In this document: positions 1 to 49,362 of the stretch, one piece after another
Position numbering within the stretch: the stretch's first letter is position 1
Layout: the number at the start of each line of letters is the position of its first letter
From: a virus
Length of the DNA: 49,362 nt
Virus record (IMG/VR): IMGVR_UViG_3300042540_001192
Coordinates: 1-49,362 of that record
Reading direction: 5' to 3' (one strand)
The notes under the pieces: generated by a model
The model's database searches: none
The model's input: the letters and a program-made list of their open reading frames with translations, nothing else
What the model was told of the DNA's origin: nothing
Position numbers and translations under genes: made by a program

Positions 1-358
1 CGGAAAACGAAAGCGTCGGTGCAGTCCTGCCAAGGATCGCGTATCCAGTGCCCGCGTTGGTGATCGTGACAGTCGATATTGCGCCGCCCGACTCGGTGAG
101 GGTCGCGGCGGCATTGTTGCCGAAGCACGCGGTGAAAATGGGCGACAGACGATTCGGCCCCTCCCTGGAATCAGGGAATCCGCTGAGCGTGACCGTTACC
201 GTGTCTGGGAGCGACCCTTGCGTGCATAGGCTGCACCCGCAGCACGGGCTGCACGGGGAGCCGAGCATAAGCCCCATCGGGTACATCGAAACCGCGAACG
301 CCAGCACCGCCAGAAGCGGCAGCGACGCGGGCTCAATAGCGGCGAGAAACTCTATCAT
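1..358 (-). CDS. Tail-associated protein with N-terminal membrane segment and Cys-rich motif (3' end outside window)
   Basis: The reading frame starts at ATG 356-358, overlapping the previous stop as ATGA, and runs off the left edge after 119 codons. Residues 8-30 are hydrophobic (SLPLLAVLAFAVSMYPMGL) and are followed at once by a Cys cluster, CSPCCGCSLC, then a beta-rich stretch beginning LPDTVTVTLSG and a glycine-rich piece, TNAGTGYAILG, of the kind seen as small repeats in phage fibre-like proteins. It is the distal gene of the tail operon visible here. A role in the tail tip or host contact is inferred from position; the Cys cluster could bind a metal. No family is recognised with certainty. 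Confidence 0.6.
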   Translation of the reverse strand, partial: MIEFLAAIEPASLPLLAVLAFAVSMYPMGLMLGSPCSPCCGCSLCTQGSLPDTVTVTLSGFPDSREGPNRLSPIFTACFGNNAAATLTESGGAISTVTITNAGTGYAILGRTAPTLSFS

Positions 359-705
359 GAGCAGCGGGCAGCGATGAGATACCATGTTGCGCCGTCTCGG
401 GCGATCGCGCACGCCGTTGACGTGGCGGTGCCGCCCGAAATCGTCGCGAAAAGATTGCGCGCGACTACGGTATTCGGCGTGGCGGTGACGCCGCGCAAAA
501 TCACCGCCTTGTCGGTGTCAACCGTCCATGTGCCAGTGAAGTCGCCCACGCGAAAACCCGCCGCCGCCGCCCGCGGCATATCTTGGAGCAGCACGCGAGG
601 CGGGCCGCCCGTGACACGGTACGGTTCGGCCTCAACGCGGCCGACAACTCGGCGAATGTCGCCGAGCAGTTGCGGGCCGATGAAGTATTTCTCGGTGCGG
701 GGCAT
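355..705 (-). CDS. Hypothetical tail-operon protein, 116 aa
   Basis: The start overlaps the previous stop by one base (TAATG) and the stop overlaps the next start (ATGA), so it is translationally coupled on both sides. The protein begins MPRTEKYFIGPQLLGDI and is beta-rich with no membrane segment or recognisable catalytic motif. Its place between a 363-aa tail protein and the Cys-rich protein at the left edge points to a small tail-tip or baseplate component. Function is not assigned. Confidence 0.6.
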   Translation of the reverse strand: MPRTEKYFIGPQLLGDIRRVVGRVEAEPYRVTGGPPRVLLQDMPRAAAAGFRVGDFTGTWTVDTDKAVILRGVTATPNTVVARNLFATISGGTATSTACAIARDGATWYLIAARCS

Positions 706-1796
706 TACGGGAACTGAAGGCGAGGGAAGATGGCCTTGAAGTCAGCCTCCGGCTGGACGGCGTATGCGTGAACGATGACCGGGGGGTTGCTATCATTGTC
801 CCTGGGCGTGCCGTCGTCATTCAGCGCAATCGGAGAAGCAGAAGGGCTAAGGGAGAATTTCTTCTTGAAGGGTATCCTGACCATAGCCCTTGCCTTGCTG
901 CCGGCCGCCAACCCTTCTGGCAGGGCGAGCGAGCCTGTCTTCACCGCCCCCTCGTCATCAAACTCCAGCGGCTGGCCGTATGGGTCTTGGTTGATGTTTG
1001 GAGTGGCGGGGTTGAATGTGATGACGTTCAGCCCGCTCTGCGGCACGGCAATGTCCCAGCCAATCGGGATCACCTTGGCAATGCCAGGCGTTTCGATTTG
1101 GGTTTTGTTCTCCTTGAACAGAAACTCGTATGTTGCCCTCCACCCGGAATAAATCAAAGTCCCCCAGCTCTCGGCCGCTGGCTGGCTGGAGACGCCGCGA
1201 AACATCACGGTGTGTGGGGGCATGACGAGTGACCCGATCTTGAGTTCACGCTCGTTGACGTATCCGCCGTAGAGGTTGTGCCTCGTTGGGTCTACCGGCT
1301 CAAATACCGACACGCTGATCGTTACGATTGGCGTGAGTTTTGTGACGCCGTCGTATTGATCCTGAGCGCTGTTGACGGCCGCGCCCTCGGTCCCCCACGC
1401 GAAGTCGGCAGTTCTTTTTCTCCATGTGCTGACCGGAACCTCCACCAAGGATGTGGTGGTTGTCCAGTCGGGCGGCCTAATGTCGGGCGACACTGACTTC
1501 GGGTCTTCCCCCCCGCCGCCACCACCACTCGGCGTCGTCTGGTAGTTGAAAGTCGCGGTGATAACCATGCGGCTATCACCTTCAAAGCGGGCGTCGAACG
1601 AAAGGCAGTAGATGTTGCTATTATACGGAGCAACGTCGCCGATGTAGACTTGGCAGGCTTGTTGAATATCAACTATTTCATCAACGGACTGCCTGATGAT
1701 CCGAAATGACCGCGTGTACGAGTCGGCCAACTCCCCTTCCTCGGCAGAGCGGGAGAACTGCTGGCCTGACGAGATTTCGCTTACTTCCTTCGGCAC
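705..1796 (-). CDS. Putative distal tail protein, 363 aa
   Basis: It starts at GTG 1794-1796, preceded by GAGGG at a good distance, three bases after the stop of the upstream gene. The protein is soluble and beta-rich, with a low-complexity Gly run (SGGGGGGEDPK) near residue 93 that looks like a linker between two domains. It follows the tape-measure gene and one small protein, where siphophages usually encode distal tail and baseplate proteins. I do not recognise the family; the tail role comes from position and composition. Confidence 0.6.
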   Translation of the reverse strand: MPKEVSEISSGQQFSRSAEEGELADSYTRSFRIIRQSVDEIVDIQQACQVYIGDVAPYNSNIYCLSFDARFEGDSRMVITATFNYQTTPSGGGGGGEDPKSVSPDIRPPDWTTTTSLVEVPVSTWRKRTADFAWGTEGAAVNSAQDQYDGVTKLTPIVTISVSVFEPVDPTRHNLYGGYVNERELKIGSLVMPPHTVMFRGVSSQPAAESWGTLIYSGWRATYEFLFKENKTQIETPGIAKVIPIGWDIAVPQSGLNVITFNPATPNINQDPYGQPLEFDDEGAVKTGSLALPEGLAAGSKARAMVRIPFKKKFSLSPSASPIALNDDGTPRDNDSNPPVIVHAYAVQPEADFKAIFPRLQFP

Positions 1797-1799
1797 GTC

Positions 1800-2168
1800 T
1801 TAGCCCTCGGTGATGTCCACGCGGAGGCGGGCGCCAGCCCCTCCGGTGGCTTGGTAGGTCGTCCCGCTCGAGAGCCGCAGAATCGCCGGCTCGCCGGCTC
1901 GCAGGGTGGCGAAGCCCACGAACGAGCCGCCGGCCGCGATGCCGATCGCGGCGGTCTGGAGCGTGCTGGTCGAGAGGTTCTGGAGGAACGCCAGCCCGAC
2001 GCTCGACAGGTTCGCCGTAGAGATGCTGACGGCATTCGTCGAGAGCGTCAGGGTCTGGGAGAGCAGGCCGGTGGCGGCCATGCTCGCCGTCACGCCGGCG
2101 GCGTTGACGTTGTTGGACAGAAAACCCTTCGAGACGCGGTAGGAGATGCTGTAGTTGATGTCGGACAT
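1800..2168 (-). CDS. Small structural (tail) protein, 122 aa
   Basis: ATG start 12 bases after the tape-measure stop. The sequence is rich in Ser, Thr, Ala and Val with alternating hydrophobic residues (MSDINYSISYRVSKGF at the N-terminus), typical of small beta-sandwich virion proteins. No Cys and no membrane helix. It sits between tape measure and the larger distal tail protein. Its exact role is unknown. Confidence 0.6.
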   Translation of the reverse strand: MSDINYSISYRVSKGFLSNNVNAAGVTASMAATGLLSQTLTLSTNAVSISTANLSSVGLAFLQNLSTSTLQTAAIGIAAGGSFVGFATLRAGEPAILRLSSGTTYQATGGAGARLRVDITEG

Positions 2169-2180
2169 AAAGGGGGTTCC

Positions 2181-5100
2181 TTAGTCGGCGATTGGCGCAC
2201 CGCCCTCGCGGGCGATGCGGACGAGTTCGTCAAGTGACTGGGACTGCTTCTGGAGTTCCACGAGGTTCTGGTCGCGGGCCGAGTCGTCGCCACGCAGAAG
2301 CCGGTTAAGTTCCCTAGAGCCTTCGACGGTCGAAACGTCGGTGGCCTCCAGGGCGGCGCGGGACGGGCCTTGGAGGACGGCGTTGGCGACTTGGTCAGCG
2401 AGGCCGAAGATGGCGGGGGCGGCGGAACGGAGGGACTGGTCGATGAATCGCTGCTGGGCGGCGGCCTGTGCCTCGAAGTCAACGAGGCCAGTCGTTTCCT
2501 CGGCCTGCCGGCCGAAGAACTGGCGGATGTCATCAAGGCCGCGGGTGAGGTCGGCGGCAGCGCGCTCGCCGTCGGTGCGGGACAACTCACGGCCACGAAC
2601 GGCGGCGGCTGCTTGCTCTGCCTCTCGCGTCGATTCGTCGCGGGCGCGCCGCACCTGCTCGTCGGCCTCGACGACCTGCTGCTCGAGCCTGGCCCGCTCG
2701 CGGGCGAGTTCCTCGGGCTGGCCGGATGCCAGAACTCCCTGCGTGCTGAGTAGCTGGTCGATTCCACGAATCCGCCTGACTGATGCCTCCAGGCCCGCCG
2801 GCGACTGGCCAGCCCGCCCCCGCTCACGGGCCGCCGCTACCTCCTCCTCGACGCCGGTCGCCAACTCTCGCTGCCTCGCCAAATCGGCGTCGGCCTGCTC
2901 GCGGGCCTGCCTGGTCGCTGGCGTGCTGCGACCCAGGTCGGCACGGCGGGCCTCGTCGGCGGCCTGCTGGGCTGACTGGAGATTGGATTGGGCTTCTTGG
3001 CTGGCGAGGTCGAGGGCGGCGGCGAAGCGCTCGAGGGCTTGCCGGGTGGAGTCGAACGCCACGACCTCTTTCTGCCGAGCCTCAAGGGCTTTCTGAGCGG
3101 CCTCGCGTTCGGCCCTGGCGGCGTCCACGAGTTCGCGATCGACCGGCAGCCCCGCCTCAACGCGGTCAATGATCCGCTGTTGCGCGGCGGAAAGAGACTC
3201 GCCTGCTGCATTGAGTGCCTCCGATGCCGCCCTGGCACCCGGCACGCCGGCCTCAATCGCCTCGGATAGCTTCTCCCTGGCTTCACGAATGCCGGTGGCA
3301 GTCTCCCCCGCGTCCTTAAAGATTTCTCTCGCCGCGTCGTCGAGTCCCAGAGCCTCTGCGAAATCAAGGCGGTCGAGAGCCTGCCTCAAGATCAGTGCGG
3401 CCTCCCGAGAGTCAGGGCCGTCGCCGAGAGCCTCGACCTCGCGAAGCCTCGTTTGCAGTTCCTCGCGCTGGATGCGATTCGCCCCGAGGCCGTCCCCAGC
3501 GGCCCTGGCGGTTTCGATCTCGGCCTGCCGGCCGCCGCGGCGAAGTGCCTCTAGGAATCGGTCTTCGCCCAGCAAGGCGCCAGTGTCGAAGTCGGTTCTC
3601 GATCTGCGTTCAATGTCGATGCTTCGTTGCACCGCCTGCTGAATCTCGTCGTCCAGCCGGCGAGCCGGAATCGGCCTCGCGGCGGCGCGGACGGCCTCCT
3701 GCTCCCTGTCGCGAGCCTGCCGCAGCGCCGTCGCCGCAGCCAGCCGTGCCTCGGGCGTGGTCGCCGCGTCGAACTCGCGCTGCCGAGCCTGCACCTCGGA
3801 GCGACGCTGGGCAACGTCAGGGCTGAACTCCGTCAGTCGCGATTCACGAACCTCGGCCTGCTTCTTGCGGATTTCCTCAAGAGCTTGCGCGAACTGGCGA
3901 GCCTCATCGGCCGCCGGCGTAAAGACGCCTCGCAGGATCGTGTCGCCGAGCGAGCGGAACGCCTGCGCCAGTTCCTCGACGAGGCTCTTCTGCCTCGCCA
4001 GCGCCTCGTTCAGCGCCTTCGTGCGGTCTGCTGCCTCGACGTTTGCGTTGGCGTACTTGATGACCTGCGAAATCACCTGCAACGCGAGAACCCCACCCAG
4101 CGCGATCCACAGACCTTTCGTGTTTCCGACGATGAAGCCAAGCTGCGTAAGATTGTTCCCGACAGCGCGGATTCTCTGCTGCAAGTCGCCCGTGACGCTG
4201 AAGAAGTCGTCCACTGCGAATGCGGCCTGCTGGAGGCCGAGTTGCAACTTGTCTACGCCGAGCCGGCCTACATCGCCGGCGCGATTCAACCCAGCCTCAA
4301 TGCCGGCAGTTCCGACCCCCCCCTCGGCGGCGGCAATCGTGCGAACCAACTCCTGCCGCAGAAGCTGAAGCTCATTCCTTCCCTCTTCGGTATCAATCGC
4401 GCCGCCTCGGAAAAGAGCATTGGCGCGGACTCGCAGAGCCTCCAGGGCAGCCAGCACCGGCCCCCTGGCCTCCTGCCCAAGCAGCGACAATCGGTTTTGC
4501 ACGAACTCAATCTGCCCGCCGATAGCCCGCAACGACCGCTCGTCGATGCCGAGGTTCAGGCCAGCCTCGCCAGCGCCGCCGAACGCCCCGAGGAACTGAT
4601 CCCCCCGCGCCTGCCTAGAATTCAGCGCCGCCGTGATCCCCCTGGCCTTGGCGGCCAGCTTGTCGGCCTCTTCTGCGGTGAAGCCGACGCCGTCGCGGGC
4701 AAGAATCCTGAACTTGTTGGTCAGCCTGTCAACCTCTGGCCCGAACTGCGACCGAAGCGCGTCCGGCAGGCTCCGAACCTTGCGCTCGACCACGTCGATC
4801 TCGCCGCCGAGCGTATCGAGGACGCGAGCGCGGCCTTGGCGGCCGGTGGGGATTTCGGTGCGCTGGCCCTGCTGAAGCTCAAGCTCTGCCTCCCTGTCAT
4901 CCGCCGCCTGCCGCTCGCGCTCCGCTCGCTCGCGAAGCCTTTCCGAGGCCGCCGAGAGCCTGCCCGGCGCGGCCGGCTTGATGCCCTCCAGCCCCGCAGC
5001 GATCTGGTCAATGAGCGTCTTGGCTCGATCAAGATTCACCACGTCGTCGGAGGCAATCAGCGTAATCAGTTCGCCAAGGCCAGCGGAGAATGCTTGCCGC

Positions 5101-6053
5101 TGGGCGACCTCAAGTTTCTCGACCTCGCCGCGGAGCCGCTGATACTCCGCCGCCACTTGGTCGAAGTTTGCGGGGCGACCCGTTAGGGTCTGTTCGAGTT
5201 GAGCCTTTAGTTCGTCGAGGTTCTTCGATGCCTGCTCAGTGTCGATTCTGATCTGAATCCTTTGCCGGATTCGCTCCGCTGCGGCAATGTAGCCGGCCAA
5301 CTTCTGCTGCAAATCGTCAAGTTCACTGGCATCTACGCGAGGGCGAAGCCTTGCCCGCTCAATCTTGGCCTGAACCTCGGCGATCCTGCTCTCTACGGCG
5401 GCGAGGTTCGCGACTTGGCCCGCGGCGGCTCGCCGGCTCGCCGCGGGCAACTCCGAGGCTTGCTGCCGCGAGGCAGCCGAGGCGCGGAGCGTGTCCGAAA
5501 CTTCGGGGGCGACAAAGGCCAACTCTTGGCCGCGAGGGCCAGACCGCAATAGATTCTGTGCCTCCGCGAGCCGCTGCACGGCCGCGGCTGTCCGCTGCAC
5601 GCTCTGCTCAACGATGGCGAATGACTTCGCGCTGGCTTGGCCCGTCTCTTGAATCCGTCGATTCAAGAGGAGCGCCTGATCCTGCGCTCTGACTAACGCC
5701 GGGAGGAACCCGGCGGAAACCTCGGCGGAAAGCCCAGTAAACGCGCGCTGGGCTTCTGCCAGAGGCTTGTTGATCAACTCGGCCGCACTGACGGCCTGCC
5801 GGAGTTTGTTCGCCTGGTCTTCAGTAATCAGGTTCAGGCCGCGACCAGCGAAGAGCGTCCGCTCAATCCGTTGAAGAGGCGTGAAGATCGCGTTGAGGCT
5901 GGCCCGGGCGTTGCGGGACGCCGCCGCGAACTGGGCATTAATGCTGCCCGAAAACCTCTTGATGTCGCTGGTGCTGCCTTGCAGCTTCCGCGACAAGTCA
6001 GCCGTGCTGGCCGTGACCAGCGCCGAGATTTTGCCGATGTAGCCGTTCGCCAT
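2181..6053 (-). CDS. Tail tape measure protein
   Basis: This is the longest gene of the window, about 1290 aa. It sets tail length and is ejected with the DNA in siphophages. The sequence is mostly charged coiled coil (long Ala/Glu/Arg/Gln heptad stretches over residues 100-600 and 700-1150) with a hydrophobic segment near residues 640-665 (GLWIALGGVLALQVISQVI). It lies directly after the frameshifted chaperone pair, the standard position. I prefer ATG 6053 because TAGGTG precedes it; a GTG at 6062, right after the chaperone stop, is the alternative. At the usual 0.15 nm per residue the tail would be near 190 nm (inference). Confidence 0.9.
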   Translation of the reverse strand: MANGYIGKISALVTASTADLSRKLQGSTSDIKRFSGSINAQFAAASRNARASLNAIFTPLQRIERTLFAGRGLNLITEDQANKLRQAVSAAELINKPLAEAQRAFTGLSAEVSAGFLPALVRAQDQALLLNRRIQETGQASAKSFAIVEQSVQRTAAAVQRLAEAQNLLRSGPRGQELAFVAPEVSDTLRASAASRQQASELPAASRRAAAGQVANLAAVESRIAEVQAKIERARLRPRVDASELDDLQQKLAGYIAAAERIRQRIQIRIDTEQASKNLDELKAQLEQTLTGRPANFDQVAAEYQRLRGEVEKLEVAQRQAFSAGLGELITLIASDDVVNLDRAKTLIDQIAAGLEGIKPAAPGRLSAASERLRERAERERQAADDREAELELQQGQRTEIPTGRQGRARVLDTLGGEIDVVERKVRSLPDALRSQFGPEVDRLTNKFRILARDGVGFTAEEADKLAAKARGITAALNSRQARGDQFLGAFGGAGEAGLNLGIDERSLRAIGGQIEFVQNRLSLLGQEARGPVLAALEALRVRANALFRGGAIDTEEGRNELQLLRQELVRTIAAAEGGVGTAGIEAGLNRAGDVGRLGVDKLQLGLQQAAFAVDDFFSVTGDLQQRIRAVGNNLTQLGFIVGNTKGLWIALGGVLALQVISQVIKYANANVEAADRTKALNEALARQKSLVEELAQAFRSLGDTILRGVFTPAADEARQFAQALEEIRKKQAEVRESRLTEFSPDVAQRRSEVQARQREFDAATTPEARLAAATALRQARDREQEAVRAAARPIPARRLDDEIQQAVQRSIDIERRSRTDFDTGALLGEDRFLEALRRGGRQAEIETARAAGDGLGANRIQREELQTRLREVEALGDGPDSREAALILRQALDRLDFAEALGLDDAAREIFKDAGETATGIREAREKLSEAIEAGVPGARAASEALNAAGESLSAAQQRIIDRVEAGLPVDRELVDAARAEREAAQKALEARQKEVVAFDSTRQALERFAAALDLASQEAQSNLQSAQQAADEARRADLGRSTPATRQAREQADADLARQRELATGVEEEVAAARERGRAGQSPAGLEASVRRIRGIDQLLSTQGVLASGQPEELARERARLEQQVVEADEQVRRARDESTREAEQAAAAVRGRELSRTDGERAAADLTRGLDDIRQFFGRQAEETTGLVDFEAQAAAQQRFIDQSLRSAAPAIFGLADQVANAVLQGPSRAALEATDVSTVEGSRELNRLLRGDDSARDQNLVELQKQSQSLDELVRIAREGGAPIAD

Positions 6054-6062
6054 CCCTGGCAC

Positions 6063-6371
6063 CTACTGCTTCAGTTTCGCCAACTCGGCCCACATCTGAT
6101 CCGCCGTCTGGTTCGGCTTCAGCGCCGCCGGAATGAACACCGACTCCTCCGGTATGTCATTCCGCTTGTAGTTCCCACTGGCAGCCATCACGATCCGGCA
6201 GAGCCTCGCGGTCTGCTGCCACGGGTCAGGCAGCGGCCACCGCTGATCGAACGCATACCACTCGCTCAACTCCTCGCTGTCTGTGTTTGCCAGCAACTGG
6301 CGAACCGTCATCCCGAGGGCCAGGGCTAGGCGGAAGTAGAACCGCCGCTCTGGCCGTCGGGAGAACCTTCC
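6063..6371 (-). CDS. Frameshift extension of tail assembly chaperone (gpT-like)
   Basis: This frame has no convincing start of its own but continues gpG after a -1 shift. It encodes RRFYFRLALALGMTVRQLL and ends in WAELAKLKQ just before the tape-measure start. The phrase LALGMTVRQLL followed by SEWYAFDQRWPLP is the usual signature of gpT-type extensions. A shift at the G-run 6370-6374 would give a GT fusion of about 212 residues. The frame relation is seen directly; the slip site is inferred. Confidence 0.75.
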   Translation of the reverse strand, partial: GRFSRRPERRFYFRLALALGMTVRQLLANTDSEELSEWYAFDQRWPLPDPWQQTARLCRIVMAASGNYKRNDIPEESVFIPAALKPNQTADQMWAELAKLKQ

Positions 6372-6700
6372 CCCAACGATTCGACGGCCTCGTTGGTAAA
6401 GGCATTGTGCTTCCACGACGACTCGAAGAGCCGATTGATCACGACGCTCGACTTCTTGCCGAGTTCGCCCACGTCGGCGTCCTCGAAGAGACGCTGCCCC
6501 TTGTCGTCGCAGAGGGTCAGGACGAGGAACCGGCAGCGGAACGCCTTCATCTTGTTCTCGGAGTACGCCTCCTCGAACGCATCCCGCTCGGTGCCGGAGA
6601 GCGTCTTGCAGAAGACCTCGCCGCCCCACTCGGGCACGGGGATCGCCTCCGAGAGTTTCGTGTCCTTCGCCGCCATAATCGCTGCCTTCGACAGGGCCAT
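6326..6700 (-). CDS. Tail assembly chaperone, short form (gpG-like)
   Basis: 124 aa, preceded by GAGGAG. It contains the compact alpha/beta pattern of tail assembly chaperones (WGGEVFCKTLSGTERDAFEE near the N-terminus). It lies between the tail-tube genes and the tape measure, and a second frame overlaps its 3' part, the classical lambda G/GT arrangement. The protein is expected to bind tape measure and tube subunits during assembly and to be absent from the virion. Confidence 0.85.
   Translation of the reverse strand: MALSKAAIMAAKDTKLSEAIPVPEWGGEVFCKTLSGTERDAFEEAYSENKMKAFRCRFLVLTLCDDKGQRLFEDADVGELGKKSSVVINRLFESSWKHNAFTNEAVESLGEGSPDGQSGGSTSA
6368..6374 (-). other. Candidate -1 frameshift site, GGGGGAA
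   Basis: On the minus strand the gpG frame reads TTG GGG GAA here. A one-base backward slip on the G-run puts the ribosome in the gpT frame, which is open from this point to 6063. It is not a perfect X-XXY-YYZ heptamer, so another site within the 45 bases upstream of the gpG stop remains possible. Confidence 0.5.
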
Positions 6701-6712
6701 CCGTTGCTCCTC

Positions 6713-7078
6713 TTAGGTGCTGCTATCGATCACAAAGTTCAATGTGCCGCGAAGCACGTCGCCCACGGCGATCTCGCTGGTGGCCGACTGCAATACGGCC
6801 TTCTTGCTCACCGAGATGTTCGGGTGCGATATGACCAACTGCCCCGACAGGCCGCTGATCGCGAGCGGCGAGGGCGTGCCAGCCAAGCGGATGTAGTCCA
6901 CTCGCACGGTGGCCGGGGAGGTAACGTCGCCGGTGCTGACCATGCGGCGAACACCAGCGGGGTCGTCGATCCTCGTCATATCGACGACCTCGGCCTCCGG
7001 CTCCTCCACCGAGATGGAAGTGTAGAGAGCCGTGAAGCCGGGGAACGTAAACGTCGTCCCCTGCGACGAGATCGCCAT
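6713..7078 (-). CDS. Tail tube protein-like, 121 aa (paralogue B)
   Basis: It starts after CTGGAGG. The N-terminus MAISSQGTTFTFPGFTAL and a middle IDDPAGVRRMVSTGDVTSPATVRVD-type pattern match short siphophage major tail (tube) proteins. The adjacent gene 7099-7431 encodes a clear paralogue (MATSAQGLTFTFGGSTV). Tube proteins polymerise into hexameric rings around the tape measure. Which of the two is the main tube subunit cannot be told from sequence. Confidence 0.7.
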   Translation of the reverse strand: MAISSQGTTFTFPGFTALYTSISVEEPEAEVVDMTRIDDPAGVRRMVSTGDVTSPATVRVDYIRLAGTPSPLAISGLSGQLVISHPNISVSKKAVLQSATSEIAVGDVLRGTLNFVIDSST

Positions 7079-7098
7079 TTATGCCTCCAGACGAGGCG

Positions 7099-7431
7099 TC
7101 AGGCGAGCCGGAACGTCGCCGAGCCTCGGACGAAGTCGCCCACGCTGCCGCCCAGCGAGGCGTTCGACACGGTCGCGTTTCCGCTGAACGAGAACGGGCC
7201 GCTGATCGCCAGAGCGCCGGACACGCCAGCCGTAAGGATCGTGGACGAGATGTAGTCGATCTGCACCTCGCGGTCGGTGGCGAAGCCGCCAACGAAGATT
7301 CGCTTGGCGTTCGGGGCAACGCCCAGGTGGGTCGCGTCGAGAAGGTCTTGCGTGTCATTGACCTGAACGCTCGTGACGGTGACAGTCGAGCCGCCGAACG
7401 TGAACGTGAGTCCCTGTGCCGACGTTGCCAT
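7099..7431 (-). CDS. Tail tube protein-like, 110 aa (paralogue A)
   Basis: Begins MATSAQGLTFTFGG and shares with the next gene the N-terminal SxQGxTFTF motif, a central D-ATHLG/D-MTRID equivalent and a C-terminal GD-x-x-RG-x-x-x-F strand. Its Shine-Dalgarno AAGGAG lies exactly in the loop of the GCGC hairpin at 7438-7451. It follows the tail terminator gene. The pair may be two tube-like proteins with different copy number, or tube and tail-tip adaptor. Confidence 0.7.
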   Translation of the reverse strand: MATSAQGLTFTFGGSTVTVTSVQVNDTQDLLDATHLGVAPNAKRIFVGGFATDREVQIDYISSTILTAGVSGALAISGPFSFSGNATVSNASLGGSVGDFVRGSATFRLA

Positions 7432-7437
7432 CTGGTT

Positions 7438-7451
7438 GCGCCTCCTTGCGC
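7438..7451 (-). promoter_or_regulatory. RBS hairpin with AAGGAG in the loop (possible CsrA site)
   Basis: On the minus strand GCGC-AAGGAG-GCGC places the Shine-Dalgarno of the tail-tube gene in a six-base loop, 6 nt after which the ATG at 7431 begins. CsrA-type proteins recognise A(N)GGA in such loops. An identical 14-mer occurs at 11533-11546. Confidence 0.55.
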
Positions 7452-7464
7452 CGTTGTCGCGACC

Positions 7465-7484
7465 AGTCGGCTATGTAGCCGACT
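7465..7484 (-). terminator. Perfect 9-bp hairpin over a stop codon
   Basis: AGTCGGCTA and TAGCCGACT pair perfectly around a two-base centre and include the TAG stop of the tail terminator gene. There is no U-tract, so attenuation or RNA processing is as likely as termination. Confidence 0.5.
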
Positions 7485-7896
7485 CAGTCCACCTGATCTG
7501 ATACAGTTGCCGGGTTTCGTAGGCCGGCGGCAGTTGTGCTCCAACCGCCGCCGGGTCGAGGTAGTCGTCCGTTTCGGACACCAGCCTCATATCATGTATT
7601 GTACAACCCGCCGCGCTGCCGATGTAACCATTCAGGGCAATCCGAATCTCGTCGGCCAACTCCCTGGACTCGTCGTGGGACTCCGTCCACGAGGCGATCT
7701 GGAGGTTGACCTCCGGCATCAAAATCGGCCCGCCCAGGCTGTGCTGGCGGCTGATGTTCGCCCGACGGTAGACGATGAACGGGAAGTCGGCCCCCTTGGG
7801 CACGGCCACCGGGTAGACCTGAAACCCGACCAGACGGGCGACCCGCGGGTTTGACACCAGCAGGTGATACACGGCGTTTTCGGGTGTAAATAACAT
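7471..7896 (-). CDS. Tail terminator / completion protein (DUF3168-like)
   Basis: 141 aa. The sequence has the DUF3168 plan: an N-terminal helix (ENAVYHLLVSNPRVARLVG), then PKGADFPFIVYRR, then a VNLQIASWTESHDESRELAD segment. These proteins cap the tail tube at the head-proximal end. Start overlaps the gp10-like stop by one base at 7896. Placement between gp10-like and tube genes is canonical. Confidence 0.75.
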   Translation of the reverse strand: MLFTPENAVYHLLVSNPRVARLVGFQVYPVAVPKGADFPFIVYRRANISRQHSLGGPILMPEVNLQIASWTESHDESRELADEIRIALNGYIGSAAGCTIHDMRLVSETDDYLDPAAVGAQLPPAYETRQLYQIRWTESAT

Positions 7897-8672
7897 CAGG
7901 CGACCCTGATCTTGTTAATTTCGTTGCGGATCGCGTCGGTCAAGATGGCGATCGACGAGGACTTCGACGCCAGGATCGCCCGCTCCATCGCGTTCTTCGG
8001 CGGCATGGCCCCATAGGTTTCATTCGGGCCGATGGCGAACGGGCCGAAGTCGTGGGGGTAGCCGCTGCCCTGGCGGGCCTGCCTCGTCGGCTCGTTCTTG
8101 CTGCCCATGATGAAGTAGAAGCCGCGGCCCATCTTCTCGAACTGCTCATTGTCGAACCACTTCTTGCTCCGGTCATTGATCCGGGTGAAGCGGCCGTTGA
8201 TCTTCTGGTGGACGTTGATGTAGGTGCGGCGGTTCTGCGTGGAGGGCCGGCGGCGGCCCGTTCCGAACTCGACCAGCCAGGCATGATTACCCGCCCCCTT
8301 GACCTCAACGTCCCATTCCTTGCCGCTCTTGCCGCTCCCGCCGACGACGTGCTGGGGGCCGCCGATCGCGACGCCGACACCCTTGGCTCGCTGGTTCTTG
8401 ATGCCGCGGATGCGGACGCTCTTCTTCAGGTTCCCCGTCACGTCGGGGATGAGACGCTTGTAGTTGTCCATCACCTCCTGCATCGCCACCTTGCAGGCGG
8501 CGTTGAGCCGAGGCGTCGCGTCTTCGCCGACTTGGGTGGCGGCGCGGAAGAGGGCTTGGATCAGGTCGTCCACGCCCTCCAGGCGGATATTGATGAACCC
8601 CTCGGTCTGCTCCCGCCCGGTCTGGCCGGACGGCAGGATGCGGGGCGTCGTGCCTTGAATGGGGACGGCCAT
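7896..8672 (-). CDS. HK97 gp10-like tail completion protein
   Basis: 258 aa, longer than the usual 120-150. The core motif is seen in NYKRLIPDVTGNLKKSVRIRG followed by HAWLVEFGTGRRR, the typical G-x-L-x-x-S and H-a-x-x-v-E-F-G-T pattern of the family. The C-terminal half (PPKNAMERAILASK) is also typical. The extra length sits in a basic, glycine-rich middle. It joins neck and tail during assembly. Confidence 0.8.
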   Translation of the reverse strand: MAVPIQGTTPRILPSGQTGREQTEGFINIRLEGVDDLIQALFRAATQVGEDATPRLNAACKVAMQEVMDNYKRLIPDVTGNLKKSVRIRGIKNQRAKGVGVAIGGPQHVVGGSGKSGKEWDVEVKGAGNHAWLVEFGTGRRRPSTQNRRTYINVHQKINGRFTRINDRSKKWFDNEQFEKMGRGFYFIMGSKNEPTRQARQGSGYPHDFGPFAIGPNETYGAMPPKNAMERAILASKSSSIAILTDAIRNEINKIRVA

Positions 8673-8673
8673 G

Positions 8674-8994
8674 CTAGGTCAACTCCCTCGCCAGCACCTC
8701 GAGCACCTCCCGGCCCATCCGGTCGGTGACGCTGGCGATCTCCATCGTCCGATTTCTCCAGACTAGCCGATGCGTGTGGGTCACATCGTCCCGATGGCGG
8801 ATGCGGATGCGGTGGGTCGCGATCACATTGGCCTGCTGGGCCTGGAGGATGTCTCGGCTGGACAAGCCCTCGACGCTGGCCCAGACGGTTGCGGTATCGC
8901 TCCATTCGAGCGTCGTCTGGCCCGCCCGGCCGCGAACCTCCGAGGGCGACTGGATCGTCACCCGCTCGCGCATCTTGCCGATGTCGAGGATCAT
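8674..8994 (-). CDS. Head closure protein (Phage_H_T_join family)
   Basis: 106 aa. MRERVTIQSP at the N-terminus, WSDTATVWASVE in the middle and THRIRIRHRDDV are the recognisable head-tail joining pattern. It overlaps the upstream gene (ATGA at 8991-8994). It is expected to seal the connector after packaging and to receive the tail. Confidence 0.85.
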   Translation of the reverse strand: MILDIGKMRERVTIQSPSEVRGRAGQTTLEWSDTATVWASVEGLSSRDILQAQQANVIATHRIRIRHRDDVTHTHRLVWRNRTMEIASVTDRMGREVLEVLARELT

Positions 8995-9443
8995 GTGACC
9001 GTGCCTTCGCCGATGAGGATAATGTCATAGGTCTGGCCGGCGCCGCCGGCCACAACCAGATTGCCGGCCGCCATCCCCGTCGCGTCGGTTGCGACCGCCA
9101 GGGCGGCCCCGCCGGCTCGGACGTGCTGGGTGCCGCCGAAGGCCGCCGCCGAGGCGGGGGTGAACGTGAGCGTGGCCGTGGACGAGTTCTTGACGTAGAC
9201 AGCCTTCAGGGCCGTCAGCGAGATGCTGCCGCGGTCGTCCGTCAGGCTGGAGGCGTTCAGCGTCTCGCTTGCCCCGGCAAGCGTCCGAGAGTCGCTCCAC
9301 ACGACCTGAGCCTGGTTGGCCCCGGTGCCGTCGGTGAGGGCGAGGGTGTAGGTCGCCGGCGTGGCCCGCATGGTCTGCGAGATGTCGCCCGTGTCGGACT
9401 CGTGGGCGAGGATGGAGAGCAGAATCTGAGCGTTGAGTGCCAT
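8991..9443 (-). CDS. Virion-associated protein, 150 aa (related to next upstream gene)
   Basis: Beta-rich, Thr/Ala-rich protein without catalytic motifs. Its end, GGAGQTYDIILIGEG, corresponds to GGTAGQSYEIYVMG at the end of the upstream product (9447-9935), and both carry an internal K-x-x-YVKN/YVRN strand. The two are probably distant paralogues or share a C-terminal domain. Position between connector and head closure suggests a neck or head decoration role. Confidence 0.6.
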   Translation of the reverse strand: MALNAQILLSILAHESDTGDISQTMRATPATYTLALTDGTGANQAQVVWSDSRTLAGASETLNASSLTDDRGSISLTALKAVYVKNSSTATLTFTPASAAAFGGTQHVRAGGAALAVATDATGMAAGNLVVAGGAGQTYDIILIGEGTVT

Positions 9444-9446
9444 TGG

Positions 9447-9935
9447 CTAGGTTCCCATCACATAGATTTCGTAGGACTGCCCGGCGGTGCCGCCGATCCG
9501 CAGGATGCTCCCGCCCGCCGTCGTTCCGAAGCCATCGCTGTTCGGGCAGGAGAGCAGGAGCGTCCCCTCCTCGCGGATCGGGTAGCCCCGCAGCGTCAGG
9601 CTCCCGAGGTTGATCATCGGCGAGAAGTTCCAGGCCGTCGTGTCCTGCCGGAAGACGCTGAACTGACTGCCCGTCCAGCCGGCCGACAGGGCGATCTGGT
9701 GCTGGCTCGAGAGGTTTCTGACGTAGAGCAGCTTGACCACGTCGATGCCGATGGTCGCAAAATCGACCTCGTCGAAGCCGGCCGAGCCGATCACGCGCTC
9801 TTCGCCCCAGAACTCTGAGCAGTCCCCGACGGTGGCGGCGAACTCGACGGTGTAGTCCTCAAGGGCGCTGGTCAGGCCGCTCTTGGCGAATCGCTGGGCC
9901 GAAACGGTGGCCTGCACCTTCGCCTGAACAGTCAT
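9447..9935 (-). CDS. Virion-associated protein, 162 aa
   Basis: Start ATG 9933-9935 overlaps the connector stop (ATGA). The protein is beta-rich and contains VKLLYVRNLSSQHQIALSAG and a C-terminal GGTAGQSYEIYVMG motif also found, slightly changed, in the downstream protein. Structure of this type is common in head fibres, stoppers and decoration proteins. No enzyme motif is visible. Confidence 0.6.
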   Translation of the reverse strand: MTVQAKVQATVSAQRFAKSGLTSALEDYTVEFAATVGDCSEFWGEERVIGSAGFDEVDFATIGIDVVKLLYVRNLSSQHQIALSAGWTGSQFSVFRQDTTAWNFSPMINLGSLTLRGYPIREEGTLLLSCPNSDGFGTTAGGSILRIGGTAGQSYEIYVMGT

Positions 9936-10582
9936 CGGTATCCGCCCCAGCCACTGGCCGCCATCAGCGTCTCGAACGTGTGCGGCACCGGGATCACCTG
10001 CGAGTATGAGGCGAAGACAGGCTGACGCATCTCGTACCAGTGGGAGACAAGCAGGAGCATGGCTTGCCGCAAGATGCTAGGGACGCTCGAGCCGCTAGCC
10101 CCGTAGCCGGCCTGCCACTGCACCGTGACGCTGTTCTCGTCGCCTCGAACCGCCGGCCAGACGCCGTTGTAGAGCGGGTAGACGCGGCCGGGGACGATGT
10201 TGGCGTCCACCTGAAAGTGGTTGCTGGCCGAGAGGAGCGTCTGGTTGTTCCCGGCCTCGTCGCGGTAGGTGATCGTGACGGCCGCTGCGGCCATCGGGGG
10301 CCGCGGCAGGATGATCTCCCAGAGGGGGAACACGTCGTACCTGGCCTGCCAAGTCTGCGTGACCATTGAGATGTCGAGGGTTTCCTCGAGGTACTCGCGA
10401 GCGCAGGTGATCAGGCCGGCGATGTAGGCGTCGTCGGCGTCGGTGTCCACGCGGGCCTGCGTCTTGGCCTCCGAGAGCGTGATCGGCTCGACGGCGGGCT
10501 GCGCAGACCGGACAAGGCTGCGATACGGCGTGATCGACGAGTCTGGGTGCTGCGGCGAGCCGTAGAGGATCGTGACGGTCAT
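9932..10582 (-). CDS. Head-tail connector (gp6-like)
   Basis: 216 aa. The helical block PITLSEAKTQARVDTDADDA followed by AGLITCAREYLEE is the classical Phage_connect_1 / HK97 gp6 signature, and the remainder (TYRDEAGNNQ, VTVQWQAGYG, IRQ-like helix PSILRQAMLLLVSHWYEMRQ) matches the longer connector subfamily. It forms the ring beneath the portal. Coupled by ATGA to genes on both sides. Confidence 0.85.
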   Translation of the reverse strand: MTVTILYGSPQHPDSSITPYRSLVRSAQPAVEPITLSEAKTQARVDTDADDAYIAGLITCAREYLEETLDISMVTQTWQARYDVFPLWEIILPRPPMAAAAVTITYRDEAGNNQTLLSASNHFQVDANIVPGRVYPLYNGVWPAVRGDENSVTVQWQAGYGASGSSVPSILRQAMLLLVSHWYEMRQPVFASYSQVIPVPHTFETLMAASGWGGYR

Positions 10583-10782
10583 TGGCCCTTCCTCCGCTTG
10601 ACGGGCGGGTTCACCACGGCCCGCTCGAGGTCTTCTGTGGGGGCCACGGCCCGCTCGACGGGCTTTTCTTCAGCCGGCACGACCAGCCCGCGGGCGACCA
10701 TCACACGGGCCATGCCGTCGCCCCAGTCGAAGACCTGGCCGACCTTGTAGCCGTTGAATGCCTTGGCGATCCGAATCTTCAT
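10579..10782 (-). CDS. Small head-module protein, 67 aa
   Basis: Starts MKIRIAKAFNGYKVGQVFDW and continues with a G-x-A-x-x-L/V-V pattern then a charged tail rich in Pro, Glu and Lys. Short proteins beginning with this beta-hairpin pattern are frequent between capsid and connector genes of HK97-like phages. It overlaps both neighbours by four bases. Function unknown. Confidence 0.65.
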   Translation of the reverse strand: MKIRIAKAFNGYKVGQVFDWGDGMARVMVARGLVVPAEEKPVERAVAPTEDLERAVVNPPVKRRKGQ

Positions 10783-11507
10783 TTGATGTACCCCCAGACG
10801 CCCTCGGGGGGCGAGCGGTCGCGAGTCCAGAAGTCAGTGGCGTGCTGCTGCACCTTCCCGCCGGCGTCGGTGCGGCTAGGCCAAGTGATCATCAGTTCGG
10901 CGTGGCCGACGCTGATCGCCGTGGCGATGCCCAACTTGTTGCCGGCCTTGTAGAACTGCTTCCAGAAGTGGATGTCCTCGTCGATGTGGCCGCCGCGGAA
11001 GTCGCCGGCTTCACTGGCCTGGGCGATGAACCAGGGCTTCGGCACCTTCTTGAGGGCTTCGGTGCGGATGAACGTGCAGCCGAAGTGGGCCGTCTCGACC
11101 AGTTGCACCGGCTTCTGGAACCAGTCATTCTCCACCGTCGTCTTGTCCTCCGGCTTGATGCCGGGGAGGGCGAACATCACGGTGTTGGCCTCCCGCTTCG
11201 TCTGGAGCGGGGCGATCGCATCGACGCCGCTGTACATCAGGAGCGTCAGGAGGGCTTCGACGGTCTTGGCGGTGAAGATCGTGTCGTAGTCGAACGTGAG
11301 GATCACGTCGTGCTTGTCGATCACGTCCTCCATGCAGTTCTGAAGGCACTGCCCCCAGAACGCGCCGGTGTACTTGATCGGCGAGATTTTGTGCGGCGCC
11401 AGAGCCTGAGCGACGCAGAAGAAGTTGTCCGTGAAGCCCAAGCGGGGGCAGCTCATCAGAGCGGCCACCTTGATCTCGGCCTCGCAGTCACCGACGCGAA
11501 CCAGCAT
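10779..11507 (-). CDS. GT-A-like glycosyltransferase-fold protein inside the head operon
   Basis: 242 aa from ATG 11505-11507, which has AAGGAG eight bases upstream; a longer frame to 11600 lacks support. FDYDTIF is a typical D-x-D metal/sugar-nucleotide motif after a hydrophobic strand (DVILTF), and HIDEDIHFWKQF resembles the second acidic motif of GT-A enzymes. HFGCTFIRTEALKKV fits the conserved G-x-x-x-x-R acceptor region. Lying between decoration and connector genes, it could glycosylate the capsid. Substrate is unknown. Confidence 0.65.
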   Translation of the reverse strand: MLVRVGDCEAEIKVAALMSCPRLGFTDNFFCVAQALAPHKISPIKYTGAFWGQCLQNCMEDVIDKHDVILTFDYDTIFTAKTVEALLTLLMYSGVDAIAPLQTKREANTVMFALPGIKPEDKTTVENDWFQKPVQLVETAHFGCTFIRTEALKKVPKPWFIAQASEAGDFRGGHIDEDIHFWKQFYKAGNKLGIATAISVGHAELMITWPSRTDAGGKVQQHATDFWTRDRSPPEGVWGYIK

Positions 11508-11512
11508 ATCGA

Positions 11513-11529
11513 CGCTCCTTGTGGGAGCG
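11513..11529 (-). promoter_or_regulatory. Hairpin sequestering the RBS of the GT-A-like gene
   Basis: On the minus strand CGCTCC-CACAA-GGAGCG forms a perfect 6-bp stem whose 3' arm holds the GGAG of the Shine-Dalgarno for ATG 11507. It lies just downstream of the loop-type hairpin 11533-11546, so this leader holds two ribosome-binding motifs in opposite structural contexts. Confidence 0.5.
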
Positions 11530-11532
11530 GGC

Positions 11533-11546
11533 GCGCCTCCTTGCGC
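11533..11546 (-). promoter_or_regulatory. GCGC-AAGGAG-GCGC hairpin (possible CsrA site)
   Basis: Identical 14-mer to the one at 7438-7451, with AAGGAG in the loop. Here it is 25 bases upstream of the start codon and so cannot itself be the main ribosome site. It looks more like a protein-binding site paired with the downstream GGAG. Confidence 0.5.
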
Positions 11547-11566
11547 CTTTGCCGGCCGTCTTGGCC

Positions 11567-11585
11567 GTCCCGCTGTGTACGGGAC
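11567..11585 (-). terminator. 6-bp hairpin immediately after a stop codon
   Basis: GTCCCG and CGGGAC pair around a seven-base loop directly at the stop codon (585-587) of the decoration-like gene. No U-tract follows. It probably slows or processes the message between abundant head transcripts and the GT-A-like gene. Confidence 0.4.
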
Positions 11586-12025
11586 TAGCCAACCACCCAA
11601 CCGATGACGCCCTTCTCAGCGGCGCTGACCGGAGCCACCTCGGCCTTCGACATACCCGCCACGAGGGCCAGGGTCGCCGAGGCGCCGGGGGTCATGCTGA
11701 CCTTGAGGTAGCGCTTCCTGGCCCGGCAGTCGATGTCCATCTGGACGACCGCAGCCGCGTTGGTGTCGCTCACCGCGGGGATCGTGAACCCGCCGGTGCC
11801 GCCGCCCACCAGGGCCGTCACGTCGGTGTAGTTCGTGGAGACGGAATCCGACTCCTCGACCTTCAGGACACTGGCGAACACGGTGCTCGCGTTGCTGGCC
11901 CGAATCGCCGACACGCTGACGTGATCGTAGCCGATGCGGTCGATCGTCAGGGTGCTGGTGGCCGTGGAGCCAACAGCGGCGGTCGGCAGCGTGGCCGCGA
12001 ACTTCTCAAACTGGGCGTGGATCAT
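11585..12025 (-). CDS. Putative capsid decoration / head-associated protein
   Basis: 146 aa, preceded by AAGGAG. Small, beta-rich, with the phrase RKRYLKVSMTPGASATLA close to the C-terminus that recurs in head-associated proteins next to phage capsid genes. It directly follows the major capsid gene, the usual place for decoration proteins. A role on the capsid surface is inferred from these two facts. Confidence 0.65.
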   Translation of the reverse strand: MIHAQFEKFAATLPTAAVGSTATSTLTIDRIGYDHVSVSAIRASNASTVFASVLKVEESDSVSTNYTDVTALVGGGTGGFTIPAVSDTNAAAVVQMDIDCRARKRYLKVSMTPGASATLALVAGMSKAEVAPVSAAEKGVIGWVVG

Positions 12026-12045
12026 CTGGGATGAACTCCTTAGTG

Positions 12046-13386
12046 TCAGGCGGTCTTGAGGGCGATCACCGGGCCAGCCTCAGAGGCCGAACCCAGCGAG
12101 TGGTGGTTGATATCGAACCTCATCGTTCCTTGCAGAAGCAGTTGATCAGTTACGGCGTAGACTTGATCAAACAAACGGACGCTGAAGTCACGCCGGCGGG
12201 CGTAGATGCTGGACAGGCCGAGGTTGCCGAACAGCACCTTGACCTTGTTGGAGTCGGCACCCAGCGTGCTGTTCATCACATGCACCAGGCGAACCGGGTA
12301 GCCAAGGAACGTCTCGCCGGTGCCGGCGCCCACGTTCTCGACCGTGTTGCCGCCAGCCGCGTACTTCAGGCGGGCGATGCTCGCTGCGTAGCCGGCCGGA
12401 GAGACGTACCAGGCAGCCCCAGCGCGGGCGTAGATCGGCAGCTTGCCCATCGCACCGAGGAAGTCCTCGATGTCCAGCGTCTCGAACGAGGTGTTGCCAC
12501 CGATGGCGTTGTGAACGCTGGCGGTGTAGTTGCCGTCGTTGATCTTGTTGACGATGCCGTTGATGCCGCCGTAGGTGCCCTGAGTCCCGTCTCCGAGCCA
12601 GCCACAAAGGTCGATCTTGTAGGCCAGCGAGGTGCTGAATTCCTGGGCTACGCTGTCGGCGATCGAGACAAATGCGTCTTCGACCACCTCGGTGCTCATC
12701 CGGCAGGAGACGGCCAGCTTCTTGGCGACGAGGCTGACGTTCGCGTAGGTCGGCTCACTCTCGGTGACGGCCGAACCTTCGCCCACGAAGTAGGCCGTGG
12801 TGCCGGTGATCCGCTTCGGCACGATCATCGTGTCGCGAGCCATCGTCACGTTCTCCGCAGCGGGCGGGAACGTGCCGTAGGTTTCGACCAGCCGGATCAC
12901 GCGAGCCGCGAACTCCTCGGGGACGAGCGCGCCACCCGAAGCGTTGCTGCCCTCGTTCATCGCGCGGGCCTCGATGCCGTGATCCTGGCACCACCGAATG
13001 TCGTCGGCGTTCTTGTAGACGGTGGCGCGGAGCCACCGGCCGCAGCGGTAGGCGCTCTCGACAGCCTCGGGGCCGTCGTTGAACGCACGCAGCGTGCTGT
13101 AGTGAACGTTGATCGGGCGGATGGCGACCTTCCGCTCCTCGACGGCCGGAGCCGGCGCGGCGACGGGGGCCGGGGCAGCCTTCTCGACCACCGCGCGGAG
13201 TTCCTGCTCCTTGGCGGCCAGGCGGCCCTCGAACTCCAGATCGGACTTGACCGTGTCGGCCTCGTCGGAGAGCTTGCGGAGTTCCGCGGTCTGCTCCTCC
13301 GAACGCTCGGCCACGTCGGCCAGTTCGGTCATCCGAGCGGCGATGGCCGCGGCACGATCCTGAAGTCGCTTGAGATTCGAGGGCAT
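12046..13386 (-). CDS. Major capsid protein (HK97 fold)
   Basis: 446 aa from ATG 13384-13386, with AGGAG upstream. Residues 1-60 are a charged coiled coil (LKRLQDRAAAIAARMTELAD) that acts as the delta/scaffold domain and should be removed by the protease encoded upstream. The mature part has the family's GGALVPEEFAARVIRL, ENVTMARDTMIVPK and P-domain/A-domain pattern to the C-terminus. An Ala/Pro linker (APAPVAAPAPA) near residue 75 is a probable processing zone. It forms the icosahedral shell. Confidence 0.92.
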   Translation of the reverse strand: MPSNLKRLQDRAAAIAARMTELADVAERSEEQTAELRKLSDEADTVKSDLEFEGRLAAKEQELRAVVEKAAPAPVAAPAPAVEERKVAIRPINVHYSTLRAFNDGPEAVESAYRCGRWLRATVYKNADDIRWCQDHGIEARAMNEGSNASGGALVPEEFAARVIRLVETYGTFPPAAENVTMARDTMIVPKRITGTTAYFVGEGSAVTESEPTYANVSLVAKKLAVSCRMSTEVVEDAFVSIADSVAQEFSTSLAYKIDLCGWLGDGTQGTYGGINGIVNKINDGNYTASVHNAIGGNTSFETLDIEDFLGAMGKLPIYARAGAAWYVSPAGYAASIARLKYAAGGNTVENVGAGTGETFLGYPVRLVHVMNSTLGADSNKVKVLFGNLGLSSIYARRRDFSVRLFDQVYAVTDQLLLQGTMRFDINHHSLGSASEAGPVIALKTA

Positions 13387-13491
13387 CTTGGCCTTGCTCC
13401 TGTTTGAGCCGGCCAAGCGCAAATGCGGCGGCCGGCGGGTGGTTCCCGCTAGCTCGCCGCAGACGTGAATCCTCACGCTGCTCGTGCTGTC

Positions 13492-13513
13492 CCTCGCGAA
13501 GTCCGTCGCGAGG
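13492..13513 (-). terminator. 8-bp hairpin between protease and capsid genes
   Basis: CCTCGCGA and TCGCGAGG pair perfectly with a six-base loop within the 157-base gap between the protease stop and the capsid start. Without a U-run, it is a better candidate for a processing or stabilising hairpin of the capsid message than for a strong terminator. The remaining bases of the gap hold nothing else that I recognise. Confidence 0.4.
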
Positions 13514-13543
13514 CTTGTATCTACTTGTAGTGTAAGACGCCGC

Positions 13544-14608
13544 TTACTTGCCGTGCAAGGGAGTGGAGAGCAGCGCGGCCTTGAGCCGCGCCATCTTCGC
13601 CACGAAGTCGGTCGTGTCGGCACTGATCTGCACCGTGATCTTCGGCTCCTCGTCGATGTCGCGCTCTTCGTCGATCACAGGCAGGTCGCGCTCGCCCTCC
13701 ATCTCCTTGACCTTGCGGGCCGACCAGTTCTTTGCGGCGTTGCCGCCCCAAAGAAGCATCGCGACGAACAGAGGCGAGTAATCAGGCGGTTGATCCCAGC
13801 CAGCCGGCTTGCTGCCAGCGTCGTGCCTGGCAAACCACGCATTCATCTCGCGAATCCAGTCCTCGTTCATCTCCTCGCGCTTGGCGAGCCGGTTGGCTCG
13901 AGCGACAGTCTCCGGCTTCAGGCCGTCGCCACTCTTGCCCTCCTCGTGGAGTTTCAGCCCGCGCCGGGCCGCCGAGGCCATGCCAGCCGTCGGCTTCATG
14001 CTGACGGCCCGCTCCTCTTCCGCCGGAGCCTCGACCACACGGCTATCCTCTCGCTGCTCATCAACCGGAATCTCCTCTGCCTGGGCCATCTCCAGCGCCC
14101 GCTTGCTGACGTAGGTTTCGGTCGCCATGTACGCCGGCGTATCGACGGGGCCAGCGTCGCCCAAGAACGAGAACTTCTTGATCCGGCGGATCATCCGGCC
14201 GTTGGCGTCGCGCTGCCACGACTCGTCCGCTGGTTTCGAGCGGAAGGCGAAGCTCGATCCGCGAACATCGCCTCGTTCGATGAGTTCGACAACGTCGGCG
14301 GCGGCGCGGGGCGGGTCGATCTCGTACCGCAGGCCGCGCTCATCGACCATGAGCCGCATCGTCCCACTGGAGGTCCGGCCGATCACCCGCTCGTGGTTGT
14401 ACTTGCCGAACACGTCGGGGTTTGAGGCCATAACCTCGTCGAACGCGCCGCGCTCCACGATCTCGACGAAGCCGCCCAAGTCCTGCGATTCGGACTCAAA
14501 GACGGCCGCATAGCCCCGGATGACGGTGCGGCCGTTCTCGTCGGCCTTCACCTCGAGTCCAGGCTGCTCGGCGATCAGCCGACGCTCAAGTTCGCACGTT
14601 CCGTCCAT
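13544..14608 (-). CDS. Prohead protease (HK97/U35 type) with C-terminal extension
   Basis: 354 aa from ATG 14606-14608, overlapping the portal end by 34 bases. Residues 1-175 are the protease: IRGYAAVFESES, then KYNHERVIGRTSSGTMRL with the catalytic-type His, then DVRGSSFAFR with the Ser. About residues 215-305 form a second domain seen in some phage head proteins: MASAARRGLKLHEEGK, MNEDWIREMNAWFARHD, LLWGGNAAKNWS. The end KITVQISADTTDFVAKMARL resembles a scaffold/peptide-binding tail. It should mature the capsid delta domain. Confidence 0.88.
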   Translation of the reverse strand: MDGTCELERRLIAEQPGLEVKADENGRTVIRGYAAVFESESQDLGGFVEIVERGAFDEVMASNPDVFGKYNHERVIGRTSSGTMRLMVDERGLRYEIDPPRAAADVVELIERGDVRGSSFAFRSKPADESWQRDANGRMIRRIKKFSFLGDAGPVDTPAYMATETYVSKRALEMAQAEEIPVDEQREDSRVVEAPAEEERAVSMKPTAGMASAARRGLKLHEEGKSGDGLKPETVARANRLAKREEMNEDWIREMNAWFARHDAGSKPAGWDQPPDYSPLFVAMLLWGGNAAKNWSARKVKEMEGERDLPVIDEERDIDEEPKITVQISADTTDFVAKMARLKAALLSTPLHGK

Positions 14609-16203
14609 GTGGCGGTCGCCTCCTCGTAGGGCTTGCCGGAGCGGTGGCAGTCCAGCAGCCGTTCCCTCGTCTCCTCCATCCACGATAGCACGAACTGGTC
14701 GATGTCGCGGCCAGTCGCCAAAGCGGCGTCGTGCAGTTCCGTCTTCATCCGCTGCTCGTGGCTCTCGAGCCACGTCTGCAACTTGGCCGGCTTGTTGCGC
14801 CGCTCCAGAATGCCGTCGGCCTCGATCGCAGCGAGACGCCGAAGCGTCGTGCGGAAGAGGGCTTCGCGGGCGTCGGTGACGGCGGAATCGCTGGGGGCAG
14901 GGCCGTCATTGCCGTCAATCAGGTCATCGTTGGCCTCGCCATCCGCAGGCTGGTCAGCCTGAGTCGCCTGCGGCTCTTCAGGCTGACCGTTCGGCGCCTC
15001 CAGCGTGAACGCATCCAGCAACTGCATATTCACCTGAACGAACCGCTTGTTGCCCAGGCCGTCGGGGAGCGGGTTGTAGCCGATCTGGGCGCGAATCTCG
15101 TCCACGCTCAAGGCGCCCATGTTGAACGCTTCCCGCATGAACTGTGCCCGCGCCGCGAAATCGCCGGCCAGAAGCGCCGTCGTGTCGAACTCGACGAAGT
15201 AGTCGCGATCCTCGGTGATCAGGTCGCGCCGGCAGGCGAACTGCCAGCGGCGGGTATGCGGATAGAGGCCGAAGGTGACGAAGTCGATGGCGGCCTGCTC
15301 GACCGTGCTGTGCCTGACATTCGTCAAGTCGCCGAGCATGTGGAGAGGCACGCGATAGCACCGGGCGATCTCCTCGACGGCGTAGCGGCGCGTATCGATT
15401 AGGGCACTGTGCTGGTTGTTGACCGGGTCGTTCTTCTTGTGGAAGCCGTGGGGCATCACCACCGTCTTGAACGCCCGGTCGGGGCCGCGGTGGGCGTCGT
15501 CCCATTGTTGCTTGAACCGCTGGACTGCCTCGGGCTTGTAAGGCTGATCCGTCTCGATGTAGGTGCCACTCTGAGCGCCGTTGGCAAAGAATGACGACGA
15601 GTAGATTTCCGTCGCCCTCGCCAGGCCGATCGCGTCCTGCGAGAGCGTCGTGGGGACGTATCCTGTGACGCCGTCCGAACTGAGCCAGCGAAGGTGAAAA
15701 ATCTGATCCTGGCGGTACGTCTCGGGCGTCGGCTTGCCGTCCTCGCGGTACCGGTACTGGAGCCGGCCATTCTCCAGCCGCTTGATATCCATGCGGGAGG
15801 CATGGAGCGGGATGAGTTGATCCACGCTGCCGCGCCGGCCGGGGCGGATGAGCGAGTAGGCGTTGCCCCAGAGGAGCATCTGGCTGGTCATCCACTCCCG
15901 CCACTCGAAACTGGTCATCCAGTCGTTCGGCTGGTAGGCCAGAACGTCCTGAAGCGGATGGTCTTCGGCGATTTCCTTGCCGCCGCCGGGGATGCGCCGA
16001 TACACGTTGAACGGCATCGCCGCCATCGACTCAGCCAACACCCTTACACACGACAGGACGGCCGAGCACCGCAGGCTCGACTCCGGCGAGACGTAGACGC
16101 CCGCGGCGCCCTCCCTGCTCTCGATGATCTCCTCGAAGACCCTGGAGAGGCTGGCCCGCATCTCGTACAGGTCGCCGGCCTCGGCGTATTCGGTTTCTGC
16201 CAC
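14575..16203 (-). CDS. Portal protein (HK97 family)
   Basis: 542 aa, starting at GTG 16201-16203 immediately after the terL stop. The motif series is typical: SAVLSCVRVLAESMAAMPFNVYRR, HPLQDVLAYQPNDWMT, MLLWGNAYSLIRPG, IFHLRW, RYAVEEIARCYRVPLHMLGD and VDEIRAQIGYNPLPDG, each within the order known for the family. A charged Glu/Asp-rich C-terminal tail follows residue 430. It forms the dodecameric DNA gate and docks terminase. Confidence 0.92.
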   Translation of the reverse strand: MAETEYAEAGDLYEMRASLSRVFEEIIESREGAAGVYVSPESSLRCSAVLSCVRVLAESMAAMPFNVYRRIPGGGKEIAEDHPLQDVLAYQPNDWMTSFEWREWMTSQMLLWGNAYSLIRPGRRGSVDQLIPLHASRMDIKRLENGRLQYRYREDGKPTPETYRQDQIFHLRWLSSDGVTGYVPTTLSQDAIGLARATEIYSSSFFANGAQSGTYIETDQPYKPEAVQRFKQQWDDAHRGPDRAFKTVVMPHGFHKKNDPVNNQHSALIDTRRYAVEEIARCYRVPLHMLGDLTNVRHSTVEQAAIDFVTFGLYPHTRRWQFACRRDLITEDRDYFVEFDTTALLAGDFAARAQFMREAFNMGALSVDEIRAQIGYNPLPDGLGNKRFVQVNMQLLDAFTLEAPNGQPEEPQATQADQPADGEANDDLIDGNDGPAPSDSAVTDAREALFRTTLRRLAAIEADGILERRNKPAKLQTWLESHEQRMKTELHDAALATGRDIDQFVLSWMEETRERLLDCHRSGKPYEEATATWTERANLSVG

Positions 16204-17727
16204 TTAGAACACCACCAGTTGCGGGTCTTCGTCGATCCCTTTGACCTCGGCACTTGCGAGGCCCAGCGCCATGATCAGGGCGACGGCAGCGTCAATGCGG
16301 CTCGTCGAGTTTGAGTTGCTCTTCGTGGGCTTGATGTTGCCGGCATCGTCCTGCCGCACCTGAAGGTTGCTTGTGTGGAGCGTCAAAGGCGGGTTGCCGC
16401 CGTGCCGGAGACGCTGGCTGATGACCGTCGCCTCGAGCATCTTCGTGGCGGAACTCATGGAGGCATACCCCTGCCCATACGGCTTCACATCGACGCCCTC
16501 GTTGACAAGTTGCGTCGTGATATGAGTCGCATTCCAGCGGTCGATTGCGACGCCGCGGACCACGTTCTCCTCGCAAAACGAGAGGACGTAGTCGCGAACA
16601 ACATCGTAATCCGTAATGTCTCCTTCAGTTATTGTACAAAACCCGTCCTTCGCCCATTGACGATAGGGGGCTTCGGAGCGGTCGATGTTCTTCTCAGGGA
16701 TGAAGACGTGCGCCATCGCGTCATAGGTGCCGTCGGGGTTGCCGAACTCGTCGAGGCCCGGCCAGACGGCCGCGAATGCCGTCGTGTCCTGCGTGCTCGA
16801 GAGGTCGAGGCCGCAGTAGCAGGGCCGCCCGGCCGGGGGCCGCAGCGGCTGGCCGCACGCCTCAAACTGGCCTGTCCTGAAGAACTTGTTGGCCCCGTTG
16901 CTGCACCACTGGTTCAGGTAGAGCGTGCGGAACTTCAGTTCCTGGGCGACCGACTCGCGGGCCAGGGCGGCCTCGCGCTCCATGAACTCCTTGCGGGTCG
17001 TGACGAGGTAGTTCGGCTGGGCCTTCCGCCAGGTGGCCTCCTCGTAGGGGTCGTCGTCCGGCTCGGCCTGGTACACGCACGGCAGGAAGGTGGGGTCGTC
17101 GATGACTCCGTCCCTGACCTTGATGGCCCGCTGCCACTCGTCATAACACGGCCCGACGCGGTCCATGCCTGCCGTTGTCACATAGATGACGAGCGGCTCG
17201 GCTCTGGCGCCCATACCCGATTCCAGTACATCGACCAGATCGCGGCTGGTTTGGACGTGATATTCGTCCACCACCACTAGGCTCGGATTGTAGCCGTGTT
17301 TGCCCTTGTGCTCGCTGGAGAGGAACTGGATCACGCTCTTGGTGTTAGGTATTACTATCGAGTTCTTGTATATCTTGCACCGCTTGAGCAGGCCAGGGCA
17401 GGACTCGATGTAACGCGAGCACGCCGTAAACAGGAGGCTGGCCTGCTTCCGGTCGCCGGCCGCGATGAGAATCTGGCCGCCGGCCTCGCCGAAGAACCCC
17501 TCGTAGGCGCCGATGACGGCGCACATGGCCGTCTTGCCTTGCTTCCGCGGCAGGGCCAGTAGGCTCCGCTGATACTGCCGGCGGCCGTCGGGCCGGAGGG
17601 TGTTGAACAGGCGGTCGAGGTACTCGTCCTGCCAAGGCTCCGGCACGAAAGGCTGCCCGGTAAAAGGGCTTTCTGTGTGCTTGAGGAGCCTAGCAAACTC
17701 GCGAATATCAACCCGTCGCCGTGTCAT
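16204..17727 (-). CDS. terL: Terminase large subunit
   Basis: 507 aa from ATG 17725-17727 (a TTG precedes it). The ATPase part shows LLALPRKQGKTAM (Walker A), LVVVDEYH (Walker B) and VIYVTTAG (coupling motif). The nuclease part begins with the acidic strand YCGLDLSSTQDTTAF and has VAIDRWNATH and SRIDAAVALIMALG with further acidic residues. It belongs to the Terminase_1 group common with P27-type small subunits, which often package from cos sites. It overlaps terS by 20 bases. Confidence 0.93.
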   Translation of the reverse strand: MTRRRVDIREFARLLKHTESPFTGQPFVPEPWQDEYLDRLFNTLRPDGRRQYQRSLLALPRKQGKTAMCAVIGAYEGFFGEAGGQILIAAGDRKQASLLFTACSRYIESCPGLLKRCKIYKNSIVIPNTKSVIQFLSSEHKGKHGYNPSLVVVDEYHVQTSRDLVDVLESGMGARAEPLVIYVTTAGMDRVGPCYDEWQRAIKVRDGVIDDPTFLPCVYQAEPDDDPYEEATWRKAQPNYLVTTRKEFMEREAALARESVAQELKFRTLYLNQWCSNGANKFFRTGQFEACGQPLRPPAGRPCYCGLDLSSTQDTTAFAAVWPGLDEFGNPDGTYDAMAHVFIPEKNIDRSEAPYRQWAKDGFCTITEGDITDYDVVRDYVLSFCEENVVRGVAIDRWNATHITTQLVNEGVDVKPYGQGYASMSSATKMLEATVISQRLRHGGNPPLTLHTSNLQVRQDDAGNIKPTKSNSNSTSRIDAAVALIMALGLASAEVKGIDEDPQLVVF

Positions 17728-18196
17728 CAAACATTGCGTCCACTGGGTCGTTGACGACCTTCACGGCGCCGTACCCCAGGCGGGTGCGGTCGGCCGGGGT
17801 CAGCCCCAGGACGGTTTCCAACTGCCGCAACTGCTCGTGGCAATGGTTGCTCTGGGCCTGCCAGCGCGAGGGCCGGCTGAACCGCAGAGAGCCGTCGGGG
17901 GCCAGAACCTCGACCCAGCCAGAGTCGGCCTTCGCGAGGTGTTTCTCGGCCTCTTGCCACTTATCCCAGACGATCGCGTAGCGGGCGATCACCTGCTGGT
18001 CGGACTGGGCCAGGGTGCCCATATCCTGCGTGAACTGGCAGACTTGGCGAAACATCTCTTTCGCCGAGTCTCGCATCCACTCCGGCGGCTCGGGCAGAAC
18101 GTCCACCTTGGTGCCAAGCTCTTCGCGCGTCTCGGCCTGTCGCGAGCCACGCATTTTGAGTATGTGCTTCGGTAGTGGTGCCGGGCCTTTCGCCAT
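17708..18196 (-). CDS. terS: Terminase small subunit (P27 family)
   Basis: 162 aa from ATG 18194-18196. The start GPAPLPKHILKMRGSRQAE is the hallmark of P27/Terminase_4 small subunits, followed by the helix MRDSAKEMFRQVCQF and the C-terminal ADRTRLGYGAVKV motif. It recognises the packaging start. First gene of the leftward late operon; an 8-bp hairpin lies nine bases upstream of its start. Confidence 0.9.
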   Translation of the reverse strand: MAKGPAPLPKHILKMRGSRQAETREELGTKVDVLPEPPEWMRDSAKEMFRQVCQFTQDMGTLAQSDQQVIARYAIVWDKWQEAEKHLAKADSGWVEVLAPDGSLRFSRPSRWQAQSNHCHEQLRQLETVLGLTPADRTRLGYGAVKVVNDPVDAMFDDTATG

Positions 18197-18204
18197 GCCC
18201 CTAA

Positions 18205-18225
18205 GTCTAGGCGAACAGCCTAGAC
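18205..18225. promoter_or_regulatory. Perfect 8-bp inverted repeat upstream of terS
   Basis: GTCTAGGC and GCCTAGAC are separated by five bases, just upstream of the terS start. It could be an RNA hairpin in the late leader, an operator, or part of a packaging recognition site. The other 250 bases up to 18441 hold no gene; C- and G-runs at 18322-18357 are the only other structure seen. Confidence 0.45.
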
Positions 18226-18441
18226 GGCCGCAAAGGAGTGTCGGGGAGCGAATTGGCTGTACTCTGGCAAACACGCTCGACGGTAGGCGTGCGGTCTATT
18301 GTCGGCGACTGAACAAGCGTACACCCCCCCTCCCATGTGGGGTAGAGCTTTGGGGGGCGATGGCGGGGCGGCGCTGTCGCATTTCCTAAGTGTCCATTCG
18401 GGGCGAGTTGAATATTTTCCGCGGGGTTGCCGATGGTAGGC

Positions 18442-18469
18442 TTGACGCAGTCCGGTTGCGGGCTATATT
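18442..18469 (+). promoter_or_regulatory. Sigma70-type promoter (rightward)
   Basis: TTGACG, a 16-base spacer and TATATT. It is well placed for a transcript starting near 18477 and reading into the 18518 gene. The 5' end would carry the hairpin GCGGGG-CACGTCG-CCCCGC at 18478-18496, then GGAGGA before the start. Confidence 0.75.
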
Positions 18470-18517
18470 TCACACATGCGGGGCACGTCGCCCCGCGAAA
18501 CTCGGAGGAATGCGACA

Positions 18518-18811
18518 ATGGCACGGCAAGTATCGGGCGAAGGATTCACGGTCTATTTCGATAACTACGATACGGGTGAAATCGACACGCTCGATTTCGC
18601 GACGGTTGAGACGACACGGCATTCCGTCATCCGTCGCGACGACGGGGCGACGGTTGCCGCATTCGTGGCGACATGGGGGGATGCCAACATGGTCCGCTTG
18701 CAGGGGTCCGGCAGCCTCACCGCGGGCATGATCGAGTTGGCGCATTGGCGGATGACGGATGCCGCGGATGCCGCGGATGCCGCATATGAAATCGTGCCCC
18801 CTATCGGTTGA
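18518..18811 (+). CDS. Hypothetical protein, 97 aa
   Basis: Chosen start ATG 18518, with GGAGGA at 18504-18509. Acidic protein containing VYFDNYDTGEIDTLDF and, at the C-terminus, a tandem 9-base repeat giving DAADAADAA. Base use (GCA, GGC-ATT, CCG rich) differs from the rest of the rightward operon and resembles that of the next gene, suggesting both came in together. Function unknown. Confidence 0.6.
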   Translation: MARQVSGEGFTVYFDNYDTGEIDTLDFATVETTRHSVIRRDDGATVAAFVATWGDANMVRLQGSGSLTAGMIELAHWRMTDAADAADAAYEIVPPIG

Positions 18812-18865
18812 ATCTCGAGCACTGGACGTTTCCACCACATATCCAAATTTCACAAGGAAAATAGC

Positions 18866-19807
18866 ATGAAAAACGCAGCATATCGGCCGACAGTAACTCG
18901 CGCTCAGGCATTCCGTTTCGCCAAGCTTTGCATGGCATGCGGCAGCATGGCGGATGCTGCCGCGGCAGCCCGCGCTATGGCGCGGCGCATCCGCGGCAGC
19001 GCCCGCGCCCGTGGGACGTGGAAATACTTTCTGATCAGGTTTGCCGCCGCCATCGATGCCGGCAACCTGCCGCATGAAATTTTCGCCGAGGAAGGAAACG
19101 TCAAACTGCCATTCGTGGCGTTCTCAACCCTCCCGATTGTGACGTGCCCCGGCGCCGGGGCATGCGCGGGCATCTCGGAGCGGGGCGGGTCGCCCGAGTT
19201 GGGCACGGCATTCTGCTACTCCCTCCGAGCATGGCGGTACCCTGCGGCGTTCCTGCGGCAGTGCATGAACACGCTCCTGCTGCGGTTCAACCGCCGCGCC
19301 GTCATCGAGGCTTTCAAGGCGCTGCCGCAGGGCATTACGTTCAGGTTGTACGTTGATGGCGACTTCGACAGCGAGGGTACCGCGCTATTTTGGTTCAACC
19401 TGCTGCGGCAGCGACCCGACATCGCATGCTACGGGTATTCGAAGTCGTGGGCGATCATCGAAAAGCTTGCCGCCCATGTGCCGGCAAACTACGCGCTCAA
19501 CCTGTCATCCGGCGGCATCGATGACGATGACACGGCATTCCGCGCCCGGTTGCGGGCGCTGCCATTCGTGCGGGGCGATTTCTTAGCGCTGCCGGTTGCG
19601 GGCGATTTCGCCCGCGGTTTCGCCCGGTACAACGACCCCGCCTATCATCGCGCTGTGCGGGCTGCCGCGGATGCCGCCGGCATCGGCAAGGTATTCTCGT
19701 GCCCGGGGACGTGCGGCACATGCACGGGCGCGGGGCATGCATGCGGGGCGCAGCGCGACGACGGGCGCTACATCATGCCGCTGCCCGTCGTCATCGGCAT
19801 TCATTGA
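18866..19807 (+). CDS. GP88-like protein (mycobacteriophage gene 88 type)
   Basis: 313 aa, start preceded by AAGGAAAA. It carries the GP88 features: FSTLPIVTCPGAGACAG with FCYSLRAWRYP downstream, the strand FRLYVDGDF, the phrase CYGYSKSW and a Cys-rich end CPGTCGTCTGAGHACG. The spaced Cys pairs suggest a metal site. Family members occur in phages of several phyla; their biochemical role is not settled. A strong hairpin follows the stop. Confidence 0.7.
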   Translation: MKNAAYRPTVTRAQAFRFAKLCMACGSMADAAAAARAMARRIRGSARARGTWKYFLIRFAAAIDAGNLPHEIFAEEGNVKLPFVAFSTLPIVTCPGAGACAGISERGGSPELGTAFCYSLRAWRYPAAFLRQCMNTLLLRFNRRAVIEAFKALPQGITFRLYVDGDFDSEGTALFWFNLLRQRPDIACYGYSKSWAIIEKLAAHVPANYALNLSSGGIDDDDTAFRARLRALPFVRGDFLALPVAGDFARGFARYNDPAYHRAVRAAADAAGIGKVFSCPGTCGTCTGAGHACGAQRDDGRYIMPLPVVIGIH

Positions 19808-19829
19808 TTTCGGGCGCGCATCGATGCGA

Positions 19830-19863
19830 CGAGCCCCGCGGGATTTCGAGCCCGCGGGGCTCG
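19830..19863 (+). terminator. 13-bp GC hairpin after the GP88-like gene
   Basis: CGAGCCCCGCGGG and CCCGCGGGGCTCG pair perfectly around an eight-base loop, 22 bases after the stop. There is no T-run behind it, but position and stability fit an end of the first rightward transcription unit. Confidence 0.65.
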
Positions 19864-19878
19864 TGCATGCGCAGCCCC

Positions 19879-20112
19879 GGCGGGCAGGCGGGCAGGCGGG
19901 CAGGCGGCAGGCGGCAGGCGGGCAGGCGGCAGGCGGCAGGCGGCAGGCGGCAGGCGGGCAGGCGGGCAGGCGGGCAGGCGGCAGGCGGCAGGCGGCAGGC
20001 GGGCAGGCGGGCAGGCGGCAGGCGGCAGGCGGGCAGGCGGCAGGCGGGCAGGCGGGCAGGCGGCAGGCGGCAGGCGGGCAGGCGGCAGGCGGCAGGCAGG
20101 CAGGCGGGCAGG
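19879..20112. repeat. Tandem repeat of mixed 7- and 8-bp units (GGCGGCA / GGCGGGCA)
   Basis: Twenty-nine units follow each other without interruption, 13 long (GGCGGGCA) and 16 short (GGCGGCA), then a degenerate end. Units 17-22 and 23-28 repeat the order long-long-short-short-long-short exactly, a 45-bp duplication. Mixed 7/8 periodicity rules out a coding repeat. The plus strand is very G-rich, so G-quadruplexes or slipped replication structures are possible. Open frames across it on both strands are artefacts. Confidence 0.9.
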
Positions 20113-20146
20113 AATCAATCATGGCCGGCGCACACTGGACACAACC

Positions 20147-20384
20147 CCCCGAGCGTGGAAACCAGCGCACCCCCGACCGGGGAAACCGGCAGCCCCGGAG
20201 CGTGGAAACCAGCGCGCACCCCGGAGCGTGGAAACCCGGAGCGTGGAAACCGGCGGCGGCCTGGACGAGCCGCGGAGGCCGGCACCCCCGACCGGGCGAA
20301 CCGGCGGCGGCCTGGGCGGCTCGATGCCCCGACCGGGCGAACCGGCGGCAGCTCGACGTGGCCGGCACCCCCGACCGGGCGAAC
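20147..20384 (+). repeat. Gene-less array of eight 16-bp CCCCGAnCGnGGAAAC-type elements
   Basis: Copies start at 20147, 20171, 20193, 20219, 20235, 20286, 20327 and 20369, all in the same direction. The last three are the variant ending GGGCGAAC, and two of them lie in a 37-bp perfect direct repeat (20277-20313 and 20360-20396). No start codon with a useful frame follows these copies. The same element is found before most genes further right. Confidence 0.8.
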
Positions 20385-20394
20385 CGGCGGCGGC

Positions 20395-20613
20395 CTACGG
20401 GCGCCGGCGTGGCGGCTCCGCGGCGGCGCCCTCGATTTCGCGGAGCCGCTCCGGCCCGTACTGGTCGAGCACCCAGCCCCAATCGTCGCCGGCCCGCACC
20501 CCCTGGCCGTGCGCGTGGCGCCAAATCACGCCGGCGGCGGCCTCGACGGCATCGGGGCGCACCCCGGCCGTGGCAACCCAGTCGCACAATTTCGCGAGGT
20601 TTTCGATGATCAT
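20395..20613 (-). CDS. Possible small leftward gene, 72 aa
   Basis: ATG 20611-20613 opens MIIENLAKLCDWVATAGVRP and continues with a plausible globular sequence ending DQYGPERLREIEG. It is the only leftward frame inside the rightward region. Residue composition and the amphipathic helices look like a real protein, but it has no clear Shine-Dalgarno. A copy of the 16-bp element is antisense inside it (20562-20577). Confidence 0.45.
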   Translation of the reverse strand: MIIENLAKLCDWVATAGVRPDAVEAAAGVIWRHAHGQGVRAGDDWGWVLDQYGPERLREIEGAAAEPPRRRP

Positions 20614-20665
20614 GCCAGCATCATACCCGGCCGTGGAAACCGGCGCAACCCCCGACCGTGGCAAC
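20562..20665 (+). repeat. Three 16-bp elements (20562, 20626, 20650)
   Basis: Variants CCCCGGCCGTGGCAAC, CCCGGCCGTGGAAAC and CCCCGACCGTGGCAAC, plus-strand orientation, upstream of the second rightward promoter. None precedes a gene on the plus strand. Confidence 0.7.
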
Positions 20666-20734
20666 CGACAATCCCAACTGTCCACCACAACATCTAGCCT
20701 CCACGTCACGACAAACCACAAGATATGGGATCAC

Positions 20735-20764
20735 TTGACACTTGACGCATTCGGAGCCGATACT
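20735..20764 (+). promoter_or_regulatory. Sigma70-type promoter (rightward, second)
   Basis: TTGACA, an 18-base spacer and GATACT. Transcription would begin near 20771 and run through three 16-bp elements into the gene at 20848. It appears to drive the cluster of small genes. Confidence 0.65.
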
Positions 20765-20766
20765 AC

Positions 20767-20842
20767 CCCCGTCCGAGGAAACGTCGCCGCCCCGGACGTG
20801 GAAACGATAGGCTACCGGCGACGATAACCCCTCCGAGGAAAC
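20767..20842 (+). repeat. Three 16-bp elements in the leader of the small-gene operon
   Basis: Copies at 20767-20782, 20790-20805 and 20828-20842. The last contains GAGGAAAC and ends five bases before ATG 20848, so it supplies the ribosome binding site of that gene. Confidence 0.8.
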
Positions 20843-20847
20843 CAGTG

Positions 20848-21165
20848 ATGGCGACAACCAATGCAACCTACCCCCTGCGAAACGCATCGTCGCAATACGG
20901 TGCTTCTATGGGGCGGCCCGACACGCTGCCCGAAAACCCCGCCGCCCCGGTGCGGCTCTCGGTGGTTCGCCTGCGTTGGGTGGACGGCGATTATGACGCT
21001 GGCGGCGCCTACTGGGGGCACGTCGCGGGGACGTGGATATACCGGGCCTTGGGCGATGCCGATGACGGCGACACGGTCGCGGAACTGTACGTTCGCGCCG
21101 GGAGCCGAGAGGCGGCGAAGGCGGCGATCCGCGAGCGTGTCCCCGGTGCCAGCTTTTACAGATAG
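20848..21165 (+). CDS. Hypothetical protein, 105 aa
   Basis: Start ATG 20848 follows GAGGAAAC. A GTG three bases earlier is possible. The core VRLRWVDGDYDAGGAYWGH followed by WIYRALGDADD reads like a small alpha/beta domain, and AELYVRAGSREAAKAAIRER is an amphipathic helix. No catalytic residues recognised. First gene of the small-gene operon. Confidence 0.65.
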   Translation: MATTNATYPLRNASSQYGASMGRPDTLPENPAAPVRLSVVRLRWVDGDYDAGGAYWGHVAGTWIYRALGDADDGDTVAELYVRAGSREAAKAAIRERVPGASFYR

Positions 21166-21248
21166 TCGCCTGCCGGCGACAACCGGCCGGCGGGCACGTT
21201 GCCCCCGGCCGGCGGAACGATGACCCCGATAGAGGAAACGAGACGATG
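21163..21248 (+). repeat. Intergenic module, copy A
   Basis: Begins at the upstream TAG and ends at the downstream ATG. It holds the hairpin GTCGCC-TGCC-GGCGAC, a long GC hairpin (CCGGCCGG arms, one bulged C) and two 16-bp elements at 21203-21218 and 21224-21239. Nearly the same sequence recurs at 21654-21737. A nine-codon frame from 21220 ends in ATGA overlap with the next gene. Confidence 0.75.
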
Positions 21249-21656
21249 ACCAACTGGAAATACAGTTCGACGCAGAAGCGGGCGATCGACGCCGCCTGGG
21301 ATGCGGTGGCCTACCTGATGGATTCGACCGGCCACCGGGAGCCGCACCGGCTCCGCGAGGCGCTGAAGGTCGAGCGGCGCGAGCGGTCGTGCGTGACGGC
21401 GGCCAAGGCGCTGATCGTCCGTGGCTTCGAGGAGGGGATGGCCGACGATCCGCCGGCCTCGACGCTGGCCGGCTACTCCGAGGGCATCGCGGCCGGCGTG
21501 ATGCTGGGCGCCGACTACCAGCGGCGGGCGCTGCGATTCGGCCACGACTCCGTCGCCGGGTCGGTCGCCGGGAAGCTGCCGGCGCTCCTGGCGGCCGCGA
21601 CGGCGGCGCACGACGCCTACATCGCCCGCGGGCTGGAGGCGACGCAGGCGGGATAG
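21246..21656 (+). CDS. Hypothetical protein, 136 aa
   Basis: Start ATG 21246, six bases after the GAGGAAAC of its element. Largely helical: STQKRAIDAAWDAVAYLMD at the N-terminus, then a charged middle (REALKVERRERSCVT) and an Ala-rich C-terminal helix. No known domain recognised. It is flanked on both sides by copies of the same intergenic module. Confidence 0.65.
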   Translation: MTNWKYSSTQKRAIDAAWDAVAYLMDSTGHREPHRLREALKVERRERSCVTAAKALIVRGFEEGMADDPPASTLAGYSEGIAAGVMLGADYQRRALRFGHDSVAGSVAGKLPALLAAATAAHDAYIARGLEATQAG

Positions 21657-21737
21657 TCGCCAGCCGGCGACAACCGGCCGGGGGCGCGTGACCCCCGGCC
21701 GGCGGAACGATGACCCCGAGCGAGGAAACCAGCGATG
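21654..21737 (+). repeat. Intergenic module, copy B
   Basis: Near-copy of 21163-21248. The first hairpin is GTCGCC-AGCC-GGCGAC. The second is an uninterrupted 11-bp stem, CCGGCCGGGGG with CCCCCGGCCGG. Changes between the copies keep the pairing, so the RNA structure seems to be under selection. Elements lie at 21693-21708 and 21714-21729. Confidence 0.75.
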
Positions 21738-21971
21738 ACGAAAACCGAGCGCGACCTACTGACCGAATGCGAGGCGCTGGCCGTCGAAACCGGCCACGAC
21801 CTGCGGAACCTGATCACCGATGCCGAGAGCTACTGGCGTGGCCCCGGCCGGGCCGTCGAGCCTCGTCGGTGGCGATCCCGTGCCGATGCCTGCCGGCGGC
21901 TCCTGGCCCGCATGCCCGACGTGATCGGCGGCCTGCGAGCCTGGGCGGCCGAGGAGGTCGGAGCGTACTGA
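21735..21971 (+). CDS. Hypothetical protein, 78 aa
   Basis: ATG 21735 sits five bases after GAGGAAAC. Helical, basic protein (TKTERDLLTECEALAVETG; RRWRSRADACRRLLARMP). Its short helices and charge would fit a small nucleic-acid or protein-binding factor, but nothing specific is recognised. Confidence 0.6.
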   Translation: MTKTERDLLTECEALAVETGHDLRNLITDAESYWRGPGRAVEPRRWRSRADACRRLLARMPDVIGGLRAWAAEEVGAY

Positions 21972-22037
21972 CCCGGCCGCCCCTGGCCCCGCCGGCGCCC
22001 GTGGCCGGCGGCGAAGGGGATGCCGGCGGCGAGCCTG

Positions 22038-22053
22038 CCCCGAATGTGGAAAC
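22038..22053 (+). repeat. 16-bp element, GTGGAAAC type
   Basis: CCCCGAATGTGGAAAC, 23 bases before ATG 22077. A separate purine-rich motif, GACGAGG, stands between it and the start. Confidence 0.75.
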
Positions 22054-22076
22054 CCGAGAGACGAGGAACCCGGATC

Positions 22077-22316
22077 ATGGCAACGAAGAAGAAGACCTAC
22101 CGCATCCGCCGCGAGTGGACGGTCGTGATGGAGTCGTGGATCGAGGTCGAGGCCGACAGTGTGGAGGCGGCCTGCGCGGCGGCCGTCGCCAACGACGACT
22201 ACGACGACCAGAGGATCGCGGACGACAGCGACGGCCCGACCTATGTCGGCCGCATCGAATGCGGCGGGCGGGAGATCACGGTGCCGGTGCGGTACGACGG
22301 CGACGGGATGCGGTGA
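22077..22316 (+). CDS. Hypothetical protein, 79 aa
   Basis: Starts MATKKKTYRIRREWTVVMES. A beta-strand pattern followed by a helix rich in acidic residues and Ala (EVEADSVEAACAAAVA) and a last strand. This strand-helix-strand plan is repeated in the products of 22367 and 23602, which may be relatives. Function unknown. Confidence 0.65.
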   Translation: MATKKKTYRIRREWTVVMESWIEVEADSVEAACAAAVANDDYDDQRIADDSDGPTYVGRIECGGREITVPVRYDGDGMR

Positions 22317-22344
22317 TCCGCCCTCGTCCACAACAACCCCCAAC

Positions 22345-22360
22345 CCCCGACCGGAGAAAC
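22345..22360 (+). repeat. 16-bp element acting as RBS
   Basis: CCCCGACCGGAGAAAC. The GGAG inside it is the only Shine-Dalgarno for ATG 22367, six bases downstream. Confidence 0.8.
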
Positions 22361-22366
22361 CAGACC

Positions 22367-22579
22367 ATGCCCAACTACCTGATTCGCAGCGACGGCATCG
22401 ACCCCGAGGAAGTGTGGAGCGCCCCCGACGATGCCACGGCGATCGCCTGGGCGACGGAGACGCTGCTCGACTCCGAGGCCGAGCCGGGCGAGGAGATCGT
22501 GCTCGTCCGGGTCGAGGACGACTACCGGCAGGCCGAGGAACACGTCGCCACCCTGACGATGCCGGGAGGTGCCAAATGA
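22367..22579 (+). CDS. Hypothetical protein, 70 aa
   Basis: MPNYLIRSDGIDPEEVWSAP, then DDATAIAWATETLLDSEAE, then IVLVRVEDDYRQAEEH. Small strand-helix-strand acidic protein. Similar in plan to the neighbours at 22077 and 23602, where a D/E-rich segment leads into an Ala-Trp-Ala helix. Stop overlaps the next start (ATGA). Confidence 0.65.
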   Translation: MPNYLIRSDGIDPEEVWSAPDDATAIAWATETLLDSEAEPGEEIVLVRVEDDYRQAEEHVATLTMPGGAK

Positions 22580-22875
22580 CCCCGACCGTCGAAACCAGCG
22601 GGTACCGCATCTCGGCCCGTGTCGTGATCCAACCTGGCGACTCGTTCAAGGTGGCCGCCGGCCCCTACTACCGATGCCACGACGGCACGAAAATCCCCCT
22701 GGCCGCCCGCGGCACGTTCCGGCTGGCCGAGGTGATTCGCCACCGCTCGCGGGTGCATCTCCTCGCCCACGGCGCCGAGGGGTGGGTGCTCCTGCACGTC
22801 GAGGGGCGGCGGCGGTCGCCCGTCCCCGGCCTGGTGCCGCGGCCATACCGTGTGGCGAAACGGGTAAAGGGTTGA
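22576..22875 (+). CDS. Hypothetical protein, 99 aa
   Basis: ATG 22576-22578 overlaps the previous stop. Codons 2-7 are made of the 16-bp element (T-P-T-V-E-T). The body has a small beta-barrel look: VVIQPGDSFKVAAGPYYR, then GTFRLAEVIRHRSRVHLLAH and LLHVEGRRRSPVPG. This could be an SH3-like fold; no catalytic residues are visible. A promoter overlaps its stop. Confidence 0.6.
   Translation: MTPTVETSGYRISARVVIQPGDSFKVAAGPYYRCHDGTKIPLAARGTFRLAEVIRHRSRVHLLAHGAEGWVLLHVEGRRRSPVPGLVPRPYRVAKRVKG
22580..22595 (+). repeat. 16-bp element within coding sequence
   Basis: CCCCGACCGTCGAAAC is codons 2-7 of the 22576 gene, read as P-T-V-E-T. It may have been added to an older shorter start. Confidence 0.7.
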
Positions 22876-22900
22876 CTCCGTTCTGGTCGATGCTTACGAT
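22872..22900 (+). promoter_or_regulatory. Sigma70-type promoter (rightward, third)
   Basis: TTGACT, exactly 17 bases, then TACGAT. It overlaps the end of the 22576 gene and would start RNA near 22907, before the element at 22922. Confidence 0.65.
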
Positions 22901-22921
22901 ACGACAGAACACGACAACTGC

Positions 22922-22937
22922 CCCCGAGCGAGGAAAC
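22922..22937 (+). repeat. 16-bp element acting as RBS
   Basis: CCCCGAGCGAGGAAAC, ending five bases before ATG 22943. No other purine-rich motif is available. Confidence 0.8.
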
Positions 22938-22942
22938 GACAA

Positions 22943-23203
22943 ATGAGCGACCTGATTGATCAGATTGACGCGGGCGAGGCGGCGGCTGCCATCCGCGGCA
23001 TTGTTCAGCGCTGGCGTGATTGCACGCAGGTCGCTGGCCTCGCCAAGCGTTCGACGCAGGCGAGCCTGGTCGAGCAGGCTCCCGCTGTGGTCGCCGCGCA
23101 GGTCGAGGCGATTCTGGAGGCGGCAGCGTACCTGTCTCAGGGCGATGACGACGACCGCAAGTCGCTTGCTGCCGCCGTGGCCGAGGTGCTTTGCAAGAAA
23201 TGA
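22943..23203 (+). CDS. Hypothetical protein, 86 aa
   Basis: All-helical prediction: LIDQIDAGEAAAAIRGIVQR, a central AGLAKRSTQASLVEQAP and a last long Ala/Glu helix ending LCKK. Acidic patch GDDDDRK near residue 68. First gene after the third rightward promoter. Unknown function. Confidence 0.65.
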   Translation: MSDLIDQIDAGEAAAAIRGIVQRWRDCTQVAGLAKRSTQASLVEQAPAVVAAQVEAILEAAAYLSQGDDDDRKSLAAAVAEVLCKK

Positions 23204-23240
23204 CAACCCTGGCCGCGCGGCCTGGGCATGACCGAGAGAA

Positions 23241-23256
23241 CCCCGAGTGAGGAAAC
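23241..23256 (+). repeat. 16-bp element acting as RBS
   Basis: CCCCGAGTGAGGAAAC, six bases before ATG 23263. Confidence 0.8.
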
Positions 23257-23262
23257 GAGATC

Positions 23263-23508
23263 ATGGGAGCGATGAAGCGATTTTACGAGGAAGCCGCCGA
23301 GGCGGGCCGATGCCCGTTGACGCTGGAGACGTTCGACTACCTCGATGACGTGGAGTGCCAGCACCAGCTTGATTGGATCGGCTACTGCGAGCACGACGGC
23401 GAGGACTGCATCACCCTGGAGTCGGCCCGCCGGCTCGTGGCCGAGGGGTTGGCGAACGACGAGATCACGACGTTCGTGGAGTGTTTCGGAGACTACAGCC
23501 GGGCCTGA
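23263..23508 (+). CDS. Hypothetical acidic protein, 81 aa
   Basis: Strongly acidic: RFYEEAAEAGRCPLTLETFD, YLDDVECQHQLDWIGYC, EHDGEDCITLES. Four Cys are present but not in a zinc-finger spacing. The charge would suit a DNA-mimic or an inhibitor, a guess only. Confidence 0.6.
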   Translation: MGAMKRFYEEAAEAGRCPLTLETFDYLDDVECQHQLDWIGYCEHDGEDCITLESARRLVAEGLANDEITTFVECFGDYSRA

Positions 23509-23568
23509 CCGGCCAGCCGCCCCGGCTCGTTGCCGCGGCGGTTCGATTGAGCGATGATTTCACCAGAC

Positions 23569-23584
23569 CCCCGGACGGGGGAAC
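23569..23584 (+). repeat. 16-bp element, GGGGGAAC variant
   Basis: CCCCGGACGGGGGAAC followed by a separate GGGAGAGAAGAG before ATG 23602. Confidence 0.65.
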
Positions 23585-23601
23585 CGAGAGGGAGAGAAGA
23601 G

Positions 23602-23838
23602 ATGACGACCGCATACGAATGGACGATCCGCACCGATGCCGGCATGACGACCGTCACGGCCCCAGACGCCGACGCCGCTGCGGTGGCCTGGGCTGCCGGC
23701 GACGGAGCGGCGAACGTGCATGACCTGGACTCGCTGATCGCGCACATCGAGGGCATCGACGGCGCGTGGCTGTGGATCGAGAGCACGATGGCGCCGGACG
23801 GCGAGCGGGTCTATGCCGGCCGGACGAATATGCCCTAA
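23602..23838 (+). CDS. Hypothetical protein, 78 aa
   Basis: TTAYEWTIRTDAGMTTVTAP forms a beta hairpin, followed by DADAAAVAWAAGDGAANVHD (helix) and a C-terminal strand. Same plan as the 22077 and 22367 products, suggesting a small family multiplied in this operon. Function unknown. Confidence 0.65.
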   Translation: MTTAYEWTIRTDAGMTTVTAPDADAAAVAWAAGDGAANVHDLDSLIAHIEGIDGAWLWIESTMAPDGERVYAGRTNMP

Positions 23839-23854
23839 CGACCCGCCCTGGTCC

Positions 23855-23925
23855 CCCCGGCCGGCGAAACGCTGGCACGGGGGCGACGGGCGGGCCGCCT
23901 GGTGGCGACCCCGGAGCGTGGAAAC
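23855..23925 (+). repeat. Two 16-bp elements between small genes
   Basis: CCCCGGCCGGCGAAAC at 23855-23870 and CCCCGGAGCGTGGAAAC at 23909-23925. The gene start follows at 23947 after a separate GACGAGGAGAG motif. The gap 23839-23946 holds nothing else. Confidence 0.75.
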
Positions 23926-23946
23926 CTAGAGACGAGGAGAGAGACG

Positions 23947-24570
23947 ATGACGACGAACGAAATGACTTGCGACACTGCCGCGGCCAAAGGCCGCGGCCTT
24001 CATTACAAGAGCCGAGCCTGGGCCTCGTTGGCCGAGGATGCCGACTGGACGGGAATGTGGCCGGCGATCGACCGCGACGGCAAGCTGACCGGGCAGGCTG
24101 TCGATTCCGACGAGACTGCGGTCGGCTGGCTGAATGTCGATGACGAGGCAATGATTCCCGAGGACGAGGCCCGCGCCGGCGGCTGGAAGATCGACGCCGA
24201 CGAGGGGCGGGCCGAGCCGCCGGAACCGGCCACCGTCGAGTTCGCCATGGCCGACGAGACGATCCGCATCTGCGGCGGCCTGGAGGATTACGCTGGGGTG
24301 GAGCACCCCGAGATGCAGCGGGCCTGCGCGGCCTACCGGAGGGCGGCGATTGCGGGGCTGGAGGACGATTCGCGGACGGGCCGCCTCGTGGCCGAGGGGC
24401 CGCGCGGGCAGCGTATCCTCCACTCCGCGTGGGCCGGCGCCCGCTGGAGCTACTCCTGCGGTGCCATCGGCACGACGGCGACGTTGACCGAGGACGAGAA
24501 GGCAGCGGTCGGTGCGGCCCACGACGCCGGCCTGGCAGCGGCGCTGAAGGTGATTCAAGGGGCCGAGTGA
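23947..24570 (+). CDS. Hypothetical protein, 207 aa
   Basis: The largest product of the small-gene operon. The middle has an acidic two-strand region (GWLNVDDEAMIPEDEARAGG), then MADETIRICGGLEDYAG. The C-terminal half is helical and ends ALKVIQGAE. RTGRLVAEGPRGQRILHSAW and YSCGAIGTTATL are its most distinctive stretches. No family recognised. Confidence 0.65.
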   Translation: MTTNEMTCDTAAAKGRGLHYKSRAWASLAEDADWTGMWPAIDRDGKLTGQAVDSDETAVGWLNVDDEAMIPEDEARAGGWKIDADEGRAEPPEPATVEFAMADETIRICGGLEDYAGVEHPEMQRACAAYRRAAIAGLEDDSRTGRLVAEGPRGQRILHSAWAGARWSYSCGAIGTTATLTEDEKAAVGAAHDAGLAAALKVIQGAE

Positions 24571-24571
24571 C

Positions 24572-24625
24572 CCCCGGCCCGTAGCAACCAGTGTTCGATA
24601 ACCCTGCCGCCCCGAGCGGCGAAAC
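24572..24625 (+). repeat. Two 16-bp elements before the 24634 gene
   Basis: CCCCGGCCCGTAGCAAC at 24572-24588 and CCCCGAGCGGCGAAAC at 24610-24625. GAGGAGAG after the second provides the Shine-Dalgarno. Confidence 0.75.
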
Positions 24626-24633
24626 GAGGAGAG

Positions 24634-24855
24634 ATGATGAGCGACGATTACTGCTACGAAACGACTCCCTACGGAGTCGAGAAACGCGGACGAAAATTCG
24701 TGGTGCGGCAGATGTGGTGGGGCAAGGATATTTCGACCCACAAGACGCAGGCCGAGGCCGACGCGGCGTGCATCGAGGCGGCAAGGCAGGATGGTTTGCT
24801 GCGGAGGGTCAGGCTGACACCCCGACCGGCGAAACGAAAGGCGGCCAAGAAATGA
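24634..24855 (+). CDS. Hypothetical basic protein, 73 aa
   Basis: Starts MMSDDYCYETTPYGVEKRGR, then KFVVRQMWWGKDISTHKTQ and an Ala-rich helix. The C-terminal 15 residues are very basic and are partly encoded by a 16-bp element (24820-24835, read P-R-P-A-K). A nucleic-acid-binding tail is possible. ATGA overlap with the next gene. Confidence 0.6.
   Translation: MMSDDYCYETTPYGVEKRGRKFVVRQMWWGKDISTHKTQAEADAACIEAARQDGLLRRVRLTPRPAKRKAAKK
24820..24835 (+). repeat. 16-bp element inside coding sequence
   Basis: CCCCGACCGGCGAAAC near the 3' end of the 24634 gene and 16 bases before ATG 24852, whose own Shine-Dalgarno is AAAGG. Confidence 0.75.
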
Positions 24856-25091
24856 TCGACGAGATCGAATCCCTGACCTCCGGCGAGTGCAGGTGGATCG
24901 GGCGGCACGACGTTCACGTCTACTGCCATGCCCCGATGGTGGAAACGCTGATGCCGACCGGCAGGATGGGCTGGCAGCCTGGGCCGGCGAGCTACTGCGT
25001 CATCTGCCCCGAGGCGGGCCTCGAGCACGGGGAGTGGGTCGATTCCCCCCGTGCGGCGAAACTGGTCGAGAAGATTCTCAAGGCCGGCTAG
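24852..25091 (+). CDS. Hypothetical Cys/His-containing protein, 79 aa
   Basis: MIDEIESLTSGECRWIGRHD, then HVYCHAPMVETL and SYCVICPEAG: three Cys-containing turns and several His, which could form a zinc site. Two 16-bp elements are part of the coding region (24931-24946 read P-M-V-E-T; 25047-25062 read P-R-A-A-K). Unknown function. Confidence 0.6.
   Translation: MIDEIESLTSGECRWIGRHDVHVYCHAPMVETLMPTGRMGWQPGPASYCVICPEAGLEHGEWVDSPRAAKLVEKILKAG
24931..24946 (+). repeat. 16-bp element inside coding sequence
   Basis: CCCCGATGGTGGAAAC, in the middle of the 24852 gene. No gene start follows. Confidence 0.65.
25047..25062 (+). repeat. 16-bp element inside coding sequence
   Basis: CCCCGTGCGGCGAAAC, near the end of the 24852 gene, in a different reading phase from the copy at 24931. 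Confidence 0.6.
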
Positions 25092-25132
25092 GCGACTAGC
25101 CGAGACAAAGGTAGGCTACTGCCACGCACAAT

Positions 25133-25147
25133 CCCGTGCGTGGAAAC
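25133..25147 (+). repeat. Element, GTGGAAAC type
   Basis: CCCGTGCGTGGAAAC, 17 bases before ATG 25165; a full AAGGAGG lies between. Confidence 0.7.
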
Positions 25148-25164
25148 CCAAGGAGGATAGTGCG

Positions 25165-25473
25165 ATGATTGATCTGGTGAGCATCAGCGTGACGGACACG
25201 ATCTGGACGGAGTTTTCGGGCTGCTCGCATGGCGGGCCATTCGCCATCGTGAAGGGTGGCCCGGTCATGGCGATCGGAGACGATGGCACGATCGCCTACC
25301 GCGACCAAGGCGGCAGCATCGAGACGTTCCACGAGCTTGGCGTGCATTCGGCCCACAAGACGGAGGCCGAGGCGTGGGATGCCGCGGCCTGGCGCCTCGC
25401 CAGGATCGCCGCCGAGGTGACCGCCAAGGCCGCCGAGTGCCGGGCGAAGGCGGAAACCGAGGTGGCGGCATGA
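25165..25473 (+). CDS. Hypothetical protein, 102 aa
   Basis: Strong Shine-Dalgarno AAGGAGG. VSISVTDTIWTEFSGCSHGG and AIVKGGPVMAIGDDGTIAYRD suggest a small beta domain; the C-terminal 45 residues are an Ala/Glu/Lys helix likely to coil. ATGA overlap with the next gene. No function recognised. Confidence 0.65.
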   Translation: MIDLVSISVTDTIWTEFSGCSHGGPFAIVKGGPVMAIGDDGTIAYRDQGGSIETFHELGVHSAHKTEAEAWDAAAWRLARIAAEVTAKAAECRAKAETEVAA

Positions 25474-25727
25474 TCCGCGACATTGTTCGCGCCGTGCTGG
25501 TGCTGGTCGTGCTGGCCGTGGGCTGCGAGATACTCGCGGTTCACCGCGCACCCCCGACCGTAGCAACCGCAGGGCAGGTGGGCTGGCAGCAGACGGCCCA
25601 CTACAACGCCGGCGGGTACTACCCGTACCCGCCGGCGGCCCCGGCCGTGGAAACCGTAGGCCCGCTGCGCAAAGTGGCCCGCGAGCTTGTAGACTTGACC
25701 GAGGCCGCGATAGGAGTAATCCGATGA
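25470..25727 (+). CDS. Small membrane-anchored protein, 85 aa
   Basis: N-terminal hydrophobic segment VRAVLVLVVLAVGCEILAV (residues 6-24) then a Pro/Tyr-rich outer part (YNAGGYYPYPPAAP) and a C-terminal helix. Cys after the hydrophobic stretch is not a clear lipobox. Two 16-bp elements are in frame (P-P-T-V-A-T and P-A-V-E-T), so the linker may be built from elements. Confidence 0.6.
   Translation: MIRDIVRAVLVLVVLAVGCEILAVHRAPPTVATAGQVGWQQTAHYNAGGYYPYPPAAPAVETVGPLRKVARELVDLTEAAIGVIR
25552..25567 (+). repeat. 16-bp element inside coding sequence
   Basis: CCCCGACCGTAGCAAC within the linker of the 25470 gene. Confidence 0.7.
25639..25654 (+). repeat. 16-bp element inside coding sequence
   Basis: CCCCGGCCGTGGAAAC, second copy in the 25470 gene, same reading phase as the first. 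Confidence 0.7.
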
Positions 25728-26011
25728 AGATTGACACCGACAAGATGCTGACCATCGAGCAGGCCGCCGAGGCTCTCGGAGCGCCGAACAAGAGGCCCGT
25801 CTACCGGGCGCTGGCACGAGCCGCGGAGGCGGGCCGGGTGCTCTCCGTCTCGCTCTTCGGCAAGACGCTGGTGCCGGTCGCGAACATCAAGGAGTTGAAG
25901 GAGTACTACTACCCCTACTACTCTGAGGCGCACCAGCGGATGGTCAAGAAGTGGGGGGCGGCCGGCGGCACCGCCAGCGGCGTCACGAAGAAGTCTCGCC
26001 GGCAGTCTTAG
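25724..26011 (+). CDS. HTH DNA-binding protein (excisionase/MerR-like), 95 aa
   Basis: MLTIEQAAEALGAPNKRPVY at residues 8-27 followed by RALARAAEAGRVLSVSLFGK is a winged-helix excisionase-type motif. The C-terminal part is Tyr-rich, then basic (TKKSRRQS). Last gene of the rightward operon, converging with the HNH gene by a 29-base overlap. It might regulate the operon or act as recombination directionality factor with the integrase. Confidence 0.65.
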   Translation: MKIDTDKMLTIEQAAEALGAPNKRPVYRALARAAEAGRVLSVSLFGKTLVPVANIKELKEYYYPYYSEAHQRMVKKWGAAGGTASGVTKKSRRQS

Positions 26012-26282
26012 CCGAGTGGCACGACCGGCAGAGGACTTGCAGGCCCGAGAGCGGCGTGGCCTCGGCGGCCTGCTCGAGCGGCTTCCGCTCGATGTGATCG
26101 ACGTGACAGTCGCCTGGGCGGTGCAGAACCAGCCCGCAAGCCTGGCAGGTCGCCGCGTCACGGGCGATCACGGCCTGCCTGACCCGCTGCCAAGCAGCCG
26201 ACCCATACCCCCGTGCGTGGGAACTAGGGCGACGGTCAGGCGGCCGGGGGACGCGGCGGAATGTTGGCCGACGCCACGGCAT
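25983..26282 (-). CDS. HNH endonuclease
   Basis: 99 aa from ATG 26280-26282 with GGAGGGG upstream. CQACG, then DCHVDHIERK and VLCRSCHSAK give the Cys-x-x-Cys / HxxH-type / CxxCH pattern of HNH nucleases. HNH proteins of this size often assist cos cleavage by terminase; here it lies about 8 kb from terS, so either packaging or homing is possible. A 16-bp element lies antisense in it at 26209-26224. Confidence 0.8.
   Translation of the reverse strand: MPWRRPTFRRVPRPPDRRPSSHARGYGSAAWQRVRQAVIARDAATCQACGLVLHRPGDCHVDHIERKPLEQAAEATPLSGLQVLCRSCHSAKTAGETSS
26209..26224 (+). repeat. 16-bp element antisense to the HNH gene
   Basis: CCCCGTGCGTGGGAAC on the plus strand. It is the last good copy of the cluster and lies beyond the end of the rightward genes. 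Confidence 0.55.
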
Positions 26283-26610
26283 TGAGATGCCACCCCTCCA
26301 TGAGAACGCGATGTGACCGCTTCTCGAACCACCACTCAAGGATCAGTCGCGTGATCACGTTGACCAGCACGCCGATCAAGATCATCGCCATCACTGAGCC
26401 ATACTGCCTGCGGATGCGAACCTTGAGGCGAGCGCGGAGCACCTCCTCGGCCTTGTCGGTGGGGCAGTCGGTGGGGAACTCCTCGACGGCCCATTCGACG
26501 AGCTTGTCGCGCAGGTTGCCGTGGAGGGCGAGCCTCGTGCCGCCGCGTCGAGCGACGTATTCTCTCAGCGGCCGATAGGCGGCGTCGAATCGCACTTCCC
26601 ATCTCGACAT
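26236..26610 (-). CDS. Small membrane protein, 124 aa (holin-like position)
   Basis: Start ATG 26608-26610 after a run of seven G. Residues 70-95 (SVMAMILIGVLVNVITRLILEWWF) form one clear membrane helix; the N-terminal part is basic and soluble. The single helix and neighbourhood (lipoprotein, peptidase, other anchored proteins) suggest a lysis or envelope role, but it is not a recognisable holin. Overlaps HNH and lipoprotein genes. Confidence 0.55.
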   Translation of the reverse strand: MSRWEVRFDAAYRPLREYVARRGGTRLALHGNLRDKLVEWAVEEFPTDCPTDKAEEVLRARLKVRIRRQYGSVMAMILIGVLVNVITRLILEWWFEKRSHRVLMEGWHLNAVASANIPPRPPAA

Positions 26611-26996
26611 TGTTGCCCCCCCTTGCAGGAACAGTCGGCTGGGCATTTGCAGGCCCACCGCGACCCGTCCGGCTTCACGATGTAGCCCTTACCGTTGCAT
26701 CCGCAATCGCATCGGGCCGGCGCCTTCGCATCTTTGTTGCACTCTGGACACGGCACCTTCACCCGGCCGTCGCCGACGAAGCCCCCGCCCGGCGGAACCT
26801 TCGCGCCGCAGTTGGAACAAGTGCCGGTGGGGGGCGGGGTCGGACTGCTGCGCGATGTGATCGCGTACTGGCCCGTCACCGCCACAAGCGGCTGAAGGTC
26901 AGCCGGCGGCGCCGCCCGGTCGTGGCAACCCAGCGGCACCACGCCGGCGAACATCACGACCATCGTTCCCAGCGAGTCAACTGTCGCGCGCTTCAT
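26565..26996 (-). CDS. Cys-rich lipoprotein, 143 aa
   Basis: N-terminal hydrophobic stretch ends in a lipobox, VVPLGC (Cys about residue 24), so export and lipidation are expected. The outer part has CxxC motifs: GTCSNCGAKVPPGG, VPCPECNKDAKAP, then RCDCGCNGKGYIV, WACKCPADCSCKGG, QQCRDGKC. The last resemble DnaJ-type zinc-finger and metallothionein-like runs. A phage lipoprotein of this type could act in lysis or superinfection exclusion. The function is not known. Confidence 0.6.
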   Translation of the reverse strand: MKRATVDSLGTMVVMFAGVVPLGCHDRAAPPADLQPLVAVTGQYAITSRSSPTPPPTGTCSNCGAKVPPGGGFVGDGRVKVPCPECNKDAKAPARCDCGCNGKGYIVKPDGSRWACKCPADCSCKGGQQCRDGKCDSTPPIGR

Positions 26997-27995
26997 TCAG
27001 ACATTCCCCGTCGCGCCGAAGGTCGTGTGCTTCCGCCTGGGCCACCCCGCGACGCTCGAGAGAGCGATGCACTGGCAGCGGTCGATCGTGTTCGCCAAGG
27101 CCCAGTAGGAGCCGGGGGGGATGCTCATGGACGTACCAAGAATGGTACGCGGGCCGGAGTTCCACGCGCCCCAGGAGTTCGTCCAGAGAACGAGCGGCTG
27201 GCCGTACTTCTTGATCGTGATGTCTCGGTCGTCGAACCCGGTAAACGCTTGCGCATGATGCCATACCCCAACTTGGCGACTTACGCCATCCTCATTTCGG
27301 GTTCGTTCGAAGGCCATCGACGAGCAGTTAAAAATGCAGTACCCAGCCGCCAGGAAGTCTCTCACCTGTTCCCGCGAGTTCACGAACGTCGCGGTGCGGG
27401 CGATGTACTGCTTACTCTCGGCGAGCCACTTGTCCGACGGCGGCCGAGCGCCGCCCAGGCGGATCGTCTCGTTCGTGTACTTCGTCAGGTCGATGCCCAA
27501 CTCGGGGTATGGCTTGCGGACAAGCACGCCCTTCTCAGTCACGGCCTTGGCCGCCGCCGAGCAGAACCAACCGTCGCTCGCTTTGCCCCGCCAAGCAAAG
27601 ATGCTCTCGCGGGCCACGACCCCCTGCCGCACGCCCAACTCTGGAATGTCTGGCGGCCCCTCGACAACGCCTGTGACCTCGTCGGGCCGGGCATCGACGA
27701 TCTCTTGGGCCAGGCTGCCCAGGTAGCAGTTGGCAGCGGCCGCTCCGACGCAATCGCCCCATAACTGAGCCGGCCCAGGCAACGCCCCCGGAAACACCGT
27801 ATCAATCGCGGGGAAGAGCAGCGAGAGCTTCCCCTTCCCAGCCTCGGCGAACTCCCACTGGTGGGCAATGTTGCTCCCGTCGGGGTCGCCGCCGTGCCGG
27901 ATGATCGAGTCGGCGAACTCCTCGTCGGCGCGAGGGTTGGCCTGGCAGCCCACGAACCCGCTCGAGTATGCCTTGAGCGGGTCGAAGTCAGCCAT
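26997..27995 (-). CDS. Papain-like (C1-type) cysteine peptidase
   Basis: 332 aa. QLWGDCVGAAAAN around residues 77-89 has the catalytic Cys in the C1 context, GVWHHAQAFTGFDD near 243-256 gives the His, and PLVLWTNSWGAWNSG near 265-279 gives the N-S-W-G motif. The order and spacing are those of the papain fold. No signal peptide. Between an anchored protein and a lipoprotein, it may be the phage lysis enzyme or a virion-borne protease. Few phages encode C1 peptidases. Confidence 0.75.
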   Translation of the reverse strand: MADFDPLKAYSSGFVGCQANPRADEEFADSIIRHGGDPDGSNIAHQWEFAEAGKGKLSLLFPAIDTVFPGALPGPAQLWGDCVGAAAANCYLGSLAQEIVDARPDEVTGVVEGPPDIPELGVRQGVVARESIFAWRGKASDGWFCSAAAKAVTEKGVLVRKPYPELGIDLTKYTNETIRLGGARPPSDKWLAESKQYIARTATFVNSREQVRDFLAAGYCIFNCSSMAFERTRNEDGVSRQVGVWHHAQAFTGFDDRDITIKKYGQPLVLWTNSWGAWNSGPRTILGTSMSIPPGSYWALANTIDRCQCIALSSVAGWPRRKHTTFGATGNV

Positions 27996-28476
27996 CGTTG
28001 CCCACCTTCAGCGCGTAGGCCAGGACGGTGCAGGCCGCGGTGAGCTTCGTGCGGTCGTCGGCCGACAAGGCCCGCTGGTCGGCGCCGAGGGCGTTGACGA
28101 ACGTCTGGTCGATGGCTTCGCCCAGGCCGGGGTACTTGCCCACGGCGGCCTTGTCGATCGCCAACTGGAGGCTGCCGGCGTGGAACACGACGAAGTCGCC
28201 GGTGGTCTTCACAATCGGCGACTCCCGACCGGCGTCGCGGATCAAGACGAACGAGAGGGCGTCGTAGAAGTTGGCAAGGTACTCGCGATCCTTCACGAGC
28301 ATGGTGGGCAGGATCGGCTTGAGCGGCTCGGCCCACTCGAGGATCACGCCGTCAGGCTTCGGGATCGTCACCGTAGTGCCGCCGCCGGGCGGGGGCCATT
28401 CGATCTTGAGGGCAGACCCTTTCCACGCGAACACGAGCAGGACAGCGGCCACGACGAACCTCCACTTCGTGTTCAT
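27988..28476 (-). CDS. Membrane-anchored/exported protein, 162 aa
   Basis: MNTKWRFVVAAVLLVFAWKG is a signal anchor or signal peptide. The mature part begins with a Pro/Gly stretch then VTIPKPDGVILEWAEPLKPI and a helical domain ending ACTVLAYALKVGNDG. Overlaps both neighbours by a few bases. Part of the probable lysis/envelope set; identity unknown. Confidence 0.6.
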   Translation of the reverse strand: MNTKWRFVVAAVLLVFAWKGSALKIEWPPPGGGTTVTIPKPDGVILEWAEPLKPILPTMLVKDREYLANFYDALSFVLIRDAGRESPIVKTTGDFVVFHAGSLQLAIDKAAVGKYPGLGEAIDQTFVNALGADQRALSADDRTKLTAACTVLAYALKVGNDG

Positions 28477-28712
28477 TCGTCGCTCCCGTCCACCAGGGCC
28501 AGCGTGAGAACGTCGATCGCCTTCCGCTGATCGTCACCCAACGCCTGCGTGGCAACCAGCCGGCTGCGAACATCGGCGAGCCGAAGGATCGACTGCTCGT
28601 AGGTGATGCCGGCCGGGGTCGGCTTGCTTGGCAGCAAGGAGAGAATCTTCGGCACGACGGGGGCCACGAGCACGCCGACTCCCGCCACGGCAGCGAGCGC
28701 CTGGAGAATCAT
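28473..28712 (-). CDS. Small membrane protein, 79 aa
   Basis: ATG 28710-28712 overlaps the upstream stop (ATGA). MILQALAAVAGVGVLVAPVV is a membrane helix, followed by a Pro-containing linker and a soluble helix ending ALVDGSDE. Size and one-helix topology fit a holin-like or spanin-like partner of the following genes. Confidence 0.55.
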   Translation of the reverse strand: MILQALAAVAGVGVLVAPVVPKILSLLPSKPTPAGITYEQSILRLADVRSRLVATQALGDDQRKAIDVLTLALVDGSDE

Positions 28713-28999
28713 CCGGCCCCTCCGATCTTCTCGGCCACCCAGTTGAACATGGCCTGGCCCTCCTTGGTCTTCAGAACCGCCTCGACGTGGGCCAGCGCCT
28801 GATCGTCCAACTCGGTCGCGCTCTTGCCGGCGGCCCACTGGAGGGCCGACACGACGGCCATCGCTTGGTCGTGCGGTTCACTCGCCAAGGCGATCATCTG
28901 AAGCCGGTTCAGGAGCGGCGCCCACTCGGCGAGCATCCGCAACTTCGCGAACAAATCCAGACCGGCCCCGAACTCCTGATCGTCAAACTCAGCGGTCAT
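28709..28999 (-). CDS. Hypothetical helical protein, 96 aa
   Basis: All helical: FGAGLDLFAKLRMLAEWAPL, then AMAVVSALQWAAGKSATELD and a last helix ending VAEKIGGAG. No membrane segment. ATG is coupled to the 28989 gene. Unknown function, likely co-made with the envelope cassette. Confidence 0.6.
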   Translation of the reverse strand: MTAEFDDQEFGAGLDLFAKLRMLAEWAPLLNRLQMIALASEPHDQAMAVVSALQWAAGKSATELDDQALAHVEAVLKTKEGQAMFNWVAEKIGGAG

Positions 29000-29186
29000 C
29001 CCGTGCCTCCTTGTTGCGACTCAAAAACGCGACATACTGCGGCGAGAGCGTCCTGCTCTGGCTGGTGATTTTCCCCCAGTGACTCGGCGGCGGTTCAGGA
29101 ACGCCGGCCATCAGCGGCGGCGTGTCGTCGCCAGTCCGTTGGTTCCTCAACTCCTGCTCGTCGATGTGGCCGTCACGAATCGCCAT
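28989..29186 (-). CDS. Hypothetical protein, 65 aa
   Basis: From ATG 29184-29186: MAIRDGHIDEQELRNQRTGD, then a Pro-rich middle (VPEPPPSHWGKI) and a basic end. Largely disordered. A frame further upstream is open but overlaps the 29173 gene and looks artefactual. Confidence 0.5.
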   Translation of the reverse strand: MAIRDGHIDEQELRNQRTGDDTPPLMAGVPEPPPSHWGKITSQSRTLSPQYVAFLSRNKEARDDR

Positions 29187-29373
29187 CGCCGTGTACTGCG
29201 TGCTGCAACAGGTCAAAACAGTCGTGGAACGCCGCCTCGGCCAGTTCCTTGGCCTCGGTCTTGCTGATCGGCCGGGTGAACTTCCAGACCTCGTCATCAG
29301 CAGCCGACTCGCCTCGCTTGAGGACGAGGCGAGCCTCACTGGACGCGATAATCAAGCGCACTTCCGCCAACAT
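29173..29373 (-). CDS. Hypothetical protein, 66 aa
   Basis: MLAEVRLIIASSEARLVLKR, then DEVWKFTRPISKTEAKELAE and AAFHDCFDLLQHA. ATG 29371-29373 has AGGA upstream; ATG 29409 would add 12 residues. The strand-helix pattern suggests a small alpha/beta domain. No function recognised. Confidence 0.5.
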   Translation of the reverse strand: MLAEVRLIIASSEARLVLKRGESAADDEVWKFTRPISKTEAKELAEAAFHDCFDLLQHAVHGDGDS

Positions 29374-29392
29374 GATTGTCGAGTCCTGCCGA

Positions 29393-29701
29393 CTAACCCA
29401 GTCTACCATGCCAAGGCACCCGCCGAGACTCTAACTCGGCAAGACTCCACCCGGCCCTGATCTCCGCGGCGGCCAGCCGGATCTCCTCCGACGATGGCAA
29501 GTACACGTCGATCTCGGGCCGCTCATCAAGACTCAGGCCCAGCGTCTTGGCGAAAGCGAGCAACTCCTGCTCGCCCATCGCCATTTCCTCGCAGATATCC
29601 TCGAGGGTGTGCTCGCCCTTCCACAGGTGCCGCAGGCGCCGCTTCTCGTTCGCTCGCGCCCTATTGGCCTCGATCTCCTCGGGCCGCTTCTTAGCCGTCA
29701 T
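29393..29701 (-). CDS. HTH protein with C-terminal EEI..WS..E..RR motif, 102 aa
   Basis: LRHLWKGEHTLEDICEEMAM followed by GEQELLAFAKTLGLS is a helix-turn-helix. It is followed by LPSSEEIRLAAAEIRAGWSL-type helix ending LESRR. The product of 32127 has the same two-part build (HTH, then LPTPEEIAERAAIARAKWSP), so the two are paralogues. GcrA-like or terminase-small-like DNA binding is plausible. Confidence 0.6.
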   Translation of the reverse strand: MTAKKRPEEIEANRARANEKRRLRHLWKGEHTLEDICEEMAMGEQELLAFAKTLGLSLDERPEIDVYLPSSEEIRLAAAEIRAGWSLAELESRRVPWHGRLG

Positions 29702-30551
29702 TCCAGACCGCTATGTAGCGGCAGCCAGGGTTCAGGTACATCTGGTAGCCGGCCTGCCGCATCCGCCGGTGGTGTGGGACGTGCTCGCAGTCCTCGCCCG
29801 AGTAGCCGCCGGCGAGAAACGCCGCCGTCTGGTAGACGGCCAAGCCGCCGAAGGCCGAGTTCATCGGGATCGGCGGCGAGCCGACCGGAGGCAGGAGGTG
29901 CCAAAACCAGTTCATGCCGACCTTCTCGCGGCGGTCGTCCCACCAGTTCAACCGGGCCGCCCAGGCGTCATAGTGCGCGATGCCCTCGGGATACCTCGCC
30001 AGCGAGTAACTCGCCATGCCGCCTGGCTGGAGCGGGCAGCCGGCGACCAGCAGATGGCCCAGCCAGCCGATGCTGTTGAACACGCCGTCGGGCGAGAACC
30101 CGCCGGCCGGGTCGGTGTCAAAGACGATCGTCCACGACGTGTCGGCGGCATTCGCCCGCACCCACTCCAGGCATTTGTTCCGACACAGGGCCAGCCGCTC
30201 CGTCCGCTCCTTCTCAAACCCCCTTGAGTCGATGCCTCCCAGCGTCCCGTGCTCGACCGTCACGCCCGGCTCGATCTCGGCGTACTTGTCCAGCACCGCG
30301 GCCGTCGCGTCCTGGCTGTCGTTCTCGAAGAAGTACATTTTGCAGTCCTTGAACTGCCGCTTCACCATCGTGATCAGCGGCAGCGTGTTCGCCAAGGCCG
30401 GCAGGGAGTTCCGCGCAATCGCAACAATCGCAACGCTCGTGTCCTTCGCCATCGCGATGCCGGCGAGCGTCTTGGCCTCGTAGTCGGCTTGGTAGCCGTC
30501 CTCGACGGGCCAGACCGCCTCCGGCCGCCGCAACTCCATCTCCTCGCTCAT
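29691..30551 (-). CDS. Glycosyltransferase, GT-A type, 286 aa
   Basis: Start ATG 30549-30551, ATGA overlap with the FkbM gene. VAIVAIARNSLPALANTLPL is the first beta-alpha unit, KMYFFENDSQDATAAVLDKY the nucleotide-binding part, and WTIVFDTDPAGG the D-x-D metal motif. GGLAVYQTAAFLAGGYSGED resembles the acceptor loop with acidic ED. It probably transfers a sugar to a phage or host surface structure, with the neighbouring genes. Confidence 0.7.
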   Translation of the reverse strand: MSEEMELRRPEAVWPVEDGYQADYEAKTLAGIAMAKDTSVAIVAIARNSLPALANTLPLITMVKRQFKDCKMYFFENDSQDATAAVLDKYAEIEPGVTVEHGTLGGIDSRGFEKERTERLALCRNKCLEWVRANAADTSWTIVFDTDPAGGFSPDGVFNSIGWLGHLLVAGCPLQPGGMASYSLARYPEGIAHYDAWAARLNWWDDRREKVGMNWFWHLLPPVGSPPIPMNSAFGGLAVYQTAAFLAGGYSGEDCEHVPHHRRMRQAGYQMYLNPGCRYIAVWNDG

Positions 30552-31195
30552 GCAACCTCCTCGCGGGCGGGGATGTAGACCCACAGGTGATTCGGATGAG
30601 CGCCGGGGTTCGGATGCCGCAGCACGCGAATCTTGCTGTAGCCCAGCCGCTCCAACTGCCCACGCACCTCATCGACACGATCGTGAACCTCGATGATCCA
30701 CCGCGTCGAGTCGAACAAGGGCGATACGCTCGCCACGCCGGAGAGCACCTCGTGCTCTGACCCCTCGGTGTCGATCTTGATCAGATCGACCTTGTGGCCC
30801 GGCCAGAGCACCTCGGCCCACTCGGCCACCTGGGCGAGCGTCACGACGCCGACTTTCTTGACCTCGACCGTGGCGACGACCCGCTGGTCGCCGCCGCCGA
30901 TTGGGTGCTCGGGCAGGAGCGACGACTGCCGGTCGTCATCGCGTATGTAGAAATCGGCCGCACCGCAGACCGCGCCGGCCGCCACCGGCAGGAGCAGGGC
31001 GTTGGTCGGGACGCCCAACTGCCGCATCATGCCCCTGGCCCGCCAGTCCGGCTCGAGGGCCACGACCTCGTCGAAATGCGAGGCCATCCACCGCGTCCAG
31101 TCGCCGAGGTTCGCCCCCACGTCGATGGCGACGCGGCGCGGGCCGAGGGCGGCCAGAGTCTGGAACTCTTCAAGAAAAGCTTCTTCGCCTGTCAT
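30548..31195 (-). CDS. FkbM-family methyltransferase
   Basis: 215 aa from ATG 31193-31195. VAIDVGANLGDWTRWM is the SAM-binding motif I, VVALEPDW motif II and VDLIKIDTEGSEHEVLSG the typical FkbM D-x-E-G-x-E. These enzymes O-methylate sugars or side chains. It overlaps glycosyltransferase genes on both sides, so it likely methylates the sugar they add. Confidence 0.82.
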   Translation of the reverse strand: MTGEEAFLEEFQTLAALGPRRVAIDVGANLGDWTRWMASHFDEVVALEPDWRARGMMRQLGVPTNALLLPVAAGAVCGAADFYIRDDDRQSSLLPEHPIGGGDQRVVATVEVKKVGVVTLAQVAEWAEVLWPGHKVDLIKIDTEGSEHEVLSGVASVSPLFDSTRWIIEVHDRVDEVRGQLERLGYSKIRVLRHPNPGAHPNHLWVYIPAREEVA

Positions 31196-31818
31196 CTGAC
31201 AACTTCCTGCAACGCCCGCTGAACCCACCTGATTCGCTCTTCGGCCGGGAAAACGCCGCACGGGTGGCACACCAGATCACCGTGCTCCCAGTAGCCGCCG
31301 ATCTCGTCCCGTGCGTTCGCCGGGCGATTCCAGACGCAAGAGTTGAACGCCCGCTTGTCGGCCACGGTGACGATTCCGGGGTACAGATTCATCCACACGC
31401 CCAGCCAGGTCTGCCAGCCGCAGGCGAAGTCGCGCCACGCCGTATGCGTCGCCGCGACCTGCTCGAACATGAAAATGGTGTTCGGCGTAGACCGGCACAT
31501 GACGCTGCCGCAGTTGATGGGGTTCCAATCCACGATCTTTTCCTCGCAGACCGTGACGTGCGGCCCCAGGGCTTCAAGCGAGTGGATCGGCCTGGTCATG
31601 TTCGTGATCACGGCATCGCAGTCCAAGAGCCAGACCGTGTCAAACCGCCGCAGGTAGTGAATCACGCCCCCCATGTTCTCGCAGGCTTGGTCGTATGGCT
31701 GGTTGTCGATGACCAACGAATAGCCGTGCCGGAGGCAATACTCCAGCTTGTTCGGCACGGTGATGCTGGCAAGTTCTGCGACGTTCGACGACACGCTGGT
31801 GACAACGGCAACGCTCAC
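31192..31818 (-). CDS. Glycosyltransferase (GT34/GMA12-like), 208 aa
   Basis: GTG start at 31816-31818 overlapping the VRR-NUC stop (GTGA). SNVAELASITVPNKLEYCLR and HGYSLVIDNQ, then FDTVWLLDCDAVITNMTRPI with the D-x-D motif, and NCGSVMCRSTPNTIFMFEQV follow the GT34-type plan. GGYWEHGDLVCHPCGVF near the end has the conserved His. It forms the third enzyme of the sugar cassette. Confidence 0.72.
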   Translation of the reverse strand: MSVAVVTSVSSNVAELASITVPNKLEYCLRHGYSLVIDNQPYDQACENMGGVIHYLRRFDTVWLLDCDAVITNMTRPIHSLEALGPHVTVCEEKIVDWNPINCGSVMCRSTPNTIFMFEQVAATHTAWRDFACGWQTWLGVWMNLYPGIVTVADKRAFNSCVWNRPANARDEIGGYWEHGDLVCHPCGVFPAEERIRWVQRALQEVVR

Positions 31819-32099
31819 TCAATCGCCTCCAAAAACTCCCTGGCATCGCCGACACTGCGAACCACCGTCACCGGGCACCCGACCCTGGCAAGTTCCCGCA
31901 TCCGATGCTCCTGCACCCTGGTGGGGTCTTCGCCCGGCCGCTTCACTTCCATCCACGCCGCCCGACCCTCCTTGATCACTAGCACGTCCGGCAAGCCCTT
32001 CAGGGTGAAGGCGTTCCCGTGCGTCTTCATCGCCCACCAGCCGAGGCGGCGGGCCTCGTCCATGACCTTGGCGACGATGGTTCGCTCGAGCGGTGCCAC
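31815..32099 (-). CDS. VRR-NUC domain nuclease
   Basis: 94 aa starting at GTG 32097-32099. KGLPDVLVIKEGRAAWMEVK has the catalytic P-D...E-x-K of the VRR-NUC family, followed by DPTRVQEHRMRELARVG (Q-x-x-x and helix). Stand-alone VRR-NUC proteins are common in phages and are thought to resolve or cleave branched DNA. Confidence 0.85.
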   Translation of the reverse strand: MAPLERTIVAKVMDEARRLGWWAMKTHGNAFTLKGLPDVLVIKEGRAAWMEVKRPGEDPTRVQEHRMRELARVGCPVTVVRSVGDAREFLEAIE

Positions 32100-32126
32100 C
32101 CGTCGATTGTCGCCGACTGCCGCATA

Positions 32127-32474
32127 TCAGTCTAGGGCAGTCATCGCATGATTCCGGTGGTCGAAGCGGAACGAACGCAGCGGCACCTGGCTGCGCCGCC
32201 AGCCCACGCGGCGCCGCTCCTCCTCCTCTGGCGACCACTTCGCCCTCGCAATCGCCGCCCGCTCGGCGATCTCCTCGGGCGTCGGCAGTTCGGCGTCAGA
32301 CGGGCAGGATGTCGCTGCGGCCCTGGCCCGCGGCGGCAGCTTGAACCTGTCCTTCACGATCCAGAACGACCCGTGCCGGATGCCTAACTCCAAACAAATC
32401 TCACGCTCCGGCATCCCCGTCGCCCACAACCTAAACAGCGTCGGCACGTCGAAATCAACGATTCGCTGGCCCAT
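32127..32474 (-). CDS. HTH protein, paralogue of 29393 product, 115 aa
   Basis: VPTLFRLWATGMPEREICLE followed by LGIRHGSFWIVKDRFKLP is the HTH. LPTPEEIAERAAIARAKWSP with EEEERRRVG is the shared second helix. The basic end SFRFDHRNHAMTALD is unique. It overlaps the next gene by one base (TAATG). Likely a phage regulator or DNA-recognition subunit. Confidence 0.6.
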   Translation of the reverse strand: MGQRIVDFDVPTLFRLWATGMPEREICLELGIRHGSFWIVKDRFKLPPRARAAATSCPSDAELPTPEEIAERAAIARAKWSPEEEERRRVGWRRSQVPLRSFRFDHRNHAMTALD

Positions 32475-32749
32475 TACTTAGCCTCCTTGCTCCAACTTTC
32501 CATCAGCCGCAGGCTCAACCGCTGAACCTTGTTTTCGAGACTGCGGGCCTCGGCCTCGGCCTTCCACCGAAGCGCCCGCTCTTGGGTGAGCGCGAGAAGC
32601 AACTCGCCGCTCCGCGACCGCTCGCGCCGCAGCCGGGCCAGCGCCCGCTCCAGGCCACGCTGGGCGCCCCGGCAGCCCTCGCGGGCGCGGTGCCAGAGCA
32701 ACTCGAACTCGTCGGCGGCGGCCCACGCCTCGTCCAGTTCACTCTTCAC
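32474..32749 (-). CDS. Coiled-coil protein, 91 aa
   Basis: Starts at GTG 32747-32749 with GGAG upstream. The whole protein is a charged helix (LDEAWAAADEFELLWHRARE; RALARLRRERSRSGELLLAL; ENKVQRLSLRLMESW) with heptad leucines. No globular domain. Possible adaptor or small oligomerisation factor. Confidence 0.55.
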   Translation of the reverse strand: MKSELDEAWAAADEFELLWHRAREGCRGAQRGLERALARLRRERSRSGELLLALTQERALRWKAEAEARSLENKVQRLSLRLMESWSKEAK

Positions 32750-32954
32750 CGATGTACTCCGTCACCCACTTTGATAGTTGCGTGCTGTAGACTAGCACAC
32801 TCTCCCGCAGCATATGAATGGCAAACGCCAGGCCGTCCGCGCCGGTCTGCCTCGCCAGCACCGCCTGCAACTGCGCCGCCTCGGCGACCATTCGCAGGGA
32901 ATGCTGCATCTCGAGCATTCGGGACAGGGCTTCGTACTTCTCATCGTTGGTCAT
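32739..32954 (-). CDS. Hypothetical helical protein, 71 aa
   Basis: ATG 32952-32954. MTNDEKYEALSRMLEMQHSL, then AEAAQLQAVLARQTGADGLA and VLVYSTQLSKWVTEYIGEE. Three helices. Overlaps the 50-aa gene upstream and the coiled-coil gene downstream. Unknown. Confidence 0.55.
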   Translation of the reverse strand: MTNDEKYEALSRMLEMQHSLRMVAEAAQLQAVLARQTGADGLAFAIHMLRESVLVYSTQLSKWVTEYIGEE

Positions 32955-33093
32955 CCTTGAGCCTCCTGATCTCAGCCAGGAGCCGCAGCACGTCGGCCGC
33001 CAGGGTGCCACTGGTGCCAGTGTACGCGCCGCTGAACCGGCGGGCACGCTGCTCGCACTCGGCGAGGTATGCGTCGGTGAGAGGTTCGCTCAT
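32941..33093 (-). CDS. Small helical protein, 50 aa
   Basis: Short frame from ATG 33091-33093 with GGAGGAAGG upstream: MSEPLTDAYLAECEQRARRF, ending DVLRLLAEIRRLKDDQR. It fills the gap between GNAT and 32739 genes with small overlaps at both ends, which supports translation. Unknown function. Confidence 0.55.
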   Translation of the reverse strand: MSEPLTDAYLAECEQRARRFSGAYTGTSGTLAADVLRLLAEIRRLKDDQR

Positions 33094-33515
33094 GCCTTCC
33101 TCCATCCGCCCTGGCCGTCCCGCTCAAAGAGCACGGGAAAGAAGCCAGCCCGGCGGGCCACGAGCATCATGTGCGGGTGAAATACCGCCACCGCGCAGCC
33201 GTTGTCATAGGTCGCCGAGAACAGCCCGGCCGCCGCGAACGCGGCGATGCCTTGCAGCCGGCGCTCCGGCCGGACGAACGCCTCCAGGGTGTCATACATC
33301 ACCAGGCCGCCGGCCCCGTCGTCGCCGGCCGACCACCGCTCCGTCCTGGCCCAGCCCACGGCGACCTCGTCGGCCCACACGATCGCGATGTGGCCGTCCG
33401 TCTTCGTCTCGACGGCTCCGTGGAAGTCGCTGCCAGGCTTCGTCAGTTCGTCGCGGATGAGCCGACGCATCGAGGCGGCGAGGTCGGCGAGGGGGAGGAC
33501 GGTGCAGGTGATCAT
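33090..33515 (-). CDS. GNAT-like acetyltransferase, 141 aa
   Basis: DTLEAFVRPERRLQGIAAFA has the R-x-x-G-x-A acetyl-CoA loop, preceded by a strand GGLVMYDTLE and followed by NGCAVAVFHPHMMLVARRAG and FFPVLFERD, the usual last part of the fold. Similar proteins occur in phages next to DNA-modification genes, so a nucleobase or protein target is possible. Overlaps neighbours by four bases. Confidence 0.65.
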   Translation of the reverse strand: MITCTVLPLADLAASMRRLIRDELTKPGSDFHGAVETKTDGHIAIVWADEVAVGWARTERWSAGDDGAGGLVMYDTLEAFVRPERRLQGIAAFAAAGLFSATYDNGCAVAVFHPHMMLVARRAGFFPVLFERDGQGGWRKA

Positions 33516-34141
33516 AGGTCGCTGTCCCCCGCAACGGAGGAAACCAGCATGAGACTCTCTTCGGAAGTTTCGCCGTAGCCGAGTGGGCCGATTACTAGCC
33601 CGGTTTTTGACCGACCGTTGTATTTCGGCTCAAGCGTTCGGATGAGTGCGCCCTCGACGTAGTCGAGGTCTGACTTAGGAACGCGAACGAAAAAAGCAGA
33701 GTCGAACGCCTTGTCGCCAATGTGCGCGCCGATCCTGCTAAACACATTAACACTCTGACCGACGTACACGACCTGGCCCTCGTGGCACAGGAAATAAACT
33801 CCGGGGCATCCGACAGACTCGGCAGACTTAATGGAAATCGGAATCAACTTATCGGCCATCGCCCGAAGCGAGAGCGGCGCCGGCGGCGATTCTTGCGTTG
33901 GCGAAATCACGTTCAAAATCGTGATTATCCCGTCGCCCATGTGCCTTCCTTGATGCCTGACAACGAGGTTGTGGTTTACCCACTCTTTCGTTTCCGTGCT
34001 CCCAAACATGATCTCGCCGTCCACTGTGTAGTGAGGCGCAAAACCGCCTTCCGCAAGCTCGACGAGCCGCTCCGCAGACACGACACCGCGCAGTCGGTCT
34101 GACATATCCTCTGGCGATAAAAGGCTTGTTGCTTCAGGCAT
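33512..34141 (-). CDS. GIY-YIG nuclease, 209 aa
   Basis: Residues 110-165 hold the domain: GVYFLCHEGQVVYVGQSVNV then FSRIGAHIGDKAFD and the later EGALIRTLEPKYN with the catalytic Glu and conserved Asn. The N-terminal third (MSDRLRGVVSAERLVELAEG; TKEWVNHNLVVR) reads like a small DNA-binding region. Possible homing endonuclease or repair nuclease. A sequence resembling the 16-bp element (33527-33544) lies antisense at its 3' end. Confidence 0.82.
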   Translation of the reverse strand: MPEATSLLSPEDMSDRLRGVVSAERLVELAEGGFAPHYTVDGEIMFGSTETKEWVNHNLVVRHQGRHMGDGIITILNVISPTQESPPAPLSLRAMADKLIPISIKSAESVGCPGVYFLCHEGQVVYVGQSVNVFSRIGAHIGDKAFDSAFFVRVPKSDLDYVEGALIRTLEPKYNGRSKTGLVIGPLGYGETSEESLMLVSSVAGDSDL

Positions 34142-34142
34142 C

Positions 34143-34310
34143 TCACCCTCCTTTGTGTATCCCGATCCCTATGCACCGCAGCCACGGCCAGACGAGTTCG
34201 TAGTCTTCGTACATGCGGGTCATCCCGTCTTTCGTTTTCTCAATCCGCACCACCCAGTGAACCTGGGGCCACGGCTTCCACGGGCGGCTGGTGATGACGG
34301 AGAGACTCAC
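34143..34310 (-). CDS. Small hypothetical protein, 55 aa
   Basis: GTG 34308-34310 overlaps the stop of the upstream gene (GTGA) and has AGGAGGGGG before it. Trp-rich: SLSVITSRPWKPWPQVHWVV and YEDYELVWPWLRCIGIGIHK. Short beta protein, no known family. Confidence 0.55.
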   Translation of the reverse strand: MSLSVITSRPWKPWPQVHWVVRIEKTKDGMTRMYEDYELVWPWLRCIGIGIHKGG

Positions 34311-34510
34311 TTCCCCCTCCTCCACCCAATCGCCCCAGCCGCGGCCACCGTCTGCGGGTGGTCGCCGAGGCCGACGCGGTCCAAGAGTGTCACGAGCATG
34401 GCAATGTGCTGGCCGCGGCTCACGCTGGCCCTCTTCGCCCTGTCGAACTTCCGCCGTAGCCTCGCGTTGCCGCGGACCTGGCCTCGCAGTTCGTTCAGGT
34501 ACGTCTTCAT
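34307..34510 (-). CDS. Small basic protein, 67 aa
   Basis: ATG 34508-34510. MKTYLNELRGQVRGNARLRR then KFDRAKRASVSRGQHIAMLV and a last strand-turn. Very basic N-terminal half suggests nucleic-acid binding. Its GGAG Shine-Dalgarno is part of the acceptor-stem-like 3' arm of the tRNA-like element just upstream. Confidence 0.6.
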   Translation of the reverse strand: MKTYLNELRGQVRGNARLRRKFDRAKRASVSRGQHIAMLVTLLDRVGLGDHPQTVAAAGAIGWRRGK

Positions 34511-34517
34511 CGTCAAG

Positions 34518-34608
34518 TGCTCCGAGCGGGGGTCGAACCCGCATTTCGGCATTGAAGCCGCGTTCTGCCAGTGCGCGGTGGCTGCCGCCGCGTCCGAACT
34601 ATCGGTGC
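34518..34608 (-). tRNA. tRNA-like element (possible degenerate tRNA, anticodon region CAA)
   Basis: It fills the only 100-base gap of this operon part. Seen: acceptor arms GCACCGA and TCGGAGC with one mismatch and A73; TA at positions 8-9; D-stem GTTC/GAAC with TGGCA in the loop; a perfect T-arm GCGGG-TTCGACC-CCCGC. Unusual: about 30 bases in the D-loop, with their own small GCGG/CCGC hairpin, and a weak anticodon arm (CGGC-TTCAAT-GCCG, six-base loop). No CCA encoded. A degraded tRNA or a regulatory mimic are both possible. Confidence 0.45.
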
Positions 34609-34610
34609 AA

Positions 34611-34853
34611 TCACTTCCCCGCCTCCCACTGGTACACCGCCCGGTCGGGCGTCACCTGCGCGAGCAGGATGTCCACGACGTTCTCGCTGGACAGGCGGAA
34701 GCCCTGGAGCGAGTAGTTGCCGGTCGCGAGGCGGATCGTTCCGGCCGTCTGGCTGGCCGGCTCGACCGAGCCGATGCCGCCGTCAAACGGCCCGCCGATG
34801 TACTCGGGCGAGACGTAGGGCTGCTCCGGCTTGGGGTGCAGTTGGGCGGTCAT
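34611..34853 (-). CDS. Hypothetical protein, 80 aa
   Basis: MTAQLHPKPEQPYVSPEYIG, then GPFDGGIGSVEPASQTAGTI and YSLQGFRLSSENVVDILL. The YIGGPFDGG pattern recurs in small phage proteins of unknown role. ATGA overlap with the 33-aa membrane protein gene. Confidence 0.6.
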   Translation of the reverse strand: MTAQLHPKPEQPYVSPEYIGGPFDGGIGSVEPASQTAGTIRLATGNYSLQGFRLSSENVVDILLAQVTPDRAVYQWEAGK

Positions 34854-34951
34854 TCATCCCCCCAAAACGTCGTTGAACCCAGGCACGTCAAGAACATCGC
34901 CGCGCCGACGATCACGAGCAGCACGGCGATGTTGAGCCAGGTGTGAAGCAT
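34850..34951 (-). CDS. Tiny membrane protein, 33 aa
   Basis: MLHTWLNIAVLLVIVGAAMF followed by LTCLGSTTFWGDE. One membrane helix fills the protein. Overlapping start and stop with both neighbours (TGATG and ATGA) support that it is translated. Confidence 0.6.
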   Translation of the reverse strand: MLHTWLNIAVLLVIVGAAMFLTCLGSTTFWGDE

Positions 34952-35217
34952 CAGTCGAACTCCACCAAGATCGTGACCTCGCCGCGGTCGCGGTTGATCT
35001 CGACCGACGAGGCCGAGAGGTTGGTCAGCAGCAGCCAGAGGTCTTCGTCTTCGGCGGGGGGGATGCCCTCGATGAACTGCACGGCGATCCCCTGCACACC
35101 GTCTCCGACGGCGATACTGATGTCGGAGTCCACGGCGCGGCAGCGCGTCCGCAGAAACTCCTTCAGTTCGTAGACGCCGCCTTGCACAGCCTGGACGGCC
35201 TCAAGCAGAAAGCTCAT
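34951..35217 (-). CDS. Hypothetical protein, 88 aa
   Basis: ATG 35215-35217 with TTGGAGGTGG upstream. SFLLEAVQAVQGGVYELKEF, then DSDISIAVGDGVQGIAVQFI and a last strand VEINRDRGEVTILVEFD. Alpha/beta, acidic. No function recognised. Confidence 0.6.
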   Translation of the reverse strand: MSFLLEAVQAVQGGVYELKEFLRTRCRAVDSDISIAVGDGVQGIAVQFIEGIPPAEDEDLWLLLTNLSASSVEINRDRGEVTILVEFD

Positions 35218-35383
35218 TCGCCACCTCCAAGAGCTTCTGATCCAAGTCGGCATTCACGTCTCGCAGGGCACGGCACAGATTGCGAAGCGCCGCGTTCTCG
35301 TCGCGGAGCCGCTCGTTCTCTCGCTCGAGCGTCTCGGCCACCTCGATGGCCTCGGCGCGACTTCTCCACCAGCGGAAGATCAC
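35201..35383 (-). CDS. Coiled-coil protein, 60 aa
   Basis: Starts at GTG 35381-35383, overlapping the csrA stop (GTGA) with AAGGAGGTGG upstream. Basic N-terminus then a continuous heptad helix (ETLERENERLRDENAALRNL; LDQKLLEVANELSA). Direct coupling to csrA raises the possibility of a functional link. Confidence 0.6.
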   Translation of the reverse strand: MIFRWWRSRAEAIEVAETLERENERLRDENAALRNLCRALRDVNADLDQKLLEVANELSA

Positions 35384-35550
35384 TTCGCCACCTCCTTGGG
35401 CTTGTTGAGCAACTCCTCGCGGGCTATCAGCACCTCGGGCGGTGCCTTGATCGCGAGCCGCACCTGGCCGTCGAACACCTTCGTGACCATGACCTCGATG
35501 TCGCGGCCGATCTGAATCTTCTGCCCGCGGCGGCGGGTGATGACGAGCAT
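35380..35550 (-). CDS. csrA: CsrA/RsmA-type RNA-binding translational regulator
   Basis: 56 aa from ATG 35548-35550. MLVITRRRGQKIQIGRDIEV is the family's first two strands, and QVRLAIKAPPEVLIAREELL carries the RNA-contacting segment with Arg at position 44, as in E. coli CsrA. The dimer binds GGA motifs in hairpin loops, usually over Shine-Dalgarno sites, and blocks or stabilises messages. Its own AAGGAG lies in a perfect hairpin loop (35555-35570), indicating autoregulation. Phage-borne copies are uncommon but known. Confidence 0.9.
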   Translation of the reverse strand: MLVITRRRGQKIQIGRDIEVMVTKVFDGQVRLAIKAPPEVLIAREELLNKPKEVAK

Positions 35551-35554
35551 GATG

Positions 35555-35570
35555 GCTGACTCCTTTCAGC
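35555..35570 (-). promoter_or_regulatory. RBS hairpin of csrA, AAGGAG in loop
   Basis: GCTGA-AAGGAG-TCAGC on the minus strand: a perfect 5-bp stem presents the Shine-Dalgarno of csrA in a six-base loop. This is the expected form of a CsrA autoregulatory site. Confidence 0.7.
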
Positions 35571-35588
35571 GTTGGCGTGGGTAGTAGC

Positions 35589-36278
35589 CTATCCGATCCC
35601 GCATTCCCCGGCAAGAGGAAACATCGTGGCCTGGGTGTCCTCCCTGAACATCCTCGCCTCGCGCTGGTATCGCTTCACCACGATCTCCAGGCACTCGCCG
35701 TAGGTCAGGAACGGAAAGTCCTTGCGGTACTTCATGGCGTCTCGCCACCAGTTGGTGCTGTCGATGCTGTCGATGCGGCGAACGTGGGAGTACGCCCGCA
35801 AAGCCCAGCCGTGGACGTGGAAGTCCTCCGGCACGTTGTCGCAGGCCCACCGGACGAAACGCTCCTTGCCCTGCCTGGGGGGCTTCAGGCCGATGCCGAT
35901 CCAGCGGTTGCGCTCGCCGGCGATTGCGATCAGGTCGCGGAGAAGCTCCGGCGGGTCGGTGTCATGGATGGTGGGGAACCCAAGGGAAAACGATTCGTAG
36001 TTGGCGAGGCTTTTTCGCCAGTCGCCGCCGATGTCGTCGAGGCCAGCGATTGCGTCGGCGTGACCAATCCACCGCTCGGCCCACTCAGAGTAAGCCCCCA
36101 GGTCTATCTGCTTGCCGGTCGTAAACGCCGAGTAGGCGCCGCTGTCGATCAGGAGCCGCCGGTAGGTGTGTTGGTAGCGATCCAGAAACGGGTCGTAGAG
36201 GGCAAACGAGAACAGCACCGGCATCCCGACGGCGTGCTCGGCCTGCTGCTGATTGCCGGGGCTGGCAAGGTAGATCAC
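35589..36278 (-). CDS. dpdA: DpdA-like TGT-fold DNA transglycosylase
   Basis: 229 aa from GTG 36276-36278, overlapping the queC stop (GTGA). VIYLASPGNQQQAEHAVG at the start, then LLIDSGAYSAFTTGKQIDLG with the D-S-G-A-Y-S of phage DpdA/TGT-like proteins, AIAGLDDIGGDWRKSLANYE, and WIGIGLKPPRQGKERF and EDFHVHGWALRAYSHVRRID from the barrel. It should exchange guanine in DNA for a 7-deazaguanine. Next to QueC and QueE, the link to preQ0-type modification is strong. Zinc-site Cys are not evident. Confidence 0.75.
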   Translation of the reverse strand: MIYLASPGNQQQAEHAVGMPVLFSFALYDPFLDRYQHTYRRLLIDSGAYSAFTTGKQIDLGAYSEWAERWIGHADAIAGLDDIGGDWRKSLANYESFSLGFPTIHDTDPPELLRDLIAIAGERNRWIGIGLKPPRQGKERFVRWACDNVPEDFHVHGWALRAYSHVRRIDSIDSTNWWRDAMKYRKDFPFLTYGECLEIVVKRYQREARMFREDTQATMFPLAGECGIG

Positions 36279-36871
36279 GCTCCAGCCTCCCGCCGTTCGA
36301 CGCAGGCACCGCAGGCGCCGCACGGCTCATCGCCGCCCTCGTAGCACGACCAGGCCAGCGAGAAATCCACGCCGGCGGCACGGCCAAGCTCGACGACTTC
36401 GCGGCGCGTCTTGTGGGCGAATGGCGCCTGCAAGCTGGCCCCGCAGCCAGCCGTGACCGCGACTGCCATCGTCTCCAGAAACCTGGGCCGGCAGTCTTGG
36501 TAGACGGCGTGGTCACTGGCGTGGCACCCGATCAGCACAGACTTGTCCCGATGCGTCGATGCCCACGATGCGGCGATAGAAATCATCACGGCGTTCCTGT
36601 TCGGGACGACGGTCGCCGACTGGGCGGGGTCATCGTGCTTTTTGCCGGCGGGGATGACGCCGGCCCCCGTCATCGGGCATGGGGGAAACGCCCCGCTGAT
36701 GTCCACGATCATGTGTCGCCTTTTGTATGCGTCGGCGATGCGCTCTGCGTGCTCGATCTCCCTGGCGTGCTTCTGGCCGTAGAAAAACGTCAGGCACAGC
36801 ACGTCCGTCTTTGCGCACGACGCAAGCATGACAAGGGAGTCGAGGCCGCCGGATAGCAGGATGACGCTCAT
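36275..36871 (-). CDS. queC: QueC, 7-cyano-7-deazaguanine synthase
   Basis: 198 aa from ATG 36869-36871 (ATGA overlap). SVILLSGGLDSLVMLASCA is the PP-loop, AQSATVVPNRNAVMISIAAS is the family's V-P-x-R-N motif, and LAWSCYEGGDEPCGACGACV is the zinc-binding Cys cluster near the end. It turns CDG into preQ0 with ATP and ammonia in the cytoplasm. It is preceded by the 108-aa protein and QueE and followed by DpdA, one tightly coupled operon. Confidence 0.92.
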   Translation of the reverse strand: MSVILLSGGLDSLVMLASCAKTDVLCLTFFYGQKHAREIEHAERIADAYKRRHMIVDISGAFPPCPMTGAGVIPAGKKHDDPAQSATVVPNRNAVMISIAASWASTHRDKSVLIGCHASDHAVYQDCRPRFLETMAVAVTAGCGASLQAPFAHKTRREVVELGRAAGVDFSLAWSCYEGGDEPCGACGACVERREAGA

Positions 36872-37194
36872 ATCGCCGGATATCCATCTCGGAGGGCAGT
36901 CGAAGTAATCCACCCGTGCGTGTCGGCCCGACCCATGACCGTCACCTGAACCCCAGGCACGTCCTCCGACAACTGCTCGGCCAGTCGCTCGACCGACACC
37001 GGCTCGAGCAGGCGGCGGCGGATGGCGGCGTCGATCTGGAGCACGTCATAGAACTTCTTCGTCACGGCCTCAAACACGCACTTCACGACCATAACGTCCC
37101 TGGCGATCTCGCAGACGCCGTTCATCTCGTCTGTCTCGTACCGCCAGCGGTGCGTCATGCTGAGAGACAGAACCGGCAGAAGCTCGTTGCTCAT
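36868..37194 (-). CDS. Conserved 108-aa protein in the que operon (copy 1)
   Basis: Occupies the place where queD would be expected, between queE and queC, with ATGA overlaps on both sides. It lacks the zinc-binding His and catalytic Cys of QueD. Typical stretches are RYETDEMNGVCEIARDVMVV, FYDVLQIDAAIRRRLLEPVS and VERLAEQLSEDVPGVQVTVM. A paralogue of equal length is encoded at 48258-48584 beside a second TGT-like gene. It may be a factor of the deazaguanine pathway. Confidence 0.7.
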   Translation of the reverse strand: MSNELLPVLSLSMTHRWRYETDEMNGVCEIARDVMVVKCVFEAVTKKFYDVLQIDAAIRRRLLEPVSVERLAEQLSEDVPGVQVTVMGRADTHGWITSTALRDGYPAI

Positions 37195-37772
37195 GGCAAC
37201 CCCCATGACTTGTGGCACTGAGGCGAAAACGTCCAGTCGTGGTTTTGCCTCACCCAATCAAGGCAGAAGGCAAGTGATTCGCGGTTTCCGGCCATCGGCT
37301 GAACGTACTGATGCCGAAATGACGTGCTGGAAAAGTCGATCGCAGCCACGTCGAGTCCGTTGAGCATGGGGACGATCTTGATCTCGTCGCCGCGCCGCAG
37401 CCAGAAGTCCGGCGAATGCGGCGAAACAGAAACCCACCCCCAGTCGGCTGAAACTGGGCGGATGCCGCTGGTTGCCAGGCAAGGGATGAAGCCGGCCGAC
37501 CACAACGCGGCCATGAGCGGCTCGAGGTCTTGGTCAGTCGGCTCGCCGCCGGTGACCCAGGCATACCTTGCCCGATTGTTGGCGTGTCGGTGCTCCAGGC
37601 ACTCCGAAGCAATCTCAACCGCGGAGCACTCTCGCCAGAAAGCGTAGTTCGTGTCGCAGGCGGGGCAGGCGACCGAGCAGCCCGCAAGGCGAATGAACAC
37701 CATCGGCTCGCCGACCAAGGCGCCCTCGCCTTGGATCGTCCAGTACACGCCTTGTCGGGCTAGCTTCAGCAT
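37191..37772 (-). CDS. queE: QueE, 7-carboxy-7-deazaguanine synthase (radical SAM)
   Basis: 193 aa. VYWTIQGEGALVGEPMVFIR precedes the cluster motif RLAGCSVACPACDTNYAFW (C-x3-C-x2-C), then YAWVTGGEPTDQDLEPLM, the second radical-SAM motif, and SGIRPVSADWGWVSVSPHS. It converts CPH4 to CDG. Start is preceded by two AAGG-ATG stretches. First gene of the que-dpdA operon. Confidence 0.92.
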   Translation of the reverse strand: MLKLARQGVYWTIQGEGALVGEPMVFIRLAGCSVACPACDTNYAFWRECSAVEIASECLEHRHANNRARYAWVTGGEPTDQDLEPLMAALWSAGFIPCLATSGIRPVSADWGWVSVSPHSPDFWLRRGDEIKIVPMLNGLDVAAIDFSSTSFRHQYVQPMAGNRESLAFCLDWVRQNHDWTFSPQCHKSWGLP

Positions 37773-37799
37773 CCTTGCATCCTTGTCGTGAGCGGTAGC

Positions 37800-38264
37800 C
37801 TAGCGTCCGTGGCTCATTGAGGCAAGGTAGGTCTGGCAGGCTTTTTTCACGGTCGGCCGGGGGTGCTCCTCGGCGGCCCAGGCGATGTACTCCTGGCCTC
37901 GCGGCGAGCGGGCGACCTCGCCGAGCGTCTGCCCGTCGAATCGGCCGCCACGCAGGAGGAAATCGGCTCCCTCGGCCGGCGGCGGCAGGTGGCCCTTGAT
38001 GACCGGCACCCACTGCCCCGTCCCGCAGAAACAGCATTCAAGCCGCCAGCGGCCCCGTTCCTCGTCGAGGATGTCGTGGCACTGGGCCTGACAACGCTGG
38101 TCAAGGCAGGGGACGCCGTCGTCCAGGCGGCCCAACGCCGGCGCCGCTTTCCCTAGATAAATAGGGGGTTTTTGCGGCGCCGGCTCTTCGGCAACAGGCG
38201 GCGCGGCCTTGCGCGCGCGGCGCGGCTGCGGCTCTTCGGGCGATGTATCGAATAGGAGACTCAT
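37800..38264 (-). CDS. Zinc-binding protein with ExoX-C-like domain, 154 aa
   Basis: ATG 38262-38264 overlaps the helicase stop. An N-terminal disordered region (SPEEPQPRRARKAAPPVAEE), then a Cys/His set (VPCLDQRCQAQCHDI; LECCFCGTGQW) and a C-terminal LRGGRFDGQTLGEVARSPRG with EYIAWAAEEHPRPTVKKACQ, similar to the small domain at the end of ExoX-type exonucleases and many phage proteins. No nuclease core is present. Probably works with the helicase. Confidence 0.65.
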   Translation of the reverse strand: MSLLFDTSPEEPQPRRARKAAPPVAEEPAPQKPPIYLGKAAPALGRLDDGVPCLDQRCQAQCHDILDEERGRWRLECCFCGTGQWVPVIKGHLPPPAEGADFLLRGGRFDGQTLGEVARSPRGQEYIAWAAEEHPRPTVKKACQTYLASMSHGR

Positions 38265-39916
38265 AGCGGCAACTCCATCCGGTACTTGGCTCGGGGGTCG
38301 TGGGCCACGATCAACTTGTGCTTCGCTCTGGTGCAGGCGACGTACTCGACCCGCCGCTCCTCGGCGAACTTGGCCTCGTCGTTTTCCTCGGCCGTGCGGG
38401 TGCGCTGGCTCTGCGTGGTCAGGAGCACGACTTTCGACGCCTCCATGCCCTTGGCGGAATGCACGGTGCCGATGCGAATCTTCGGGTCGCTGACGGCCGC
38501 GACGCCCCACTGCTTGGCGGCCCTGACCCACTTGGTCCCGCCGTCAGGCAGGCCGCTCCACGAGCCGTTTGCAATCGCCTGCCGCAGGTGCTCGGTCGCG
38601 CCAAGCTCCGACAAGTCCTCGGGGTAGATGCGGTCATACCGCTCGCTCAGACCCTTCTTCCACTGGCTCTTGCTGCCCCGCACCAGCCACTCCCGGCCGT
38701 CAACGGTCTTCGACGGGAGCATCTCGACGATGTGGCCCCACGCCTCGCCGCTGATCGCCTCGCCGTGCTGCAAGCCCCAGAGGCCCGCCATGCCGCGGTC
38801 GCGGTTCAGCGACCCCTCCTTGGCCTTCACATAACGGCACGGCACGCCGATGTCGTCGAGGATCGCCTTGATCTTCGCCACGTTGCGGTTCGTCCTGGCG
38901 ATCACCAGCGTGTCCTCGTCGGGCCGCAGGTCGTTCAGGTCGTCCTCGAAGTTGTCGCTCTCAACGACCTCGCCGTCGTGGTCGGCCGGCGCGATCCCCC
39001 GATCCCAGTAGTTCGGCAGTCGCTGGAGGCACCGCTCGGCCAGTTCCATGATCGGGGCGGGGCAGCGCCACGACTTCGGCATGATGTGTTGTTTAGTAGT
39101 CTCCCACCCCATGAAATGATCGGCCGACGCCCCGGCCCAACTGAAGAGCACCTGATAGGGGTCGCCCACGAGCCAGGCCCACTTGCAAGCCTCGCCCGTC
39201 ACCAGCCGCCGGCAGGCCAGGTCGAGCAGGCGGCTGGCGTCCTGGGCCTCGTCGAAAATCCAGCCGACCACTTCGTCGGGGACGGCCCCCTCCGGCGCGA
39301 CTTGAATCGGCCCCACCTCCGGGTCGAACTTCAGACCCACGAACCGCGACAGCAGGTCGGTGAAGTCGCAGCGGGCGTCGAGCCGCTTGGCCTGCTCGAA
39401 CATCTCGATCCGCTTGATGACCTCGTCGGCTGAGGGTGCCTCCGGGTCTTGGTCGGCCTCGACGATCTCCCGCAGGGGCAGGCAGACGTTCCTTGCCAGC
39501 GACCAGTAGTTCAAGGCCGCCGCCGCCACGGCGTCCCCGGTGTAGACGCCGATGCCACCCTCGTCCTCGTCCAGCGAGAAGGCCACGTCGCTCCCGATCG
39601 CCTCGCTCACCCACTTCGTGTCTTCCTTGCCCCCGCCGATGATCTCGCCCCGGCTCACCCCAAGCTGCCGGTAGCAGACCGAGTGCGCCGTCCGAAACCA
39701 CCCCTCCCGCATCAACTCCTCGGGCGGGATGCCCCAGGCCGCCCCACAACGCATAGCAGCCTCTGTGCGGGCCGCCCGCGTGAAAGACGAGAAACCAAGC
39801 GAGAACGGATTTCCGCCCGTCTCTGGCCTCTCCAGAGCTTTCTCGGCGATCCCCTTCATCATGGCGGTCTTTCCGGTTCCCGCCCCACCGATTGCTCGCA
39901 GACACTGGACGCTCAT
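38261..39916 (-). CDS. UvrD/Rep-type superfamily 1 helicase
   Basis: 551 aa. CLRAIGGAGTGKTAMMKGIA is Walker A, VVGWIFDEAQDASRLLDLAC Walker B, WLVGDPYQVLFSWAGASADH the motif III region, KIRIGTVHSAKGMEASKVVL motif V and EYVACTRAKHKLIVAHD motif VI. Shorter than UvrD because the 1B/2B regions are reduced. 3'-5' unwinding in replication or recombination is expected. Its Shine-Dalgarno is in the hairpin loop 39919-39937. Confidence 0.88.
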   Translation of the reverse strand: MSVQCLRAIGGAGTGKTAMMKGIAEKALERPETGGNPFSLGFSSFTRAARTEAAMRCGAAWGIPPEELMREGWFRTAHSVCYRQLGVSRGEIIGGGKEDTKWVSEAIGSDVAFSLDEDEGGIGVYTGDAVAAAALNYWSLARNVCLPLREIVEADQDPEAPSADEVIKRIEMFEQAKRLDARCDFTDLLSRFVGLKFDPEVGPIQVAPEGAVPDEVVGWIFDEAQDASRLLDLACRRLVTGEACKWAWLVGDPYQVLFSWAGASADHFMGWETTKQHIMPKSWRCPAPIMELAERCLQRLPNYWDRGIAPADHDGEVVESDNFEDDLNDLRPDEDTLVIARTNRNVAKIKAILDDIGVPCRYVKAKEGSLNRDRGMAGLWGLQHGEAISGEAWGHIVEMLPSKTVDGREWLVRGSKSQWKKGLSERYDRIYPEDLSELGATEHLRQAIANGSWSGLPDGGTKWVRAAKQWGVAAVSDPKIRIGTVHSAKGMEASKVVLLTTQSQRTRTAEENDEAKFAEERRVEYVACTRAKHKLIVAHDPRAKYRMELPL

Positions 39917-39918
39917 AG

Positions 39919-39937
39919 TTTCACTCCTTTCGTGAAA
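39919..39937 (-). promoter_or_regulatory. RBS hairpin of the helicase gene (possible CsrA site)
   Basis: TTTCAC-GAAAGGA-GTGAAA on the minus strand: a perfect 6-bp stem with AAGGA in a seven-base loop, two bases before the ATG. Its form is the one expected for translational repression by CsrA. Confidence 0.6.
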
Positions 39938-39987
39938 TGGACGCTCTGGACGGATGTTAAAATGGGTTTTCCGTCCACCTTAAACCC

Positions 39988-41793
39988 TTACGCCTCAACG
40001 ACTTCGATGCGGTGGACGGTGGACGGTGAGTGATTTTCAGTTTTGGGAAAATCCAAGTCGATTTCCCCCTTATAGAGCGTCATCCCGTCCTCGCCCGACG
40101 CCAGCGACTCCAGGGCAGTCACCCACTCCCTCGTAAAGACGATGTATTCCAGCCTCCCCGACGGGAAACGGTGGCGTTTGTGGACGAGGTCTTTGGCGTG
40201 CATGATCTCCAGCAGCTTGTTCCTGATCTTGTTCCGCTCCCCCACGGCCACGTCGTGGGCGCTGCTGATCTCCTCCCAGACCTTCCCCCACTGGAACCAG
40301 AGTTCGTCTGGCGTCACCCAGCACGGGCGGCCGGAGTCGTTCGGCTCCGGCTTTTCCTCGTCCTTGGCCTTCGTGGCCCGCCGGAAGGACTTCAAGAGGT
40401 AGCCCGCCAGTTCGGCGTACCGCTTGCTGGCCGTGCCGACCTCGATGTCGTCATCTGCCGACTTGCGGGCCATCAACTGCTCCATGATGCCGGGGATGCT
40501 GGCGCCGCCGGTCTTCTTGCTGGCATCGACCCCTTTCCAGACCGACACCCATTTCTTGGAGTCCCCGTCGAGGATCACCCGGTGGGTGGCGTTGAACACG
40601 GCCGAGGCCACCTTGGCGGCCGACCGGAACGTGTCGAGGGTCATGTTGACCCGCCCCCCGCACGGCGTGCGGCGCCACTGCGGCACGACCAGCACGATCT
40701 CGGGGGGGTCGCCCTTGATCATCTCGATCCGCCACGTCCCCACGCGGTAGCCGCGCACCTCGCCGGCCTGGTACGGCTCGAGGCCGTGGGCCTCCAACCC
40801 CACGACCGCGACGGCGTCCTCGGGATTGACCTCCTCCTCGAGCTTGGCCGCCTCGGCCTTGACGGCCTCCTCAGTCATATCGGACGGCGAGACGCGCCAG
40901 CCCTTCTCCTGCTTCTTGCGAAAGTGCTCGAAGCATGAGTTGATGATCTGAAGCGCCTCGCTCGCGCTCTTTGGCGGCTTGATGTACTTCTCGTTGGCGT
41001 CGCGAATCTCTTGCGTCAGCACGGCCCGCCGGTGTGGCGAAAGCGGGTCGCGGTCGTTGACGATCTTGTTCCACGCCCACATGAGCAGGGCATCGTGCCG
41101 CCCCTCGCCGTCGTGAACCTCGCGGAAGACGAGCGGCCCCTGGTACTTGATGCCGCTGCCGCCCCCGCTGCTGCTGCCGGCCGCCGCGGCATTGCTGATC
41201 TGCACCAGCAGAACCTTCGGCGTGTCGGCGATGTCGATGTCGTCGATCGACAGGTCTGGCCTCCACTTGTACTGGACGCCGGTGTTGTGCCACGACGGCG
41301 GCAGCACGCTCTGAATCTGCCGGCCCCCGGCCCCGATCCGGCACTCAAGGCCGCCCGGCTTCTGCACGCCGCCGCAGTCAGAGAGGGAGTCATGCCAGCG
41401 GGTCAACTGGTGCGTGCTCTTCCCGCTCATCCACGACGGGGTGATCAGTTCGTTCAGCCCCAGCGACTCGCGGAAGGCCGTGGCCTCGGGCGAATCGTCC
41501 TCGTTGTCGATGACGCCTCCCTCCTCGCCCAGCAGGACGCCGACGTTGAACGGCACGCCGTCGTCCCACTCCAGAATGTCATCCTCGGAGCGAGCGTAGC
41601 GGTCGCCCCACTCCAGGCCCACGGGGTGCTTGCCGCAGCTCTTCTGCTTGGAGCCGCCCACGCGGCACTCGGCGTCGCCGCAGGTGCAGCGGCCGTCGGG
41701 CTTGATGCCGTGCAGCCGGACGATCCGCAGCCCCTTTGATAGGTAGAGGGCGCACCATTTGAATGTCTCGTTGAAATCAAACTCGAATGCCAC
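39988..41793 (-). CDS. Bifunctional DNA primase/polymerase (prim-pol) replication protein
   Basis: 601 aa from GTG 41791-41793 with GGGAGG upstream. Residues 10-180 are the prim-pol part: ALYLSKGLRIVRLHGIKPDG, a Cys-rich insert (CTCGDAECRVGGSKQKSCGK), HPVGLEW, VPFNVGVLLGEEGGVIDNED with the D-x-E metal motif, and later SGKSTHQLTRWHDS. The C-terminal half has no helicase motifs and looks like a DNA-binding extension with winged-helix character. It probably primes phage replication. Confidence 0.78.
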   Translation of the reverse strand: MAFEFDFNETFKWCALYLSKGLRIVRLHGIKPDGRCTCGDAECRVGGSKQKSCGKHPVGLEWGDRYARSEDDILEWDDGVPFNVGVLLGEEGGVIDNEDDSPEATAFRESLGLNELITPSWMSGKSTHQLTRWHDSLSDCGGVQKPGGLECRIGAGGRQIQSVLPPSWHNTGVQYKWRPDLSIDDIDIADTPKVLLVQISNAAAAGSSSGGGSGIKYQGPLVFREVHDGEGRHDALLMWAWNKIVNDRDPLSPHRRAVLTQEIRDANEKYIKPPKSASEALQIINSCFEHFRKKQEKGWRVSPSDMTEEAVKAEAAKLEEEVNPEDAVAVVGLEAHGLEPYQAGEVRGYRVGTWRIEMIKGDPPEIVLVVPQWRRTPCGGRVNMTLDTFRSAAKVASAVFNATHRVILDGDSKKWVSVWKGVDASKKTGGASIPGIMEQLMARKSADDDIEVGTASKRYAELAGYLLKSFRRATKAKDEEKPEPNDSGRPCWVTPDELWFQWGKVWEEISSAHDVAVGERNKIRNKLLEIMHAKDLVHKRHRFPSGRLEYIVFTREWVTALESLASGEDGMTLYKGEIDLDFPKTENHSPSTVHRIEVVEA

Positions 41794-41824
41794 CGAAACC
41801 TCCCTGCTTCGTTGTGTGAGAAAC

Positions 41825-41860
41825 CCTCCCCGGCCCCGCTGCTCGCAGGGGCCGGGGAGG
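41825..41860 (-). terminator. 13-bp GC hairpin between two replication genes
   Basis: CCTCCCCGGCCCC and GGGGCCGGGGAGG pair perfectly around a ten-base loop. It lies in the 198-base gap 41794-41991, which also has the smaller hairpin CCCC-GTTTA-GGGG and no gene. Without a T-run it may attenuate rather than end transcription. Confidence 0.55.
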
Positions 41861-41991
41861 TTCATTCCGCCAGCCGGCATGGTGGGAAAGAAACACCAGA
41901 GGCTCGGCCGACTTGCCGGGTTACTTCGCCACTCACGGCCCTGGGCGACCGGCCCCTAAACGGGGTTTGCGCCGCCGGCCCGGCGGCTGGA

Positions 41992-42765
41992 CTACTCCTC
42001 GTCGTCGCCGGTGACGGGCGCCGCGGCGCCGCCGGGGATCGCCGAGAACATCGCCTTCAACGGCTCGGTGTAGAGCCTCCTGGCGATCTCACCCTGCTCC
42101 TCGGTGATGGTGCCAGCGAGCCGCGGCACGATCATCGAGTAGGGCTGGCCGCTGCCACCCTTGGCCTTCTCGAGCTTCAGGCCCAAGACGGCCTCGTAGT
42201 GGAAGCAGGGCAACCGCTTCCGAAACGGCATCCAACTCGCGAGCGAGCCGGGGCCGACCGTCACGAGCATCGGCCACACGTCGCCCTCGCGGAGGAGAGC
42301 GATGATGCGGGACTCCTTGACCCGCTTGCCGCTGCCCTTGCCGCCGCCGTAGCCAAACTCCGGCCCGGTAGAGAGCGCCGCCCAGTCATACTTGCGGTCG
42401 CCGATCCGATACTTCTCCAGCGCCTTCGGGTCGATGCCGCCGAGGTCATCGCTGACCCGGTAGCCGACCAAGAGGTCGTTGGTGATCACCACCGGCCGCT
42501 GCTCCGTCGGGTCTTCCGAGGGCCAGAGCACGCCGCGCTTGGCCTCGCCGACAAACAGGCCGACGATCTCGTCGCACGTCTCCTGATTGCCGTTGATCTC
42601 CACCTGCCACTTCGTCGCCCCGCCCAGGGGCGTCTTCACCCGCACGAGATCAGTCTCGCGCATCGGCTCGTCACCGAGGTTCTGCTCGATGATCCGGGCC
42701 TGCCGACTATCCGCCCGAAGGGCCGGGTAGTCAATCGTCTTCACGGTCGCAATCGCTGTTGTCAT
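41992..42765 (-). CDS. Conserved phage protein next to primase, 257 aa
   Basis: Typical stretches are VKTPLGGATKWQVEINGNQE, GLFVGEAKRGVLWPSEDPTE, PVVITNDLLVGYRVSDDLGG and MLVTVGPGSLASWMPFRKRL. Ends acidic (APVTGDDEE), like single-stranded DNA-binding proteins. It lies between primase and recombination/helicase genes. A ssDNA-binding or recombination-mediator role is a guess from position and tail. Its start is held in a small hairpin. Confidence 0.6.
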   Translation of the reverse strand: MTTAIATVKTIDYPALRADSRQARIIEQNLGDEPMRETDLVRVKTPLGGATKWQVEINGNQETCDEIVGLFVGEAKRGVLWPSEDPTEQRPVVITNDLLVGYRVSDDLGGIDPKALEKYRIGDRKYDWAALSTGPEFGYGGGKGSGKRVKESRIIALLREGDVWPMLVTVGPGSLASWMPFRKRLPCFHYEAVLGLKLEKAKGGSGQPYSMIVPRLAGTITEEQGEIARRLYTEPLKAMFSAIPGGAAAPVTGDDEE

Positions 42766-42784
42766 GGTAGTTTTCTCCTTACCA
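42765..42784 (-). promoter_or_regulatory. Hairpin with AGGAG loop at the start of the 41992 gene
   Basis: TGGTA-AGGAGAAAAC-TACCA on the minus strand. The second arm includes the A of the ATG, so the loop presents the Shine-Dalgarno while the start is partly paired. Weaker than the csrA case. Confidence 0.4.
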
Positions 42785-42809
42785 GACGACTATCAAACCA
42801 GGCACCACC

Positions 42810-43256
42810 TCAACGTGAGGCGACGTGCCGCAGCACTGGGCGAACAAACTCGCCCACCAACCCATCGAACTCCGTCCCTTCCGAGTAGGGCCGGCGGGGG
42901 TCCGTCCCCGCCTCCTTGGCCCTCTCGGTCAACTCAGCTTTCAGCCGAGCCGTGTTTATCTGCGTGACCTTATCCAGCAGTCCCGCAGACCGAGCAGCCT
43001 CCATGACCTGCTCCTTTCGCGCCTCCGGCGCAGAGAACGAGTGACTCCACTCGATCCTCCAGCTCCTCCCTGCGGCCTTGACTCCATCCAAGCGGCCGTT
43101 CGTCATCTCCTCGATGGCGATGCCCTCGAGGTGGCCCCGCCGTTCCTTGAGCGAGTCGATCTTGTCGTTCAGCTCCTTGACCTGCGCGTCGATCTCGCTG
43201 ATCTCAGCGAGCGCCTGTTGCAGCGGCGCGACCGGCGTATCCGTCGATGATTGCAT
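42810..43256 (-). CDS. Hypothetical protein with N-terminal coiled coil, 148 aa
   Basis: Strong AAGGAGG before ATG 43254-43256, overlapping the helicase end by 53 bases. QALAEISEIDAQVKELNDKI and DSLKERRGHLEGIAIEEM form a coiled coil, followed by GVKAAGRSWRIEWSHSFSAP and a helical end. The plan recalls Gam-like or siphovirus proteins of DNA end protection, without a firm match. Confidence 0.6.
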   Translation of the reverse strand: MQSSTDTPVAPLQQALAEISEIDAQVKELNDKIDSLKERRGHLEGIAIEEMTNGRLDGVKAAGRSWRIEWSHSFSAPEARKEQVMEAARSAGLLDKVTQINTARLKAELTERAKEAGTDPRRPYSEGTEFDGLVGEFVRPVLRHVASR

Positions 43257-44607
43257 TCACCACCTCCTTGCGTTCTCTTAGTGCCTCGTACACGCGGCCG
43301 TCCACCGTGGAGCGGCCGTTTGCGGTTGCGGTCAGGTGATAGATGACCGCGCGTCGTTCCTGACCAGGGCGATGCAGGCGAGCCACGGCCTGCTCGTATT
43401 CTGCGAGACTGTAGCCTAGCGAGTAGAAGACGGCATAGGCCGCCCGCGTCAGATCGATGCCGATGCCGCCCGACTGAATCTGGGCGATGAGCACGCTGGT
43501 CTTGCCGGCCTGCCAGTCCGCGAGTTCGTTGCGGCTGCCGGATAACTCGCTGACCGTTCGGTTGGCTGCATTTGCAGCCGACCGGACGGCCAGTATGTCA
43601 CTCGTGAACCGGCAAAAAACCACGAACGGCTCGTCTTGGGGGGAATCCTCCAGCATATCCGCGACACGCGCCGCCTTGGCGGGGTTCCCGCTGGAAATCT
43701 GTTTAGCAGTAGACTCTCCGTCGAAGCGGACGTAGCCGCCGCAGATTTGCTGGAGCCGGAGCAACTGCACCAGGGCGTTTGCCGGCGTGACGGTGCCTCG
43801 ATCGCAGACGGCGCAGAACTCCCGCTCCACCTCGCGGTAGAGGCGGGCCTCGCCGGCCTCCATCTCCACCGGCTCGTCGATGAACTGGATCGGCGGGAGG
43901 TCAAGAACATCCTCGCTCTTGATGCGGTGCGTTGTGGCGGCGATCTTGGCGTGGGCCTCGGGCAGGTTCTTGAAGGCCACGACCATGCCCGGCTGGTGCG
44001 GGTTCATGACGGCGTACTTCGCCCGGTGCATCGTGAACGTCTGACCGAACGTCGTCAGGTCGGGGGACTCGAGGCTGCGGTAGATCGCCCACACGTCGAG
44101 GATGCTGTGCGGCACGAGCGTCCCCGACAGGCCGTAGCGGCGGGCCTTCTGGTTCTTCTTCGTCATCCGCCCGGCCCACCGGCTGGCCGCGCCGCTGGGA
44201 GCCTTGAGCCGATGAACCTCGTCCCAGACGAGAACGTCCCACTTCTGCTTCTCAAGCTCGTCCATCCGCCAGGCAGACTCGTAGTTGATCACGATGATGA
44301 CCGGCGACAGGTCGGCCATCGCGTGGGCGAACTGCTTCTGCTTCTTGGCCTTCGTCGAGCCGTCGAGCAGGACGATGCGAACGTGCGGACACCAGAGGCT
44401 GACTTGCTTCTGCCAGGCCGGCATCACGGCCTTCGGACAGCAGACGAGAATGCGGGTCGCAGCAAGCTGGGCGATACACCGCAGAATCAGGGCCAGCGTC
44501 GTGGCCGTCTTGCCCGACCCCATGCCGTGGTGGAGGATGGCCCAGGCCCGGCCCCAGGCCCAGTTCACCGCGTCCTGCTGATGCTTCCACAAGTTCACCG
44601 CAGCCAT
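43204..44607 (-). CDS. SNF2/DEAD-type superfamily 2 helicase
   Basis: 467 aa. AWAILHHGMGSGKTATTLAL is Walker A, WDVLVWDEVHRLKAPSGA motif II, RRYGLSGTLVPHSILDVWAI motif III, VLIAQIQSGGIGIDLTRAAY motif V and QAVARLHRPGQERRAVIYHL motif VI with the Q-R-x-H-R-x-G-Q form. Common in phages as a replication or recombination motor. AAGGAG touches the ATG directly, so the GTG nine bases on is an alternative start. Confidence 0.88.
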   Translation of the reverse strand: MAAVNLWKHQQDAVNWAWGRAWAILHHGMGSGKTATTLALILRCIAQLAATRILVCCPKAVMPAWQKQVSLWCPHVRIVLLDGSTKAKKQKQFAHAMADLSPVIIVINYESAWRMDELEKQKWDVLVWDEVHRLKAPSGAASRWAGRMTKKNQKARRYGLSGTLVPHSILDVWAIYRSLESPDLTTFGQTFTMHRAKYAVMNPHQPGMVVAFKNLPEAHAKIAATTHRIKSEDVLDLPPIQFIDEPVEMEAGEARLYREVEREFCAVCDRGTVTPANALVQLLRLQQICGGYVRFDGESTAKQISSGNPAKAARVADMLEDSPQDEPFVVFCRFTSDILAVRSAANAANRTVSELSGSRNELADWQAGKTSVLIAQIQSGGIGIDLTRAAYAVFYSLGYSLAEYEQAVARLHRPGQERRAVIYHLTATANGRSTVDGRVYEALRERKEVVNAIIDGYAGRAAATGAR

Positions 44608-44628
44608 CTCCTTGGCGAGGCGGTGAAC
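44593..44628 (-). promoter_or_regulatory. 9-bp hairpin enclosing RBS and start of the SNF2-type helicase gene
   Basis: GTTCACCGC and GCGGTGAAC pair perfectly; the 18-base loop contains AAGGAG and the ATG, and the inner arm is the codon 3-5 region. Opening of the stem would be needed for elongation, not for the first contact of the ribosome. Confidence 0.5.
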
Positions 44629-44651
44629 TTATCGGATGGCTAGTCGGTTCG

Positions 44652-45227
44652 TCAAGACAATTTCCGCGGCCTCCCGATTTTCCCGCCTGCGGCCTGCATG
44701 GCCCGCACCTTGGCGACGTTCGCAAGGCACGACCGGCGCGACAGGATGAACTGGCGGCCGACCGTCGAGGACCGCCGCTGCCCCCAGGCCACGCGACCGA
44801 CGATCTCCCCTCGGGCGACCAGCCGGGCGATGAACGAGGGGTGGACACTGAGTATTTTCGACGCTTCGGCCACGCCGATTGCGTCGTCGAAGGAGATCGG
44901 CGCCTCAACGGCCCTCAGAGCCTTCAAGACGGCCGGACGGAGGTTGAGGTAGGAGCGGGGCCGCCGGCCGACCGGATCGCTGGGATCGGACTTTCTGTCC
45001 TCGTAGTCGATGTAGTCCCGTTCGCACTCCTGGCCGTCGAAAATCGTTTGCCGGCGGCTGCCGGCAACGGAATAGACCTGATCAAGGACGTGGGCCGTGA
45101 GCAGCCCTTTCGCCAGCATTTTGGCCGGGGTGGCGAAATGCACCCCCATGATCGCCGCGGCCTCGAAGGCGCCGACAGCCTGACGTGTCTCGGGAGCCTC
45201 CCTTCTCAGTTTCCCGCGGGTTTTCAT
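44652..45227 (-). CDS. DNA-binding protein with two HTH segments, 191 aa
   Basis: Two similar halves: QAVGAFEAAAIMGVHFATPA with KMLAKGLLTAHVLDQVYSVA, and DDAIGVAEASKILSVHPSFI with ARLVARGEIVGRVAWGQRRS. Each is an excisionase-like HTH. Basic tail GGKIGRPRKLS. It begins the long leftward operon and faces the rightward integrase unit, the place for a lysogeny or early regulator. Confidence 0.65.
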   Translation of the reverse strand: MKTRGKLRREAPETRQAVGAFEAAAIMGVHFATPAKMLAKGLLTAHVLDQVYSVAGSRRQTIFDGQECERDYIDYEDRKSDPSDPVGRRPRSYLNLRPAVLKALRAVEAPISFDDAIGVAEASKILSVHPSFIARLVARGEIVGRVAWGQRRSSTVGRQFILSRRSCLANVAKVRAMQAAGGKIGRPRKLS

Positions 45228-45243
45228 CGTTTCTGGTTTGGAC

Positions 45244-45273
45244 TTGATAGTGGAGGATAGGGGATTCTAAGAT
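45244..45273 (+). promoter_or_regulatory. Sigma70-type promoter of the integrase unit
   Basis: TTGATA, an 18-base spacer and TAAGAT. RNA would start near 45280 and read the 45315 gene and the integrase. Confidence 0.55.
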
Positions 45274-45314
45274 CACCAGCCATGACCGGCACGACCCGCA
45301 CGAAAGGAATCGTC

Positions 45315-45542
45315 ATGGCTGCGAAGGATTGTCGCTCTGGGAAAACCCGTGTTCAAGCCAACCTTACCCGCGATCAGGTCAAAGCCCTGTTTTCGGCCGT
45401 CAACACGGCTGGCTTGCTCTCCGCAGGCCGGATCCGCCGGCACGACAGCAAGCAGGAGATTGCCCTGCTGGCCGCCCTCGACGCCCTCGAGCAGGCCAGC
45501 GGACTGTGTCAGGCCGACGCTGACGAGTGGCTGCTCGACTAG
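45315..45542 (+). CDS. Hypothetical protein, 75 aa
   Basis: ATG 45315 after AAAGGA. MAAKDCRSGKTRVQANLTRD, then VKALFSAVNTAGLLSAGRIR and ALLAALDALEQASGLCQADA. Small helical protein just before the integrase; an accessory or directionality role is possible but unsupported. The gap 45543-45665 has a small GGGCA/TGCCC hairpin and no gene. Confidence 0.55.
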   Translation: MAAKDCRSGKTRVQANLTRDQVKALFSAVNTAGLLSAGRIRRHDSKQEIALLAALDALEQASGLCQADADEWLLD

Positions 45543-45665
45543 ACCAACGGTGCCGAGCGCCGTCGCAGCCGGCCTAACTGCCAGCCACATTTTTGAGTTT
45601 GAAGGGGGTGGGCATTTGCCCCGGCTAGGGGATAGCGCATCATCCCTCTACCTAGTGGTGACGCC

Positions 45666-46514
45666 ATGACGCTTGAGGAACTTCTGGATGGGTACTACTC
45701 CCCGCTCAAAGGGGTATCCGCTCGCACTGAGAAACTCTATCGCTACACCATTCAGGCGTTCGGCGAGCACCTCGGCAGGCCGCCGAACGTGCATGACCTC
45801 GAGGAGCTGACGGTTGCGAGGTTCTTGGCGGCCCGGCTCCGCGACAAGGCCGTCGCCACTGCCGCCAAAGACAGGACGCAGGTTCATGCGCTTTGGGAGT
45901 TCGCGGCCCGCCGCGGCCTGACCGACAAGTGGCCGCAGATTCGCCGCATCCGCGTGCCGGAGCGGGTGCCGCAGGCGTGGCTGACTGACGAACTCCAGAG
46001 ACTGCTTGACGCCGCCGGCCAGCGCGAGGGCGTGATTGCCGGCGTGCCCGCTCGCCTGTGGTGGCGGTCGATGATCCTGGCGTGCTACGAGGTCGGCGAG
46101 CGGTGCGCGGCCATGCTGGCCGTCGAGTGGCGAGACGTGACGCCCGCCGGCATTCTGCTGCGCGCCGAGACAAGAAAGGGGGCGACGCGCGACCTCTGGC
46201 GGCCGATCTCGCCGGCCTGCCACGCGGCCATCGAGGCGACGAGGACGAGCCGGGTGCTGGTCTGGGAGTGGGATCGCTGCTACACGAACCTCTGGCGGCA
46301 CCTGGGCATGATCTGCAAGGCCGCTGGCCTCCCGAACGACCGCTGGAGCAAGTTCCACCGCATTCGGAAGACACACGCCTCCTACGCCGCGGCGGCGGGC
46401 CTGGACGCCCAGCGGCTGCTCGACCACGCCTCGCCGAAGACGACGAGGGCATACCTCGATCCTCGGATCGTCCGGCCGCCGTCGGCGCCTGACGTGCTGC
46501 CGAAGGTGGGGTAG
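45666..46514 (+). CDS. Tyrosine recombinase (phage integrase)
   Basis: 282 aa. N-terminal SAM-like domain (LEELLDGYYSPLKGVSARTE; LTVARFLAARLRDKAV). Catalytic part: ACYEVGERCAAMLAVEW with the first Arg, LRAETRKGATRDLWRPIS with Lys, KFHRIRKTHASYAAAAG with H-x-x-R, LDHASPKTTRAYLDPRI with the His and the nucleophile Tyr. All six active residues appear present. Integration of the phage in the host genome is expected; the att site is not visible. Confidence 0.9.
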   Translation: MTLEELLDGYYSPLKGVSARTEKLYRYTIQAFGEHLGRPPNVHDLEELTVARFLAARLRDKAVATAAKDRTQVHALWEFAARRGLTDKWPQIRRIRVPERVPQAWLTDELQRLLDAAGQREGVIAGVPARLWWRSMILACYEVGERCAAMLAVEWRDVTPAGILLRAETRKGATRDLWRPISPACHAAIEATRTSRVLVWEWDRCYTNLWRHLGMICKAAGLPNDRWSKFHRIRKTHASYAAAAGLDAQRLLDHASPKTTRAYLDPRIVRPPSAPDVLPKVG

Positions 46515-46515
46515 G

Positions 46516-46611
46516 TCACTTGTGCTGCGGCACCCTGGCCGGCGGGGCGGGGTGGTCGATGCCATACATCGCATTCCCCATCACTGCCACCTGTAGCGTC
46601 TGCTCTGTCAT
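46516..46611 (-). CDS. Tiny protein, 31 aa
   Basis: MTEQTLQVAVMGNAMYGIDH then PAPPARVPQHK. ATGA overlap with the upstream 67-aa gene supports it. Ends one base from the integrase stop. Unknown function. Confidence 0.4.
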   Translation of the reverse strand: MTEQTLQVAVMGNAMYGIDHPAPPARVPQHK

Positions 46612-46811
46612 ACCTCAAGCAACTCCGCCGGGATCATAGCCCGAATCGCTTCCGCCAGCCCCCGCTCCTCTGGCGTCGGCTCGCCGTGCTGGATCAGGCT
46701 GCGGCAGTGCTGGTCGATCTGCCAGAGGGCGGCGAGGGCGGCGCGGCCCAGCCGGGCGGCGTCGTACTCGCCCTGGTCGTCGGGGAGTCGGAATCGGAGT
46801 GTCGCAATCAT
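46608..46811 (-). CDS. Hypothetical phage protein, 67 aa
   Basis: MIATLRFRLPDDQGEYDAAR then ALAALWQIDQHCRSLIQHGE and a last helix. The start L-R-F-x-L-P-D/E, with a W-x-x-D-x-x-x-R helix, is a recurring small phage protein type of unknown function. Confidence 0.6.
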   Translation of the reverse strand: MIATLRFRLPDDQGEYDAARLGRAALAALWQIDQHCRSLIQHGEPTPEERGLAEAIRAMIPAELLEV

Positions 46812-46852
46812 GTCACTTTCCGCCAGTTTATGTGCATTCGCGAACGGCGTCA

Positions 46853-46899
46853 GCCGGATAATCCGGCGTCTAACGGTGTTAGGCCGCACTGAGTGCGGC
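46853..46899. terminator. Two adjacent hairpins in an intergenic gap
   Basis: GCCGGAT-A-ATCCGGC (46853-46867) and GCCGCAC-TGA-GTGCGGC (46883-46899). They fill the gap 46812-46916 between two leftward genes. One may end or process the upstream message; an att core inside an inverted repeat near the integrase is another option. Confidence 0.4.
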
Positions 46900-46916
46900 T
46901 CAATTGCATGGTTCTG

Positions 46917-47174
46917 CTACTTGCGACTTGCGGGCATCCAGTGCGTGAAATCTTCGGGGTAGTTTGATGCCCCGCCATTTTCTCTCCACACACCAGCGTT
47001 GTCGACGTAGAGTTGCGCAATGTCCAACAGCCCACCGCACGCAGGGCCGATTCGGATCGCATAGATTTCCTCACCAATCGACGGCATACGCACCTCCACA
47101 GACACCCATTGTGGATGCCACTCGACAGCAGAACCACGCGATGCAGCGGACATATCATTCACCTCGTCAATCAT
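46917..47174 (-). CDS. DUF551-containing protein, 85 aa
   Basis: ATG 47172-47174 with AGGAG upstream. WVSVEVRMPSIGEEIYAIRI then YVDNAGVWRENGGASNYPED and FTHWMPASRK are the DUF551 pattern (W-x-x-V...P, then the final THW-x-P). Common in phages; function unknown. Confidence 0.75.
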   Translation of the reverse strand: MIDEVNDMSAASRGSAVEWHPQWVSVEVRMPSIGEEIYAIRIGPACGGLLDIAQLYVDNAGVWRENGGASNYPEDFTHWMPASRK

Positions 47175-47218
47175 GGTTGCTCCTGTGTTCGATGCCGCTG
47201 ATCGCTGGCGTTCTGCGA

Positions 47219-47860
47219 TTACCGGCAATACATCACGTCCAGCCTGTCATCCATGCCGTCAAACAGCGTCGTTTCCGGCACGCCTCGCATCTCGCGGACG
47301 AGCGAATCCAGCATGTGGTCGTACATGGCGATTCCAGACCCGTCGCAGGTGTCTGCCCCGGCCTCAGCGAAAAGCCGGAACCGCTTGGCGTTGTTCACTC
47401 GCCCGACGTGAACGTGCAGGCCCAGCGTCTTCGCCGTCTTTACGATGTCGAGCGACGCCTGGCTGTCCTTCCACGGGTCGCGCCCGCCGATGAAAACAGC
47501 TGCCATCCCGGCCCACGGGATTTCCAAGTCCTCGACGCCGTCCTGGGCCACGAAAGCCAGCGGCCAATCCTTCACGAACCGCTCGCGGTGGTTCCATAGC
47601 TCCAGCGTCCGGCGTGCGTTGCCGACAACGTCCGGCACCGTGACGAACAGGCATTCGCCCTTGTTCGCTTCCTCGCGGGCGAGCAGCGACCGGAAGCCAT
47701 TGGCATCAAAGCCTGAGAACGCACCGTTGTCGATGGCGAACATGCCGCCACCGTTGCTGAATCTCGTCAGCGGAGTGAGCAACTGCCCAGCCACGAAGTC
47801 GGGGTGTTTGGCCCGCTTCGCCAGTATGTCGTTTGCGCCCTTGTCGATGAGGAATCTCAT
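47219..47860 (-). CDS. TGT/DpdA-like protein (second, small form)
   Basis: 213 aa from ATG 47858-47860, overlapping the upstream stop. GGGMFAIDNGAFSGFDANGF, LFVTVPDVVGNARRTLELWN, PLAFVAQDGVEDLEIPWAGM, AVFIGGRDPWKDSQASLDIV and GLHVHVGRVNNAKRFRLFAE are successive barrel strands of a family often annotated queuine tRNA-ribosyltransferase in phages. The D-N-G-A-F-S matches D-S-G-A-Y-S of the other copy. Together they suggest two base-exchange activities. Confidence 0.7.
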   Translation of the reverse strand: MRFLIDKGANDILAKRAKHPDFVAGQLLTPLTRFSNGGGMFAIDNGAFSGFDANGFRSLLAREEANKGECLFVTVPDVVGNARRTLELWNHRERFVKDWPLAFVAQDGVEDLEIPWAGMAAVFIGGRDPWKDSQASLDIVKTAKTLGLHVHVGRVNNAKRFRLFAEAGADTCDGSGIAMYDHMLDSLVREMRGVPETTLFDGMDDRLDVMYCR

Positions 47861-48261
47861 GGATACCACCCGGCTAGTAGGTCGATCGCCTCATCGACGC
47901 TGCCGACGACTGCGTGGCTGTGGGCCACAAGCCACGGGCCAGGATTCTTCGACACGACCACAATGCGGCCGAGCCCGCGGGTGAAGAAGTGAAAAATCTC
48001 CATCGCTGTCCCGTGGCTCACTCGCCCGCAGTTGGCGAGCATGAAATCACAAGTCTCCATCAACTCCATGTCGTGCTTGACGATCTTCTTCTCGATTCCC
48101 TTCTCGCGGCCTCGGAAGTCTTCGCTTATGGCCGGATCCACGACATTCCACCCGCGATCTTCAAGGACTGAAGACGCATGGTTTCTCCACAGGAAAACAT
48201 CGCGGTCGTCGCAATCGAAGATCGGCCCGGCAAGGTAGATGTTTCGCGTGATGTCTTTCAC
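47857..48261 (-). CDS. Nucleoside 2-deoxyribosyltransferase-like protein
   Basis: 134 aa from GTG 48259-48261 (GTGA overlap; GGGAGGGC upstream). NIYLAGPIFDCDDRDVFLWR, IVKHDMELMETCDFMLANCG and SHGTAMEIFHFFTRGLGRIV are the NDT signature: the Y-L-A-G-P, the D-x-x-x-x-x-x-C-D and the G-T-x-x-E with the nucleophile Glu. It may free or transfer the modified base at the nucleoside level, in line with the neighbouring TGT-like gene. Confidence 0.75.
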   Translation of the reverse strand: MKDITRNIYLAGPIFDCDDRDVFLWRNHASSVLEDRGWNVVDPAISEDFRGREKGIEKKIVKHDMELMETCDFMLANCGRVSHGTAMEIFHFFTRGLGRIVVVSKNPGPWLVAHSHAVVGSVDEAIDLLAGWYP

Positions 48262-48584
48262 GATGCCCTCCCGACCGTTGACGAAATCCATCCGTGAGTC
48301 GCCGCCCGCCCGAAAACAGTGATTCGGAGATCAGGGAAGTCGTCCGACAACTGCTCGGCCAGACGCTCCACAGAAACCGGGCTCAGAAGCCGGTAGCGAA
48401 TCACTCCGTCGATTCCGAGAACGTCATAGAACGAGCGGCCGAAAGCCTCGAACACGCACCGCACAGTCATGGTGTCGTGTGCGATTTCGCAGATGCCCTC
48501 GAACTCGTCCGTCTCGTACTTCCAGATGGCGACCTTCGTAAGCTCCAGCGCCTTTTTCATCCTCGGCAGTTGCTCGGTGCTCAC
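48258..48584 (-). CDS. Conserved 108-aa protein (copy 2)
   Basis: Starts at GTG 48582-48584 (GTGA). Clear paralogue of the protein at 36868-37194: KYETDEFEGICEIAHDTMTV, FYDVLGIDGVIRYRLLSPVS, VERLAEQLSDDFPDLRITVF, GRAATHGWISS. Same length. Each copy is adjacent to a TGT-like or que gene. A shared role in deazaguanine chemistry is the best guess. Confidence 0.7.
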   Translation of the reverse strand: MSTEQLPRMKKALELTKVAIWKYETDEFEGICEIAHDTMTVRCVFEAFGRSFYDVLGIDGVIRYRLLSPVSVERLAEQLSDDFPDLRITVFGRAATHGWISSTVGRAS

Positions 48585-48859
48585 GACTTCGCCTCCTCTG
48601 CGATTACCTTGGCCCGCTTCGCCAGCCATTTGTTTCTGTAGCAGTGCCATATGTCTTGGTTCTTCTGGTAGTAGATAGCACGCCACTCAAGGTGTGCGGC
48701 CCACTGGGTTGGGGTGCATTGGGCTTTGTTGAATCCGCAGGGCTTGTGTCGTGGTGCGATGCCAACTGCACGGATGGCGGCCACCTCGGCGTCGAAGCGA
48801 TCCCACGCAGAACCAAGCGATGCAACGGACGGCTCGGCAGTGTGTTGAGGTGTAGTCAT
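48581..48859 (-). CDS. Hypothetical protein, 92 aa
   Basis: ATG 48857-48859. Disordered start (TTPQHTAEPSVASLGSAWDR), then helices: FDAEVAAIRAVGIAPRHKPC, AHLEWRAIYYQKNQDIWHCY and a basic end RNKWLAKRAKVIAEEAKS. No domain recognised. Confidence 0.55.
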   Translation of the reverse strand: MTTPQHTAEPSVASLGSAWDRFDAEVAAIRAVGIAPRHKPCGFNKAQCTPTQWAAHLEWRAIYYQKNQDIWHCYRNKWLAKRAKVIAEEAKS

Positions 48860-48893
48860 GTCGTTCGCTCGCCGCCGTTGATCTTCGGTGTTC

Positions 48894-49106
48894 TCACTTT
48901 GTCCGCTCCAACAGCCCCCGCAGCGTGGCGGCGTCAATCTCAATGTCTTTCTCGTCAATGTCTTCCCGCAGGTAGGCCAAGGCGGTAGTGATCGCCTCCC
49001 GCTCCGCATCGGTGAGCGTGAACGGCGTCAGCGTGCAGTAGCGTGTCACGGTGCCGGTGACGTAGGGGCATGGCGGCGTCGGCTGACGGCGAGCAAAGTC
49101 TTCCAT
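48894..49106 (-). CDS. Hypothetical protein, 70 aa
   Basis: MEDFARRQPTPPCPYVTGTV and TLTDAEREAITTALAYLRED with an acidic helix ending LRGLLERTK. ATG 49104-49106 has AGGA upstream; ATG 49115 adds three residues. Unknown. Confidence 0.55.
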   Translation of the reverse strand: MEDFARRQPTPPCPYVTGTVTRYCTLTPFTLTDAEREAITTALAYLREDIDEKDIEIDAATLRGLLERTK

Positions 49107-49151
49107 GCCCGCCATCCTACCGATGCCGTCCAGCGAGTCTACGCCGGTTTT

Positions 49152-49253
49152 CTACGGCGCCCGCCAGACGAGGTAGCAGAGGCAGAGGGTCTGGAGAATC
49201 GCGCAGAGGAGAAAAATGGTGGCCTCGTCGGTCAGGGCGTAGTAGAGCGTCAT
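49152..49253 (-). CDS. Tiny membrane protein, 33 aa
   Basis: MTLYYALTDEATIFLLCAIL then QTLCLCYLVWRAP: one membrane helix. ATG 49251-49253 overlaps the stop of the LamG-type gene (ATGA). Confidence 0.55.
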   Translation of the reverse strand: MTLYYALTDEATIFLLCAILQTLCLCYLVWRAP

Positions 49254-49362
49254 GTGATGCCCCACTTGGCGAGGAGGTAGGTCTCGACGGCGGAGCGGTC
49301 GGTGTCGGAGAGGGCGGCGTCGTACATGATGAGTTCGGCGATGTCGCACTGCGCGAAATATC
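49250..49362 (-). CDS. C-terminus of a LamG-type tail or fibre protein (5' part outside window)
   Basis: The last 36 residues are visible: CDIAELIMYDAALSDTDRSA then VETYLLAKWGIT, the typical end of concanavalin/LamG domains (I-A-E-l-x-x-Y-d-x-a-L-s ... Y-L-x-x-K-W). Such domains bind sugars in phage tail proteins. The start lies beyond the right edge. Confidence 0.65.
   Translation of the reverse strand, partial: YFAQCDIAELIMYDAALSDTDRSAVETYLLAKWGIT

Follow-up and report, generated by a model that had tools for sequence, protein, structure and literature searches.

A 16-bp element anchored to translation starts in a single operon of a siphophage group

The rightward operon and its repeated element

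The window is the whole stretch of DNA that was analysed, 49,362 nt of IMG/VR virus record IMGVR_UViG_3300042540_001192. Siphophage-type terminase, portal, and capsid genes lie on its minus strand, and about 15 small genes (20.8-26.0 kb) form a rightward block that is opposite in direction to nearly all other genes. Gene starts were assigned with our own gene caller and by inspection. From 20147 to 26224, a non-palindromic 16-bp element with the consensus CCCCGANCGTGGAAAC is repeated. Searching the window with CCCCGANCGNGGAAAC and up to two mismatches gave 31 matches on the plus strand and none on the minus strand, whereas 100 dinucleotide shuffles of the window averaged 0.98 matches and never exceeded 4. 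Start-proximal copies with three mismatches (20827, 21203, 21693, and 22069) bring the total to about 35, close to the roughly 34 plus-strand copies claimed for this range in a sequence-only reading that preceded this analysis. That reading also listed three doubtful look-alikes elsewhere; these are indeed doubtful, with three mismatches and at noise level on both strands. Two coordinates in that reading were off by 1-2 bases. No antisense match was present in the window at up to two mismatches, and a phage-encoded antisense RNA was therefore rejected. No window match to Rfam exceeded the gathering score.

All features of the operon described here are on the plus strand. A GGCAGGC tandem repeat (19883-20112) lies immediately upstream of a leader array of 11 elements of 16 bp (20147-20665; copies at 20147, 20171, 20194, 20220, 20235, 20286, 20327, 20369, 20562, 20625, and 20650), which is largely non-coding on this strand. 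Three more elements (20767, 20790, and 20827; 20767-20842) precede gene 20848-21165, the last one 5 nt from the ATG at 20848. The next three starts have element pairs. In the pair 21203 and 21224 (21203-21239, spacing 21 nt), the second copy is 6 nt from the ATG at 21246 and provides GAGG; in the pair 21693 and 21714 (21693-21729), it is 5 nt from the ATG at 21735; and in the pair 22038 and 22069 (22038-22084), it spans the ATG of gene 22077-22316 and belongs to the -8 class described below. A single element (22345-22360) lies 6 nt from the ATG at 22367 and provides GGAG. Within gene 22576-22875, the element directly follows the ATG (22580-22595, gene bases 5-20) and codes for the extension TPTVET. 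A sigma-70-like promoter, TTGACT-N17-TACGAT (22872-22900), is located 21 nt 5' of the element at 22922-22937, which is 5 nt from the ATG at 22943.

Further along, elements at 23241-23256 and 23569-23584 lie 6 nt and 17 nt from the ATGs at 23263 and 23602, respectively. One copy at 23855 is in a GC hairpin and is followed by another at 23910 (23855-23925), 21 nt from the ATG at 23947. A weak element at 24573 precedes the one at 24610 (24573-24625), which is 8 nt from the ATG at 24634. The 3' end of gene 24634-24855 contains an element (24820-24835) 16 nt from the overlapping ATG at 24852, and two more (24931 and 25047; 24931-25062) are within gene 24852-25091. The element at 25132-25147 is 17 nt from the ATG at 25165, and two (25552 and 25639; 25552-25654) are within gene 25470-25727. 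The last operon gene (25724-26011) probably encodes a small winged-HTH protein, MerR/Xis-like, which is a candidate DNA-binding factor. The last element (26209-26224) lies 3' of this gene, and it is also the last site in the relatives L090 and L126.

Altogether, 13 of the 15 operon starts have an element that lies at most 21 nt 5' of the ATG, spans it, or immediately follows it, and the starts at 25470 and 25724 have none. The sequence-only reading had placed copies at almost every start of the operon, and for the starts this is correct. Start association, however, fits only about half of the copies, because 11 of them form the leader array and a few sit inside genes. Copies of CCCCGANCGTGGAAAC outside starts, about half, are in leader arrays, with further ones in gaps.

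Distribution among relatives and absence elsewhere

Relatives came from scanning viral contigs with a pattern and from a TerL search. The profile was refined on all loci and then scanned on both strands, as the sequence-only reading had proposed, covering 36 loci from 33 IMG/VR records. It gave 916 sense and 25 antisense matches, and 742 were left after identical sites were removed. Each phage has 7-43 sense-strand repeats of the element in a single small-gene operon, and genes of the group outside this operon mostly run the opposite way. The core bases CCCCG and AAAC are fixed across all phages of the group, with drift at positions 7, 10, and 11. Five loci recovered through TerL independently of the motif (L003, L043, L047, L075, and L078) have 9-35 copies on one strand, and two TerL-derived records have sense-to-antisense ratios of 14:1 (G024) and 21:0 (G025). 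Reversed-sequence controls were near zero. Many records share stretches that are 70-98% identical, and thus the 33 records represent one siphophage group, not 33 independent cases.

The element was absent from the named phages in our collection, none of which matches the operon. Among 84,980 genomes there were only 53 single-copy loci, scattered and chance-like, and in 392 planctomycete genomes the matches were likewise scattered, chance-like, and on both strands. A host element was therefore rejected. The sequence-only reading had regarded equal numbers on the two strands together with matches in unrelated host DNA, or a missing link to gene starts in relatives, as evidence against such a system. 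The strands are unequal, host DNA contains only these chance-like matches, and the link to starts exists in the relatives (see below). As for the host, weak relatives of a conserved flanking protein occur in 8 of the 392 genomes of one candidate phylum (that of G044; Schlesneria, Planctomycetota) and in none of the 398 genomes of another (that of G047; Azospirillum, Pseudomonadota), and thus a planctomycete host is plausible.

In 430 kb, the sigma-70-like promoter pattern has 60 matches on the element strand and 2 on the opposite one, and in 38 of the 60 cases an element follows within 80 nt. Since such promoters lie upstream, the first elements are probably in a transcribed leader. In relatives, arrays like that of the window stand ahead of the promoter and the first genes. 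In L086 and L114, other long tandem repeats lie upstream of the leader array, in the same place as GGCAGGC in the window, and in several phages the order is long tandem repeats, leader array, and promoter-like site. Because the arrays are often upstream of a promoter-like site, they may be outside the operon mRNA. Many adjacent copies have hairpins between them. An odd-number spacing of neighbouring copies was traced to hairpins with 5-nt loops, which account only for the longer spacers.

Anchoring to translation starts

A copy was counted as start-proximal when it lay between 20 nt inside the gene and 45 nt before its start. By this definition, 316 of the 426 element-strand genes (74%) have a start-proximal copy, but only 6 of the 331 opposite-strand genes (2%) do. 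The offsets have two maxima, one at +5 to +7 with 110 copies against about 17 expected, and one at -8 with 43 against 6.5 expected. Most loci other than those found via TerL were found with a pattern that contained ATG, so that the offsets are biased by 1-3 copies in each record; neither the wider offsets nor the -8 class was subject to such selection. Of the copies 4-8 nt from the ATG, 60% have A at position 10, which makes GAGG, and CCCCG and AAAC are retained; the corresponding share is just 6-7% among copies 9-39 nt from the ATG or without a nearby ATG. In the -8 class, element positions 9-11 are the ATG.

The element is anchored to translation starts and not merely to gaps. In gaps of at least 100 nt, the first 40 nt toward the start contain 0.90 elements per gap, compared with 0.32 toward the stop. 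Within coding sequence, elements number 2.7/kb immediately ahead of an abutting start and 0.47/kb elsewhere, a nearly sixfold difference. Thus the element is real, is present across the group, and stands at starts, where it doubles as a Shine-Dalgarno sequence at 4-8 nt or includes the ATG. We infer a role in translation.

One explanation is that the element is an extended ribosome-binding signal that the host ribosome reads directly, with no trans factor. This would account for the start anchoring and the overlap with the Shine-Dalgarno sequence. However, most copies lack the Shine-Dalgarno core, the distance is variable, and placement after the ATG occurs. A separate Shine-Dalgarno motif is present in approximately 96% of element genes and in 55% of opposite-strand genes, the former value being approximate because the gene caller awards a bonus for such motifs, and the element is therefore an additional signal. 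Moreover, other-strand genes of the same phage do without it. We consider direct reading by the ribosome very unlikely.

The gene 22576-22875 family shows how closely the element and a gene stay together. In this family, the ATG overlaps the preceding gene. Of 17 homologues, 12 have the element in frame at gene bases 5-20, where it adds MTPTVET-like residues; the remaining five have a different start and no element after the ATG. In the homologues with the element, the upstream sequences differ while the element and the gene persist. Such a pattern would also be expected if the elements were patches of homology at gene boundaries, kept mainly for the exchange of small-gene cassettes. Left ends of homologous blocks fall within 30 nt before an element in 36% of cases (10.5% expected), right ends fall just after an element in 32% (7% expected), and 76 of 155 block ends are within 50 nt of an operon gene start (33.6 expected). 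Part of this clustering is automatic, because alignments pass through any shared element and nearly every operon boundary has one, so it is compatible with recombination at elements but does not prove it. Exchange also leaves unexplained why copies keep to the sense strand of genes, why Shine-Dalgarno and ATG variants exist, and why there are leader arrays, and we regard it as an improbable main function. The two functions could be combined in a self-spreading modular start tag, with a sense-strand mRNA element at nearly every cassette cistron that would bring each newly gained gene under a common post-transcriptional regulator and, as homology, would also serve cassette exchange; this is a speculative idea to which we give rather little weight.

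Candidate readers and comparison with known systems

We tentatively favor the reading that the elements are sense-strand sites for a putative trans-acting regulator of the operon mRNAs. Each copy, in an mRNA 5' leader or initiation region, would be bound sequence-specifically by one trans-acting factor, which the phages most likely encode themselves and share throughout the group. Through occupancy of the initiation region, or by changing mRNA stability, the factor would co-regulate translation of all operon cistrons, and the leader arrays might offer high-occupancy or decoy sites. The reader is most likely a sequence-reading protein, because there is no RNA-structure signal (unpaired probability at the elements 0.505 with real flanks and 0.502 with shuffled ones) and no antisense match in the window. 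An RNA hairpin within the element was rejected, since no compensatory signal was found and the helix pairs 1-12, 2-11, 4-9, and 5-8 were outside the strongest couplings. A CRISPR-repeat-like or solitary repeat unit, an idea that came from the GAAAC end, was rejected because the spacing is irregular and the copies are start-anchored.

The missing RNA-structure signal and the arrays that are often 5' of promoter-like sites count against reading at the mRNA level, and they agree with DNA sites of the stoperator kind, that is, asymmetric operators at which a putative phage repressor, possibly the winged-HTH protein at the operon end, would block transcription initiation and elongation. The L5-type stoperators of cluster A phages (L5 and TipsytheTRex) are likewise asymmetric, number more than 20 per genome, and are oriented along transcription, many of them in short intergenic spaces (PMC9283540, PMC6550527), and asymmetric sites in one orientation are typical of stoperators at the DNA level as well (PMC9283540). 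Here, arrays adjoin promoters, and the genome encodes a tyrosine recombinase, so lysogeny is possible. The family of the winged-HTH protein is the most widespread protein family of the operon (22 loci), and its predicted structure gave weak Foldseek matches to TraN, phage Pukovnik Xis, and RacA. In contrast to cluster A, the element is confined to one operon, and its copies keep to start codons even where the gap is long or the copy lies inside an abutting gene, which a transcription roadblock does not need. The 13-bp L5 stoperator consensus GGTGGMTGTCAAG is at chance level in the window, with five scattered matches (2.3 expected), none in the operon, and no prophage was seen, with no TerL relative in 84,980 genomes. 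Stoperator-like sites are a serious but somewhat unlikely alternative, and because of the start anchoring we prefer the RNA reading.

Two phage proteins are candidate readers: the winged-HTH protein would act on DNA, and a phage-encoded CsrA (35380-35550, minus strand; PF02599, E = 2.6e-19) would act on RNA. CsrA targets have paired sites near starts, and CsrB is a multi-copy array. The element pairs 15-31 nt apart near starts and Shine-Dalgarno sequences, and the multi-copy array, resemble these CsrA/RsmA sites and CsrB-type arrays. The csrA gene is in 15 of the 24 records searched, including most element-bearing records longer than 35 kb, and also in relatives whose contigs seem to stop short of the operon. 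The GGA core, however, is unconserved: only 47% of copies have it at positions 11-13, 59% have it somewhere within positions 8-14, and three G018 array copies are CCCCGACCGTAGCAAC, without GGA. The most constant bases are instead CCCCG and AAAC. Canonical CsrA sites under control of the phage's own CsrA are therefore most improbable, and we rejected them. Another conserved operon protein, that of gene 22576-22875, has a confident predicted beta fold, and a structure search with this model gave no convincing match.

The nearest parallel is the start-associated sequence (SAS) of cluster K mycobacteriophages. Both are short, non-palindromic repeats that are confined to the non-structural region, keep essentially to one orientation, and stand a few nucleotides before starts (though about half of the copies here sit elsewhere), and both are essentially absent from the host, judged here on a genome sample. 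Both overlap the Shine-Dalgarno sequence but are conserved beyond it. The SAS contains AGGAG, which pairs with 16S rRNA, whereas here GAGG or GGAG is optional and found mainly in copies 4-8 nt from the ATG. The element is 16 bp long with about 30 copies, and the SAS is 13 bp long with 11-19 copies. Tandem leader arrays and the wider offsets, including copies inside and after the ATG, distinguish the present system, which also belongs to a different phage group with a host probably from another phylum. In cluster K, about half of the SAS sites have upstream 17-bp inverted repeats (ESAS), and ESAS promoters are reported in Adephagia (PMC11373665). Here, promoter-like sites and hairpins lie upstream of some elements, with no fixed 17-bp repeat; the succession of promoter, inverted repeat, tag, and start is reminiscent of ESAS and SAS, but the sequence is unrelated. 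The SAS consensus GGGATAGGAGCCC, with two deviations allowed, has no match in the window, in line with the sequence-only reading, which had called the sequence unrelated. The element works like the SAS but lacks its defining sequence, and it is not a member. Our literature search found no description of it, which supports the proposal of a separate, undescribed start-associated system.

Cluster K start-associated sequences have been on record since 2011 without a known function. The element described here is a second start-tag system with an unrelated sequence; it belongs to a different phage group, whose 33 records contain more than 700 distinct copies. Thus the tagging of one region's gene starts with a single element probably arose more than once. 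The variation among copies separates the fixed bases (CCCCG and AAAC) from those given over to the Shine-Dalgarno sequence or the ATG. With this, the question of what reads start tags becomes testable.

Sequences ahead of the leader array

The GP88-family gene (PF17338; window 18977-19807, plus strand) has a GC-rich terminator-like hairpin at its 3' side (about 19830-19865). Immediately 5' of the leader array, the 11 element copies ahead of the operon's first gene, there is a tandem array of about 31 copies of GGCAGGC (19883-20112). Relatives carry long tandem repeats of unrelated sequence in the same place, and the contigs of many of them seem to break at this site. By eye, a second conserved motif, approximately TTCTCACNNNCCAACTGTCCAC, was also seen in several phages between the leader array and the first promoter-like site.

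Spacing of neighbouring elements

For elements less than 120 nt apart (distances of 20-120 and tandem ones, duplicates strictly removed), the start-to-start distances between adjacent copies, pooled over all loci, were odd in 125 cases versus even in 35. Hairpins with 5-nt loops account for the odd spacing in longer spacers only.

Possible lysogeny, CsrA and putative 7-deazaguanine genes

Since a tyrosine recombinase (PF00589; 45666-46514, plus strand) is encoded close to an HTH_17 protein (44652-45149), lysogeny is suggested to be possible for this phage; no prophage was found when TerL relatives were sought in 84,980 genomes. A CsrA homologue (PF02599, E = 2.6e-19; 35380-35550, minus strand) is present in the majority of the group's longer records. 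At 35589-37772 (minus strand), QueC and a radical SAM protein resembling QueE, together with neighbouring proteins, suggest 7-deazaguanine (preQ0) synthesis, possibly for use in DNA modification.

Follow-up and report, generated by a model that had tools for sequence, protein, structure and literature searches.

A phage gene run in which an NDT-superfamily enzyme and a predicted T-fold protein resembling QueF-Like accompany DpdA, likely in DNA 7-deazaguanine modification

The window analysed here is the whole IMG/VR virus record IMGVR_UViG_3300042540_001192 (49,362 bases), possibly a fragment, for which no closely matching phage record was found. Its head genes lie at 12-18 kb, and at its right end five overlapping genes occupy positions 46917-48859 of the minus strand (Table 1). 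The initial annotation had described a TGT-like protein, an NDT-like enzyme and a 108-aa protein there, coupled by overlaps. All three ORFs are present on the minus strand where it had placed them, and their coupling stands, but the run is longer than described by one ORF upstream, encoding a small basic protein, and one downstream, related to DUF551. The three ORFs are not chance frames, because each of the three families is found again in other contigs with its frame open and conserved. The upstream ORF overlaps p108b by 4 nt, and its family, with the motif CTPxQWAAH, is found inside or beside the cassette in L003, L004, L005, L007, L017, L027, L100 and L119. The NDT-like and DpdA_b genes share 4 nt (ATGA), and p108b overlaps the NDT-like gene by 34 nt, or by 4 nt if the latter begins at an in-frame GTG at 48261; this GTG may be the true start, which would fit relatives that begin just before YLAGP. 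The DpdA_b frame is open over 47219-47869, with the ATG at 47860 as the likelier start. The DUF551-like ORF overlaps DpdA_b and is probably the final gene of the run, with a putative tie to the cassette. Beside the run, on the plus strand, lies a tyrosine recombinase gene (45666-46514), suggesting a temperate or integrative element.

Table 1. Genes of the right-end run and of cluster 1 in the window
Feature	Coordinates	Strand	Basis or remarks
Small basic protein, CTPxQWAAH motif	48581..48859	-	Stop overlaps p108b start; recurs in sister cassettes
p108b, 108-aa T-fold protein, QueF/QueF-L-like by predicted fold	48258..48584	-	GTG start
NDT-superfamily enzyme (NDT-like), 144 aa	47857..48291	-	Pfam PF05014, alignment, PDB profile matches, model
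DpdA_b, TGT/DpdA-like, short 'DNGAFS' subfamily (phrog_15826)	47219..47860	-	phrog_15826 E 6.6e-33
DUF551-like ORF	46917..47228	-	Pfam DUF551 E 0.0012, below cut-off; phrog_924 E 5.6e-5
QueE, cluster 1	37191..37772	-	NCBIfam QueE models, best E 1.1e-25, below cut-off; homologous to Erebus QueE
p108a, p108b paralogue, cluster 1	36868..37194	-	63% identity over 94 aa
QueC, cluster 1	36275..36913	-	TIGR00364 above cut-off, E 3.2e-44
DpdA_a, TGT/DpdA-like, 'DSGAYS' subfamily, cluster 1	35589..36278	-	Aligned with sequences from Erebus, R29Z and others; hhalign against the DpdA_b family, E 1.3e-11

DpdA_b is a predicted base-exchange protein of the DpdA/TGT family. In addition to its PHROG match, it has relatives at 38-41% identity that are annotated as DpdA-like TGT, and an alignment of 21 diverse sequences shows D44, D77, Q106, G125-G126, H151 and D173 to be invariant and N45 and K131 to be kept as well. 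By order and motif these residues parallel the catalytic and base-binding set of TGT, at positions that we take to correspond to the established TGT numbering. The first Asp motif, the only one aligned with the E. coli enzyme, matches its TDSGGF weakly, and the DpdA_b profile found no match in the PDB. The families of DpdA_b and of DpdA_a, the protein encoded in cluster 1, are homologous yet distinct (hhalign, 97.4%), and DpdA_a has His105 where DpdA_b has Gln106; the two subfamilies may differ in sequence or base preference. Both types also occur in SHIN8 and R29Z.

The NDT-like protein matches PF05014 above the cut-off (E 4.7e-9), and an alignment of 36 relatives shows Tyr19, Pro53, Asp74, Ser92, Glu98, Trp120 and His124 to be invariant or nearly so. 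Profile matches of the family in the PDB include NDTs and DNPH1 with similar scores, and the model (pLDDT 89) resembles an NDT (fold Z 16.8) and rat DNPH1 (15.1); both folds fit, and the fold search does not separate them. The discriminating site is six residues before the catalytic Glu (E-6), where nucleoside NDTs have an acidic residue for the 5'-OH, Asp in the T. brucei enzyme. Here it is Ser92, present in at least 90% of the 36 sequences and corresponding to S98 of DNPH1 and S97 of MilB, which bind the 5'-phosphate. The spacing of 24 from Asp to Glu and the Ser at E-6 are common to the NDT-like protein (Y19, D74, S92, E98) and DNPH1 (Y24, D80, S98, E104), MilB having S97 and E103 at the matching positions. 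Tyr rather than Phe goes with deoxyribose, and Tyr19 is as in the deoxyribose-specific DNPH1. The combination of Ser at E-6 with Tyr therefore makes a dNMP substrate likelier than a nucleoside, and judging from these residues a nucleoside NDT is a less likely identity for the enzyme than a 2'-deoxynucleoside-5'-monophosphate glycosidase or phosphate transferase. It had been proposed that an NDT beside a base-exchange protein suggests chemistry at the nucleoside level; an NDT-superfamily enzyme is indeed part of the coupled set, but the phosphate-pocket Ser with Tyr, Asp and Glu makes the dNMP level the likelier one. Unlike DNPH1/Rcl and MilB, the NDT-like protein has Pro53 and a SPW-H motif near its C terminus; both Pro53 and Trp120 are conserved and recall features of transferases or of DmtZ, which weakens a purely hydrolytic reading.

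The 108-aa family (p108) has four invariant residues, Cys32, Asp37, Glu73 and His97, and is unnamed in Pfam, PHROGs and NCBIfam. Its AlphaFold2 model (pLDDT 90, pTM 0.83) is a beta-beta-alpha-alpha-beta-beta T-fold, for which Foldseek ranked the QueF-Like archaeosine synthase 5jyx first (E 2.3e-3); a reading of p108 as PqqD-like, based on a weak PDB match (E 0.045), was dropped in view of this predicted fold. In VIA the model aligned with QueF-Like over 96 residues at 2.0 A (Z 12.2), tied with GTP cyclohydrolase I. Judged by aligned range rather than residue-level superposition, Cys32 falls near the expected place of the thioimide Cys21 of QueF-Like, and Asp37 and Glu73 follow. QueF-Like (PMC5485725) and p108 have in common the predicted fold and similar lengths (105 and 108 aa), and p108 places an invariant Cys near the catalytic position with an Asp downstream of it; p108 has C-x4-D, not the C-x6-D of QueF, and its sequence was not significantly similar in any test run. 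None of the comparisons of its profile with QueF, QueD and FolE was significant against column-shuffled nulls; the hhalign comparison, made with a QueF profile of phage and B. subtilis sequences, gave P 0.06 and was matched by 8 of 100 column shuffles. The ESKSLK motif that forms the NADPH site of QueF reductases is absent from p108, and with H97 as its sole invariant His p108 has no zinc ligand set of the QueD/FolE type. For these two reasons, the function that we take as the best guess is that of a QueF-L-like enzyme with preQ0 or preQ0-DNA as its substrate.

The second copy of p108 lies in cluster 1, a queE-p108a-queC-dpdA_a array at 35589-37772. The identity between p108a and p108b bears out the initial view of the 108-aa protein as a paralogue of a que-operon protein. 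The distance between the clusters is 9.4 kb (from 37772 to 47219) rather than more than 10 kb, and the view of the right-end run as a separate system is not supported: the run has no base-making gene, and preQ0 genes were found nowhere in the record but in cluster 1. QueD and FolE were not found in the record. Since the right-end run makes no base of its own and each cluster has one pair of DpdA and p108, the two appear to form a single modification system that has two insertion enzymes.

The initial annotation had rested its case on whether the three families co-occur beyond this phage; that search was run and recovered the same families, in shuffled order, in other phages. Searching viral contigs for p108, blind to its neighbours, gave five loci. 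Three of these, probably close relatives, have the order h-DpdA_b-p108-NDT, with an NDT 35% identical to that of the record, and the other two have p108-DpdA_a. Searches with DpdA_b gave 80 loci and an NDT profile search gave 76; a single-sequence NDT search of viral contigs found no match, and an alignment-based search was required. DpdA_b-first searches that were blind to NDT also recovered it. HMM annotation of 173 sequences placed NDT beside QueE, QueD, QueC, FolE and either DpdA type, with gene order varying widely, for example h-DpdA_b-p108-NDT in L005-L007 and NDT-h-DpdA_b-p108 in L119. Most co-occurring loci have the NDT ORF overlapping a DpdA ORF or within 500 bp of one; for p108 the distance to a DpdA is at most 545 bp in all loci but that of the L019 copy (8007-8285), which is frameshifted after about residue 45 on an older metagenome contig, probably by sequencing error or decay. 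No p108 was found in annotated phages or in one scan of genome contigs, so the family is known here from metagenomic viruses only.

Isolates extend the NDT association. Aminobacter phage Erebus has queE-hyp-queC-queD-NDT-folE-..-dpdA, Rhizobium phage RHph_X3_2 has queE-hyp-NDT-queC-queD-folE-..-dpdA, and ZHS has queC-folE-dpdA-..-NDT-clamp-polymerase. In RHph_X3_2 (L191) two 'hypothetical proteins' belong to these families, a DpdA at 6661-7563 (E 1e-83) and, at 3986-4375, an NDT of the same subfamily. NDT is also carried by the archaeal virus HRTV-29, which has DpdA without preQ0 genes (PMC8651126). As a control, two DpdA profiles were run against whole records, and a sister NDT subfamily retrieved by the same NDT search served for comparison. 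A confident DpdA was found in 26 of 44 records with the NDT subfamily and in 0 of 31 with the sister subfamily, a contrast to be read knowing that the NDT seed alignment was built from deazaguanine clusters; after clustering at 70% identity the figures were 15/28 and 0/16 (Fisher p 1.9e-4). Among the 22 NDT-bearing records of at least 20 kb, 11 had no confident match to either DpdA profile, and Moorella MTATph1, BDU-MI-1 and PhiCh1 have NDT without an annotated dpdA nearby. The link between NDT and DpdA is thus strong, not exclusive. Among the NDT-positive records examined for base synthesis, none of those without DpdA had QueC or QueD above the cut-off, and several of those with DpdA also had neither; the partner of NDT is therefore DpdA and not the preQ0 pathway.

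The gene run is likely a DpdA-centred DNA 7-deazaguanine module. As our main reading, to which we give a probability of roughly 0.55, we propose that 46917-48859 is part of such a modification system, with p108 as the protein that tailors the base and the NDT-like enzyme as the one that acts on deoxynucleotides of deazaguanine; we infer the substrates and reactions of both proteins and the direction of the NDT-like reaction. QueE and QueC of cluster 1 would make preQ0, with QueD and FolE presumably supplied by the host or by an unsampled part of the genome, and DpdA_a and DpdA_b would exchange guanine in DNA for it. p108 would then act on the 7-deazaguanine, most likely by attack of the invariant Cys32 on the preQ0 nitrile in the manner of QueF and QueF-Like, yielding a base with a further modification, for example archaeosine. 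The NDT-like protein, as a 2'-deoxynucleoside-5'-monophosphate N-glycosidase or deoxyribose-5-phosphate transferase, would most likely free the deazaguanine base from deoxynucleotides of degraded modified DNA, so that the base could return to DpdA and the modified dNMP would be kept out of the polymerase pool.

It is also conceivable, though we consider it rather doubtful, that the NDT-like protein is the deazaguanine counterpart of DmtZ, moving deoxyribose-5-phosphate from a dNMP to free 7-deazaguanine to give a modified dNMP. Phosphorylation would turn this product into a polymerase substrate and open a pre-replicative route in addition to DpdA. DmtZ, an NDT-superfamily enzyme of Z-DNA phages, hydrolyses dAMP and performs this transfer onto the Z base (PMC12884076), and Hutinet et al. 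did not rule out undetected 2'-deoxyribosyltransferases in some phages (PMC6884629). Both enzymes belong to a phage DNA modification context and have Tyr, the catalytic Glu, an uncharged pocket of the dNMP type and a Trp, which aligns with the lid Trp124 of DmtZ. Measured against the full DmtZ set (Tyr6/Asn77/Glu103, Pro57, Trp124), Asp74 replaces Asn77 and the equivalence of the Pro is ambiguous, as P53 aligns with P48 of DmtZ and not P57; the profile match is weak, the similarity in sequence only remote, and the cluster and presumed base are different. Against such a route, moreover, the genomic partner is DpdA, for which it has no need, and NDT-positive records with DpdA and without QueC or QueD are seen while the reverse, QueC or QueD without DpdA, is not.

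An enzyme that recycles the guanine released by DpdA onto deoxyribose-5-phosphate, giving dGMP and pulling the reversible exchange forward, would fit both the dNMP-type pocket and a linkage that is to DpdA and not to base synthesis, but we see no sign of guanine specificity, hosts already salvage guanine, and we regard this as unlikely. That the enzyme serves general nucleotide salvage, and lies near dpdA since both sit among replication genes, seems similarly improbable: half of the large NDT-bearing records have no confident DpdA, and ZHS, Erebus and L133-L136 have clamp or polymerase genes next to the cluster, but the sister-subfamily contrast speaks against it, as do gene overlaps seen in several lineages whose gene orders differ and the recovery of NDT by DpdA_b searches blind to it. 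For p108, the alternative is that it represents a degenerate QueD or FolE and provides the early preQ0 steps that are missing; this would agree with the T-fold, with the VIA tie between FolE (GTP cyclohydrolase I) and QueF-L, and with neither gene having been found in the record. We think this improbable as well, given a single invariant His with no visible zinc site, profile comparisons with FolE and QueD that were not significant, and the occurrence of p108 twice in the record and beside DpdA alone, without que genes, in L003, L004 and L012.

Phages are protected from restriction by DpdA-based 7-deazaguanine modification of their DNA, and two recurrent, so far unassigned DpdA partners with readable active sites make the tailoring and recycling of the base accessible to testable enzymology. 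The base-exchange pathway itself is already known in phages (Hutinet et al. 2019, PMC6884629), whose preQ0/G+ clusters (9g, CAjan, Dp-1, HVTV-1, nt-1) have queE and queC with DpdA in common with our record and, in Dp-1 and HVTV-1, a QueF/QueF-L-type gene near the set; the record adds two DpdA subfamilies, each with its own p108, and an NDT-superfamily enzyme. With the bacterial dpd 7-deazaguanine DNA-modification island the record shares predicted DpdA-type base exchange; of that system it shows the modification half only, and no PADLOC-DB model matched the five proteins of the record that were tested. In the open-licence literature we found no paper that assigns NDT-superfamily proteins a functional role in dpdA clusters. 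Since the set turns up again in many phages that are not related to one another, the known pathway probably has undescribed parts. Z-DNA phages and deazaguanine phages would be parallel in their use of NDT-superfamily enzymes, and we put forward tentatively the broader possibility that phages have a 2'-deoxyribose-5-phosphate transferase or glycosidase dedicated to deazaguanine, a DmtZ counterpart, which works alongside DpdA and a new family of T-fold proteins by which the base in DNA is tailored.

Several further observations concern the DpdA_b family and the remainder of the window. In SHIN8 (Seuratvirus; L010 12001-12593) and Vibrio phage R29Z (L011 4767-5351), a second short gene of the DpdA_b type, annotated as hypothetical, lies between clamp and polymerase; the SHIN8 copy is split into two overlapping ORFs, and phiG7 likewise matches in two pieces. 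Many viral contigs (various among L032-L097) have DpdA_b-type genes with neither NDT nor p108 close by, several of these genes lying near integrases, and these occurrences suggest that the family is larger than annotated phages imply. Relatives are also present on 167 plasmid records, 130 of them from Pseudomonas and mostly 'hypothetical' among the matches listed, possibly representing prophage-plasmids or a plasmid modification system. Elsewhere in the window, at 29691-31818, three ORFs overlap on the minus strand, the middle one encoding a methyltransferase (phrog_8156) and the outer two appearing glycosyltransferase-like by eye.
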